64,000 nt of DNA from the NCBI GenBank assembly GCA_021234155.1, contig JAJEKV010000193.1, forward strand, positions 62,001 to 126,000. The letters run 5' to 3'. The stretch comes from Isoetes taiwanensis (taxonomy: Eukaryota; Streptophyta; Lycopodiopsida; Isoetales; Isoetaceae). Below, in pieces: positions 1-64,000 of the stretch (the first letter of the stretch is position 1; every line of letters starts with the position of its first letter). The notes beneath the pieces are model-generated. The model had not been told where the DNA came from, did not search any database, and was given only the letters and a program-made list of their open reading frames with translations. Both the position numbers and the translations under genes were made by a program.

Positions 1-1110
1 CACAAAAGTTACCATCACCACAAACAGCACAAGTACAGTTGCAATCTTTATGCACGCCATTTGGATCTGTTCTGATTTTGTTGAGTGCTTGCATCACATA
101 TTCAAAGTGCATGTGATATTGGCAAAGAAGAGTTTTCTCTTTTCATTTAAGCGCCTCACAAATGATGGCTTCAAAGAATTCAAATGTCTTACTGGGTAAT
201 CTTAATGTCATTATATTCCTTCTTGAAGTTCATGTAAAATTGCAACTGCAAACAAAGAAGATCTATATAGAAACAGATATATGCAACAGAAGAAACATAC
301 TAAGCAGGGAAATCACCTGAGATATTTCAAGCAGTTGTATTGGATGATCAATTTTATCGCCATCTGCTGTAACAAACTTTCTCACATGCTTCCTGTATGG
401 TGAAACTCGTGTGTTTTCTGTCCAGAACTTGTAAACACAATTCCTAACCTCGTCACTCAATGCATCACACCTCTTTTTCCTTGAAAACATTGACCACGGA
501 CCACATTCTTGGTCTGCCATTATTCTTCTTCTGGTTGCAGCAACAACAGATTTTCTAGATATATGAAGGAGACGTGCGACAGCAGATTGGTTGATGGATT
601 TTGCTGATGAAGATACCATTTGCAAAGTAGACTTTCTTGCTTGCAATACATCATCCGTCTTCCTTAATTTCTTTTGTTCATTGAGTGTCTCCCGAACATT
701 TTTTAATCACATTCTTCATGATCTTGCTTTGATCATGATCAACAAAATCCACTTCGATGGCAATTTAAGCCTTCACTCTCTTCACAAATCTGTGCACCAC
801 CATTGCTTTATCCCCTTCTTTCAAAGGCTTTGTGATTTCGTTGAAATAATCGTCCATTTTTTTGGACAATTCTTGAAGCCTTCTCGCACTCAGGCCTCGT
901 TCAATTTCAGGGTGCAAGTTTTCTTTCTCTCTCTCCCTTTCTCTTTTTATTTGCCTTGATTGCCTTCTTCTCTAAAGGCTTGAATTTCCCGGAAAACTTT
1001 GAGTCTCTTTTCCTCATCCAAATCAAACTGATTGATCCATTGAGGATCGTGATGTACGAAGAATTTTGCGGTCTGAGAAACCGTGATCTACAAAGAACAG
1101 TTCGTTTCAG
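1..1110 (-). pseudogene. Transposase-family relic, partial at left edge
   Basis: Reading leftward, translated pieces match the transposases at 30.2-32.2 kb and 54.0-55.9 kb of this window. They are a basic Lys/Arg-rich N-terminal piece (about 1050-930), a piece ending ARKSTLQMVSS (about 640-600), a helix-turn-helix-like segment with SRKSVVAATRRR, then GPWSMFSRKKR and FWTENTRVSPYRKHVRKF (to about 310). After a probable intron comes FYMNFKKEY and LKPSFVRRLN (about 240-120). The frame changes several times and in-frame stops occur near 770 and 900, so it is a decayed or badly read copy. The catalytic half would lie beyond base 1. It is clearly diverged from the other two copies, so it is an independent family member and not part of the large duplication. 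Function inferred: DNA transposition. Confidence 0.65.
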
Positions 1111-1349
1111 AGGTACAAGCTGAATGATCATTCCCGCCACAAAAGAATTCAAGAAACAAACCCCGCCATCTCAAAACAGACCGCGCCACATCATTACGGA
1201 ACTAGCAGCCATGTCATCGATCCGGAAGCAATTTGCTAAAAACGGAACATCGTGTTCCCGCTCTCCAAGCACCCCCAAGCACAGCAGATCAAGCACGAAA
1301 AGCAGAGCGTCCGGACGGGTGCTTTTGTACCCCAATATCTAACTTAGAC
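1111..1349. other. Unassigned spacer
   Basis: No gene recognised. It contains short GC-richer stretches and ends where the PGG-unit upstream sequence begins (CATATGTATTATTACTC, near 1350). The other units extend about 80 bases further upstream, so copy 1 is truncated here. Confidence 0.4.
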
Positions 1350-1505
1350 CCATATGTATTATTACTCACGGGCAATCTAACTCGTGAAGATACCATTTTC
1401 TTGGCTAGTTCCAATTATCTCCCCCCCTTTTTTTTTTTTTCATTTTGATAATCATTGACAAACAATAACCATGCATGTTGTTTCTTCTTTGAATCTATTA
1501 AACAA

Positions 1506-2875
1506 CTAGTAATGGTGCCCAGCGTTGCTGGGCATAAGTTGGGAGTCATTTGTAAACCGAAGAAATAGAAGATTATGAGCAGCATCCAGAGTGGCAAACA
1601 CCTTTATCCCTTGCTCTTCTTCATGGACACCTTTCCTGTGCAGAAGAGTTCCTTAAATTGCCTTCTAATTTACAGTCATCATCTGGATGGATATCATTTA
1701 GTTTCGACAAATGGACAAACACTTTGAAAGAAACAAGGAAAGGCGAATTAGAGAAAGCATTGAAAGACCTCACGAATGCTCGCTACCCTTTTCCTAGAGA
1801 GAAGCTTATCGATAATCCTATCAGTGAGCTAATTGCTAAAGATATAACACCAATGTATATAGCTTTACTTGCAGGGAAATTTGATGTTGCCAAGTTCATG
1901 AAAGAACGTGGAAGTGAAGATATGTTAAATAAGCCAGGCGAATGTACAGAACGTACACCATTGCATTGGGCAACACTTCTGAAGGACAGAGAGACAGTAT
2001 CTAAGCTATGTAGAGGTAAAAATGGATCTGAGACTTCTAAACTCCATACAGGTTATCTCGACTTTGGGATGGATCTTGTAGCCAATACGGAAGACAAGTA
2101 TGGAAAGACTGCACTACAGTACGCAACTGAATTGAAATATAGAAAAATTGAGAAGGAGCTAATGGAGAGGCAGGATGTTAAATCTTATGTGGATGGGCTC
2201 TATAGAGATCGTCAGCTCTATGTTGATGCAGCAAATGCTATCTTGGTTGGGGCGGCATTGATCGCGAGCGTAACTTTTGCAGGTTGGCTGCAACCCCCTT
2301 TAGGCAGCTCTAAGGAGAATTATCCCAAATATTTAGGGATAAGAGTGTTTTGGGCATTGAACTCCCTCTCTTTTCTCCTTTCCATTTCAACTGTCCTGGC
2401 TGGAGCTGGCGCTGTGCTACCAAAAGATAACATCTTCATAGGCAGAGCTGTCTCAAATATTCGACGCCGCTTGCTCCTAACTGCCACCTTGTTACCATTC
2501 TCCATCGTATTTGTGGTAGGGGCATTCATAGCGGCTGGATTTGTTGCGTTGCCATCTTCATTTAAACATCAGAAGAACATGATGGCAACCACTATTGCTG
2601 GTGGAATAGCTTTCAGCATGTGCTTGTCGTGGTTTCTAGTTCCTCTCTATTCATGGTTGCCTTGGCCGAAGGGAAAGGAAACAATTGAATGGGCTGGCAT
2701 AACGAAGAATTCGGATGAGGTTTACCCGACGCCAAAGGATACAGAGTATAAAAAGGGAACAAGACACTCCTTTTTACCATGGGATGATGGTCTTGATAAC
2801 TTAAAAAAAAGATCATGAAAACATGTTAATCTTGTATGATCTATGTCATGATATAATAATGTTGTAATGATAAGA
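1506..2875 (-). mobile_element. Helitron-like element enclosing PGG copy 1
   Basis: The left edge reads A|CTAG followed by a perfect 8-bp-stem hairpin (TGCCCAGC-GTT-GCTGGGCA, 1517-1535). On the minus strand this is the classic Helitron 3' end: hairpin, about ten bases, CTAG, then a host T. The proposed right edge is GATAAGA|T at 2869-2875, so the minus-strand 5' end begins TCTTATC, like that of the better supported Helitron at 4894-11618. No Rep/helicase is encoded, so it would be non-autonomous with a captured exon. The 3' terminus is convincing. The 5' terminus is an inference from similarity, because no empty site is visible here. Confidence 0.5.
1556..2818 (+). CDS. Ankyrin-PGG domain membrane protein, terminal exon (copy 1)
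   Basis: The frame is open from just after a stop at 1553-1555 to TGA at 2816-2818. There is no in-frame ATG near its start; the first in-frame Met is in TPMYIALLAG, around 1853. This is therefore a 3' exon needing upstream exons, not a full gene. Order: an ankyrin repeat (QTPLSLALLHGHLSCAEEFL, about 1588-1650), a linker, ankyrin repeats around TPMYIALLAGKFDVAKFM and RTPLHWATLL, then GKTALQYATE. A PGG-type domain follows with about four hydrophobic segments (ILVGAALIASVTFAGW; FWALNSLSFLLSISTV; LLLTATLLPFSIVFVVG; AGGIAFSMCLSWFLVPLY). The signature tripeptide is degenerate (QPPLGSS). The family is plasma or inner-membrane associated and often defence or stress linked (family knowledge; role here unknown). 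Known members are longer. The missing 5' half and the flanking Helitron ends suggest a captured exon. This is the only copy with an undamaged frame. Confidence 0.8.
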   Translation, partial: TEEIEDYEQHPEWQTPLSLALLHGHLSCAEEFLKLPSNLQSSSGWISFSFDKWTNTLKETRKGELEKALKDLTNARYPFPREKLIDNPISELIAKDITPMYIALLAGKFDVAKFMKERGSEDMLNKPGECTERTPLHWATLLKDRETVSKLCRGKNGSETSKLHTGYLDFGMDLVANTEDKYGKTALQYATELKYRKIEKELMERQDVKSYVDGLYRDRQLYVDAANAILVGAALIASVTFAGWLQPPLGSSKENYPKYLGIRVFWALNSLSFLLSISTVLAGAGAVLPKDNIFIGRAVSNIRRRLLLTATLLPFSIVFVVGAFIAAGFVALPSSFKHQKNMMATTIAGGIAFSMCLSWFLVPLYSWLPWPKGKETIEWAGITKNSDEVYPTPKDTEYKKGTRHSFLPWDDGLDNLKKRS

Positions 2876-3786
2876 TAATTGTTAATTGGTTTGCTAATAA
2901 AAGGAGTGTTTAAACAGCTTCAACCAATACACCATTGTTTTTAAATCCATCAAGTTAGGATGACTCTCTCTTGATAAAAGTTCACAAAGTGGGTATAGTT
3001 TTAGGAATTTGGAAAACGTGTCACGAAAGTATAGTAGTATGTCACATAGTGACCCAAAACACAACGAGAACATAGATGCTAACATCGAAACATGAATGAG
3101 AATATAGACCCAAAAGTCGGAACACAAAAGGACAACACTCTCATTTTCAAATTTCAAACACGTTTTTGGCAATCCCTTTGAATAAGGAACGCCATAGACT
3201 ACTTGAAATAAAAAAGTAACATATGGGCAAATTTAAAACACAAGATTTACGTGATGTTGCAACAATCCTTTGTTGCATTATTGAACATCATGCAATAGTT
3301 GGGCAATCAGGATTGTCCATTTTAGCATTGCGGAATAAAACAGAGACCCAATTGTCTGCTTTGTGAGGTGCATTGCATTTTATCTAACATTTCAGAAAGC
3401 CTTAGTGGGTAAATGAGTCCCACTTGAGCGTAGAGCTATAGAAGAGTCATGTGATCTCTTCAATTTGTTGATGACCATTTGGCACATTGGTGTATAAAGA
3501 GAAGATGCCCCATAAAAAGTGCATGTTCATGACCATTTATGTCACTGGGACAAAGAAATAGGTACACGGACATGACAAAGAAACTATGAGATATGCATCT
3601 AGTGGGCTCATTAGATTGATCCATTGTGCCAATTTGTTTGCAAAATAGGGTTAATTAGCATAAAGAAGAGAATTCGATTGCATATTAGGATTTAAAAACT
3701 CAAGTTTTAGCATACATAGTTCTATGAATGTTTTACCCTAATCCATAAAACACACAAACTTTTAGAATATAGAATGCACATGTAAT

Positions 3787-3788
<2 letters not shown>
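2819..3788. repeat. 3' flank of PGG unit 1
   Basis: Non-coding sequence conserved in every unit: the 3' UTR, two TAATAAAAG-type possible poly(A) signals near 2895, and AT-rich DNA. No second gene was recognised; the small minus-strand frame at 2894-3172 merely recurs because the whole flank is repeated. Confidence 0.7.
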
Positions 3789-3822
<34 letters not shown>

Positions 3823-4462
3823 AAGGACGACAAGCTTTATTCACCAACTAAAAACCAGAGCAACATAAAATGCAAAGACAGGATTATAACCCCAGTGGAC
3901 AAACCGATCCAACTGAGCACAACCACCCTATGCAAAAGAATGAATCAAGGGTAAGTATGCCGGATCGGTACTTTCTTCTCTTGATCAAGAGAAGAACAAT
4001 TGTAACCATAACAATTTTATTTTATACCCAATGAAGAACAATCTCATCTGCGGTATCACGCCCTTAAAGATAAACAACCTCCTTCTCTTCCGATTGACCA
4101 TAAAAGCCGACCACGGTTTGGGCCAAGCATCGGGATAGATAGCAAGCAAAATTTACCCATATCCAAGCACTTTTCCATTGTGGGTGAGGGACACAAGATG
4201 CCACCTATTAGATGGAGGCAGGATTTGAATGCAAAAGCAATTTATACCTGAAAGACACAAACCTACATACGGTTGGATATCCCGATGGCAACCCCCTCGA
4301 CTACCTCAATCGTGGACCCGAAATCCTGTGGCAACAATGCGGCAATATGATTCCAGTTACTCGTCCCATCATCGTACAACAAGAACTTTGTTCTAAATGC
4401 TTCCCATGACATGAGATGACCCGGACTCATACCAAGTGCAATAGTGTTGATACCACCGCATT
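3789..4462 (-). mobile_element. 5'-truncated LINE fragment (copy in unit 1)
   Basis: Begins with a 33-base T run, the poly(A) tail of a minus-strand element. The body is homologous to 14115-15043, which encodes a reverse-transcriptase zinc-binding (zf-RVT) segment. It is shorter than that copy by an internal deletion and full of CAG/CTG-site differences. ACATGTAATTC flanks both sides (3778-3788 and 4463-4473). Units 3 and 4 carry the uninterrupted site (near 18454 and 21395). Confidence 0.75.
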
Positions 4463-4577
4463 ACATGTAATTCTTGTTGGGGTACATGTCTCTTGTTTCC
4501 ATTATAATCTTGCTCTTTGGTCCCATTGTGCAAAGTGAGAGAATGATCTCGAATCTCTTTGGAATCGGCCGTGTTTT

Positions 4578-4822
4578 GGGTTGTAGATGGCTAAGGCTAG
4601 AACATTGTTTGGGGCTAGGGCTAATAACACTTGGCTTCGGGTTGTAGATGGCTGAGGCTAGAACATTGTTTGGGGCTAGGGCTATAACACTTGACTTCTT
4701 GGTTGTAGATGGCTAAGGCTAAAACATTGTTTGGGGCTAGGGCTATAACACTTGGCTTCTTGGTTGTAGATGGCTAAGGCTAGAACATTGTTTGGGGCTA
4801 GGGCTATAACACTTGGGCTTCC
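4578..4822. repeat. 61-62-bp minisatellite, four units (unit 1)
   Basis: About four tandem copies of a unit beginning GGTTGTAGATGGCTAAGGCT and containing GGGGCTAGGGCTATAACACT. The same array recurs at 15162-15408 and 18570-18820; unit 4 retains only one repeat (21508-21570). Confidence 0.9.
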
Positions 4823-4984
4823 CACGCACTAGGTCACATACAGGAATGCATTCCATGTTGTGGGCCTAATTGCCTAATTTTATTATTAGATCACTAGTAA
4901 TGGTGCCCAGCGTTGCTGGGCATACATTTGGTACATCTAGATGAACCGAGAGAGGAAAAGAGCCGGACAGAGACTAACTGACTT

Positions 4985-5250
4985 TGTAATAATGAGATGA
5001 GCTTCACTTGTAATGTATTATAAACTTCGGAGCTTTTCGTTCTAACGAACTTTGTAATTTTGGGATAAGCTTCACCTGAATTATATTATAAACTTTGGAA
5101 CTTCCTCGTTCTAATATAGAAATTCATGGGTAAAGTTGGCGACATGTCATTATACATAATAGTCACTAATTTTGCACTTTTTTGTATATATTGGAGGAAG
5201 AGATAACACTAATTTTGCACTTTTTTGTCTATATTAGAGGAAGAGGTCTT
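4985..5250. repeat. Two short tandem duplications
   Basis: A roughly 77-bp duplication (…ACTTTGTAAT…AAGCTTCACCTG…, about 4980-5115) is followed by a roughly 45-bp duplication (CACTAATTTTGCACTTTTTT, about 5164-5250). Both are imperfect. No coding content. Confidence 0.7.
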
Positions 5251-5304
5251 AGTATAAAGGATTTTAAAGCTTGTCTATTTTGTTTCATACACCCACTTTA
5301 AGAT

Positions 5305-5645
5305 GGGGGGCTGCCCATAAACTGTGCATTTAAGGTTTGAACAGAGCTTGGATTTTTTGATCAAAACAGGGAAAAAAGATATGTTCTGGAAAGCCTGAGA
5401 CCTAATCTGTTCATAGAAACAAAAATCAGGCCAATCGGGTATCCACAACCAGAGTTATAAGCCTTCAAAGTAGGCCAATCTGCTGTCCATCCCCGCTCAC
5501 CCCCTGCCCATCTAGCGTGCACCCTTATTTTTAGTTCATTTTTTATGAAGAAGCACGATTGTAGGTTCTTGGGCTTCTGTGAGCAGAAGCTGGTACAAAT
5601 CCTGTGGCGGAAGCTAGACAAACGCACGGATTATGGGCACCCCCT
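5305..5645. mobile_element. MITE-like element with GGGGG…TGCCCATAA termini
   Basis: The left end GGGGGGCTGCCCATAA (5305-5320) is mirrored by TTATGGGCACCCCCT (5631-5645). The next roughly 14 bases inward also pair imperfectly. Length is 341 bp with no coding capacity; the minus-strand frame 5361-5627 inside is taken as chance. Target duplication is not clear. It is nested in the 6.7-kb Helitron. Confidence 0.55.
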
Positions 5646-8600
5646 ATTGGTTTGAAATATATATGTATCTTCTTAGGGGAGAATATAAACATTGAGAAAT
5701 TACATTCTTTGTGAAAATTGATCTTAGGCAGTATTCAAACTTGCACAACATGTCAAGACGAAACATGGCCATGCAACACCATGGCTGCATTTGATTTCAG
5801 CAGTTTAATTCCACCGAATATATTAGCCAAAGTTGGTAACTCTATTATGTGAGTGGTAATGCTACTTTTTGTATTACCATTCCACCGAATATATTAGCCA
5901 AAGTTGGTAACTATTATGTGAGTGGTAATGCTACTCTTTGTATTACTTAATAATGTAACCATGAGTGATCCTTTGCTCCTCTTCCAGCATTGCTAAAACT
6001 TGAATATATTATCACACTTCCATAGTACCCACAAAACTTAGCCCATGCACTAAGTTTATGCAACTACCTAGCATTATGTTTATGGAGAAAGCCTGCTTTA
6101 GTCTGTTTCACAGACATTAAAACATGAGTTAAAATTCTGAGAGAGGAGGCCATGAGATCAAGCCACTTCTACTTCCTTTTCCCATAAGGATCTAGTAGGT
6201 GTATCCTCAGCATGGGTGGAGACATGAGTTAAAGCACTGGAACACTACGGAGCATTGATGCAGCACATGCTAACAAACCATAGCACAACAAACACTTGGA
6301 CGAACACATTTCTTGAAACTCCAAAGCCTGCCTTGAATACTCTTATATATAACCAAATGCTATTTTCCTTGGGCCACTCAACTATAAGATTAACTCCATG
6401 CCATTGTGTCAAAAGACTCACATGAGGGCAAAAGGTACCTCGTGCTTTCTGCAAATATACATACAAAGCAAGGTTGAAGTTCCTAATAGTGGTGCAACAA
6501 AAAGTACATCCCATTACGCTTTTGTAGTGCACATTTTCACGTGCTATCTCTCATAGCCGATTTATTGAAACAAATAGAAGAGCAAAAGCGTCTAAAATAA
6601 GAGAAGTATTCCATAAATAAATGGTACTCAAGTTGGTAAAGCATTTAGAGCGTTCAATTGTCACATCACCGAATTCATAAAAGACAAAAAAATAAATTAT
6701 TTGACTTTTAAGTACTAACATGACGCTTATTTAACACAACGTTCAAATAGAGCATTTGCTTCTGACCTTTGGCTATGGCGAAACCATGGCCCCCAATGTT
6801 CGTGCCCACCTTTCAAACACAAATATGAAAAGAAATTTAGGCAAAGCTTCGTGATCAAGGATCTATGATCCAAAGATCTTTTAACATATAAAAACTACTC
6901 CCTCTTAATAATATTCTGACATATAAGAATTACGTATCATACCTGGGACATATCATATGATTGCAAGGGAAATGAAGAGCGGGGAGCAAGCCGATTCCAA
7001 ATGCCATATACTTGCTTCTGAAGCTTCAGTTCTAGAATAGTTTTTTTTATTGCAGGGCACTAAAGTTGGCTAGGCATAAAGAGGCATTCTCGTCTGGAAT
7101 GCAGGCAACCCATCAAGCCACTCTGCTCAAATATAAGTGTCGATTCAACAATACTATGTATTTCTTGCAGAATAGCAAATGCAAGACATAGCTCCTCCTC
7201 AAAGTTTTCTTGAAGATGGCCTTTACTCCATCCAAAATATTAACATGATTCACCTGAATGATCCACCTGCACAAAAAAGGTCAGTTTTAAATCAAGAAAA
7301 GTCCAGAAGTTTCTTATACCACAATTTCAAGCATGACATAGAAGAGATATGACTGTCTTACAAACAAAGATGGAAAATTTTCTAACATATGAGGAGCAAG
7401 GAGCAAGCGGATCCAAATGCCATATATTTGCTTCTGAAGCCTTAGTTCTAGAATAGTCTTTTGTTCTTGCGGGGGGCACTAAAGGCTGGTTAAGCACAAT
7501 CTACAACCTACAATCCAGCAGAGCGGATGTTTCTCTTTACTCCCCTGCCACTGACGCGCACATCTGCATTTATGATATATGAATAAACACTCCTTCCAGG
7601 AAGATGATTATGCGGACATAATTTTACCGAGCTTTTTTAGAAAACCTAAAAGCCCGACAGATGTGAAGGATAGTCATGGTACAAATTTTAATAGTAGCGA
7701 GAAAAAGAACTGGCCTTACCCTCATAGATGTTAAAGCGCTCAGTTCTGCAATAGCAACTTCCATATTTGAATCTAGAAAATTTGAATTGTATTACAAAAC
7801 ATGTCAATACTAATAAATTTACCAAACTGGAAGCTCATTTCTCTCTGAAAAATTACAAATATAATCAATTCCACATATCACGGAGAGCCTTCTCTGTCAA
7901 CTTCCTATCTTATCCCTTCACAACTACATAACAAATAAGACATGATTGCAAAAGCTTTCATAAAATGCTTTCCAACTTTTCTAACGACAATTTGCATCTA
8001 AAGTGGATTTACATCATAAATCAGAGACGTCTTTGGTGCATCCTGCAGCCCCACAATTTATCCACCTGCACAAAAAAGGCCAGTTTAAATCAAAGAAAAG
8101 TAACAAAAGAAAGTCAGAAGTTTCTTATACCACAATTTCCGCATGCCATAGGAGATATGACTATGTCTTATGACCAAAGATGGGCGATCGAACAAAAGGC
8201 CAAAGGAGCATTCGCGGATGTGATATTAGTCAAAAGTTTCTCATAACCTATTTCTCATAATCCAAACAATAAATCTTAAGAAGCAGAAGTAACAATTCTA
8301 AAACCTAAAATTAAAACCAACAATACCATGATACTGTAAGTAAGAGTTTTGAAGGAATTTCATGCGGCAGCAGAATATGATCTCACAAACAGCCGGTTCA
8401 GAAACTGGGGAAGAGGCTCATGCATGGTGTGATCACCGCCATAGCAAAAAAGGGGCTATGGATGTGGATAGCTCCCTCCCGGATGAATGGCTTAACTGGA
8501 AAGCCAGGGCAAAAAACGCAACATTGAATGCATGAAATTTGAAAAACGTGTAAAATTAAAGGATATACGAAAATGGATGTCTATAGCTCTGCAATGCTTA

Positions 8601-9230
8601 CCGGTAGACCTATTCTGGTTATGTATGATGGCGCTTCTTTGGTAGTCGATCATCAAAACATGGTTTGTTTCAGCGTTGATTTTATTCTAGAATCCACCTT
8701 AGTGCAAACCCACTGAGGCATAGACCCTGTGAGCAATGGTTCATCGACCAAGCCAAACCCTGTGAGGCATAAATCCGCAGCAACCAGCATTATAAGCATA
8801 TAAGCATCAGAACCATGTTTTATAGTGCATGTTCATGCAAGCGCCCATGTTGGCGATGTAAAAATTTTTGGATATAGCAACCAAGAAATCGGTGTCAAAT
8901 ACTGCATGATGGACAAACTTATCATCCACTCTGCAAATCGTGATGTTGAACCAGATATTAAACACTATTACCTTGAAACTTTTTTATTCCACCATTTTCT
9001 TTTACAGGAGCCGCCTGGATGCTTGATGTCAACAGGGTGTTTAAATTTCCTGCACCAAGCAATAAGTCCAAGCTCATGTTTGCTTGCAACAAAAGTAGAA
9101 TAAAGGGCAAAACTGCATATCTCGTAACAATCAAGAAACAATATCACAGTGCCATCCCGACCTTTGTCTGCCGCTATCATCCTGCTGAGAAGACCTATTG
9201 TACAAAAGACTCAATATTCCACTGCATATC
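5646..9230. other. Helitron interior, no intact gene
   Basis: AT-rich, mostly non-coding. A tandem duplication of about 70 bp lies at 5811-5955 (CCACCGAATATATTAGCCAA). Dispersed duplications: 6977-7040 resembles 7388-7460, and 7266-7370 resembles 8063-8190, so a module of several hundred bases was copied inside the element. A minus-strand stretch near 7250-7100 reads like coding sequence (ELCLAFAILQEIHSIVEST) but I do not recognise it. I saw no convincing further 14-3-3 exon. Confidence 0.5.
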
Positions 9231-9234
9231 TTAG

Positions 9235-9461
9235 AAAGCTCTTTTTCCAATGCTCTTCATTGCCGTCTTTGTCTTCCTTTGCGCCAAGAAGCCTTTCAAG
9301 CTCCATGACATTTTTGTAAGCTACAGAGAAGAGGTCTTCAATAATAAGCTATTTGACAACTACGATTTTTGCAACCTTTTCCATGGCTTCAGCCATTTCT
9401 TCAACCGTTCAACCTGCTCGCCAAGATTGGCCATGTAAACGGATACTCCCCTGCTTTCCAT
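9235..9461 (-). pseudogene. 14-3-3 protein first-exon fragment
   Basis: Reading leftward from the ATG at 9461-9459: MESRGVSVYMANLGEQVER. This matches the N-terminus of plant 14-3-3 proteins, which have a YMAKLAEQAERYEEMVE-type start. After a frameshift near 9400 it continues EEMAEAMEKVAKIVVVK, a stop, then EDLFSVAYKNVMELERLLG, the equivalent of the conserved LLSVAYKNV helix. It ends near GNEEH, close to where plant 14-3-3 sequence continues into later parts that I cannot find. 14-3-3 proteins are cytosolic and nuclear phosphoserine-binding adaptors. This copy lacks most of the protein, including the phosphopeptide groove, and is broken by a frameshift and a stop. Its place inside a Helitron on the element's own strand is typical of captured host exons. 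About 130 bases upstream of the ATG may be captured 5' UTR. Confidence 0.75.
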
Positions 9462-9737
9462 AGCCGATGTTAGGGATTGCAGGAGCTCAGAGGGCTCAAG
9501 AGCAGATTCATAAAGGCTAGAGCTTGTGAGTGATTGGAGCCTTGCGGAGGGTTTTTTTTTTTGCCCTCTTTTTAGACAGACCATGGCCAATCAGTTCAAA
9601 GAGCAAATCTAGGCCGCCAAATCTCGGGATCTAGGGCTTGCGATCAAAGCTATGAATAATCTCAGCCGTCAGATAAAAATAATCTCAGCCGTCGGATTTA
9701 GGGCGTGGTCCATTACTTGCACTAAAACATTATAATA

Positions 9738-11618
9738 CTAGTAATGGTGCCCAGCGTTGCTGGGCATAAGTTGAGAGCCTGTAAATGCTTTGGGATGCAG
9801 TGAGAAAAGCCCTATCCCTTTCCCTTTCCCTTTTGCTCTATCCCGCATTTCATTTTTTCTTATTTTCTCTACTTTTTTTTCTTTTCCTTTTTTGTCTCGT
9901 CTTTCTCACATGTTTCCTTGTTTTCCCATCCCTTTCCTTCCCCCTTCCCTGTTCCCGATAATCTTTTTCCCTTCCCTTTTGCTCCTTTCTTCACCTTTTC
10001 CCTCTTCTCTTTTTTCTTTGCCCTTTTCCCTTCCCCTTTCTCTTTTTTTATGCCTTCTCTTTTCCCCACCATTTTTCCATGTCTTCCCTTTTTCTCAACC
10101 TTTTACTCTTTCGCCCTTTTCCATACCTATTTTCCCTTCTCTTTTCCTCCTTTTCCCACTCTTTTCCTCTTTTTTTTGTGTGCCCTTTTCCCTTCCATTT
10201 TTCTTTTCTCCCTCCCGTTTTTCATGCCCTTTTTACCTTCCCTTTTTCCATCTCCTCACCCTTTCCCTCTTTCCTTTTTCCCTTTTCCTTTTTTCTCTTC
10301 CCCTTTTCCATTTTCCTCATTTCCTTTTTCCCGTGCCTCTCTCTCTTTCCTCTCTTTTCCATTCTTTTTTCTTTTCTATTTCCCTTTTCCCATGCCCTTT
10401 CTCCCACCCTTTTCTTCTTTCTATTTTTCCCCTGCTTCCTTTTCCTCCTTTTCCACCCCTTTCCTCTTCCCGTGCAATTTTCCCTTCTTTCAACCCTTCC
10501 TTTTTTTTTTCTCTTTTCCTTTCCTCATGTCCTTTTTCCCTTTCCCTCCCCTCCATCACTCCCCTGCTTCCCTTTTCCTTTTCTTGATGGATTTTTTTCT
10601 TTCCGTTTTCCTCTTTTGCCGATCCTTTTCCTGTGCACATTTTCCCTTCCTTTCCTTTTCCTTTTCCCTTTTTCCATGCCTTTTGCACATTTGTTTTATT
10701 CTCTTATTTCCTATACCCATTTTCCTCTTTTCCCCACCCTTTCTCTCTTGCCCCTTTTCTTTTCCCTTTTTTCTTTTTTCCCTTTCTTCACCATTTTCCT
10801 CTTCCCTTTTCTCTCATGCCCTTCCCCCCTTCCCTTTTCTCGTTTCCCTCTTTCTTTTTCCTTGTGACCTTTACCTAGGTTCCCTTTCCCCCTTTCCCCC
10901 TTTTCCTTTTCCTTTTTCTTTCTTCTCACTTTCCTTTTCTATGCTCCTTTTCTTTCCCTCTCCCTATCCTTTTCTTGCTCCCCCTTGTCCCTTCCTTTTC
11001 CTCATTTTTTTCAACCTTTCACTCTTCCCCTTTTCTTGATCGTTTTTCCTTCCCTTTCCCTCTTTTTTTTTTTTTCCTTTTCCTATGCCATTTGTCCCTT
11101 CCTTTTCCTCTTTCCTCAACGCTTCTCTTTTCCCCTTTTCCCATGCTCCTTCCTTTTCCCATGCTTTTTTTCTTCTCCCCTTTTCCATGCTTTTTCCTCC
11201 TTCATTTTCTCCTTTTTTCAACCTTTTCCTCTTTCCTTTTTTTTTTCATGCCCTTTCCATTTACCTTTTCCACTTTATCTCTTCCTCCTTCCCTCGTGCC
11301 CTTTTCCCAAGTTCTCTTTCCCTTTTTCGTTTTCCATGCCTTTTTCTCTTCTCTTATCCCCACCCTTTTCCCTTTTCCTTTTACCCTTTTCCCTTTTTCC
11401 CATGCCATTTTGCCCTTCACATTCTCTCTTTCCACTTCCCTTTTCCTTTTCCCCCTTTTCATTTACCCTTTCCCCTTAAGAGATCGAAGCATGACCAATC
11501 ACAGTGTTGGTAAGTCGTGCAATAAATCTAGGCATTCGGATGCATCCAGATGATCTCGGCCATTCAAATTAGGGCTCGATGCACTACTTACGGTATAACA
11601 TTATAATATAAGATAAGA
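9738..11618 (-). mobile_element. Nested Helitron carrying a polypyrimidine tract
   Basis: A second A|CTAG plus the identical hairpin occurs at 9737-9767. The sequence just left of it, ACATTATAATA, is the same as the 5'-terminal region of Helitrons at 11598-11608. So this element landed inside, or recombined with, the 5' terminus of the outer Helitron, and the right terminus at 11618 appears shared. Outside about 60 bases at the left and 140 at the right, its body is a single C/T-rich tract. No gene. Confidence 0.65.
9805..11478. repeat. 1.7-kb polypyrimidine (C/T) tract
   Basis: Almost uninterrupted C and T on the plus strand with scattered CATGCC, CACC and AACC interruptions. It is a degenerate array of CCCTTTTCC-type units. 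It creates many long frames rich in Phe, Pro, Ser and Leu, and Lys/Glu/Arg/Gly frames on the other strand. These are composition artefacts, not genes. The strand asymmetry could allow triplex (H-DNA) structure. Confidence 0.9.
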
Positions 11619-11835
11619 TTGTGGGACCTTGCAATTGTTCAATTATTTATTAGGCATGTACAATGGTCGTAGCACATATATATGTATTATTACTCACGGG
11701 CAATCTAACTCATGAAGATACCATTTTCTTGGCTAGTTCCAATTATCTCCCTTTTTTTTTTTTTTTTTTTCATTTTGATAATCATTGACAAACAATAACC
11801 ATGCATGTTGTTTCTTCTTTGAATCTATTAAACAA

Positions 11836-13201
11836 CTAGTAATGGTGCCCAGCGTTGCTGGGCATAAGTTGGGAGTCATTTGTAAACCCAAGAAATAGAA
11901 GATTATGAGCAGCATCAGTGGCAAACACCTTTATCCCTTGCTCTTCTTCATGGACACCTTTCCTGTGCAGAAGAGTTCCTTAAATTGCCTTCTAATTCTG
12001 ATCATTATCACGGATGGATATCATTTAGTTTCGACAAATGGACAAACACTTTGAAAGAAACAAGGAAAGGCGAATTAGAGAAAGCATTGAAAGACCTCAC
12101 GAATGCTCGCTACCCTTTTCCTAGAGAGAAGCTTATCGATAATCCTATCACTGAGCTAATTGCTAAAGATATAACACCAATGTATATAGCTTTACTTGCA
12201 GGGAAATTTGATGTTGCCAAGTTCATGAAAGAACATGGAAGTGAAGATATGTTAAATAAGCGGTGAATGTATGCAGGCGTACACCATTGCATTGGGCAAC
12301 ACTTACGAGCGACGGAGAGCCGATATCTAAGCTATGTAGAGGTGGTCATGGATCGAGACTTCTAAACTCCATACGGGTTATCTAGACTTTGGGATGGATC
12401 TTGTAGCCTGACGGAAGACAAGTATGGAAAGATCGCACTGATGCATAACGAATTGAAATATAGAAAAAAATTGAGAAGGAGCTAATGGAGAGGCGGGGAT
12501 GTTAAATCTTATGTGGATGGGCTCTATAGAGATCGTCGACTCTATGTTGATCTGACAAAAATGCTATCTTGGTTGGGGCGGCATTGATCGCGAGCGTAAC
12601 TTTTGCAGGTTGGCTGCAACCCCCTTTAGGCAGCTCTAAGGAGAATTATCCCAAATATTTAGGGATAAGAGTGTTTTGGGCATTGAACTCCCTCTCTTTT
12701 CTCCTTTCCATTTCAACTGTCCTGGCTGGAGCTGGCGCTGTGCTACCAAAAGATAACATCTTCATAGGCAGAGCTGTCTCAAATATTCGACGCCGCTTGC
12801 TCCTAACTGCCACCTTGTTACCATTCTCCATCGTATTTGTGGTAGGGGCATTCATAGCGGCTGGATTTGTTGCGTTGCCATCTTCATTTAAACATCAGAA
12901 GAACATGATGGCAACCACTATTGCTGGTGGAATAGCTTTCAGCATGTGCTTGTCGTGGTTTCTAGTTCCTCTCTATTCATGGTTGCCTTGGCCGAAGGGA
13001 AAGGAAACAATTGAATGGGCTGGCATAACGAAGAATTCGGATGAGGTTTACCCGACGCCAAAGGATACAGAGTATAAAAAGGGAACAAGACACTCCTTTT
13101 TACCATGGGATGATGGTCTTGATAACTTAAAAAAAAGATCATGAAAACATGTTAATCTTGTATGATCTATGTCATGATATAATAATGTTGTAATGATAAG
13201 A
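11836..13201 (-). mobile_element. Helitron-like element enclosing PGG copy 2
   Basis: A|CTAG at 11836-11839 with the intact hairpin; proposed right edge GATAAGA|T at 13201. Same basis and same limits as the element in unit 1. Confidence 0.5.
11886..13144 (+). pseudogene. Ankyrin-PGG exon, copy 2 (frame broken)
   Basis: The frame opens after TAA at 11883-11885 and matches copy 1 until a stop at 12264-12266. The frame is then lost through many small changes between 12259 and 12560, and recovers from about 12569 to TGA at 13142-13144. The C-terminal PGG half (191 codons) is identical to copy 1 as far as I can see. The damaged 300 bases differ from copy 1 mainly at CAG and CTG, for example CAG read as CGG or CG. 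They may be sequencing error at methylated CHG sites and not true mutations. If so, this copy would be as intact as copy 1. Domain content and membrane segments are as for copy 1. Confidence 0.75.
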
Positions 13202-14113
13202 TAATTGTTAATTGGTTTGCTAATAAAAGGAGTGTTTAAACAGCTTCAACCAATACACCATTGTTTTTAAATCCATCAAGTTAGGATGACTCTCTCTTGA
13301 TAAAAGTTCACAAAGTGGGTATAGTTTTAGGAATTTGGAAAACGTGTCACGAAAGTATAGTAGTATGTCACATAGTGACCCAAAACACAACGAGAACATA
13401 GATGCTAACATCGAAACATGAATGAGAATATAGACCCAAAAGTCGGAACACAAAAGGACAACACTCTCATTTTCAAATTTCAAACACGTTTTTGGCAATC
13501 CCTTTGAATAAGGAACGCCATAGACTACTTGAAATAAAAAAGTAACATATGGGCAAATTTAAAACACAAGATTTACGTGATGTTGCAACAATCCTTTGTT
13601 GCATTATTGAACATCATGCAATAGTTGGGCAATCAGGATTGTCCATTTTAGCATTGCGGAATAAAATAGAGTCCCAATTGTCTGCTTTGTGAGGTGCATT
13701 GCATTTTATCTAACATTTCAGAAAGCTTTAGTGGGTAAATGAGTCCCACTTGAGCCTAGAGCTATAGAAGAGTCATGTGATCTCTTCAATTTGTTGATGA
13801 CCATTTGCCACATTGGTGTATAAAGAGAAGATGCCCCATAAAAAGTGCATGTTCATGACCATTTATGTCACTGGGACAAAGAAATAGGTACACGGACATG
13901 ACAAAGAAACTATGAGATATGCATCTAGTGGGCTCATTAGATTGATCCATTGTGCCAATTTGTTTACAAAATAGGGTTAATTAGCATAAAGAAGAGAATT
14001 CGATTGCATATTAGGATTTAAAAACTCAAGTTTTAGCATACATAGTTCTATGAATGTTTTACCCTAATCCATAAAACACACAAACTTTTAGAATATAGAA
14101 TGCACATGTAATT

Positions 14114-14114
<1 letters not shown>
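13145..14114. repeat. 3' flank of PGG unit 2
   Basis: Non-coding repeat of 2819-3788; no gene seen. Confidence 0.7.
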
Positions 14115-14150
<36 letters not shown>

Positions 14151-15043
14151 GACGACAAGCTTTATTCACCAACTAAAAACTAGAGCAACATAAAATGCAA
14201 AGACAGGATTATAACGCCAGTGGACAAACCGATCCAACTGAGCACAACCACCTGCCTATGCAAAAGAATGAATCTGAAGGTAAGTATGCCAGATCAGTAC
14301 TTTCTTCTCTTGATCAAGAGAAGAACAATTGTAAGCCATAACAATTTTATTTTGCGCCCACTGAAGAACAATCTCATCTGCAGTATCTACGCCCTTAAAG
14401 ATAAACAACCTCCTTCTCTTCCAGATTGACCATAAAAGCCAGCCACATGCGAGATGAAAAGCTCATTTCCGTAGTTTGGGCCAAGCATCAGGATAGATAG
14501 CAAGCAAAATTTGCTGGCTAGATCGAGACGTGCCAAAAAGGGTCAACAACCAAGACCACGCTGCGCCAAGCCGCTCACACAAGAAAAACAATGCTCAATA
14601 CTCTCAACCCTTTGCTTTGGCATAAAGGACGAGCTCAAAATCCGATTATCCATTTTATGGACTAACTTTGTTGACTCGAGGCATCTATGGATCACTTGCC
14701 ACCACAAACTACTACTTTGGGATGAAGCGACATCCCATACCCATATCCAAACACTTTTCCATTGTGGCTGAGGGACCTGAAGATGCCACCTATTAGATGG
14801 AGGCAGGATTTCAAAATGCAAAAGCAATTTATACACAGAAGACACAAACCGCCCTGGTTGGATATCCTGATGGCAACCCCATACGACTACCTCAATCTGT
14901 GGACCAGAATCCTGTGGCAACAATGCAGCAATATGATTCCAGATTACTCTGTCCCATCTGTACAACAAGAACTTTGTTCTAAATGCTTCCCATGACATGA
15001 GATGACCAGACTCATACCAAGCTGCAATAATGTTGATACCAGC
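14115..15043 (-). mobile_element. 5'-truncated LINE 3' end with zf-RVT segment
   Basis: A T run at 14117-14147 is the poly(A) tail of a minus-strand element. The frame 14998-14543 contains WKSVWIWVWDVASSQSSSLW followed by WQVIHRCLESTKLVHKM and VESIEHCFSC. This is the layout of the zinc-binding region that follows reverse transcriptase in plant LINEs, with Cys positions degenerate. TGCACATGTAATTC flanks the element at 14101-14114 and 15044-15057, a 14-bp target-site duplication. Units 3 and 4 show the single unoccupied copy. The reverse-transcriptase and endonuclease parts are missing, so it is a dead 5'-truncated insertion. Confidence 0.85.
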
Positions 15044-15161
15044 TGCACATGTAATTCTTGTTGGGGTACATGTATCTTGTTTCCATTATAATCTTGCTAC
15101 TGGTCCCATTGTGCAAAGTGAGAGAATGATCTCGAATCTCTTTGGAATCGACGCGCGTTTT

Positions 15162-15408
15162 GGGTTGTAGATGGCTAAGGCTAGAACACTGTTTGGGGCT
15201 AGGGCTAATAACACTTGGCTTCTGGGTTGTAGATGGCTGAGGCTAGAACATTGTTTGGGGCTAGGGCTATAACACTTGACTTCTTGGTTGTAGATGGCTA
15301 AGGCTAAAACATTGTTTGGGGCTAGGGCTATAACACTTGGCTTCTTGGTTGTAGATGGCTAAGGCTAGAACATTGTTTGGGGCTAGGGCTATAACACTTG
15401 GGCTTCCC
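15162..15408. repeat. 61-62-bp minisatellite, four units (unit 2)
   Basis: Homologous to the array at 4578-4822, same number of units. Confidence 0.9.
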
Positions 15409-15478
15409 ACGCACTAGGTCACATACAGGAATGCATTCCATGTTGTGGGTCTAATTGCCTAATTTTATTATTAGATCA

Positions 15479-15633
15479 TTGTGGGACCTTGCAATTGTTC
15501 AATTATTTATTAGGCATGTACAATGGTCGTAGCACATATATATGTATTATTACTCACGGGCAATCTAACTCGTGAAGATATTTTCTTGGCTAGTTCCAAT
15601 TATCTCCTTTTTTTTTTCATTTTGATAATCATT
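15479..15633 (+). repeat. Duplicated PGG-unit upstream stretch, truncated
   Basis: Copy of the unit start (TTGTGGGACCTTGC … TTTTGATAATCATT) that stops where the CACTA terminus begins. The same stretch restarts in full at 15999. Confidence 0.8.
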
Positions 15634-15995
15634 CACTACTACAGAATAGGCTCTTTGCGACGTAACGAGACATGCTTTAATAACGTTTCCCGCTCGTCGC
15701 AAATGAAGTCGCCGTGGATTCGTCGCAGCGCGACGTCACGTCGCATGTGCGACGTATTAGCGACGTCATGGACGTCCCAAATACGTACAAAATATGTCCT
15801 TATAACGTTTTACAGACGTCGCTCATATGTTGCTAAGACGTACATATATGTGCGTCCAAAATGTTTTTTCGTGGACTTGAACCCCTAACCTTTAGCTAAC
15901 AAACCCGAGGCCTTACCAACACCTCAATAACTTATATTTGTATTTATTTTGTATTTATTCTTAAAGTCGCAATGAGACGTTGCAGTTGTAACGTT
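15634..15995. mobile_element. CACTA-type terminus (truncated element)
   Basis: Starts CACTACTACAGAATAGG, a typical CACTA (En/Spm) terminal inverted repeat. A dense run of subterminal GCGACGT / GACGTCGC motifs follows (15655-15830), the arrangement bound by CACTA transposases. No matching TIR is present at the right end, where the unit sequence resumes at TCATTGTGGGACC. So the element is a one-ended remnant or its 3' end was lost during unit duplication. No transposase is encoded. Confidence 0.7.
15872..15928 (-). other. tRNA-like (A box/B box) sequence
   Basis: On the minus strand GGTTCAAGTCC matches a pol III B box and GTTGGTAAGGCC upstream resembles an A box, with tRNA-like spacing. It lies inside the CACTA remnant, so it is probably a SINE head or tRNA relic. 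It does not fold into a complete tRNA by eye. Confidence 0.4.
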
Positions 15996-16212
15996 TCATT
16001 GTGGGACCTTGCAATTGTTCAATTATTTATTAGGCATGTACAATGGTCGTAGCACATATATATGTATTATTACTCACGGGCAATCTAACTCGTGAAGATA
16101 CCATTTTCTTGGCTAGTTCCAATTATCTCCCCTTTTTTTTTTTTTTTCATTTTGATAATCATTGACAAACAATAACCATGCATGTTGTTTCTTCTTTGAA
16201 TCTATTAAACAA

Positions 16213-17522
16213 CTAGTAATGGTGCCCAGCGTTGCTGGGCATAAGTTGGGAGTCATTTGTAAACCGAAGAAATAGAAGATTATGAGCAGCATCCAGAGTG
16301 GCAAACACCTTTATCCCTTGCTCTTCTTCATGGACACCTTTCCTGTGCAGAAGAGTTCCTTAAATTGCCTTCTAATTTACAGTCATTATCTGGATGGATA
16401 TCATTTAGTTTCGACAAATGGACAAACACTTTGAAAGAAACAAGGAAAGGCGAATTAGAGAAAGCATTGAAAGACCTCATGAATGATCGCTACCCTTTTC
16501 CTAGAGAGAAGCTTATCGATAATTCTATCAGTGAGCTAATTGCTAAAGATATAACACCAATGTATATAGCTTTACTTGCAGGGAAATTTGATGTTGCCAA
16601 GTTCATGAAAGAACATGGAAGTGAAGATATGTTAAATAAGCCAAGCAAATGTACAGAACGTACACCATTGCATTGGGCAACACTTCTGAATGACAAAGAG
16701 ACAGTATCTAAGCTATGTAGAGGTGGTCATGGATCTGACACTTCTAAACTCCATACAGGTTATCTCGACTTTGGGATGGATCTTGTAGCCAATACGGAAG
16801 ACAAGTATGGAAAGACTGCACTACAGTACGCAACTGAATTGAAATATAGAAAAATTGAGAAGGAGCTAATGGAGAGGCAGGATGTTAAATCTTATGTGGA
16901 TGGGCTCTATAGAGATCGTCAGCTCTATGTTGATGCAGCAAATGCTATCTTGGTTGGGGCGGCATTGATCGCGAGCGTAACTTTTGCAGGTTGGTTGCAA
17001 CCCCCTTTAGGCAGCTCTAAGGAGAATTATCCCAAATATTTAGGGATAAGAGTGTTTTGGGCATTGAACTCCCTCTCTTTTCTCCTTTCCATTTCAACTG
17101 TGCTTGCTCCTAACTGCCACCTTGTTACCATTCTCCATCGTATTTGTGGTAGGGGCATTCATAGCGGCTGGATTTGTTGCGTTGCCATCTTCATTTAAAC
17201 ATCAGAAGAACATGATGGCGACCACTATTGCTGGTGGAATAGCTTTCAGCATGTGCTTGGCGTGGTTTCTAGTTCCTCTCTATTCATGGTTGCCTTGGCC
17301 GAAGGGAAAGGAAACAATTGAATGGGCTGGCATAACGAAGAATTCGGATGAGGTTTACCCGACGCCAAAGGATACAGAGTATAAAAAGGGAACAAGACAC
17401 TCCTTTTTACCATTCGATGATGGTCTTGATAACATTAAAAAAAGATCATGAAAACATGTTAATCTTGTATGATCTATGTCATGAGCTATCGAGTATGACA
17501 TAATAATGCTGTAATGATAAGA
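16213..17522 (-). mobile_element. Helitron-like element enclosing PGG copy 3
   Basis: A|CTAG at 16213-16216 with intact hairpin; proposed right edge GATAAGA|T at 17522. Confidence 0.5.
16263..17451 (+). pseudogene. Ankyrin-PGG exon, copy 3 (74-bp deletion)
   Basis: The frame opens after TAA at 16260-16262 and stays intact through the ankyrin repeats and the first two membrane segments. At about 17102, 74 bases present in copies 1, 2, 4 and 5 are missing (joined at a short GCT homology). This shifts the frame, which ends at 17198. The remaining membrane segments and C-terminus are open in another frame to 17451. The deletion is unlike the CAG/CTG noise elsewhere and looks real, so this copy cannot make the full PGG domain. 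Confidence 0.85.
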
Positions 17523-18569
17523 TAATTGTTAATTGGCTTGCTAATAAAAGGAGTGTTTAAACAGCTTCAACCAATAGACCATTGTTTTTAAATCCATCAA
17601 GTTTGGATGACTCTCTCTTGATAAAAGTTCACAAAGTGGGTATAGTTTTAGGAATTTGGAAAACGTGTCACGAAAGTATAGTAGTATGTCACATAGTGAC
17701 CCAAAACAGAATGGGAACATAGATGCTAACGTCAAAACATGAATGAGAATATAGACCCAAAAGTCGGAACACAAATGGACAACACTCTCATTTTTAAATT
17801 TCAAAAGGACAACACTCTCATTTTTAAATTTCAAACACGTTTTTGGCATTCCCTTTGAATAAGGAACGTCATAGACTACTTGAAATAAAAAAGTAACATA
17901 TGGGCAAATTTAAAACACAAGATTTACGTGATGTTGCAAGAATCCTTTGTTGCATTATTGAACATCATGCAACAGTTGGGCTATCAGGATTGTCCATTTT
18001 AGCATTGCGGAATAAAATAGAGACCCAATTGTCTGCTTTGTGAAGTGCATTGCATTTTATCTAACATTTCAGAAAGCTTTAGTGGGTAAATAAGTCCCAC
18101 TTGAGCCTAGAGCTATAGAAGAGTCATGTGATCTCTTCAATTTGTTGATGACCATTTGCCACATTGGTGTATAAAGAGAAGATGCCCCATAAAAAGTGCA
18201 TGTTCATGATCATTTATGTCACTAGGACAAAGAAATAGGTACACGGACATGACAAAGAAACTATGAGATAGGCATCTAGTGGGCTCATTAGATTGATCCA
18301 TTGTGCCAATTTGTTTACATAATAGGGTTAATTAGCATAAAGAAGAGAATTCGATTGCATATTAGGATTTAAAAACTCAAGTTTTAGCATACATAGTTCT
18401 ATGAATGTTTTACTCTAATCCATAAAACACACAAACTTTTAGAATATAGAATGCACATGTAATTCTTGTTGGGGTACATGTCTCTTGTTTCCATTATAAT
18501 CTTGCTACTGGTCCCATTGTGCAAAGTGAGAGAATGATCTCGACTCTCTTTGGAATCGACGCGTGTTTT
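17452..18569. repeat. 3' flank of PGG unit 3
   Basis: Non-coding, homologous to 2819-3788 and on to the unoccupied LINE site. It has a small internal duplication near 17780-17830 (GGACAACACTCTCATTTTTA twice). Confidence 0.7.
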
Positions 18570-18820
18570 GGGTTGCAGATGGGTAAGGCTCTATAGAACA
18601 TTGTTTGGGGCTAGGGCTAATAACACTTGGCTTCTGGGTTGTAGATGGCTGAGGCTAGAACATTGTTTGGGGCTAGGGCTATAACACTTGACTTCTTGGT
18701 TGTAGATGGCTAAGGCTAAAACATTATTTGGGGCTAGGGCTATAACACTTGGCTTCTTGGTTGTAGATGGCTAAGGCTAGAACATTGTTTGGGGCTAGGG
18801 CTATAACACTTGGGCTTCCC
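18570..18820. repeat. 61-62-bp minisatellite (unit 3)
   Basis: Four units, homologous to 4578-4822. Confidence 0.9.
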
Positions 18821-19099
18821 ACGCACTAGTAGGTCACATACAGGAATGCATTCCATGTTGTGGGCCTAATTGCCTAATTTTATTATTAGATCATTGTGGG
18901 ACCTTGTAATTGTTCAATTATTTATTAGGCATGTACAATGGTCATAACACATATATATGTATTATTACTCACGGGCAATCTAACTCGTGAAGATACCATT
19001 TTCTTGGCTAGTTTCAATTATCTCCTTTTTTTTTCATTTTGATAATCATTGACAAACAATAACCATGCATGTTGTTTCTTCTTTGAATCTATTAAACAA

Positions 19100-20464
19100 C
19101 TAGTAATGTGCTGGGCATAAGTTGGGAGTCATTTGTAAACCCAAGAAATAGAAGATTATGAGCAGCATCCAGAGTGGCAAACACCTTTATCCCTTGCTCT
19201 TCTTCATGGACACCTTTCCTGTGCAGAAGAGTTCCTTAAATTGCCTTCCGATTTACAGTCATTGTCTCGATGGATATCATTTAGTTTCGACAAATGGGCA
19301 AACACTTTGAAAGAAACAAGGAAAGGCGAATTAGAGAAAGCATTGAAAGACCTCACGAATGCTCGCTACCCTTTTCCTAGAGAGAAGCTTATCGATAATG
19401 ATAATACTATCAGTGAGCTAATTGATAAAGATATAACACCAATGTATATAGTTTTACATGCAGGGAAATTTGATATTGCCAAGTTCATGAAAGAACATGG
19501 AAGTGAAGATATGTTAAATAAGCCAGGCATATGTACAGAACGTACACCATTGCATTGGGCAACACTTCTGAATGACAGAGAGACAGTATCTAATTAAGCT
19601 ATGTAGAGGTGGTCATGGATCTGACACTTCTAAACTCCATACAGGTTATCTCGGCTTTGGAATGGATCTTGTAGCCAATAGGAAGACAGGTATGGAAAGA
19701 CTGCACTACAGTACGCAACTGAATTGAAATATAGAAAAATTGAAAAGGAGCTAATGGAGAGTATGTGGATGGACTCTATAGAGATCGTCAGATGTTGATG
19801 CAGCAAATGCAATCTTGGTTGGGGCGGCATTGATCTCGAGCGTAACTTTTGCAGGTTGGTTGCAACCCCCTTTAGGCAGCTCTAAGGAGAATTATCCCAA
19901 ATATTTGGGGATAAGAGTGTTTTGGGCATTGAACTCCCTCTCTTTTCTCCTTTCCATTTCAACTGTCCTGGCTGGAGCTGGCGCTGTGCTACCAAAAGCT
20001 AACATCTTCATAGGCAGAGTTGTCTGAAATATTCGACGCCGCTTGCTCCTAACTGCCACCTTGTTACCATTCTCCATCGTATTTGTGGTAGGGGCATTCA
20101 TAGCGGCTGGATTTGTTGCGTTGCCATCTTCATTTAAACATCAGAAGAACATGATGGCGACCACTATTGTTGGTGGAATAGCTTTCAGCATGTGCTTGGC
20201 GTGGTTTCTAGTTCCTCTGTATTCATGGTTGCCTTGGCCGAAGGGAAAGGAAACAATTGAATGGGATGGCATAACGAAGAATGCGAATGAGGTTTACACG
20301 ACGCCAAAGGATATAGAGAGTATAAAAAGGGAACAAGTCACTCATTTTTACCATGGGATGATGGTCTTGATAACATTAAAAAAAGGATCATGAAAACATG
20401 TTAACCTTGTATGATCTATATTATGAGCTATCGAGTATGACACAATAATGTTGTAATGATAAGA
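19100..20464 (-). mobile_element. Helitron-like element with damaged hairpin, PGG copy 4
   Basis: CTAG at 19100-19103, but half of the hairpin (about 12 bases) is deleted, leaving AATGTGCTGGGCATAAG. Unit 5 shares exactly this deletion, so units 4 and 5 descend from a common ancestor. The 3' terminus should be inactive. Confidence 0.5.
19139..20393 (+). pseudogene. Ankyrin-PGG exon, copy 4 (degenerate)
   Basis: The frame opens after TAA at 19136-19138. A 4-base insertion near 19593 (TCTAATTAAGC) ends it at 19597. Further lesions: a lost base near 19680, a roughly 17-base deletion near 19762, a deletion near 19793, and a TCA-to-TGA stop near 20026. The remaining piece 20043-20393 is open but with a shifted C-terminal tail. 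Ankyrin repeats, membrane segments and their order are still recognisable. Clearly a pseudogene. Confidence 0.9.
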
Positions 20465-21507
20465 TAATTGTTAATTGGCTTGCTAATAAAAGGAGTGTTT
20501 AAACAGCTTCAACCAATAGACCATTGTTTTTAAATCCATCAAGTTATGATGACTCTCTTGATAAAAGTTCACAAAATGGGCATAGGTTTAGGAATTTGGA
20601 GAACGTGTCTCGAAAGTATAGTAGTATGTCACATAGTGACCCAAAACAACACGTGAAGATAGATGCTATCGTCGAAACATGAATGAGAATATAGACCCAA
20701 AAGTCGGAACACAAATGGACGATACTCTCATTTTTAAATTTCAAAAGGACAACACTCTCATTTTTAAATTTTAAACACGTTTTTGGCATTTCCTTTGAAT
20801 AAGGAACGTCATAGACTACTTGAAATAAAAAAGTAACATATGGGCAAATTTAAAACACAAGATTTATGTGATGTTGCAACAATCCTTTGTTGCATTATTG
20901 AACATCATGCAACAGTTGGGCAATTAGGATTGTCCATTTTAGCATTGCGGAATAAAATAGAGACCCAATTGTCTGCTTTGTGAGGTGCATTGCATTTTAT
21001 CTAACATTTCAGAAAGCTTTAGTGGGTAAATGAGTCCCACTTGAGCCTAGAGCTATAGAAGAGTCATGTGATCTCTTCAATTTGTTGATGACCATTTGCC
21101 ACATTGGTGTATAAAGAGAAGATACCCCATAAAAAGTGCATGTTCATGACCATTTATGTCACTGAGACAAAGAAATAGGTACACGGACATGACAAAGAAA
21201 CTATGAGATATGCATCTAGTGGGCTCATTAGATTGATCCATTGTGCCAATTTGTTTACAAAATAGGGTTAAATAGCATAAAGAAGAGAATTCGATTGCAT
21301 ATTAGGATTTAAAAACTCAAGTTTTAGCATACATAGTTCTATGAATGTTTTACCCTAATCCATAAAACACACAAACTTTTAGAATATAGAATGCACATGT
21401 AATTCTTGTTGGGGTACACGTCTCTTGTTTCCATTATAATCTTGCTACTGGTCCCATTGTGCAAAGTGAGAGAATGATCTCGAATCTCTTTGGAATCGAC
21501 GCGTGTT
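20394..21507. repeat. 3' flank of PGG unit 4
   Basis: Non-coding repeat of the unit 3 flank, including the small duplication near 20720-20770. No gene. Confidence 0.7.
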
Positions 21508-21851
21508 TTGGGTTGTAGATGGCTAAGGCTAGAACATTGTTTGGGGCTAGGGCTATAACACTTGGGCTTCCCACGCACTAGTAGGTCACATACAGGAATG
21601 CATTCCATGTTGTGGGCCTAATTGCCTAATTTTATTATTAGATCATTGTGGGACCTTGTAATTGTTCAATTATTTATTAGGCATGTACAATGGTCGTAGC
21701 ACATATATATGTATTATTACTCACGGGCAATCTAACTCGTGATGATACCATTTTCTTGGCTAGTTTCAATTATCTCCTTTTTTTTTCATTTTGATAATCA
21801 TTGACAAACAATAACCATGCATGTTGTTTCTTCTTTGAATCTATTAAACAA

Positions 21852-23221
21852 CTAGTAATGTGCTGGGCATAAGTTGGGAGTCATTTGTAAACCCAAGAAA
21901 TAGAAGATTATGAGCAGCATCCAGAGTGGCAAACACCTTTATCCCTTGTTCTTCTTCATGGACACCTTTCCTGTGCAGAAGAGTTCCTTAAATTGCCTTC
22001 CGATTTACAATCATTGTCTCGATGGATATCATTTAGTTTCGACAAATGGGCAAACACTTTGAAAGAAACAAGGAAAGGCAAATTAGAGAAAGCATTGAAA
22101 GACCTCACGAATGCTCGCTACCCTTTTCCTAGAGAGAAGCTTATCGATAATCGTATCAGTGAGCTAATTGCTAAAGATATAACACCAATGTATATAGCTT
22201 TACTTGCAGGGAAATTTGATGTTGCCAAGTTCATGAAAGAACATGGAAGTGAAGATATGTTAAATAAGCCAGGCGAATGTACAGAACGTACACCATTGCA
22301 TTGGGCAACACTTCTGAATGACAAAGAGACAGTATCTAAGCTATGTAGAGGTGGTCATGAGTCTGACACTTCTAAACTCCATAAAAGTTATCTTGACTTT
22401 GGGATGGATCTTGTATCCAATACGGAGGACAAGTATGGAAAGACTGCACTACAGTACGCAACTGAATTGAAATATAGAAAAATTGAGAAGGCGCTAATGG
22501 AGAGGCAGGATGTTAAATCTTATGTGGATGGACTCTATAGAGATCGTCAGCTCTATGTTGATGCAGCAAATGCTATCTTGGTTGGGGCAGCATTGATCGC
22601 GAGCGTAACTTTTGCAGGTTGGGTGCAACTCCCTCTAGGCAGCTCTAAGGAGAATTATCCTAAATATTTAGGGATAAGAGTGTTCTGGGCATTGAACTCC
22701 CTCTCTTTTCTCCTTTCCATTTCAACTGTCCTGGCTGGAGCTGGCACTGTGCTACCAAAAGCTAACATCTTCATAGGCAGAGCTGTCTCAAATATTCGAC
22801 GCCGGTTGCTCCTAACTACCACCTTGTTACCATTCTCCATTGTATTTGTGGTAGGGGCATTTATAGCAGCTGGATTTGTTGTGTTGCCATCTTCATTTAA
22901 ACATCAGAAGAACATGATGGCGACCACTATTGCTGGTGGAATAGCTTTCAGCATGTGCTTGGCGTGGTTTCTAGTTCCTCTATATTCATGGTTGCCTTGG
23001 CGGAAGGGAAAGGAAACGATTGAATGGGCTGGCATAACGAAGAATGATGATGAGGTTTAGCCGACGCCAAAGGATACAGAGTACAAAAAGGGAACAAGAC
23101 ACTCCTTTTTACCATGGGATGATGGTCTTGATAACATTAAAAAAAGATCATGAAAACATGTTAACCTTGTATGATCTATGTCATGAGCTATCGAATATGG
23201 TATAATGTTATAATGATAAGA
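21852..23221 (-). mobile_element. Helitron-like element with damaged hairpin, PGG copy 5
   Basis: CTAG at 21852-21855 with the same hairpin deletion as unit 4; proposed right edge GATAAGA|T at 23221. Confidence 0.5.
21891..23060 (+). pseudogene. Ankyrin-PGG exon, copy 5 (late stop)
   Basis: The frame opens after TAA at 21888-21890 and is intact through all ankyrin repeats and membrane segments. A TAC-to-TAG change at 23058-23060 removes the last roughly 31 residues, a hydrophilic Lys-rich tail that includes GTRHSFLPWDDG. The tail codons follow unchanged to TGA near 23153. Because the membrane domain is complete, a shortened product is conceivable. As in the other copies there is no ATG at the exon start. 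Substitutions relative to copy 1 are scattered and look like genuine divergence. Confidence 0.8.
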
Positions 23222-23656
23222 TAATTGTTAATTGGCTTGCTAATAAAAGAAGTAAACAGCTTCAACCAATAGACCATTGTTTTTAAGTCCATCAAGTTAG
23301 GATGACTCTCTCTTGATAAAAGTTCACGAAGTGGGTATAGTTTTAGGAATTTGGAAAACGTGTCTCGAAAGTATAGTAGTATGTGTCACATAGTGACCCA
23401 AAACAGAACGGGAACATAGATGCTAACGTCGAAACATGAATGAGAACATAGACCCAAAAGTCGGAACACAAATGGACAACACTCTCATTTTTAAATTCAA
23501 AAACGTTTTTGGCGTTCCCTTTGAATAAGAAATGTCATAGACCACTTGAAATAGAAATGTAACATATGGGACAAATTTAAAACACAAGATTATATATATG
23601 GTATACAGTTAGTGGGCTTTTTGTGCTCTTTCTTATATTGGGTCCTATAGACCTTT
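23222..23656. repeat. 3' flank of PGG unit 5 and left flank of transposon
   Basis: From about 23593 (GGTATACAGTTAGTGGGC) to 23656 it matches 37129-37180, the repeat that contains the unoccupied transposon site. No gene. Confidence 0.75.
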
Positions 23657-23681
23657 GGGTGTAAAATCGCTAGTAGGGTAC
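23657..23681 (+). repeat. Left terminal inverted repeat
   Basis: GGGTGTAAAATCG… A 15-base palindrome (AGCACTT-T-AAGTGCT) follows about 45 bases inside, near 23703-23717. Confidence 0.7.
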
Positions 23682-23798
23682 AACTTTTGGCGAAGCGTTT
23701 AAGCACTTTAAGTGCTGAAACTCGCGGACGTCGAAGCCCGTCACACCCTTCTCCCTCCTTTTCTCTTGGGCGCGAAAACTCAAATCAATATTTGACTG

Positions 23799-26457
23799 TT
23801 GATGATGGAGGCATGGAGCGCGGATGATTTTCACAGCATCAGAGGTCTGTGCAATTCGGGGGTGAAGCCCCACGAGGAAGAAACTTGGTCGGAAAATAAT
23901 GTCACGGATCGAGATTGGGAATCTGTTTGGACAAAGAAGTTGAACAAGGGAAAGATAAAATGGCACTGTGCAAAGGAGCATCTTCAAGAGAAGTTGGAAA
24001 CACTCTGCCGAAAAATCTACAAGAATTGTCATAATAAAGAAGTAAGAAAGCAACTGGCCCTTGCTTTTGCGTTTGAAAATTGCACTAGATCAATAGTTGC
24101 ACCTGAGGAACGCAAAGTAAACTGGGCTGCATTTGCTATGCAATGCCAAAGATACCACAACAATAGACAAGTAAAAATAGAGGCAGATGTTGTAGCACAT
24201 GTTAGAAAAACTGAAATGAAGGCAAAGCCAAAGGTGGCAGCTGGATCAAATGAGATCAGTGCATGTGATGAAAACATAAAAACCTTAGAGAATGCGACAG
24301 AGATTGGAAAATCGGTTTTACTTATCGAAAAGAATCTGGAAGCAAGGGGAAGTGAGTTGAAAGGCAATAAGAAGGCCTCCGAAAGTACGTAAAATGATGT
24401 TGGAAGAGGCTGAGAACAGTTTAAGACAGGCCACAAATGATTTGGCTACAAAACAGGAGGAGTTCAAGCTTAATCCAAACTGTGAGTTGGAGGCAGAAAT
24501 TAAAGATTTGGAGTAGACTGTCCAGATGGAAACTTGGCACATGAACAAGGTACAAAAAGCAATGAACCCTACATCTGTTAATGAGCAGGTCAAATGTAAA
24601 ATCAAACTTGAGGAGGAGTTAAAAGTTCTCGAAGAAGAACGAGACTTCGCATTTCTACATAAACAATTTATGGAAGTTTGAAAATGGATACTCCTCGCAA
24701 CATTTAGCATCTCTACTATTATACGAGATAAGTTGTTAGTGCAAGATCCATTTTATACATGTTCACATGTGGTCTGGAATTCACTAAAGCTTACAGGTTA
24801 AGTTTAGCACTGAATTGCCAACATGAGTATCATATAGCTTGTTGGTCATTGTTGAAAGGAGGACAATGTATTCATGGTTGCCCTGGAAAGGTGCCAGGGG
24901 GTGTATTTGACGAGCTAGGTTTTGGCCATCTTGCAGGTGCTTCAAATAGTACACCAAAAAAGATGTGTTAATCCGATCACGCAATTGAGGTCTCACCCTC
25001 TGGGGTTCAAAGAAGGACAATGGCTTCATTTGAAGATGCACAACACCTGTAAAGTCCTATAGGAGTACAAATCAATTGTGACCATTTGAATGTAACAATG
25101 AGAGAACCACCACCACCAGTCCAAGAAGCTGTCCAAGAAGCTATAGAAGAAGCTGTAAACACAGCACCAGTTGTGGAAAAAACAACAGACCCGAGTGTAC
25201 ACACTGAAGCACTTAAGGAAGTTGAGGGAGTAATTCCATTGAATGAGGGCAACTTGGGTGAATTTTTGCCAAAAGGAAAGGGAAGAAGAACAAAGAGGGG
25301 TAAGCTGGAGGATAGCAAAGAAGTTGTTCAGGCTACAAGAAAGAGAACAAGAAGTAGCACTGTGAAAGATGCAGGAAGCAGTCTCAATCATGGCACCACA
25401 CCTATCAAAGTGTGTTCTGAAGAAAATGCAGAATCAGGCCCTCAAGTTTCAGGTGAGCCTGATCTTCAACAAGTAATTGATGCCCTTAATAAACCTGGAA
25501 AGTCAGTGTGGGAAGTGCTGGCCAAGGCCACAACTTAGTGTTGCTTAAAACATTGAATATTATTGATGTTCTTTTGTTGCATTCACTGTAGGATTACCAA
25601 TTGATTCTGTTAGGTCAGAGAATCCTGCTGTTGATACAGAAAGGTTCCCACATTTCATTTTCATCTTCATCTATTTATTCATGTAGTAATTCCTGTTGTG
25701 TAGGTATTCAGGATGTTCCAACGTACTAAATATTGATTTGGCAGCAAAAGATAAACTCATTGTCTTGGATTTAAATGGTGTGTTGGTAAAAACTTTTGGT
25801 GCAAATGAACACATACGCTTGAAAACAGGATTGACAATGACATACACTAGCAGAAAGAAAGTGATATTCAGACCAGAAGCAGTGTTCTTCTTGAAGACGT
25901 TGTTACAGAAGTGTTGTGTTGGTATATGGTCATCAATGCAACTCTCTAATGTGGAAGATGTGCTGCAAGTACTATGTCCAGATTTGAGGGACGGATTTCT
26001 ATTTGTATGGGGACAGGAAAAATGTGTGAAGACCAGTTTTCACCACCCTAACAAACCTGGCTATCCAGTCATGATGAAGCCACTTGGGAAAATATATGAA
26101 TCATACCCAAGATTCAAAGGTAAGACTTTGCTTCTTGATGATTCATTATACAAGTCTTACCTTAGCAGCCCCTGAAAACTTCTGCTAGTACCTGCATTCA
26201 AGATGGATGTCTGTGATGAAGTGCTAACAGTACTCACCCCAAAGATAGAAGGAATACTGCAGGCCAAGACTGAGGAAAAAATAAAGTTACTGGTGAAGAA
26301 CACACACAGATGCATGCCCTGGCCTATGACAGATAGAAATTTTATGAAGCTATGCTTGGAAAGACTTTCTGGAAAACAATTGCAGTTGTGCACCCTTGTG
26401 AATGAGGAATTGGAGAAGGTTTATGGTGATGAACATTGTCATCCTCCATTACTGTGA
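23799..26457 (+). CDS. Transposon gene with FCP1/HAD phosphatase-like domain
   Basis: Open pieces in order. 23799-24392 is an unrecognised acidic/basic N-terminal domain. 24391-24680 is a coiled-coil-like Glu/Lys stretch with one stop, reached by a one-base shift. 24759-24971 is a RING-like Cys/His half-site (NCQHEYHIACWSLLKGGQC). 25086-25538 is a low-complexity linker with a nuclear-localisation-like KGKGRRTKRGK. 25702-26175 is an FCP1 (NLI-interacting-factor) homology domain: LIVLDLNGVLV (nucleophile Asp kept, second motif residue Asn), VIFRPEAVFFLKTLL, VGIWSSMQ, LFVWGQEKC, LLLDDSLYK. 26203-26457 is a C-terminal helical region. Introns are likely between the pieces; an AG lies at 25700-25701. 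FCP1-type enzymes dephosphorylate proteins such as the RNA polymerase II C-terminal domain; the DLNGV variant is known in plant relatives. Substrate unknown. Frames are imperfect, so it may be decayed. Confidence 0.6.
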
Positions 26458-27145
26458 TTAAGCCTGCCTCCTTTATGATTATTGGTCTGATTGTCATTTA
26501 TTTAGGCCAAGGAATCCTACACTTTTCATGTACCATATTTATCTTATATTAATTTAAGAATGTTTTTGCTATATTGTTTATATAGTTCAATGCAGACTTG
26601 TCTATAAGTTTTTGCTATATTGTTTATATCTAGTTCAATGCTGACTGCAAGGGGTGCTTAAAACTTATCAAGTGCTTAAAAAAAAAATTGCTTGCAAGTG
26701 CTAGTCTGGTATGAGTCTTAATGGCAGATACTGCTTACTGTCATGCAGCGACAGTTACTAAGTATGTAGTTGCTTAACGCTAGCAGAAGTGTTAATGTCA
26801 TCAAGTGCTTACTGTCATGCAGTTAAGGTGCAGTTAAGGTGCAGTGCTTACTGTTATGCTATATAACTGTTTAAAACTAGCTGTTTATTGCATAAGTGCT
26901 CGTGTGTTCCACTGCTTACTCACAAGCACTGTTGAAACTAATTAAAGTGCTTAGTGTTTGAGCTAGAGCACTGTTACATTCAAGCAGAATCTGAATGGAC
27001 TGTACAAGAATTCAATGTTTTGTCACCTGCATGGATAATAGAAGTAAGAACATCAAATGAATTCATTCTTTACATAATGGAAAAAACAAAATGTGAGACA
27101 CAACAAAGAACAAAGTAGATGACAACAAAGTAAGTGAGATAATCA
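26458..27145. other. Transposon interior with iterated GTGCTTA motifs
   Basis: 26649-26960 repeats AAGTGCTTA, GTGCTTACTG and TGCTTACTGTCATGCAG many times, starting with GGGGTGCTTAAAACTTATC, which resembles the right TIR. It is probably a transposase-binding or subterminal array, or the relic of a nested end. The rest is AT-rich with no gene. Confidence 0.5.
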
Positions 27146-27837
27146 AAGAACATATATTTGATAGACAAAAAGAACATTTGATAGAGAAAAAAAAATGAAA
27201 AACAAAGAACAAAGTGTTAGAGACAAAAAACTTTTTATATAAATAAAATATTTTCCAAAAAAAAAAGCCATAAGGCCAGTGTTTTCGAAGGCTTTCAGGT
27301 GGGCTTTCGGGTGTCTTCGGGGGCTTTCAGGGGGCTTTCGGGTGCTTTCAGGGGTTTTCAGTGGGCTTTCAGGGGCTTTCGGGTTCAGACTCGGGCTCAC
27401 TCCACACATTCTCCTCCAATTCCCGTCTCCTCTGCCTTTTGTCGGGCGGTCTTCGTAGCAGCTCTCGAAAATGAGTTGTTTTTCCTCTTCTTCATCTGCC
27501 TCTTCCTCTTCCTCTTCCTCTTCATCCTCCTCTTCCTCTTCATCCTCCTCTTCCTCAGAATTCTCCTCCTCTTCCTCTTCAAAATTCTCCAATTCCTGCT
27601 CGACTTCTGTAAACAAAAAAAGCATTTAGTTAAAACAAAAGAAAAACAAAACAAAAAAAAATTGCAAAACAAAAGAATACCTTCTTCTTCCTCATGGTCC
27701 TCAGTGTCTGTTGCTTCTTCTGGAGGAACCGACTCAAAGAAATAGGCGCTCCTGTATTGCGGAGCGATGTCCGCATCCTCAGGCACCTGCTTAAGCACAT
27801 ACTCGGGTGCTTTATTTCCGCTGCATGTAGAGGCCAT
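27146..27837 (-). CDS. Acidic two-exon protein of the transposon
   Basis: Exon 1 runs from the ATG at 27837 down to 27681 (MASTCSGNKAPEYVLKQV … DHEEEE). A 74-base intron has a GT donor at 27680-27679 and an AG acceptor at 27608-27607. Exon 2 starts at 27606 and continues in frame (EVEQELENFEEEE…) to a stop near 27143. I chose this model because the splice rejoins two open frames exactly, giving a Glu-rich stretch across the junction. The predicted product is about 206 residues: a short N-terminal region, roughly 50 residues of Glu/Asp, a Pro-rich PESP/TPES region, then a hydrophobic Phe-rich tail. The tail may not be translated if another splice exists. No family recognised. Acidic tracts suggest a nuclear, DNA- or histone-associated role, but that is only inference. 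Confidence 0.5.
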
Positions 27838-30230
27838 TGTAAAGGAAATAGACGGAATGGGCGTAAGAAGAGGATTTGGGCAAGACGCCGGCTTAAGGCG
27901 GAAGCGTGAGGGCGTAAGAAGAGCTTAAATCCTATGATTAGGCGCCTAGTGCTTAAATCCTATGCTTAGGCGCGTCAGTGTACGAAAAACCTCACACGCG
28001 CAGAATAATTAATTCGTAACCAGGCTTAAATATTTCGTATGACCATTGGAATTGACACATGTCACATCGAGGAAATGCCTTGACAACATAATTTTGCCAA
28101 GAATGTTGGGATAGTAATGGTACCAAAATAAATAATTGAATGTTATATTCCAATGTCACAAATGTACATTCTTAACACTAGAGTTGTCCCTTGATGGACC
28201 ATAAATGGTTCATTTGTACAGTTTGCTTTAAAATTCATATAAAATCAATGGCATAAAATTCAGGTAAACCCTTTTTACACGTTAATATATGGCAGTCACT
28301 TTGCATAGGAAAAATAGTTAAAAATGCATATACCCCTAAAATTGAAAGTTATGCTTGGGTGAATCAAGGGGGGTCAAGTCCAGTTTGCTTCATGTTTACA
28401 TAATACAAAACTGTCTCAACAAAAGGATTTTTTTTATTTTTTTCGTTATAATGGTATTTTTCTATACGAGATAAGGATGAATATACAAAAAATCTTGTTC
28501 CAATCCGAAGTCTAGGAAGAAAGATATAGTCAGTCAAACATGATGGGGTCAAAACAGTTTTCTGTCTTCTGTGGACCAATAATGGTTCCCGTTCCCAATT
28601 GTTTCAATTAAAATTCTATAACTTTTGCATGAAAATGATTTTTTACTTCAAATTTGGTATATAAGTAGTTGACTAATTGCTTCATGTATAGAAATTATTT
28701 GTTGGCCTGTAATTTGAAGGTTCAACTTTGACTTATAGTTAACAATTTTAAGTGACTTTTAATTGATGTTTATTTTGTTATATTTGAAGGAAATTTATTG
28801 AAATAGTATGTCATTGAAAAAATCATATATGAATGCTTGTATGGATATGAGATCAATGAAAAAACAAGTAAAGAAAAAGAGCAAAAGGCATGATCATGAT
28901 AAATCAATAAAGGTTTCTGTACCTAAGACCATTACTGGTCCACAGGTCCATTTTAAATCAATAACTTCTTTACCTTAGTCAATCTCAAGCTGAATTTTAG
29001 AATATTGGTATTTCATGAGCTCTTCTATCAATAAAAAATATCTATTGCTAGTTTTGGGCTAAAACTTTTAGTATTAGTTCCAAGTTATCATCAAATGTTT
29101 TCAATGTTTGATCTCTAGATTTGTGCCTTGAGGATGAACTTCAAACACCATATTTCAAAGCTTCCCAAAGTTAAGAAAGCAATTCAAGATGAACTAAGGA
29201 AAAATATGAAAAGGTATGACTAAAGAAGATCAAGATAGACTGCTACATCGATGCCAATTATTGGTCCACATGACCTCTCATTTCAAAGTTAAGAACATCA
29301 TCATCTTAATCAATTCTTTAGAATATAGTTTATACCACATTATATATATGATAACATTAGTTGGTTAGGGAGGATTATCTATCTAAAGGGTGATATCGAA
29401 GCACGAAAATTAAGTAGTTAAGGGCTACTTTGAATGCACGAGAAAGTCCACTTACACCTTTCAAAGACTATCTTATAGACAATGAGAAATCATAATATCA
29501 TTATAGGGGACAAATTGAATAGAGCCAGTGCAAAAAAATAGAGAAATTTTCTCAATCCACTTGGTTTAATCCTGGACCTATAAATAGCCCATGCTTACTT
29601 ATATTCAAATCTTGTATATAATATATTATTCTAACATGAAATTTGAGATATATATTGCCAACAAAGGTTCAAATTTACAAAAATTACAACCTATCATAAA
29701 AGTTGATCTACATGTACTATGGTCCTATTTAGACTATGATACTTTGGAGCAGCCACACATTGACTAACTTTATAATAGTGAAAAATAAGTAGATTTCTTC
29801 ATTTTTTCTTCTAATAAGACCACACTAAGGACCTCAATATCCCTTTTTATCATATATTGTGCCATTTAAAAGACCTATGGGAGAAATGTAGTGCAATGGT
29901 CCCCCGGGACAACAATTCAATCTTCATTTTGAAGTACGTGTCCATGCACATCACCCTTGTGCATCCTCACTATTATTAATATATATACAAATGTGTGCTT
30001 ACGTGCTTAGGTGCTGGAACAACAAATCACTTGCAAAGAATTACATCAATTTGGTTAATGTCAAAAGAATTACAATGTTATTGTGAGACTGGCCATAATT
30101 TTTTCATGGGTCTCCCCGTGAAATTTTGTACATGTCTCAGGCCTTCTATTTTGTCCATATCAATTTTAGGATATCTTACCACATGGCTGTGCACGGAGGC
30201 TTCGGGTTGTTTAGTGAGCAACATGTACTT
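27838..30230. other. Transposon interior without recognised gene
   Basis: 27920-27975 has a direct repeat (GCTTAAATCCTATGNTTAGGCGC) upstream of the acidic gene, in promoter position. 28000-30230 is AT-rich. A TGGACCAATAATGGTTCC-like motif recurs in either orientation near 28194, 28572, 28930 and 29265. No coding frame was trusted. Confidence 0.45.
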
Positions 30231-32227
30231 GAAATTACCCAAGAATGTTCACCTTTATCATGAGCAGTGGCAAAGTACCTGCACCATCATGTTCACCTTT
30301 ACTATGAGCAGTGGCAAAGTAGTTCCACACTATTTTCCTTGTCATTCATTGTGAAGTACCTGCCTAAGAAAAAAAAAAAGTTTTGTTGACTTGAATTGTG
30401 ATGAGCGACCATCACTCCAAACCCAATGCTTCTCATACTCTATTTCCTCGCTCCTTAAGCCATGCAATATGCTTTTGTAGGCAGTGTTCCACAAATAATG
30501 AGTCATGCACTTTATCATCAGAAATGTAAAAGTGAGTCTATTTTATGATCTTCCTACCATTGTTGAGTCTATTCCTGGTCTGCTCCAATCTTCTGTTCTT
30601 TTTTTTCTTCTTCTTTGGGCGGGTCTTCTTCCGTGCACGCAGAAGAAGGAATATGAGCACTTTTGTCATGTCTATATGTTATGTGAACAAGTATAGAAAC
30701 TTGGTTCAGATACCAAAGCATTGATCGGGGCTCATTCTCGGATCTTGATGCTGTAATTTTCTGAAAGTCAATAACAGACATACAATTGTATCTTCTGGAA
30801 ATGATGACACACACTGTTTAAACTGATTGGCCTGCCAATGTGCTATGTAATTGTGTGGAACAAAATCTGATATTACCTTCTTCACATCCTCTTGAAACTC
30901 ATTGGGACTTCTTTCCTTCTGTACTAATCTTAAGACAGGTTTGTACCTCAAAGCCTTTCTTGGATCCCCTCAATTCTCTCGTCTCCGTCCACGCAGTGTT
31001 GCTTTTCAAATGTCTTCCAAGTAACTAGTAATGAACCCGTGCCATCCATTTCCTGTGGACATTTTCTAATTCTATCCAACCCACATTTTTTACACGCCAA
31101 CATCAAGCAGTTATGATCAAACCACTCCTCATCATCACATTTGCTGCAGACTACTTGTCTCCATAGATCACTGATGCACTTGATTGTATGCTTCTTGGCT
31201 GCACATTCTGGGCCAGAGCCACAAATATCACAGTGGCAGTTGCAATTGTCATGAACTCCACCCGATTTTCTCGGTACCGTCAATCCACGCATGATGTATT
31301 CAAATTTCAAGTGGTAGATGCAACAGCATGTATGCCTTTCACGCATCCTCCTCACAAAACTCGGTTTCAACCTCTCAAAAGTCTGCAATGCAATTTTGAT
31401 ATGAGGATTCTCCTCTCTAAACCTGAGGTAGAATTGCAACTGCAGGGAAATCGTGTGAATGCCAAATAAATGCTACATATAATGAACTCTACAATATAGG
31501 ATGAATACTCACTTGGCTGACTTCAAGAAGGTGAATTAGATATTCTATCTTTATTCCCTCGCCTCTCGATACATACCTCCTCCTCGCCTTTCTTGTATGG
31601 AGAAACTCTTGTATTTTCTGTCCAGAACTTGAGAACAGCTTCTTTGTTGTAATCTAATATGCTATCCATCCGCTTCCTCCTCCTGAACATTGACCAAGGT
31701 CCTTCCCCTTTGTTAGCTTGCACCCTTCTTTGAAAAGCATTTGAACTTGTTTTTCTAGGGATGCTGAGCAATCTGGCCACTTCTGTTTGATTCAATGGCT
31801 TGACACCATTTGTACCGCCGCCGCCATTATCGGGTGGACTTCCTTGCACGGCATGTCATGATTCCTCTCATACTTATGTTCTTGCATTGTTTCCTTCAAA
31901 TTCTTCACCATTTGCTCGGCCATAGTAACCTACTTAGATTTCTTTATAGAAGCATTTGGTAAATCCCTTGCCCTCCAAAGAAGACTGTCAAGGATACGGC
32001 CTTTGTCATTGTCATCGACATTTGTACTAATTTGGTTGAATACTTCAAAAATTCCTCCTGAAATTTCTCTTATTCTCATGGTCACCGGGTCTCAATTTCT
32101 TATTCTTCTTTGAAGGGGAATTCTTCTTCATTGCTACCTTCTTTGCATACAATCTTTGCCTCTGATGTCTCTTCCTTGCTGCATCAATGGCTTTGTAAAG
32201 TGAACGGGGAGAGGAATTGGGTTTCAT
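30230..32227 (-). CDS. DDE-type transposase of the 8.9-kb element (copy A)
   Basis: Read leftward. Basic N-terminus MKPNSSPRSLYKAIDAARKR (ATG 32227). Helix-turn-helix-like VARLLSIPRKTSSNAFQRRV, GPWSMFRRRKR, FWTENTRVSPYKK, LLEVSQ then a GTGAGT donor near 31515. Second exon from about 31442: QFYLRFREENPHIKIALQTF, KPSFVRRMRERHTCCC, then Cys-rich CNCHCDICGSGPEC and CSKC…CKKC, zinc-ribbon-like. Next FVPHNYIAHWQANQFKQC and MSVIDF (first Asp), VSILVHITYRH, HWVWSDGCSSQFKS (second Asp; clear in copy B), and SKGEHDGAG (possible Glu; near 30290). This order fits a family of plant and invertebrate transposases I know only as uncharacterised proteins. The acid triad assignment is inferred. There is one in-frame stop between KKSK and VTMAEQ (near 31930) and several shifts, many at CAG/CTG. 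An upstream ATG at 32405 is possible. Confidence 0.65.
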
Positions 32228-32500
32228 CTATCCCGGATTTCTGTGTATTGCAAAATTGGTGAGGGCAAATTGTTGAATTTCGGTTCAGGCAATTCTTAGA
32301 AACAATTAGTCCCTCCATTTTGCTTGAATTCAAGATGGGTAAGCCCGCCATCCACGAATATGGCGGGCTACAGGCATTCATGCTTCCGGCACCATTCAAG
32401 CTCATGATTCTCTCAGCCTGTCATTTGACGGGCGCGCACCCTACATGTCAATTGATCAATCACGCACGTCGTGTTTAAAACACGCCGATTTTAAGCACTT

Positions 32501-32525
32501 GCTACCCAGTACCGATTTTGCACCC
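32501..32525 (-). repeat. Right terminal inverted repeat
   Basis: On the minus strand GGGTGCAAAATCGGTACTGG. A 15-base palindrome (CGTGTTT-A-AAACACG) lies inside at about 32470-32484, the counterpart of the palindrome in the left end. Confidence 0.7.
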
Positions 32526-33228
32526 CTTTTGGTTTTCATGGACGATAAAAATTGATTCAATTCTATATTCATGTTATGTAGCGAAATGGTATGCTAGATA
32601 TTGTATCTAACTAGTGAATTGTAGACTAGATGTTGTATGTAACTAGTAATTTTATATTATAAAGTAAAAAAATTGACTTCTATAAGATTTTGAAATCTTT
32701 TGAAAGCATCCGGATCTTCAAATTGTTGTTCATGATGCCTAGGGGGTCAAAATAGTATCTACAATCTTTTCCTTATCAGACACTGCAACCTGCATAACTT
32801 TGTTGTTCTCCACTAGATGCCATACTTCTTTCTTCTGGTCTGTAGACATTGAACCTGTCAAATCCAAAAACGTTTTCGTGATTATGGAGGCTGCATGTTG
32901 CAATTGCTTTTTTGAGTGCTCAATACTCCAATCTAAATTTTCATTTGACAATTGTTGCCTCATCTTGCTTGCTCTTTGTCGTTGCTTCTGCAAACGCCAT
33001 TTCCGCCTCCTGTCTTCGTCATTAGTCATTGGATCACAAGAAGCCTGAACAAAAAATGGATGGAAAGAAAGAAACGAGATCTCTCTCCCTCGAGAAAGGG
33101 GGAATCAACCACCCCCCGATATTCTCGTTAATTTTGAATTTCCCTCTTCCCATAATACTAAACAAATGGTGCTAATTTGGGTGGACAAAAGGACACTAAT
33201 TATGAGACACCGTAACGTGCGAGGACCT
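32526..33228. other. Right flank of the transposon
   Basis: 32526-32752 matches 37180-37400, the right half of the unoccupied site. The remainder is unique to this unit and its duplicate apart from the small frame listed next. Confidence 0.7.
32739..33029 (-). CDS. Small hypothetical basic protein
   Basis: A 96-codon frame from the ATG at 33029: MTNDEDRRRKWRLQKQRQRA …, Arg/Gln/Lys-rich and helical, ending ILTP. The duplicate at 56390-56720 has lost the frame, partly at CAG/CTG-like sites. It could be the first exon of an unrecognised or transposon-derived gene. No family recognised. Confidence 0.3.
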   Translation of the reverse strand: MTNDEDRRRKWRLQKQRQRASKMRQQLSNENLDWSIEHSKKQLQHAASIITKTFLDLTGSMSTDQKKEVWHLVENNKVMQVAVSDKEKIVDTILTP

Positions 33229-33780
33229 GATGAGGTTTACCCGACGCCAAAAGATACAGAGTACAAAAGGGGAACAAGACACTCCTTTTTACCATGGGAT
33301 GATGGTCTTGATAACATTAAAAAAAGATCATGAAAACATGTTAACCTTTGTAAAATGATCTATGTCATGAGCTATCGAGTATGGTATAATGTTGTAATGA
33401 TAAGGTAATTGTTAATTGGCTTGCTAATAAAAGGAGTAAACATCTTCAACCAATAGACCATTGTTTTTAAATCCATCAAGTTAGGATGACTCTCTCTCGA
33501 TAAAAGTTCACAAGGTGGGTATAGTTTAGGAATTTGGAAAACGTGTCTCGAAAGTATAGTAGTATGTCACATAGTGACCCAAAACAGAACGGGAACATAG
33601 ATGCTAACGTCGAAACATGAATGAGAATATAGACCCAAAAGTCAGAACACAAATGGACAACACTCTCATTTTTAAATTTCAAAAATGTTTTTGGCGTTCC
33701 CTTTAAGAAATGTCATAGACCACTTGAAATAGAAAAGTAACATATGGGACAAATTTAAAACACAAGATTATATATACACG
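33229..33780 (+). pseudogene. PGG 3' fragment (sixth unit, copy A)
   Basis: Starts abruptly at GATGAGGTTTACCCGACGCC, the last roughly 35 codons of the ankyrin-PGG exon (GTRHSFLPWDDGLDNIKK…), stop near 33331. It continues through the usual 3' flank to ACAAGATTATATATA. That flank end is shared with unit 5, not units 1-4. The rest of the exon is missing. Confidence 0.9.
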
Positions 33781-35640
33781 AAACTTATCGTGGTGGCCAA
33801 GGCCATACTTGAACGTTCTCTTCTCCTTGGCCACCATGAACATTTCTCTTTTCCAACCTTTTTGTGTAATTCAAGAATATGTGGGACTTGGACCCACACT
33901 GCTGCCATATGGTTTCGTACATGTATGATAGGTGGGTGTTACGCGAACATTTCTCTCATGTTCCAGAACATACAGGATTTGGACCTGCATTTTTTTTTTC
34001 CAAAAGGAAAAATGTGTGATTTGCATGCTCCCTTGCAATCTAATTTTCTCCTCAAAAAATTGTTGATAGAAGTTATTTCCATCGTTTGCAACTGAAGCCT
34101 CTGAATAACAATTTGCTTGAAAGAGCACGCGATGTGATGTGTACATACACCTCATGTTGAGTACAAAACTTGCATGTCAATTTTATAATAGCTATGAGAT
34201 AAAAGGAAAGACTACATTTGTCAAATTTTGAAGATTTAAGCTATTTTTTGAGGATCTAGAAGTGCCACAATACGAACAATGTTATATACATGCATCAGGC
34301 ATTACAGTTGTAGTGTTGCATTGATACAAAGGTCGGCATTGCAGTTGTAGTGTTGCATTGATACAAAGGTAGGCAACCCGAAGGAATTCCACAGTCTTGC
34401 TAGCATACAATTTGCAGATAATGTCCATTTCAAGTGATACATGTAAAACCATCTTGGATGAAGTAGGTAGAACGGAGGAGGTCTTTCTGCCCTATTCTTC
34501 AAGTGATACGTGTAAAACCATCTTGGATGAAGTAGGTAGAATGGAGGAGGTGTTTCTGCTCTATTCTACCTACTTCCATTGACTTTGTCCACCATCATTT
34601 ATCGAGCTCTTTGCTGATTTAGCAATTTTAGGAGGGATCTCACTCTTCATATTCAACTTTATCATTCTTCCAAGTGCCATGTCATATCAATTATCAATTA
34701 TTTTCCCTAGCCTTTCTTTCAATTTTTATCTATACATATCATGGTTATGAAAGCAATGAAAAACAACATGTGATGACCTTTTAAACACATGAATATATTG
34801 CAAACAATATTTCAATATTTCATGGTCTGATCTATAATAACCGAGGCATTATAGAAGCCTTAGGCTCATCTATTCGAAGTTTGAATTACAATATTATATC
34901 TGGCACGTATGACCACTTGTTCTTATGCTAGCAGCAACTTAAATGTATTTTGCAGAATCAAATAGCATGATTTAAATAGTCTGTAAAACCTGGAGCTAAA
35001 AATGCTCAATCAAAATGGACTGACATGGTTTTGCTTATTGTATATGCTGAGAGAAAATTTGCCACAATCTTAAGCATTTGCATCACTGGGATTGTGTCAC
35101 TGGGATAGAGTATTGAGGCCACCATAAAGAGATTTCACTTCCCCAGAAGTCTTCACTAGCCAATAGTGAATATTCTGCTCCTACAAGGTTCAGAACAATT
35201 GCTTTCATAACTTAATGTCTTTGATATGAGTCTTCAATCACCACAAAAACCATGTAAATGATTCGTGGCAACAGAGTCCGGACTGTCAAAGGAAAAGACT
35301 AGGTTTAAACACAAAGGATTACTTTAGAAGCACACAAAAATGCTATGCTGGTCTTCCCCGGATTACGGATCTACATCAAGTCCACTGTACATGAAATCTG
35401 CATTGCCATCCTCACTTGCTTGGTAAAAATCGTTCGATGCCAACACCAAATCTAGCAACCCCAAAATGGCTATTATAGCTAAGCAATCCTGAAGATAAAG
35501 CCGCAAAATCGGAAGTCTTTCTTCTGTGTTCTGCAAGTTAAAAAACAACAAATGAAAATTTCTTCACATATTGAAGAACGGGCTTATCCACAAAATGCTA
35601 GTTGCTCCAGAAGTAAAAACCTGAGTGTCAAAGCCAAAAA
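33781..35640. other. Unassigned sequence with small repeats
   Basis: Hairpin GGTGGCCAAGG…CCTTGGCCACC near 33791-33835. A 37-bp tandem pair lies at 34301-34374 and a 69-bp tandem pair at 34430-34567 (TCAAGTGATACATGTAAAAC). The minus-strand frame 35551-35363 (LYLQDCLAIIAILGLLDLV …) reads like an exon, but I do not recognise it. The block is absent downstream of unit 5, so it is an insertion here or a deletion there. Confidence 0.5.
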
Positions 35641-35699
35641 TGGGATCGCATAACCAATTGCATAATTTCTTGCTGGTTATATGCACAAAACAAAATCAA

Positions 35700-36543
35700 A
35701 TAAAGGATTTTCAGCACATAACCTGGCTACTTCTATCATCTATGATCTCCACCAGAGCATTTGCAGACCATACCCAGACTATCGCCTACCATCACAAATG
35801 GCCCTGATTAACATGTATGCTAAATGTGATAGCCTGCATGATGCGCCAAAAGTATTTGACCAAATGCATCAACGCAATGTTGTGATCTGGAACATGAATT
35901 TGGTATGGAGGCACTGGATTTGTTTCAGCAATGATATCGCAGGCTGCAGGGTCTGAAGCCCGACAATATCACATTTGTCTATATTTTATATGCATGTAGT
36001 CATGCAGGCCTTGTTGATAAGGGACAATGCTATTTCGATGCAATGGTCAAAGATTATGACATCATACCGACAACTGAACATTATGGCTGCATGGTTGATC
36101 TTTTGGGTCGTGCAAGACAGTTGGAAGAGGCGCATGCCTTCATTAGGAATACAGCTTATGAAGATATAGCTGTTGTATGAATGGCTCTCCTAGCTGCTTG
36201 TAGGATTCATGGTGATGTTAAAAGAAGTGGGATTGCTGCAGAACAGGTCCTCAAGTTGGACCCAGATATGCTAGAGCTGGTAGATGGGTGGATGTTGCAC
36301 GTATTAGAAAGAGACATAAAGAAGGAACCGGGTGCGCCTTCAATTGAGATTGGTAATCGTTTCATACCTTTCTAATTGGTATATCTCCCATCCAATGAAG
36401 GAAGCTATCTATGCGAGGCTGAAACTTTTGAATAGGTAATTAGATGTGTGTGGGTATGTGCCTGATACGTCATCAGTCTTGCATAATCTGGATGAGGAGA
36501 CCAAAGAAACGTTGCTTGGTTATCATATTGAGAAACTGGCATG
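35700..36543 (+). pseudogene. PPR-DYW protein pseudogene (copy A)
   Basis: Frames in sequence read LINMYAKCDSLHDAPKVFDQ and MHQRNVVIWNMN (a PPR motif), then GLKPDNITFVYILYACSHAG, EHYGCMVDLLGRARQLEEAH, and LLAACRIHGDVKRSGIAAEQ with VLKLDPDM (E motif). [25 protein letters not shown] and [10 protein letters not shown] follow (E+ and the start of the DYW domain). Such proteins bind organelle RNA and edit C to U. The cytidine-deaminase HxE (…HSEK-like) region is present only as GYHIEK, and the CxxCH…DYW end is missing. Stops and shifts (for example TGA at 36178) and the absent N-terminal repeats make it a truncated pseudogene. Its parent is probably elsewhere in the genome. Confidence 0.85.
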
Positions 36544-37123
36544 AGTCTGCAGACCCTGCGATCACCATAGCAAATCAACAGCAAACCTATAGGTTTCTCA
36601 AGAAAAACATGGCAAGCAAACATGTATTGTTGTAGCTTCGCTATGGAGTTTTGATGAGTCCGCAATATTCATTTAAGTTGGACTTCGCTTTTGGCACCTC
36701 AAATAACCGTGAAGTGGTCCGGGATCATGGTTTTGGCGAAAGAAAGCAAAGCAAAGGGATTTCTTGCAGCAGCAAAAAGAAAGGGGAAGATCCAAATCTG
36801 CGCAGAGCTTTTGGATTGCGCGACAGATTGCTTTTCTTCACCATTGGCGACCTCCCGCATTAGTACCGAGCTATGGCGGATTTGTGAGAGCGGATTTTGC
36901 CCGAATGGGGCGAGAGGAAGTGAAAAGCAAAGCATTCGGACGGAAAGCGATTCATTCAAAGTAGATAAGAACAAAAACGTGGCATCCCTACGTTTTTTCT
37001 TTTTTCTTGAATTTAGCAAAACCAAAATTAATAGACGTGTCAAGCGATGGGCTCTTCTCAGCCCTGAAATATTAGACACCCATTTTTTTTAAGAACAAAA
37101 TATACTGCTTTACATAGGTAGTG
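36544..37123. other. Unassigned spacer
   Basis: Overlapping short frames on both strands with no recognisable protein. Differences from copy B are especially dense at CAG/CTG. Confidence 0.4.
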
Positions 37124-37400
37124 ATGGTATACAAGTAGTGGGCTTTTTGTGCTCTTTCTTATATTGGGTCCTATAGACCTTTTGGTTTTCATGGACGATA
37201 AAAATTGATTCAATTCTATATTCATGTTATGTAACGAAATGGTACGCTAGATGTTGTATGTAACTAGTAAAATGTAGACTAGATGTTGTAGTAATTTTAT
37301 ATTATATAAAGTAAAAAAATTGACTTTTATAAGATTTTGAAATCTTTTGAAAGCATCGAGATCTTCAAATTGTTGTTCATGGTGTCTAGGGGGTCAAAAT
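37124..37400. repeat. Unoccupied target site of the 8.9-kb transposon
   Basis: 37129-37180 matches the left flank of the transposon (AGTGGGCTTTTTGTGCTC … TATAGACC). 37180-37400 matches the right flank (TTGGTTTTCATGGACG …). The joint GACC-TTTT-GG is uninterrupted. A duplicate is at 60826-61102. Confidence 0.85.
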
Positions 37401-37949
37401 AGTCTCTTATTGCAATGGTAGCTGAAGTACTTGAAGGTTTTGGCGACTTAGGAAGGTATTATGAGGCAACGCTTGAAGATATTCAAATTCGAAGTTCAGA
37501 AATTTAAGTTTGGAGAGTTTTTATTGCTAGATATCCATGTTGGATTTACAAAGAAATGAGCACAACAGTCATTGGAATTGTCCCAATATACTTAATGGGA
37601 TGTTTTCATCTTGCAATTGGGGCTCTCGATGGGAGGAATATTCCTCCTTTTATGCCAGATCAAGGGCCCTCTGTTTTTTGCAGGCCACGACCCATACAAA
37701 TTTCAAAGGTGCAGAATTCACACACATCATTGACGTTATGTGAACCAAAATTGCTATGGACAATAGCCATATTCATATATTCATATTTGATTGTCACAAT
37801 TACATCGTTGTTTCACCATAACAGTCAATCCAAAATCTCGAACTGCTTGAATGAATAAATCAATCCTGCACAATCTCGGAATCAATCTCGCAATCTCGGA
37901 ATCCATCTCGCAACTAGATCTACCTGTACAACAGAGATGGCTGTTTACA
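37401..37949. other. Unassigned spacer
   Basis: No gene recognised. Short CAATCTCG repeats occur near 37865-37915, just left of the tRNA-like module. Confidence 0.4.
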
Positions 37950-37952
37950 CCA

Positions 37953-38003
37953 GGGCTGGAGGATTTGAACCTCCAGGCCATGTCGGCCTCACCAGAACCC
38001 TAC
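37953..38003 (-). other. tRNA-like T-arm module 1 (copy A)
   Basis: On the minus strand GGAGG-TTCAAAT-CCTCC forms a perfect 5-bp stem with 7-base loop, containing a B box. TGGTGAGGCC upstream is A-box-like. There is no complete cloverleaf, so it is a probable SINE or tRNA-derived repeat. Confidence 0.5.
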
Positions 38004-38285
38004 CTATCCTGCATAAATGCATACATCTTACAAGCAAGCAGCAGCAAACTGAAGCATTCAGATGCATAAATGCAAGTGGCAGCATACAAGCAAGCCGACA
38101 TGCCACAGCCATGATTAGTGCTGCTCATGATTAATGCAAGCCGACAAATTACTGCTGCTCATGATTCAGCCATAACCGATGGCCTCGTCCGCCATAGCAT
38201 CTGTGAAGCGGAATTGCAGTGGATAAAAACTATGCTGCGCTCCTAAGCAGCCCGACCTGCATAAAAAAAACAAACCAAGCAACCC

Positions 38286-38333
38286 TGGGCTGGAGGATTC
38301 GAACCTCCAGGCCCGAACGGCCTCACCAGAGCC
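38286..38333 (-). other. tRNA-like T-arm module 2 (copy A)
   Basis: GGAGG-TTCGAAT-CCTCC with a canonical B box (GGTTCGAATCC) and the same TGGTGAGGCC upstream, 333 bases from module 1 and in the same orientation. Confidence 0.5.
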
Positions 38334-39159
38334 CATTTTCATGATTACAATCCTTTCAATACATTCTCCCACATTAAAGCCATCAAATATCTGCCACAAC
38401 TCCTCCGATTTCAGGGCAGGAAAATCGTGGGCTACAGTTCCAGCCATGGTAGGAACCCTTGTTTCAACCAGTTTCAGGCATTTGCTGCCTCTTGTACAAG
38501 GACGGCCGCCCTATCAGAGAATCTAAGCTGCAAATCTCTAGAGCCCCAGCTTGTTTCTCTTCAAAAACCTGATGTCCCACATTCTCTGACACCACCGCCC
38601 TCTGCCCCAAATCAGAAGAAAATAACCATGAAGCCCCTCCGCTCCATAATCCCTGCCTCACCGTCACTGGGATCCGCTGCCGCCCTCTCCGCCTAAATGT
38701 CCTCTGCCTCTGCTCCGCTACCCTTGCCAAAAAAAGAAGGGAGCATCCCTTCTCATCCACGCTCTAAAAAAAACGCCTCCAATTTTTTTTTTCCTTCTCA
38801 ACCTTTCCAAAGATAACTTATCTAAAAATCCAAAAAAGCAACATGACCTCTAAAGGACATTAAGCTCCTCAAATATGGCAATATATACGGTTTTCTATAC
38901 AATACAGTACCAGAATCATAGTTCCCACCGTTGCGAGAATACCCTCCCCAAATACCAAACAAATTGGGCAAACTTAATGGGAAAATATGCAAAACCATAA
39001 TTTCTTGTCAAAGCACTTGTAATGAATATAAGCTTTTGCCTGAAAAGTACACATCAAGTAATTGCTGTGGAACCAAATCTGATCAAGAAGTACCAATCTA
39101 AGGTACGGGGCATTTAGATTAACAACTGCGAAAAACTTCTTGCAATCTTCTATTTTCAT
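38334..39159. other. Unassigned sequence
   Basis: GC-richer segment 38440-38760 with short frames on both strands, then AT-rich DNA. No protein recognised. Confidence 0.4.
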
Positions 39160-39505
39160 GTAGTCTTCATTATACGTGTTGTGCGTGTGTGAGAGAGAGA
39201 GAAATATGAGTATTTAATATGTCTGTGAGACCTCCAGATCTATAAGACATCCCGTAAGTACATCAACTATACAACCATTCATCTAATGCATCCTCAGATG
39301 GAAATGCATTAGCCCCTCCCTCATCTAACTCACTCAGTTCAACTATATTTAATATCTTAAGTTTTTTCTCTCTACAATCCATTACATCCTCTACATATTC
39401 TAAACGAGGTGCATCCTGGACAACCACAATCGTCGGGTTCATCGATCCTACGACCCAGATCGTATGTTGGGGCCTCTGGGCACCTCTTATTTCACTTATA
39501 GTCAT
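39160..39505 (-). pseudogene. Short LINE-like 3'-end relic
   Basis: The minus-strand tail (…DEGGANAFPSEDALDEWLYS then a stop) followed by TCTCACAGACATATTAAATA resembles the end of the LINE fragment at 44560-44850 (…ESTNMFLSGDILNELIYDVE, then TCTCACAGATATAATAAATA). Likely the same repeat family. Weak. Confidence 0.35.
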
Positions 39506-40188
39506 TTATGATTGGAGGTGCCTATGATTTTGAAATATGAAATACGATTTCACCTAAGGTTTTGAGGGAATATCGAACCTCTATACGACTTTGCCTAAGA
39601 CTTTACAATATGAAATACGCGGCTAGAACCTCTACCAAAATAACTCAATGTCCTAATAAGACTACTTTAACCAATGTACCCAGTGAGCTAACGTGATTAT
39701 TTTTTATCTTGAATCTATATTATTTTTTATCTTGAATCTATATATTTTTTTTTATAACAACCCATTCAATTGTTTTAGGAATATATGGTCTATGGTTTCA
39801 GGAATTGTTATTTTTACATCCATATAAAATCCTCTTGGAACCCTTTTGTTATTTTGCTACATATTCTAAATGAGGTGCATTCCTCGAACAACCACGCTTT
39901 GTCGAATTCGTCGATCCTAAGACCCAGATCGTATGTTGGGGCCTCTGGGCACCTCTCATTTCGCTTATAGTCATTTATGATTGGTGGCACCTATGGTTTT
40001 GAAATATGAACTACGATTTCGCCTAAGGTTTTGAGGGAATATCGAACCTCTATACGACTGTGCCTAAGATTTTAGAATATGAAATATGGGGGCTCGGACC
40101 TCTACCAAAATAACTCAATGTCCTAATAAGACAACTTTAACCAATGTACCCAGTGAGCTAACATGATTATTTTTTATCTTGAATCTAT

Positions 40189-40223
<35 letters not shown>

Positions 40224-40320
40224 CAACCCATTCAATTGTTTTAGGAATATATGCTCATGATTTCAGGAATTGTTATTTTTACAACCATATCAAATCCCCC
40301 TGGAACCCCCTATTATTTTG
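39391..40320. repeat. Two tandem units of about 466 bp (copy A)
   Basis: Units start at CTACATATTCTAAAYGAGGT (39391 and 39857); a third start, CTACATATTCG, is at 40321. Each contains GACCCAGATCGTATGTTGGG and ends in a T-rich run, which is expanded to about 30 T in the second (near 40190-40219). Confidence 0.85.
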
Positions 40321-41078
40321 CTACATATTCGTCCCATAGGTATGCCCAGAAGGTCAAAAACTCTTTAAGTGTATGTGCATGACCCTCGATGCTTCTCTCC
40401 GAAAGTGGAACAGACATGTAATTCATCTTCAAGCTTAGCATTTCCACAGAGTCGAAAAGGCGTAACTCATGTGGGATTGTCTCAGATGAGCTCAACCTAA
40501 TTTCGCAAATAGCATTGGCTTAGGAATTCTATTAAGATTAACACATATATAGACTGCAAGTTCAAATGCAAAAAATCTATAAAGATTAACACATGTATAG
40601 AAACTGCTAGTTCAAATGTAAAATTATTTGGAGTTACAATTGTGACTATTTCTTTAAACATGACCATACATTGTGTATTGGAGTTCTTTGATGGCAACAA
40701 ATGTACCCAACCTCCCTCCACCCTCTTGAGTTCGAAATCGCTAGCTCAAATGCAATTCAAGTTTTATGAGGTGTATTGCAACTTCATAAGCATGTATAAG
40801 TGGCTTAGGAGTTTTATTAAGATTAAAAATAGACTACAAGTTCAAATGCCTAACATCTATTAATATTAACACATGTATAGAAACCGGTTCAAATGCAAAA
40901 CTATTTGGGATTACAATTGTGACTATTTCTTTTAACATGACCATACATTGTGTATGGAGTTGTATAGACTTTTTCTTTAGACATCCATTGTGTTGGTGTT
41001 ACAATAATAAGGATCACTCAAGATTTAATTGTCACAACAAACTCAATAGTTCTTGCACAATTCAATAGTCATCAATAA
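40321..41078. other. Unassigned AT-rich DNA
   Basis: Contains a diverged internal duplication (about 40560-40700 resembles 40860-40960; ACACATGTATAGAAAC). No gene. Confidence 0.4.
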
Positions 41079-41843
41079 TCACCTATAAAAAAATAAAACA
41101 ATATATGTAGAGAAGTTCTTTATACAACTGATGAAGCATTCATTATCGTGCTCGTCTTTTGAGATAGGAATTATCAATTTCATAGGCATGCAATTGATTG
41201 GAGTCATGGATTTAGCTTTCATCTGCTCAACGAATATGGCAAGGCTGAAGATTACCACCAAGCAGCCCATGAAAGAATCCATGATTCTAGCCAGGCGGGC
41301 AAGAAAATTAAGGTTGTGGCTATATTTTCTTGCTTGGAGGTGCATCGCCTGTGTCGAAAAGGAGTTGTAGGCTCTAAAAAGGTTCAATAATGGATAGACC
41401 GAATTCATATTGGTGAAGAGCACCTTCTGGAGATGGTGATACAGACTAATAGTAATGACCTGCATGAATAGAATAGATTTTTTTAACGCCCCTGAGACCA
41501 ATAGGTCATGAGACCCATACAATGGGCTAGTACAATCATTACTACTAGGATTAAAAACCCCCGCCTCCGAAAGGTTTTCAAGGGCATGGAAACTTAGGAC
41601 GCCGCTTCTTTGGACATATCTAGTGCCTTTTTCTAGCCCTGTGGGTTTTATTTTCAATGTTATGTTTTTTTTTCTCGGCCTTGTATTTGAATCCCCATAA
41701 TTTATGATGTTAACTCTTCGATGAATTAGTTTTTGTGATGCAAAATGGCTGCTATGTACAAGTCTCTTATAAATACGTCTAAGTGATGGATCCTTTTTGG
41801 GAACATATAATATAATATCTACTTTCATACATGTTGTGTACAA
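41079..41843 (-). CDS. Unrecognised 254-codon open frame
   Basis: The longest unexplained frame in the unique central part, from the ATG at 41843. The first two thirds look like translated non-coding DNA. The C-terminal part (LARLARIMDSFMGCLVVIFS, AIFVEQMKAKSMTP) has one hydrophobic segment and a protein-like composition. It could be a captured exon, or chance. No homologue recognised, no good context. Confidence 0.2.
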   Translation of the reverse strand: MYTTCMKVDIILYVPKKDPSLRRIYKRLVHSSHFASQKLIHRRVNIINYGDSNTRPRKKNITLKIKPTGLEKGTRYVQRSGVLSFHALENLSEAGVFNPSSNDCTSPLYGSHDLLVSGALKKSILFMQVITISLYHHLQKVLFTNMNSVYPLLNLFRAYNSFSTQAMHLQARKYSHNLNFLARLARIMDSFMGCLVVIFSLAIFVEQMKAKSMTPINCMPMKLIIPISKDEHDNECFISCIKNFSTYIVLFFYR

Positions 41844-42695
41844 GTTCTTATGTTTATCTACTTTCTGAGTCTATTCTTCAATGTTTAAGTATGTGGCTAC
41901 AAGGATGCAATGGTAATGTTCAAATAGTTCAATGTTCAACAAGTTAAAGCATGCAATGTTTGTCCACGTTCATCAAAAAAAAAAAAAAAAAGCATGCAAT
42001 GTTTAAGTAGTCTAACACTTGAGTGATTCAATGTTCAACAATGTTTATGAGTGGAATGTTTATGTAGTTCAAAGAAGGCATACCATTTTCTTAAAAATAT
42101 TCATGATTCTCGTGTCTTCATTTCTTAAGTTATATTGCATGATAATAGTTTATTTAACTATAGCCCGAGTTTCTAATTGTTGATGAACTTGCATGGCTCA
42201 GAAATACCATCTGTTTTTTGTTCCATCTGTGAATGAACTTCTATTGCTCAAAAATACCATCTGTTTTTGGTGCCCGGTTTCTAATTGTTACTGAACTTTT
42301 ATTGCTAAGAAATACCGTCAGCTTCTTGTGAAGTAGCAGTAGTATTGCTCAAAAATACCATCTTTTTTAGGTTGAAGGCTAGCAAACATGGTCATTGAGA
42401 AAGTATAGAATATTAAAAACTTTTCAAATCAATGCCAAATCAAAGTCTTCCCATACAAAACACTAGAGTTGCACAACACCAATCTCTAATACAATTGATT
42501 GACCTATTCCCAATTGAACTTGCAATTGAGCAAGTATGAATCATCCGGCAAGTAGATAGGTTCTAAAATATGGCTAGTAGCTCATCCTGTTGTGAACACT
42601 AAAAGCACTTAATATATAGTAGTTTACATAAAATTACAACATTGCCAAATCAAAGTCTTAGCAAATCTTACCAAATTAAAGTGTCAAAGTCTTGA
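41844..42695. other. Unassigned AT-rich DNA
   Basis: A recurring motif (TGCTCAAAAATACCATCT, three to four variants, 42190-42360) and a T/A-rich background. No gene. Confidence 0.4.
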
Positions 42696-43386
42696 CCAGG
42701 GATAGGTTCAATATCAGATAATGCTTTTTATCGTAATAATATTTTTGTTTGATACTGAAGACAAATTTGACGTTTAATACGTCAAAAATACGTCCAAAAA
42801 AATTTCCGGCATCAAAAACATTTCGCGTAAGCGAAACCTTCAGTTTCGCTTACGCGCAAAAAAAAAAATAAAAAAAATAAAAAAAAAATTTTTTTTGGCG
42901 TTTTAAACCTTCAACCACGCCGAAAAAGTTTCGCGTAAGTGAATCAAGGTTTTCGCCACGAAAAAAAAAAAAATATTTTATTATTATTGCGGTGACCCTC
43001 GCCTGGCGTGCCACATTGAATTGTGCCATGCCGAGGGTGGGTATCATTGCTGACGGCAAAAAAAAAAAAAAAAATTTTTTTTTTTTTTTTTTTTTTTTTT
43101 AAACCTTCCCAGGTTTAAACTTCGCTGAACTTTTTCGCGTAGTTTAAATCAAGGTTTTCGCTTTTACGAAAAAATATAATTTTTTTTTTTTTTTTTTAAA
43201 CTTAAACTTTTTAAACTTCGTGAAAAAAGGCTTTAAAGTTTAAACTCAAGGTTTCGCTTACACGAAATTTTTTTTTCCGGCCGGTAGGTTAAAAATAAGA
43301 AAAATACGTATTTAACCTAAAAATACGTATTTTTGGACTTTATACGTCTGAAAAAATAATTTAATACGTATAGAACCTATCCCTGG
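42696..43386. mobile_element. 691-bp TIR element with 6-bp target duplication
   Basis: Perfect 14-base inverted termini CCAGGGATAGGTTC (42696-42709) and GAACCTATCCCTGG (43373-43386), flanked by TCTTGA on both sides (42690-42695, 43387-43392). The interior has a perfect 14-bp hairpin (CGCGTAAGCGAAAC, 42824-42856), repeated TTTCGCGTAAG motifs and long A and T runs. No coding capacity. A non-autonomous DNA transposon of unassigned superfamily. Confidence 0.8.
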
Positions 43387-43749
43387 TCTTGACAAATCAA
43401 AGTCTTACATGAACTAGAACTCAGCAAATCTTATAGCAGATGTATTTTTGGATTCATCAAATATTTAAAAACAAGATGGATAAAGTCCAGCAATAAAGAT
43501 AGACCAGAATAGCAACAATTTTAGAGAAAGTCGGGGAATTGAACCCGCAAAACCAAATTTTTCTTATGTTTATTATCCATTAAAGTACCAAGTATTTGAT
43601 GCACAATGTAAATGGAGATCTACACTCCTTGCATTTTACGTAACTCTTTTTCTATAACCAATCTTTATATCATTCAAAATGAAATAAAAGTCACATCGCA
43701 CATGTATTCAAGAACTCTATATATTCGTGTAAAGTCCATTCTTCTTCAG
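43387..43749. other. Spacer with tRNA-like B box
   Basis: At 43530-43548 the minus strand contains GGTTCAATTCCCCG, a B-box-like sequence. The rest is unassigned. Confidence 0.3.
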
Positions 43750-44870
43750 CACACAGCATCTTGTTTGGGCTGTTATCAAAACCAATGACTAAATCCATAA
43801 GGGATGAGTTATCTCCATGATCGTCTACTTATCTCCAAGCACTTACCCGTCTGCATATCAGGGTTGATCTGAGTTTTATAAAATTCTTTCTTCACTCTAC
43901 CATCTCTCCAACTGCATCGAAAAAAGCTTCCTGACACCCATTTTTTATGCCATCTTTATTTGTTAGCAAGTCCTTCATGTGTATTCCCCATTTTGCCATC
44001 CATAATTCCACTATGCAAACCAACCTTTAGCACGAGTCTCCTCTAAAGCCATCCTAGGTAAACTGTTACTCGGCATGGTGTATAGAATTTTATAGACATA
44101 TTTGAGTGTTCTACACAAAGCCTCTGCTTCAAATGTTAACATTCCAGGCTCGATTAGCATCATATTATATGGCGTTTGTACACGTTTGCATCTTGATCCC
44201 TAGCCATGTTCTGAGAAACCTTTTTTGTACTTTTTCTACCTTTTTCCATGTATCAGAAGCTAACCCTGGTCCCCAAATTTCACAACCGTATAGTATGAAT
44301 ATCTTACTAACGTACTGTACACATCTTTTTCATGCTGAAATTCCAAATTTCGACCTTTATACAATGGCGCTGCATTGCATATAAAACTTTAAGCCTTGCA
44401 TTAATTTTTTGGTCTACTGCCCGATTCCAATTGGGCTTTTACCTACCACCAAACTGAGATATTTGTAATGATCTGTAACCTCCAACAACTCATCCTTATA
44501 ATATAACTTAACATGATCGACTTTGGATGCTCCAAAGACTTTGGGAGGGAGGGAGGGAGGGAGGGAGGGGGAGAGAGAGGAAATCTTTATTTATTATATC
44601 TGTGAGACCATCAGGTCTGTAAAATGTTCATAACATACATTCAACATCATAGATTAGTTCATTTAATATGTCTCCAGATAAGAACATATTAGTGCTCTCC
44701 TCCCCATAATCAGACTCATTGGCTCCCACTAGTGACTTTAAACTCTGGATATTGGTATCTCTTCTCTGCATTACCTCTACAAGAAAGCGCCCAATTTTGA
44801 CTGGGAAAAGCTCAAAGAAACCTACCAAATTTGACATACGTATCTCATACATGAGTGTAAATTTTTATAG
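43750..44870 (-). pseudogene. LINE fragment, C-terminal to reverse transcriptase
   Basis: Minus-strand frames with stops read VDHVKLYYKDELLEVTDHYK followed by YLSLVVGKSP (equivalent of the DSYKYLG block after reverse transcriptase). LYGCEIWGPGLASDTWKK and VEKVQKRFLRTWLGIK (standard LINE C-terminal block) follow. The catalytic core is absent from this strand segment, and many stops mark it as old. A GGGA microsatellite at 44543-44570 interrupts the 3' part; the tail frame 44852-44628 resembles 39505-39263. Confidence 0.7.
44543..44578 (+). repeat. (GGGA)n tract
   Basis: At least six consecutive GGGA units followed by GAGAGAGAGG. Able to form a G-quadruplex on the plus strand. Confidence 0.8.
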
Positions 44871-46683
44871 GGTCTTTTTCCATGGGCACTTTGGTTTTTT
44901 TTTTGCAGTTGAAAAGTAAAGTACAATTCTTATCTATTTGAGAAAGTTAAAGTAACAGAAAACGCTAGCAAAAAAGGAGTATAGCTTGCACCACAAAGCT
45001 AACATATTAGCTTGTGATTGACGTCATCAACATTGGAAGTAAACTGTCTTATTAAACAAAATGGAGGTTTATCCCTAAGGTCCCATGAAGCAAAACTACT
45101 AGAGTGTTTTCTCTAAAGTATCTCTAGAAAGGATCGACTGAATCAGGGTCAAATGAGTTGCTGGATCTTTTCCTACTATCTTCACAATCACGTAGAACAT
45201 GTGTTTACAAGAAGTGTAATTGTTCTTCAATGCCTTGTTTTGAAAGTGAGGATAGGACCCCGAATGTAACGAACCTGGCAGGTTAGCAGACGATTGATGT
45301 AAGTAAATTAATATAATTTCGTATGATTAGGAGGGGCCATTAAACTGATACTGGAGTTGGAAAAATACATACATGGTATGTATCTGGTGTTTATACGGGA
45401 AATCTATAAATACTAAATTGTAGAGGAATTGGGGTTTTTGCTCTGAGGCAAACCTTCTGAGGAGGAGTTTCTGTGAAGGAGATTTGGAGTGTGAGCAGGA
45501 CAATTGCAAAGAAAGCGTAATCAGGTGGGTGATTTATAGCTTACACCAGGGATGTTAGGATGATTGAAATTGATTTAGGCCAAGAAATGCTTATGAAGCT
45601 ATTAAGAATATGAATTACCAGAAGATCAATTGTAAGTAATAAATGGTGGATTTAATTGTATTATATTTGATTGAGAATTGAAGGGTTCGATTTGGCCTGG
45701 TTCTTAAACTTCGGTTGGATGCTGGGGTTCACCAGGGAAGAATCTGATGTAAGAGGCTAGCCGGGGGTGAGCAAGAAGGGCTCAGAATTATCTAAAAGCG
45801 ACCAGACTGGAATAACAAAGAAACATAATATTGAAGCATGAGAAGATCTGGAATGATCTGAGGCAGGTCGGATTGGTCTGAGAACAGGCTGAGATTGGTC
45901 CAGAAGAACTAATAGAAAGTTTAAGGAGCAGATAAAGCCTGAGTTTACGGCCGAGCTGCCATAGCCGAATTTGTAGACGGCATTACCACAGCCTAAAAAC
46001 GACCTAGGGAGGTCGGAACTCGGGCCAGGAGGGCCGATTTGCAGACATTAGGCCTCTGGGAAGCTGGATTCAGAGGAAATCGAAGGCCCTAATGCCTTCG
46101 TTGGAGCTGTTGGGCCGCGATCTGTTAGGGTCGAAGATGATCCTGGAAAAGAATAAATAAAATAAAGGTTAAGGTTAGGCTAAGAAGTTAATAACCAAAC
46201 AATGTTAGATAAGGGTAATATAAAATAGCAATGCTAGATTCAACAAAGATACCATGGGGATGGCCATGGAGATTAGATCTGTTAGCCTGGAGTTCTGGAG
46301 GTCGGGCTAGCCACTGCTAAAGGATGGTAAACAATAAACTAATATCCGCACCTTAAACTATGTAATTACAAGGGGATTAGGATCGTGATTGACCATCAAA
46401 TTGTTATTAATAAGTTGGGTAAGGAAATGGAATGTTAATAAAATAGAGGGAAAATGTAGCTTATATTTAACTACCTTAATAATACACCGTAAAGGTTACG
46501 AACTTTCTCTATGGGAAGAAAGATGTTGGAAAGCATAAATTTGCCAAGGTATGGCATAAGGCTGGGAATGGAACTGGGAACACTTTATAGTCGCAAACTA
46601 GACGTAAATCTAGGGAAATCCATGATCACAGTTTGTTAGTACGAAACTAAGGGTAAAATTGGGAATGTTATATGGTCATGGTT
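44871..46683. other. Unassigned DNA upstream of the LINE
   Basis: No gene recognised. 45840-46030 has repeated short motifs (TCGGATTGGTCTGAG, AGGCTGAGATTGGTC), possibly 5' UTR or older element debris. Confidence 0.4.
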
Positions 46684-46744
46684 GTTCTACATATTTATAT
46701 TAAATTTCTAGCGGGCAACCCACTGTGCGACAGAATCTTGCTTA

Positions 46745-47509
46745 TTGGGCGCTTTGTTGGGCGCTTTGTTGGGAGAAGCTTTTCGTATGACCAGATCTAG
46801 CAAGGCGAAGCCTGCGGGCTCGCCAGGGAAAGGCTTCATCGAATACGAAGGGGACTCAGGTTATGTCATCACTCGGCTTCGAGAACTAAAAGATCAGGTG
46901 GCTAATCTTCAAAAGTCAGTTGATAGTCTGGTTTCACAAAACTCTGAACTGCAGAGGCAAAATGCAGACTTACAAGCACAGAACGCGGAATTGATAACAT
47001 TAGTTAAGCCAAGTCATGCAGACACTCAGTTCGACCAGACAAAACTGGCGGAATTGGTTGCTGAGACAACCAAAGAGCAATTAATTTTACACAAGGAGGT
47101 TACATCTGCAGAGAAATTAGAGCAGCAGGCTAGAGCACAGGATCTGAAAATCTCAGGCCTTGTTGAAGCAGAAGGTGAAGATACCAATGAGGTGGTTAAT
47201 CAATTTTTCAGAGACACCATGCATCTGCATGAACCACAGTTTGTACAGTGCAGACGTGTTGGAAAAATTGGAAATATGCATAAACCAATCTTAGTTAGGT
47301 TCACCAGTATTGAAGCAAAAGAGAGAGTTCTCTCCAACTGAGTAGCACTGAAAGGCCATAAAAAATGGCTGGATCCGAACCTGACTCCTCCACAGGCTGG
47401 GATAAGGAAAAGGAAATGGGTCAAAGTAAAGGAAGCCAGAGAATCAGGTTTGGTAGCTTATATGGATAGACAGGGTAAGGCAGTAGTAACCAGTAAGAGG
47501 AGAACATAG
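46745..47509 (+). pseudogene. LINE ORF1 (coiled-coil RNA-binding protein)
   Basis: A frame from about 46745 (possible ATG 46790) with a heptad-like coiled coil (LRELKDQVANLQKSVDSLVS, SELQRQNADLQAQNAELITL). It then has an RRM/L1-ORF1-like part (DLKISGLVEAEGEDTNEVVN, VQCRRVGK, KPILVRFTS). TGA at 47339-47341 interrupts it, but the same frame continues VALKGHKKWLDPNLTPPQAG to 47509, so a CGA-to-TGA change (5mC deamination) is the likely lesion. Such proteins coat LINE RNA for target-primed integration. Confidence 0.7.
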
Positions 47510-47521
47510 GGACACAGGACC

Positions 47522-50500
47522 TTGAAAGTCATGGCTTGGAATGCACATGGTATAAACCAAGCCAAAATGGATGCAACATATGATATATGGAGAGAGATGG
47601 ATATTATCCTTCTCACTGAAACGTGGGAACATCAGGCTAGATCCCTTCCAACTTTAAACGATTTCCAACTAGTAGAAAATGCTTGGAATGAAAAGGAAAA
47701 TCTGGTTGGCAGGGGTTATGGCGGTATAACAGCATACACCAAGAAACAAATATCCCAGCAAGTGCATCTTCATTCTGTGCACAAAGGGAAGCAACAAGTT
47801 TGGCTTAGAATAGAGCTAAATAAATGCATAGTGTTCATAGCAATCTGTTACTATGCGCCTCTACAGATGAAGATATATCAAAATGAAGGTTATGACAAGA
47901 CCAATCCATTCCATGACTTGGCAAAGGAAATATCTGCTCTACAGGATCTTGGTGAAGTTATAGTAGTTGGAGATTTCAATGCCAGGACTGGAAACTTGCA
48001 AACTATAACATATGAAAGGCCACATGATATTCAGCTTAGAGAGGCAAATGATACCTCATTCTTAAGAGAATCCGCAGACCGTGAGATAAATTGCATGGGC
48101 AACTTGCTTCTGGATTTTGGCACAACATGCAATCTAAAGTTTCTTAATGGCACAGCCGCATACTCGTTCTCTAATGGTTTTACTTGCTTTACGCATACTG
48201 GAGCTAGCGTTGTAGACTATGTGCTTACAAGCAGTTCCCATCTGATCCACGCTTTCAGAATTGGAGATAAAGCAACAGAGTCTAATCATTCGCCACTTTT
48301 CCTTGAGGTTGCAGGTGCAATTGTGAAAAGTGACATTGAAACATATCATGTTCCTCGGTTAAAGCTAAATTACGACATGCATGCTGAAAACCGAAAACAC
48401 GTAGAGGCATCTCTACAAGGGATTGAGTGGACAGGAAATCTCAAAGATGATGTTACTTGCTTTACAAACTGAATTTTAGGGGCAGCAACCAATATTTTTG
48501 GTTTGACAAGAGGTGGCAAAAAGCTAAGACAACATAAGAGCTGGTTCGATAAGGACTGTAAAACAGCGCGGAACATGATCCCTAAAGGGACGCTATTAAA
48601 GCCTAAATGGTACACTACTTTGCTCAAATGGAAAAAGCCCACGTTTAGGCGCCAAAGGAAGATTTCTTTGCATAAGAAGTTACAGGAATACTCTAAGCTT
48701 TTCTGGAACACCATTCAAAACAAGCTCTCGTTATTCCCGGTGGATCCACAAGAATTGTTTAAATATGTCAAAGCTATTTATGATATGCCTGCTGAACAGA
48801 TGGCCAGCATGCTTTCTAATAGAGATCTCTTCTCAGAGGAGGATGTGAAGCACACACTGCATGAAATGGCCAACGGCAAATCACAGGATCTGCAGGGTAG
48901 TAGTGTGGAGCTATTCAAATGGGGTGGCAGTATCACCATAGAGGTATTGACAACCCTCTTTAACAAGGCAGTCATAGAAGGCTTCCCCAAGCATTGGAAG
49001 GAGAATAGAGTTCATCCGATCCACAAAAGCGGGACAAGAAGTTGGTTAGCAACTACAGAACCATACTGATTGGCAATACTTTCACAAAAATTTTTGGCCA
49101 AGCTTCTTGAGCACAAGCTGAGCCTCTGGGCGGAAGAGCATGGGAAACGCTCCCTATTCCAAGCTGGCTTCAGGAAAGACCATTGCACGCTAGATCACGC
49201 TTTAGTGTTGCGGGCTTTATTTGAGAACGCTAAAAGACCAAGGCGCTCCTTGTACTCGGCTTTTATCGATTTCTCTAAAGCTTTTGATACAGTTCCGAGG
49301 AGGAACTTGGGACATAGAATGGAGCAATTAGATGTGCCTGTTGAGAATAGAGCAGCAGTTGCTCAACTCTACTCAAAAGTTATTGTAAAACTGTCCAACC
49401 AATTTGATGCAGAGGTCCTTAGTACTATAGGTGTGAGACAGGGTTGTCCCTTATCACCAACACTATTGGGGCTCTTTATAGATGAATTGGATGAATGGCT
49501 TAAGGAGGTTTGCAATCGCTCTTAAATAATTTAGAACTCTTTTGTAGGGAAAAAAGCATGCAGGTAAACCCGGCGAAATCCAAAGTTATGATAGTAGGAA
49601 CCATAGACCACCCTCCTTTCAGGTATATGTGTAACGATCTGGAGATAGTCAATACATATAAGTATCTTGGATTGGATTGGATACAGCAAAGTACCCTTGG
49701 AATGATGTATTCAAAAACAGATTTCAGGTGGTAAAAATGCGCTATATGCTATGCTTATCAGATGCTGGAAAGCCAACCTAGATAGTTGGTGTTTGAAGAA
49801 GCTTCTGTTTAAAACTCTTGTGCAGACTGTTGTCTTGTATGGGTCTCCCGTTTGGGGGCCTAGCCTATCATCCAGGCAATGGAAACAGGTTGAGGTGGTC
49901 CTGAAGATATTTCTTAATTAGAGAAGAATTGGGAGTGAAAAATCAAATACCCTTTGCCATCATGTTGGCTGGGGCGGGTATGCTCCCTCTAGAGGTAGAA
50001 GCACTCTATCAAACAATAAATTTTGCTAATAAAGTTCAACTGCAACCTGACCACTGACCCTCCAAACGGGCCTTTCTCCGCACGCAAACATCAGGCTGGC
50101 ATCATGATCTTATGGAGTGGGCAAACAGTTGGGATGTTACAGCAGAGAATTGGCCAGACACGGAGCTTGGCGCCCGAGATCTACTGCAGACTCTTGCGGT
50201 AGCACGCCTCTGGTCGGTAAAAGGTAGCAGGATGACAAAGTACATTGAGGACGTTAACCCGATGATGGTTTATGCAGATCAAGACTATTTGAAAGCCAAT
50301 ATGTCAAGGAATCTCAAGCAAACGATTGCGTACAGGACAAGCTCACATCATCTTGGTATAGAGATAGGCAGATGGGCAGGGATTCCCAAGGAGAGTCGGA
50401 TCTGTGTTTTCTGTGATCAACAAGCGCTAGAGGATGAGACACATGTACTTACGCAGTGTTCTGCATACTCGGATATTCGCGACAAATTTGGAATTGATGA

Positions 50501-50606
50501 GTTATGCCTTGATACTATCTTTAGCATGAGGCCACATGATCTTGGTTTGTATATCAAGGCAGTGGATTCTCATCATAATCTGCTTATGAAAATTAATCAA
50601 ATGTAA
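47522..50606 (+). pseudogene. LINE ORF2: APE endonuclease, reverse transcriptase, CCHC
   Basis: Endonuclease 47531-48350: MAWNAHGI, LLTETWEH, CYYAPLQ, VVVGDFNARTG, DYVLTSSSH and SNHSPLFLEV (the usual SDH is SNH). TGA at 48470-48472, then the frame continues into linker and reverse transcriptase: FRKDHCTLDHALVLRALFEN, FIDFSKAFDTVPRR, GVRQGCPLSPTLLGLFIDEL. The YADD catalytic box and about 30 residues around it are missing at about 49515. After it LELFCREKSMQVNPAKSKVM and YKYLGLDW follow directly. Two compensating shifts lie near 49040-49080. The C-terminus 50112-50606 has CVFCDQQALEDETHVLTQC, a zinc-binding Cys/His set. The enzyme would nick DNA and reverse-transcribe its RNA; without YADD it is dead. 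Confidence 0.85.
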
Positions 50607-51933
50607 ATATTTCTGCTCCATGACCTCAAGGTCCAATGTGGGCATGATCAATATATAATTTTTAAATTTTTTTTAATACCCATATGAATGTATGTGTGAT
50701 GCTAATGTGGCATGGCTATGGGCTTTGTGATGCATATGTAAAAGATAATGCATAGGATTTGCATATGAGCTATTTTAGCTTGGTATTACCATCATACATG
50801 ATAATATCTAGGAAATGTGGTTATGAGGATATTTAAAGCATGTGAAAATATTGCATAAGTGCATAATCTCCGGGGCCGGGGTCCATGTGCGATGGCATGG
50901 ACTTGCGGTTGTGTTTGTGTGTGACATCGGGCATTGTTATCCTGGCTGGATTTCTTGTCGCGCTACATGGCAAAAGTGGTCCTCCGCCTTTGGATGCAAA
51001 AGTGGATGGGTGTGTACACATGAGGCAAAACCCCGCCAGATTGGCTCAGTAGGCCCGATCGTAACCGGGTGGCATGTTAGAACCCGAGTAGGCATCAGAT
51101 GCGATGACATTGCTAATGCATGGGATATGAGGTGTTATTGTGGTATACGATGCATACTTATTTGGTTGGTTGGATGCAGTGGGACTATTGGTGGTAAGCT
51201 TGCATAAGGCTATGTTATAAGTGTTATGAATGCATAGTTCCTAAAATGCTCCAAACCCCCACTTAATCTTTAGGAACCCCTGTGCTGTCGTGTAGCTTGA
51301 GAGGCATGGAGCCGAAAGTGCGAAGGCCACAGAGACCCTGGGGTTAGAGGCCCCGATAGGATCGTAAAAGCCGGAGGCCGATTTCCTCCAGGCGGAGTTC
51401 CAAAGCATGAGGAGGTGCTCGATTTCCTTCGCGAGCTGGAGGATGAGGCTAGTGTATAGGCGCCAGAGATTGCACAGAGCTCTGAAGAAGGCCATCCTTC
51501 CGGGGTAGAGACTAGTGTGGGATCTACCCCCGGTTTTGTGGAACCTTCTTTAGAAGGCAACGAAGTCCACCTATATGCAGATGAAGGGATGACCTCCCAT
51601 TGGACTCGTGGAGATCGCAGCCATAGAAGCCTTAATGAGTGAACCTTCTAATGATAAAAAGCTCTTATATTGAAGATTTTTCTCATGTTGATTGTGGATT
51701 TGACGCTCTTAAGGTTTGCATGTTCACACGTACTACTACGGATTTGTCTTCAACACTTGTTGGATATTTAATGTGAATATAAAGATTGGATTCTTTACCG
51801 CGGTCATATGGAATGCAAGTTGCATCGATATTTAATTAGCCCAATCTCCCTTATCAAGTGCTAGTAGTAATATCACGAAAATCAACAGATCCCAAGCTAC
51901 CCTGAGAGGCCAACTTGGCAAGCCTCAATACAG

Positions 51934-51949
51934 CTTGGTATCGTGAGCA
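51934..51949 (+). promoter_or_regulatory. Primer-binding site (initiator tRNA-Met like)
   Basis: CTTGGTATCGTGAGC closely resembles the TGGTATCAGAGC primer site of plant retrotransposons. The only mismatch is at a CAG, consistent with the CAG/CTG error pattern elsewhere. Confidence 0.6.
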
Positions 51950-52039
51950 TAGTTGATCTTGAATGCTTTGAAATTAGATTGAGCATCTTGAGGGGATTGG
52001 CTAATGATATTTTGTATTATGCGCAGAGTAGAGGGAACC

Positions 52040-53129
52040 ATGGAAGTCGGTGATGCTAGTGGTGCAGGTGGAGTTGGAGCTGAGGGAGCTCTTGATGTTA
52101 CCAATATTTTGCAAGCAATCCAGCAGACTTTGCAACACACTGCATCCCAGCAAAAGAGTGAAGCAGAGAAGGCTATAGAGAAGGTATTGAAGGATACCAA
52201 GAGGGAAGTGTTCACTGGGGAGAACACAACCGGGGATGATGCAGATGCATGGCTCCGTGGAGTGGAGTTTTATTTTGATCTGATTAAGGCAGAGGAATCA
52301 AAAGAAAGGCGCCCTTGCACGTGCAATGTTAGGAGGATTTGCACGCCGCTTGGTGGGAGACGCCCGCCTAATAGATCCGGGGAAGACTCCCGCGCAAAGC
52401 AATTCGGTAAGGTCATTTTACACCGTCAGGGTATAAGGTGGAGATGATTGCAAACAAAGTTGGCACAAAGAGTCGAGTACAATAAGAAGTTCAAGAGATT
52501 GCAGCCTCATTGTCCTACAATGGACAAGGTTGTTGTGCTCTAGGTTTGTGCAAGGACAAGATCTTCGTGGAAATTAAGAGCACAATGTCCGAGTATCTTA
52601 TACGATCCGAGGAGGTTGTAAGAATTCATGGCTAATCGGAAGCGTGATCCGGCAGAAAGCAAAGATTAGATGCTCAACGTAAGCGGCAAGCTCAATCCTC
52701 ATGGCAAGGTGGAATTCCTCGAGGAGAGGGAGGTATAATAACAGGCTTAGGGCTGCTGCCCGCCTATGGATGTGCAGGCCAGCAATAGCCAAGGGCCATA
52801 AAATAGATCATCCCGGATGTCTGCAGAGGAAAGGGATATGTGCATCAGTGAGAGGCGATGCTTTAGGTGCCGAGAGCCTGGACATTGGGTGTGGGATTGC
52901 CCTAAAACCAGGACATATGGTGGGTACACTGCCTCCACAGGATCTGAAAATCAACGAGGAGGAAGGAAGAATCAGCGATCAAGGCAATCCGAAGATAATG
53001 CACCTAGACGGGGTCAAGGAAGGGGTGGCCCATGGCGTGGGGACCGAGGTGGCCGTGGTAGAGGCTACAGAAGGGAAGATAGCAGGTCAGGGGCAGCAAG
53101 AGATCAGGGAAGAGGAGAAGCATGGGCTG
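52040..53129 (+). pseudogene. Gypsy gag with CCHC zinc knuckle
   Basis: ATG 52040: MEVGDASGAGGVGAEGAL, then DDADAWLRGVEFYFDLIKAE, the conserved start of plant gypsy capsid. The frame breaks near 52300-52800, with CAG/CTG-like damage. It resumes before CFRCREPGHWVWDC (52859-52900), a CX2CX4HX4C nucleocapsid knuckle, followed by an Arg/Gly-rich tail (GRGGPWRGDRGGRGRGYRRE). It ends at RGEAWAATLNAR, where the sequence changes to duplication copy B. Gag packages the element RNA. Confidence 0.75.
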
Positions 53130-53934
53130 CTACTTTGAATGCACGAGAAAGTCCACTTACACCTTTCAAAGACTATCTTATAGACAATGAGAAATCATAA
53201 TATCATTATAGGGGACAAATTGATTAGAGCCAGTGCAAAAAAATAGAGAAATTTTCTCAATCCACTTGGTTTAATCCTGGACCTATAAATAGCCCATGCT
53301 TACTTATATTCAAATCTTGTATATAATATATTATTCTAACATGAAATTTGAGATATATATTGCCAACAAAGGTTCAAATTTACAAAAATTATAACCTATC
53401 ATAAAAGTTGATCTACATGTACTATGGTCCTATTTAGACTATGATACTTTGGAGCAGCCACACATTGACTAACTTTATAATAGTGAAAAATAAGTAGATT
53501 TCTTCATTTTTTCTTCTAATAAGACCACACTAAGGACCTCAATATCCCTTTTTATCATATATTGTGCCATTTAAAAGACCTATGGGAGAAATGTAGTGCA
53601 ATGGTCCCCCGGGACAACAATTCAATCTTCATTTTGAAGTACGTGTCCATGCACATCACCCTTGTGCATCCTCACTATTATTAATATATATACAAATGTG
53701 TGCTTACGTGCTTAGGTGCTGGAACAACAAATCACTTGCAAAGAATTACATCAATTTGGTTAACTGTCAAAGAATTACAATGTTATTGTGAGACTGGCCA
53801 TAATTTTTTCATGGGTCTCCTGTGAAATTTTGTACATGTCTGTGCCTTCTATTTTGTCCATATCAATTTTAGGATATCTTACCACATGGCTGTGCACGGA
53901 GGCTTCGGGTTGTTTAGTGAGCAACATGTACTTG

Positions 53935-55920
53935 AAATTACCCAAGAATGTTCACCTTTATCATGAGCAGTGGCAAAGTACCTGCACCATCATGTTCACC
54001 TTTACTATGAGCAGTGGCAAAGTAGTTCCACACTATTTTCCTTGTCATTCATTGTGAAGTACCTGCCTAAGAAAAAAAAAGGTTTTGCTGACTTGAATTG
54101 TGATGAGCAGCCATCACTCCAAACCCAATGCTTCTCATACTCTATTTCCTGTTCCTTAAGCCATGCAATATGCTTTTGTAGGCAGTGTTCCACAAATAAT
54201 GAGTCATGCACTTTATCATCAGAAATGTAAAAGTGAGTCTATTTTATGATCTTCCTACCATTGTTGAGTCTATTCCCTCGTCCGCTCCAATCTTACATTT
54301 CTTTTTTTCTTCTTTGGACCGGTCTTCTTCTTCTTCGCAGACAGAAGGAATATGAGCACTTTTGTCATGTCTATATGTTATGTGAACAAGTATAGAAACT
54401 TGTCTCATACGGTCATTGGTATGGGGCTCATTCTCGGATCTTGATGCTGTAATTTTCTGCAAAGTCAATAACAGATACAATTGTATCTTCTGGAAATGAT
54501 GACACACACTGTTTAAACTGATTGGCCTGCCAATGTGCTATGTAATTGTGTGGAACAAAATCTGATATTACCTTCTTCACATCCTCTTGAAACTCATTGG
54601 GACTTCTTTCCTTCTCAGACTAATCTTAAGACAGTTTGTACCTCAAAGCCTTTCTTGGATCCCTGAATTCTCTGTCCTGGTCCACAGGTTGCTTTTCAAA
54701 TGTCTTCCAAGTAACTAGTAATGAACCCGTGCCATCCATTTCCTGTGGACATTTTCTAATTCTATCCAACCCACATTTTTTACACGCCAACATCAAGCAG
54801 TTATGATCAAACCACTCCTCATCATCACATTTGCTGCAGACTACTTGTCTCCATAGATCACTGATGCACTTGATTGTATGCTTCTTGGCTGCACATTAAG
54901 GGCGAGCCACAAATATCACGTGGCGGTTTGCAATTGTCATGAACTCCACCCGATTTTCTCGTCGCTTCAATCCCTCGCATGATGTATTTCAAATTTCAAG
55001 TGGTAGATGCAAAAAAGCATGTATGCCTTTCACGATCCTCCTCACAAAAAACTCGGTTTCAACCTCTCAAAAGTCTGCAAATGCAATTTTGATATGAGGA
55101 TTCTCCTCTCTAAACCTGAGGTAGAATTGCAACCCTAGGAATCGTGGTGTGAATGCCAAATAAATGCTACATATAATGAACTCTACAATATAGGATGAAT
55201 ACTCACTTGGCTGACTTCAAGAAGGTGAATTGGATATTCTATCTTTATTCCTGTCTCTGATACATACCTCCTCACGTCTTTCTTGTATGGAGAAACTCTT
55301 GTATTTTCTGTCCAGAACTTGAGAACAGCTTCTTTGTTGTAATCTAATATGCTATCCATCCGCTTCCTCCTCCTGAACATTGACCAAGGTCCTTCCCCTT
55401 TGTTAGCTTGCACCCTTCTTTGAAAAGCATTTGAACTTGTTTTTCTAGGGATGCTGAGCAATCTGGCCACTTCTGTTTGATTCAATGGCTTGACACCATT
55501 TGTACCTGCTGCTGCCATTATCAGGATGGACTTCCTTGCACGAAGCATGTCATGATTCCTCTCATACTTATGTTCTTGCATTGTTTCCTTCAAATTCTTC
55601 ACCATTTGCTCGGCCATAGTAACCTACTTAGATTTCTTTATAGAAGCATTTGGTAAATCCCTTGCCCTCCAAAGAAGACTGTCAAGGATACGGCCTTTGT
55701 CATTGTCATCGACATTTGTACTAATTTGGTTGAATACTTCAAAAATTCCTCCTGAAATTTCTCTTATTCTGCGGTCACTCAGTCTCAATTTCTTATTCTT
55801 CTTTGAAGGGGAATTCTTCTTCATTGCTACCTTCTTTGCATACAATCTTTGCCTCTGATGTCTCTTCCTTGCTGCATCAATGGCTTTGTAAAGTGAACGG
55901 GGAGAGGAATTGGGTTTCAT
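53935..55920 (-). CDS. DDE-type transposase (copy B)
   Basis: Duplicate of the gene at 30230-32227 and better preserved in parts. From the ATG at 55920 the frame is open except for one TAG (55624-55626) through RKRHQRQRLYAKK, VARLLSIPRKTS, FWTENTRVSPYKKDVRRYVS to LLEVSQ at about 55210, followed by GTGAGT. The Cys-rich exon region (54700-55130) is damaged. KHIAWLKEQEIEYEKHWVW followed by SDGCSSQFKSAKPFFFLGRY is clear at 54170-54060, then FATAHSKGEHDGAG in the next frame near 53985. The transposon's left part, including the FCP1-like gene, is not in this copy, so it lacks a left TIR. Confidence 0.65.
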
Positions 55921-56203
55921 CTATCCCGGATTTCTGTGTATTGCAAAATTGGTGAGGGCAAATTGTTGAATTTCGGTTCAGGCAATTCTTAGAAACAATT
56001 AGTCCCTCCATTTTGCTTGAATTCAAGATGGGTAAGCCCGCCATCCACGAATATGGCGGGGCTCTGCATTCATGTTTCCGCACCATTCAAGCTCATGATT
56101 CTCTCAAATTTGTCATTTGACGGCCACCCTACATGTCAATTGATCAATCACGCACGTCGTGTTTAAAACACGCCGATTTTAAGCACTTGCTACCCAGTAC
56201 CGA

Positions 56204-56228
56204 TTTTGCACCCCTTTTGGTTTTCATG
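56204..56228 (-). repeat. Right TIR of the transposon (copy B)
   Basis: GATTTTGCACCCC followed by TTTTGGTTTTCATGG, as at 32513-32541. Confidence 0.7.
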
Positions 56229-56920
56229 GATCTATGATAAAAATTGATTCAATTCTATATTCATGTTATGTAGCGAAATGGTATGCTAGATGTTGTATCT
56301 AACTAGTGAATTGTAGACTAGATGTTGTATGTAACTAGTAATTTTATATTATAAAGTAAAAAAATTGACTTCTATAAGATTTTGAAATCTTTTGAAAGCA
56401 TCCTGATCTTCAAATTGTTGTTCATGATGCCTAGGGGTCAAAATAGTATCTACAATCTTTTCCTTATCGGACAACACCAACCTGCATAACTTTGTTGTTC
56501 TCCACTAGATGCCATACTTCTTTCTTCCGTGCAGTAGACATTGAACCCGTCAAATCCAAAAAACGTTTTTTATTGATTATGGAGGCTGCATGTTGCAATT
56601 GCTTTTTGAGTGCTCAATACTCCAATCTAAATTTTCATTTGACAATTGTTGCCTCATCTTGCTTGCTCTTTGTCGTTGCTTCTGCAAACGCCATTTCCGC
56701 CTCCTGTCTTCGTCATTAGTCATTGGATCACAAGAAGCCTGAACAAAAAATGGATGGAAAGAAAGAAACGAGATCTCTCTCCCTCGAGAAAGGGGGAATC
56801 AACCACCCCCCGATATTCTCGTTAATTTTGAATTTCCCTCTTCCCATAATACTAAACAAATGGTGCTAATTTGGGTGGACAAAAGGACACTAATTATGAG
56901 ACACCGTAACGTGCGAGGAC
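56229..56920. other. Transposon right flank (copy B)
   Basis: Duplicate of 32526-33228. The small basic frame of copy A is interrupted here (about 56390-56720). Confidence 0.7.
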
Positions 56921-57470
56921 CTGATGAGGTTTACCCGACGCCAAAAGATACAGAGTACAAAAGGGGAACAAGACACTCCTTTTTACCATGGGATGATGGT
57001 CTTGATAACATTAAAAAAAGATCATGAAAACATGTTAACCTTGTACGATCTATGTCATGAGCTATCGAGTATGGTATAATGTTGTAATGATAAGGTAATT
57101 GTTAATTGGCTTGCTAATAAAAGGAGTAAACATCTTCAACCAATAGACCATTGTTTTTAAATCCATCAAGTTAGGATGACTCTCTCTCGATAAAAGTTCA
57201 CAAGGTGGGTATAGTTTAGGAATTTGGAAAACGTGTCTCGAAAGTATAGTAGTATGTCACATAGTGACCCAAAACAGAACGGGAACATAGATGCTAACGT
57301 CGAAACATGAATGAGAATATAGACCCAAAAGTCAGAACACAAATGGACAACACTCTCATTTTTAAATTTCAAAAATGTTTTTGGCGTTCCCTTTAAGAAA
57401 TGTCATAGACCACTTGAAATAGAAAAGTAACATATGGGACAAATTTAAAACACAAGATTATATATACACG
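56921..57470 (+). pseudogene. PGG 3' fragment (seventh, copy B)
   Basis: Duplicate of 33229-33780: the last roughly 35 codons (stop at 57025-57027) plus 3' flank. Confidence 0.9.
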
Positions 57471-59343
57471 AAACTTATCGTGGTGGCCAAGGCCGCTGCG
57501 AACGTTTCTCTTCTCCTTGGCCACCATGAACATTTCTCTTTTCCAGCCTTTTGTGTAATTCAAGAATATGTGGGACTTGGACCCACACTGCTGCCATATG
57601 GTTTCGTACATGTATGATAGGTGGGTGTTACGCGAACATTTCTCTCATGTTCCAGAACATACAGGATTTGGACCTGCATTTTTTTTTTCCAAAAGGAAAA
57701 ATGTGTGATTTGCATGCTCCCTTGCAATCTAATTTTCTCCTCAAAAAATTGTTGATAGAAGTTATTTCCATCGTTTGCAACTGAAGCCTCTGAATAACAA
57801 TTTGCTTGAAAGAGCACGCGATGTGATGTGTACATACACCTCATGTTGAGTACAAAACTTGCATGTCAATTTTATAATAGCTATGAGATAAAAGGAAAGA
57901 CTACATTTGTCAAATTTTGAAGATTTAAGCTATTTTTTGAGGATCTAGAAGTGCCACAATACGAACAATGTTATATACATGCATCAGGCATTACAGTTGT
58001 AGTGTTGCATTGATACAAAGGTCGGCATTGCAGTTGTAGTGTTGCATTGATACAAAGGTAGGCAACCCGAAGGAATTCCACAGTCTTGCTAGCATACAAT
58101 TTGCAGATAATGTCCATTTCAAGTGATACATGTAAAACCATCTTGGATGAAGTAGGTAGAACGGAGGAGGTCTTTCTGCCCTATTCTTCAAGTGATACGT
58201 GTAAAACCATCTTGGATGAAGTAGGTAGAATGGAGGAGGTGTTTACGCTCTATTCTACCTACTTCCATTGACTTTGTCCACCATCATTTATCGAGGCTCT
58301 TTGCTGATTTAGCAATTTTAGGAGGGATCTCACTCTTCATATTCAACTTTATCATTCTTCCAAGTGCCATGTCATATCAATTATCAATTATTTTCCCTAG
58401 CCTTTCTTTCAATTTTTATCTATACATATCATGGTTATGAAAGCAATGAAAAACAACATGTGATGACCTTTTAAACACATGAATATATTGCAAACAATAT
58501 TTCAATATTTCATGGTCTGATCTATAATAACCGAGGCATTATAGAAGCCTTAGGCTCATCTATTCGAAGTTTGAATTACAATATTATATCCGCACATTAT
58601 GACCACTTGTTCTTATGCTAGCAAAGAACTTAAATGTATTTTGCGTAAATCAAATAGCATGATTTAAATAGTCTGTAAAACCTGGAGCTAAAAATGCTCA
58701 ATCAAAATGGACTGACATGGTTTTGCTTATTGTATATGCTGAGAGAAAATTTGCCACAATCTTAAGCATTTGCATCACTGGGATTGTGTCACTGGGATAG
58801 AGTATTGAGGCCACCATAAAGAGATTTCACTTCCCCAGAAGTCTTCACTAGCCAATAGTGAATATTCTGCTCCTACAAGGTTCAGAACAATTGCTTTCAT
58901 AACTTAATGTCTTTGATTATGAGTCTTCAATCACCACAAAAACCATGTAAATGATTCGTGGCAACAGAGTCCGGACTGTCAAAGGAAAAGACTAGGTTTA
59001 AACACAAAGGATTACTTTAGAAGCACACAAAAAATGCTATCTTTGGTCTTCCCCTGATTACGGATCTACATCAAGTCCATCAGTACATGAAATGCATTGC
59101 CATCCTCACTTGCTTGGTAAAAATCGTTCGATGCCAACACCAAATCTAGCAACCCCAAAATGGCTATTATAGCTAAGCAATCCTGAAGATAAAGCCGCAA
59201 AATCGGAAGTCTTTCTTCTGTGTTCTGCAAGTTAAAAAACAACAAATGAAAATTTCTTCACATATTGAAGAACGGGCTTATCCACAAAATGCTAGTTGCT
59301 CCGGAAGTAAAAACCTCAGTGTCAAAGCCAAAAATGGGATCGC
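57471..59343. other. Unassigned sequence (copy B of 33781-35640)
   Basis: Same hairpin, 37-bp pair (57990-58063) and 69-bp pair (about 58119-58256). No gene. Confidence 0.5.
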
Positions 59344-59399
59344 ATAACCAATTGCATAATTTCTTGCTGGTTATATGCACAAAACAAAATCAAATAAAG

Positions 59400-60240
59400 G
59401 ATTTTCAGCACATAACCCGGCTACTTCTATCATCTATGATCTCCACGGTAGCATTTGCGCATCCATACCCGGACTATCGCCTACCATCACAAATGGCCCT
59501 GATTAACATGTATGCTAAATGTGATAGCCTGCATGATGCGCCAAAAGTATTTGACCAAATGCATCAACGCAATGTTGTGATCTGGAACATGAATTTGGTA
59601 TGGAGGCACTGGATTTGTTTCAGCAATGATATCGCAGGCTGCAGGGTCTGAAGCCCGACAATATCACATTTGTCTATATTTTATATGCATGTAGTCATGC
59701 AGGCCTTGTTGATAAGGGACAATGCTATTTCGATGCAATGGTCAAAGATTATGACATCATACCGACAACTGAACATTATGGCTGCATGGTTGATCTTTTG
59801 GGTCGTGCAAGACAGTTGGAAGAGGCGCATGCCTTCATTAGGAATACAGCTTATGAAGATATAGCTGTTGTATGAATGGCTCTCCTAGCTGCTTGTAGGA
59901 TTCATGGTGATGTTAAAAGAAGTGGGATTGCTGCAGAACAGGTCCTCAAGTTGGACCCAGATATGCTAGAGCTGGTAGATGGGTGGATGTTGCACGTATT
60001 AGAAAGAGACATAAAGAAGGAACCGGGGTGCAGTTCAATTGAGATTGGTAATCAGGTTCATACCTTTCTAATTGGTATATCTCCCATCCAATGAAGGAAG
60101 CTATCTATGCGAGGCTGAAACTTTTGAATAGGTAATTAGATGTGTGTGGGTATGTGCCTGATACGTCATCAGTCTTGCATAATCTGGATGAGGAGACCAA
60201 AGAAACGTTGCTTGGTTATCATATTGAGAAACTGGCATGA
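59400..60240 (+). pseudogene. PPR-DYW protein pseudogene (copy B)
   Basis: Same truncated gene as 35700-36543. Here the E-motif region reads KKEPGCSSIEIGNQVHTFLI, the standard PPR-DYW sequence, where copy A has APSIEIGNRFI. The difference lies at two CAG sites, so copy B shows the better base calls. Confidence 0.85.
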
Positions 60241-60825
60241 GTCTGCAGACCCTGCGATCACCATAGCAAATCAACAGCAAACCTATAGGTTTCTCAAGAA
60301 AAAACATGGCAAGCAAACATGTATTGTTGTAGCTTCGCTATGGAGTTTTGATGAGTCTGGCAATATTCATTTAAGTTGGACTTCGCTTTTTGGCACCTCA
60401 AATAACCAGGAAGTGGTCTGGGATCATGGTTTTGCGAAAGAAAGCAAAGCAAGGGATTTCTTGCAGAGCAAAAAAGAAAGGGGAAGATCCAAATCTGCAG
60501 TAGCTTTTGGATTGCAGTGACAGATTGCTGTTTCTTCACCATTGGCGACCTCCTGCATTAGTACCAGAGCTATGGCAGCGATTTGTGAGAGCGGATTTTG
60601 CCCGAATGGGGCAGAGGAAGTGAAAAGCAAAGCATTCGACGGAGCAGATTCATTCAAAGTAGATAAGAACAAAAACGTGGCATCCCTACGTTTTTTCTTT
60701 TTTCTTGAATTTAGCAAAACCAAAATTAATAGACGTGTCAAGCGATGGGCTCTTCTCAGCCCTGAAATATTAGACACCCATTTTTTTTAAGAATAAAATA
60801 TACTGCTTTACATAGGTAGTGATGG
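60241..60825. other. Unassigned spacer (copy B)
   Basis: Duplicate of 36544-37123, no gene recognised. Confidence 0.4.
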
Positions 60826-61102
60826 TATACAAGTAGTGGGCTTTTTGTGCTCTTTCTTATATTGGGTCCTATAGACCTTTTGGTTTTCATGGACGATAAA
60901 AATTGATTCAATTCTATATTCATGTTATGTAACGAAATGGTACGCTAGATGTTGTATGTAACTAGTAAAATGTAGACTAGATGTTGTAGTAATTTTATAT
61001 TATATAAAGTAAAAAAATTGACTTTTATAAGATTTTGAAATCTTTTGAAAGCATCGAGATCTTCAAATTGTTGTTCATGGTGTCTAGGGGGTCAAAATAG
61101 TC
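60826..61102. repeat. Unoccupied transposon target site (copy B)
   Basis: Duplicate of 37124-37400, reading GACCTTTTGGTTTTC without insertion. Confidence 0.85.
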
Positions 61103-61647
61103 TCTTATTGCAATGGTAGCTGAAGGACTTGAAGGTTTTGGCGACTTAGGAAGGTATTATGAGGCAACGCTTGAAGATATTCAAATTCGAAGTTCAGAAA
61201 TTTAAGTTTGGAGAGTTTTTATTGCTAGATATCCATGTTGGATTTACAAAGAAATGAGCACAACAGTCATTGGAATTGTCCCAATATACTTAATGGGATG
61301 TTTTCATCTTGCAATTGGGGCTCTCGATGGGAGGATATTCCTCCTTTATGCGGATCAAGGGCCCTCTCGTTTTTGCGAGCCCACGACCCATACAAATTTC
61401 AAAGGTGCGAAATTCACACACATCATTGACGTTATGTGAACCAAAATTGCTATGGACAATAGCCATATTCATATATTCATATTTGATTGTCACAATTACA
61501 TTGTTGTTTCACCATAACAGTCAATCCAAAATCTCGAACTGCTTGAATGAATAAATCAATCCTGCACAATCTCTAATCAATCTCGAATCTCGAATCCATC
61601 TACGCAACTAGATCTACCCCGCCATAACAGATGGTCATTTTACACCA

Positions 61648-61699
61648 GGGCTGGAGGATTTGAACCTCCAGGCCATGTCGGCCTCACCAGAACCCTACC
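61648..61699 (-). other. tRNA-like T-arm module 1 (copy B)
   Basis: Same stem-loop and A-box-like TGGTGAGGCC as 37953-38003. Confidence 0.5.
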
Positions 61700-61982
61700 T
61701 ATCCTGCATAAATGCATACATCTTACAAGCAAGCGGCAAAAAAACCGAAGCATTGGATGCATAAATGCAAGTGGCGAAGATACAAGCAAGCCGACATGCC
61801 ACGACCATGATTAGTCTTTGCTCATGATTAATGCAAGCCAGACAAATTACTGGCGCTCATGATTCAGACCATAACCGATGGCCTCGTCGCCATAGCATCG
61901 TGGAAGGAATTGCGGTGGATAAAAACTATCTTTGCGCTCCTAAGCGGCCCGACACGCATAAAAAAAAAAACCAAGCAACCAC

Positions 61983-62030
61983 GGGCTGGAGGATTCGAAC
62001 CTCCAGGCCCGAACGGCCTCACCAGAGCCC
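61983..62030 (-). other. tRNA-like T-arm module 2 (copy B)
   Basis: Same as 38286-38333, with canonical GGTTCGAATCC. Confidence 0.5.
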
Positions 62031-63094
62031 ATTTTCATGATTACAATCCGTTCAATACATTCTCCCACATTAAAGCCATCAAATATCTGCCACAACTCCT
62101 CCGATTTCGGGCGGGGAAAATCGTGGGCTCTGATTCCGACCATGGTAGGAACCCTTGTTTCAACCGGTTTCGGGCATTTGCTGCCTCTTGTACAAGGGCG
62201 GCCGCCCTATCGAGAAATCTAAGTTTTGCAAATCTCTAGAGCCCCGACTTGTTTCTCTTCAAAAACCCGATGTCCCACATTCTCGACACACCACCGCCCT
62301 CTCCCCCAAATCGAGAAAAAATAACCATGAAGCCCCTCCGGCTCCATAATCCACCCTCCGATCCACCTTTGGGATCCGCTGCCGCCCTCTCCGCCTAAAT
62401 GTCCTCTGCCTCTGCTCCGCTACCCTTGCCAAAAAAAGAAGGGAGCATCCCTTCTCATCCACGCTCTAAAAAAAACGCCTCCAATTTTTTTTTTCCTTCT
62501 CAACCTTTCCAAAGATAACTTATTTAAAAATCCAAAAAAGCAACATGACCTCTAAAGGACATTAAGCTCCTCAAATATGGCAATATATACGGTTTTCTAT
62601 ACAATACAGTACCAGAATCATAGTTCCCACCGTTGCGAGAATACCCTCCCCAAATACCAAACAAATTGGGCAAACTTAATGGGAAAATATGCAAAACCAT
62701 AATTTCTTGTCAAAGCACTTGTAATGAATATAAGCTTTTGCCTGAAAAGTACACATCAAGTAATTGCTGTGGAACCAAATCTGATCAAGAAGTACCAATC
62801 TAAGGTACGGGGCATTTAGATTAACAACTGCGAAAAACTTCTTGCAATCTTCTATTTTCATGTAGTCTTCATTATACGTGTTGTGCGTGTGTGAGAGAGA
62901 GAGAAATATGAGTATTTAATATGTCTGTGAGACCTCGAGATCTATAAGACATCCCGTAAGTACATCAACTATACAACCATTCATCTAATGCATCCTCAGA
63001 TGGAAATGCATTAGCCCCTCCCTCATCTAACTCACTTTCGGTTCAACTATATTTAATATCTTAAGTTTTTTCTCTCTACAATCCATTACATCCT
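62031..63094. other. Unassigned sequence (copy B)
   Basis: Duplicate of 38334-39390, including the weak LINE-tail relic (62860-63209). Confidence 0.4.
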
Positions 63095-63888
63095 CTACAT
63101 ATTCTAAACGAGGTGCATCCTGGACAACCACAATCGTCGGGTTCATCGATCCTACGACCCAGATCGTATGTTGGGGCCTCTGGGCACCTCTTATTTCACT
63201 TATAGTCATTTATGATTGGAGGTGCCTATGATTTTGAAATATGAAATACGATTTCACCTAAGGTTTTGAGGGAATATCGAACCTCTATACGACTTTGCCT
63301 AAGACTTTACAATATGAAATACGCGGCTAGAACCTCTACCAAAATAACTCAATGTCCTAATAAGACTACTTTAACCAATGTACCCAGTGAGCTAACGTGA
63401 TTATTTTTTATCTTGAATCTATATTATTTTTTATCTTGAATCTATATATTTTTTTTTATAACAACCCATTCAATTGTTTTAGGAATATATGGTCTATGGT
63501 TTCAGGAATTGTTATTTTTACATCCATATAAAATCCTCTTGGAACCCTTTGTTATTTTGCTACATATTCTAAATGAGGTGCATTCTGAACAACCACAGTT
63601 GTCGAATTCGTCGATCCTAAGACCCAGATCGTATGTTGGGGCCTCTGGGCACCTCTCATTTCGCTTATAGTCATTTATGATTGGTGGCACCTATGGTTTT
63701 GAAATATGAACTACGATTTCGCCTAAGGTTTTGAGGGAATATCGAACCTCTATACGACTGTGCCTAAGATTTTAGAATATGAAATATGGGGGCTCGGACC
63801 TCTACCAAAATAACTCAATGTCCTAATAAGACAACTTTAACCAATGTACCCAGTGAGCTAACATGATTATTTTTTATCTTGAATCTAT

Positions 63889-63925
<37 letters not shown>

Positions 63926-64000
63926 CAATTCATTCAATTGTTTTAGGAATATATGCTCATGATTTCAGGAATTGTTATTTTTACAACCATATCAAATCCC
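63095..64000. repeat. 466-bp tandem repeat (copy B)
   Basis: Units start at 63095 and 63560 and run to the window edge. The T run near 63891-63921 is slightly longer than in copy A. Confidence 0.85.

What the first reader, a model, noticed from the sequence alone, without database searches (positions are those of the whole stretch)
23657..32525. Large DNA transposon pairing a DDE transposase with an FCP1-like phosphatase gene
Seen: GGGTGYAAAATCG inverted ends, a short target duplication (CTTT), and an independent unoccupied site at 37129-37400 matching both flanks. Inside are convergent genes: transposase on minus, FCP1/HAD-domain gene on plus, and an acidic two-exon gene. I know of no named superfamily with these termini and this gene set. 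A phosphatase-domain protein with a RING-like motif could act as an accessory factor of transposition or of chromatin/RNA polymerase II at the element.
Basis: partly seen in the sequence, partly recalled or inferred. Interest (0 to 1): 0.85.

Follow-up and report, generated by a model that had tools for sequence, protein, structure and literature searches.

The report
Jumping gene with RING–FCP1 partner gene
A large plant jumping gene and several of its distant cousins in the same genome carry, beside the gene that moves them, a second gene joining a ubiquitin-ligase-type zinc finger to a probably disabled phosphatase domain, a partnership kept for a long time whose job is unknown and can now be tested.

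Summary
23657-32525 is a DNA transposon with 13-bp inverted ends, a CTTT duplication and a true paralogous empty site at 37124-37407. The window copy is decayed. The family is large (at least 150 scored hits per gene), and 58 of 61 neighbouring hit pairs are convergent (0.8 pairs expected by chance).

Four divergent lineages (L011, L014, L017, L019; with the window family, transposase 43-62% and FCP1 domain 30-45% identical) have both ends with a 4-bp duplication and the same two genes: a convergent transposase, and a gene region encoding N-domain, coiled coil, RING-H2 and FCP1/NIF domain. A fifth has its ends and FCP1 exon but a decayed transposase. In two lineages, 19 of 20 copies chosen by transposase alone have the FCP1 domain at the expected place and strand. 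Its dN/dS between their subfamilies is 0.18-0.31, so it is selected, not passenger.

Motif I reads DxNG instead of DxDxT in 22 of 22 dispersed domains aligned, so ordinary phosphatase chemistry is doubtful. I infer an accessory protein that reads a (phospho)protein and ubiquitylates it, perhaps against silencing; untested. Ends and duplication fit Sola-type elements, but no Sola reference was available. The acidic gene was seen only in the window family.

The parts
23653..23656 (.). left target-site duplication CTTT
23657..23669 (+). left terminal inverted repeat GGGTGTAAAATCG
   Evidence: the same end in 10 of 10 fetched family copies
23811..24242 (+). N-terminal domain of the RING-FCP1 gene (39% identical to the L011 domain)
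24768..24920 (+). RING-H2-like stretch, 49% identical to the L017 RING; the match starts after the first Cys
25690..26457 (+). FCP1/NIF domain exon with DLNG motif; in-frame TGA at 26173-26175
27455..27840 (-). acidic protein gene, a window-family addition with two versions among copies
28175..29905 (.). nested insertion, absent from the 10 other copies aligned
30245..30936 (-). catalytic-domain exon(s) of the transposase, broken in this copy
30948..31472 (-). Cys-rich (zinc-finger-like) transposase exon, open
31574..32076 (-). N-terminal transposase exons, broken in this copy
32513..32525 (-). right terminal inverted repeat GGGTGCAAAATCG
32526..32529 (.). right target-site duplication CTTT
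37124..37407 (+). paralogous unoccupied target site
60822..61105 (+). second unoccupied copy, made by segmental duplication
53129..56213 (.). truncated right part of the same element copy, made by segmental duplication (95.9%)

Best explanation
This is a decayed copy of a cut-and-paste DNA transposon. Its core set is a transposase plus an accessory gene encoding N-domain, coiled coil, RING-H2 finger and FCP1/NIF domain.

Shown here: the ends and 4-bp duplications; the same gene pair in divergent lineages; FCP1 retention; purifying selection on the FCP1 domain between subfamilies of two lineages; the DxNG substitution.

Inferred: that N-domain, RING and FCP1 stretches form one protein (from ORF order, no transcripts). 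The transposase cuts at the GGG ends with a 4-bp stagger. The accessory protein works in trans as a ubiquitin ligase whose FCP1 domain has largely lost hydrolysis and serves as a docking (probably phosphopeptide-binding) module. It marks a host factor, or the transposase itself, so that the element escapes silencing or transposes at the right level.

Likelihoods: accessory factor needed by the element, about 0.8; RING-dependent ubiquitylation, about 0.5; FCP1 domain as a reader rather than a hydrolase, about 0.5; anti-silencing as the outcome, about 0.3.
For: Element. Copy number and pairing: (58 of 61 pairs within 30 kb convergent, 40 of them 0.6-4.8 kb apart; 0.8 pairs expected by chance). 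Same architecture in L011 (TSD TTTG), L014 (ATCA), L017 (ATTC) and L019 (AAGA); L061 (AGAT) has the ends and an open FCP1 exon. Retention: 19 of 20 copies chosen by transposase rank alone have FCP1 on the expected strand; before that, 3 of 4 lineage picks did (L017, L018, L019 yes, L020 no). Selection: dN/dS 0.18-0.31 in the six comparisons of L011-type or L014-type subfamilies with dS 0.75-1.1. RING: the profile's best PDB hits are E3 ligases RLIM and RNF13 (4e-5 to 5e-5); zf-RING_2 in 3 of 4 members. FCP1: the profile hits UBLCP1 7.5e-12 and CTDNEP1 2.7e-5, with the Asn aligned to CTDNEP1's second motif-I Asp. DxN in 22 of 22 dispersed domains (close copies and the second NIF family included, so not 22 independent cases) against DxDxT in 8 of 8 host-like ones aligned; one search printed DxDxT in 15 of 19 host-like loci, and the other 4 printed stretches lack that motif region.
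Against: No function was tested. Within the window family there is no codon-position bias in the FCP1 exon (shared variants 19, 15, 18 at positions 1, 2, 3), so that family shows no selection by itself. Five close pairs (dS about 0.1 or less) gave dN/dS 0.26-0.61, one distant pair 0.34 at dS 2.2, and four pairs were saturated. RING matches stay below Pfam's curated cut-off (25.4 of 27.3 bits), and L011 lacks one His ligand. The two gene trees agree on only two clades; the other two FCP1 nodes have support under 60. L020 and L072 have the transposase without an FCP1 match in the stretch fetched. The fold of the window's FCP1 domain failed (mean pLDDT 40), so the active site was not modelled.
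Confidence: 0.5

Rival explanations
1. The FCP1 domain is an active phosphatase of unusual chemistry that dephosphorylates RNA polymerase II or the transposase.
For: In the alignments the motif-I first Asp, a Lys and the DD pair are invariant among the dispersed domains of A2 and the motif-II position is Ser or Thr; the domain is under purifying selection in two lineages.
Against: The second motif-I Asp, the general acid/base in this superfamily (recalled), is Asn in 22 of 22 dispersed domains aligned.
Confidence: 0.25
2. The RING-FCP1 protein is a structural subunit of the transpososome: its N-domain and coiled coil bind the ends or the transposase, and the RING and FCP1 parts only hold proteins together.
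For: N-domain 42-44% identical between lineages; one copy of each gene per element in convergent order.
Against: No DNA-binding family was recognised in the N-domain (the hits to staphylococcal nuclease are at E 0.012 or worse and probably chance).
Confidence: 0.25
3. A captured host gene, carried as a passenger with no role in the element.
For: Capture of host genes by plant DNA transposons is common (recalled); the acidic gene of the window family looks like such an addition; the window family alone shows no codon-position bias.
Against: Present in four further divergent lineages in the same place, in 19 of 20 transposase-chosen copies of two lineages, with dN/dS 0.18-0.31.
Confidence: 0.06
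4. Two different elements nested together by chance.
For: Nesting occurs here (nested insertion; L019 has pieces of a DUF7869-like transposase on both sides, by eye).
Against: The same arrangement recurs with similar spacing and one pair of ends in many copies.
Confidence: 0.01

Closest known systems
Sola (especially Sola2) DNA transposons
   Same: 4-bp duplications, short TIRs, element size, and presence of Sola in a moss, as described in PMC10741241 (passages) and PMC3627910 (passages: 12-21-bp TIRs, AT-rich 4-bp TSDs, accessory Fanzor protein in some amoebal Sola2).
   Different: Transposase homology to Sola was not testable: no reference held, and Pfam is silent. The accessory gene described in those passages is another one (Fanzor). 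TSDs here are not all AT-rich (CTGG, AAGG).
DNA transposons with captured epigenetic or anti-silencing genes: VANDAL VANC (PMC5735166, abstract start in a search listing), fungal TET/JBP elements (PMC12730594, passages), SET-domain Harbinger (mentioned in PMC12730594)
   Same: A non-transposase gene kept beside the transposase, sometimes in several transposon types.
   Different: RING plus FCP1 is a different biochemistry; no anti-silencing effect is shown here.
FCP/SCP-type phosphatases UBLCP1 and CTDNEP1 (PDB 3shq, 8ujl)
   Same: Same NIF family (PF03031).
   Different: Motif I is DxNG instead of DxDxT; follows a RING finger and is carried by transposons.
RING-H2 E3 ligases RLIM and RNF13
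   Same: Cys/His spacing and profile match.
   Different: Weak match; inside a transposon gene with coiled coil and FCP1 domain.

Membership tests
Sola / Sola2 transposons | 4-bp target-site duplication | tested here: met
   8 of 10 two-ended window-family copies exact; L011, L014, L017, L019 and L061 also, but that search required it
Sola / Sola2 transposons | transposase homologous to Sola transposases | not testable with these tools
   No Sola reference; no Pfam match for the pieces scanned; no relative in viral or prokaryote collections
Sola / Sola2 transposons | DDD catalytic triad | tested here: inconclusive
   Asp126, Asp127, Asp161, Asp202 and Glu119, Glu186, Glu200, Glu215 invariant in A5; triad not assigned
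[quoted passage not shown] CA..TG ends in most (PMC12730594, passages) | tested here: not met
   Ends are GGG; an H(4)H is present but no CxxC lies between SDG and it in the five sequences, read by eye
NIF/FCP1 phosphatase family (PF03031) | profile match above curated cut-off | tested here: met
   39.5 to 75.9 bits against 21.8
NIF/FCP1 phosphatase family (PF03031) | catalytic DxDx(T/V) motif | tested here: not met
   DxNG in 22 of 22 dispersed domains aligned
RING-H2 fingers | C-x2-C...C-x-H-x2-H-x2-C...C-x2-C | tested here: met
   All eight ligands in L014, L017 and L040; L011 has Asn at one His position; the window copy's match lacks the first Cys
RING-H2 fingers | profile match above Pfam cut-off | tested here: not met
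   25.4 bits against 27.3 for zf-RING_2
Active ubiquitin ligase | E2-dependent ubiquitin transfer | not testable with these tools
   needs experiment

The most novel reading that the evidence does not exclude
The DxN form of the FCP1 domain is a transposon-specialised module, used by at least two unrelated transposon types in this genome: the GGG-ended elements, where it follows a RING finger, and a second dispersed family (L013, L015) where it follows a ParB-like gene. It disarms a host phosphoprotein pathway such as RNA-polymerase-linked silencing, making it a new class of transposon counter-defence built from a retooled phosphatase and a ubiquitin ligase.
Probability: 0.25. Interest if true: 0.88.

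Novelty: new variant of a known kind. Interest (0 to 1): 0.74.

Why it matters
DNA transposons are usually seen as a transposase between two ends. Here a second, multidomain gene has stayed with the transposase across lineages so diverged that its FCP1 domain is only 30-45% identical, so it probably pays for itself. Its parts (ubiquitin-ligase-type finger, altered CTD-phosphatase-like domain) point at host protein control, not DNA chemistry, which as far as I recall is rare among described accessory genes. It makes testable how a plant transposon may use ubiquitin and phospho-signalling against its host.

Tried and rejected
Passenger gene, and two nested elements: rejected. CMC/Transib membership: rejected on ends and motif order. 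A selection test inside the window family found no codon-position bias. A structure of the FCP1 domain (single sequence, TGA read as Trp) failed, mean pLDDT 40, so no fold search was run. Scans for transposase relatives in viral contigs and genome contigs found none. PDB search with the transposase profile gave only MazF at E 0.22, taken as chance; the N-domain gave staphylococcal nuclease at E 0.012 or worse, taken as chance. Pairing the DUF7869 transposase with the second NIF family was not attempted, because 9,907 first-look candidates cannot be sampled by the 150 scored. In the first tree script the FCP1 query was out of frame and its two IQ-TREE runs failed, so its FCP1 rows are void; one search repeated both parts. 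The TIR searches also returned other pairs that I set aside as chance: one nested in the true end of L011, four in L014 that do not start with GGG, one in L020. Literature searches for a known FCP1/RING transposon gene showed none in the titles and abstract starts listed: 15 of 2,089 papers, 12 of 160, 6 of 6, 6 of 6.
Full report
OBSERVATION. The window element spans 23657-32525 with exact 13-bp ends and a CTTT duplication. Joined flanks align to 37124-37407 at 91%, with the second duplication copy as the only gap at the junction, so the unoccupied site is real. A second empty copy and a truncated right part of the element (53129-56213) come from a segmental duplication of 29424-40298. The copy is dead: a stop in the FCP1 exon, several stops in the transposase, and a nested insertion at 28175-29905 with no aligned base in any of 10 other copies.

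FAMILY. The assembly holding the window has 1.66 Gb in 1,110 contigs; I take it for a plant from its gene content, by eye. It gave 153 and 151 matches, best 150 candidates scored, for one transposase exon and the FCP1 exon, from 6,755 and 5,411 first-look candidates. Typing 150 hits of each into a script, 61 pairs lay within 30 kb: 58 convergent with the FCP1 gene first, 3 otherwise; about 0.8 pairs are expected for uniform scatter. Forty of the 58 lie 0.6-4.8 kb apart. Two of the longer pairs share a member with another pair. Because only the best 150 of each were scored, unpaired hits say nothing. Ten copies chosen for having both genes were fetched. Nine showed both ends in the piece fetched; 8 of 10 two-ended copies, window included, have exact 4-bp duplications of varied sequence.

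OTHER LINEAGES. Six loci were fetched. L011 and L014 are divergent elements of the same type (L011: 25 of 25 TIR letters identical, TSD TTTG; L014: imperfect TIR, TSD ATCA). L013 and L015 are another dispersed NIF family. L012 and L016 are ordinary FCP1-like genes with DLDHT. Transposase searches showed further lineages. Of four loci picked by transposase only, L017 (25 of 25 TIR letters, TSD ATTC) and L019 (TSD AAGA) are complete, L018 has the genes but no ends were found, and L020 has the transposase without FCP1. L061 adds TSD AGAT, with an open FCP1 exon and a transposase recovered only in pieces; no ends were found in L059, L060 or L062. The end search for these lineages required a matching 4-bp duplication, so their TSDs are not independent evidence; the TIRs are. 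Ends start with GGG in all (GGGTGTAAAATCG, GGGTGTAAATATGG, GGGYAAAAGTATG, GGGTCTAAGTTAG, GGGTGTAAATTCT, GGGTGTAAATTTG); for L017-L020 and L059-L062 the script kept only candidates that start with GG. Among the window family, L011, L014, L017 and L019 the transposase is 43-62% and the FCP1 domain 30-45% identical.

CORE GENES. In L011, L014, L017 and L019 the plus strand carries one gene region and the minus strand the transposase, with no acidic ORF of 140-150 aa or more between them. The plus region encodes an N-domain (42-44% identity of two lineages to a third), a coiled-coil-like stretch (by eye), a RING-H2 finger (in L019 it is split by frame) and the FCP1/NIF domain (3.8e-21 in L014). 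The splice structure is inferred from ORFs, not from transcripts. The acidic gene was seen only in the window family, in two versions.

RETENTION AND SELECTION. Pairing for two other lineages used 68 and 64 of about 150 listed transposase hits each: the top-ranking rows plus rows on contigs that also hold NIF places, so the counts are not rates. It gave 17 of 18 and 15 of 16 convergent pairs within 20 kb, mostly 1.0-1.7 kb apart. The unbiased test: for transposase ranks 2-11 of each lineage I fetched only the stretch where FCP1 should lie. FCP1 was there on the right strand in 19 of 20, some truncated or with stops; L072 had none. Eighteen pairs were run for dN/dS. The six subfamily comparisons of L011-type and L014-type with dS 0.75-1.1 gave 0.18-0.31. 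Two pairs of the second NIF family gave 0.16-0.17. Five close pairs with dS about 0.1 or less gave 0.26-0.61; one distant pair gave 0.34 at dS 2.2; four were saturated. Within the window family no codon-position bias was seen. Trees of seven lineages agree on L011+L061 and L014+L062; the other FCP1 nodes are unresolved.

THE DxN SIGNATURE. The FCP1 profile matches UBLCP1 and CTDNEP1, and its motif-I Asn aligns with CTDNEP1's second Asp. All 22 dispersed domains in the alignment have Asn there; 8 of 8 host-like ones have Asp. The 22 include close copies, five of the second NIF family and two of a third type, so they are not 22 independent cases. Of 18 extra dispersed loci fetched, 15 are in that alignment, L045 keeps the Asn but lost the first Asp, and the printed stretches of L054 and L056 lack the motif. 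Ten of 11 window-family copies printed DLNGVLV; L006 printed none. 'Host-like' is inferred from score and motif, not from synteny. Loss of the acid/base Asp usually cripples such phosphatases (recalled). I also recall plant host proteins with a DLNG motif; I could not test whether the gene was taken from them.

MECHANISM. Shown: mobile element, two conserved genes, selection. Inferred: a trans-acting accessory protein that binds a (phospho)protein and ubiquitylates it. Anti-silencing is my preferred purpose by analogy with VANC (PMC5735166, abstract start in a listing) and TET/JBP elements (PMC12730594, passages), with low confidence.

CLASSIFICATION. 4-bp duplications and size fit Sola (PMC10741241 and PMC3627910, passages; PMC9033089, table passage, lists Sola1 in Physcomitrella and Sola in Capsicum). 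Bao et al. 2009, which I recall as the defining paper, is not held. Without a Sola reference I do not file the element as Sola.

NOVELTY. None of the papers listed in four searches links FCP1 or RING genes with transposons (only titles and abstract starts were seen, and two of the four listings were partial). Subscription journals and Repbase Reports are not covered, so prior naming of the element itself cannot be excluded.

CHECK. 

Noticed in passing
L013:1-10000 and L015:1-10000: A second dispersed NIF family: a multi-exon gene I read as ParB-like (recalled likeness, no Pfam match for the piece scanned) followed by a DMNG-type NIF gene, sharing gene order between the two loci; L013 also has a DUF7869 ORF about 3.6 kb downstream.
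   Followed up: partly
L040 and L011 (C1051:7000001-7010400): The L011 element sits beside or inside another coiled-coil, RING and NIF gene (DVNR motif), apparently a further lineage of the same accessory gene.
   Followed up: partly
L047 and L053: Another NIF type (FDLNGVLC) at two places, context not read.
   Followed up: no
window 29424-40298 and 53129-64000: 10.9-kb segmental duplication at 96.8% identity inside the window.
   Followed up: partly
window 1352-23591: Tandem array of similar genes whose ORFs look like ankyrin-repeat proteins with a PGG-like membrane end (recalled likeness).
   Followed up: no
window 28175-29905: Nested insertion in the element with TTGTCCC-like inverted ends; type not determined.
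   Followed up: partly
window 46712-50606: Broken ORFs that look like a LINE (endonuclease and reverse transcriptase), by eye.
   Followed up: no
window 9775-11553: Long pyrimidine-rich stretch giving overlapping open frames of Phe, Pro, Leu and Ser in several frames.
   Followed up: no
whole assembly G000: PF25273 (DUF7869) has 9,907 first-look candidates, many of the 150 scored with open frames over 400 aa: a very abundant transposase-like family.
   Followed up: no
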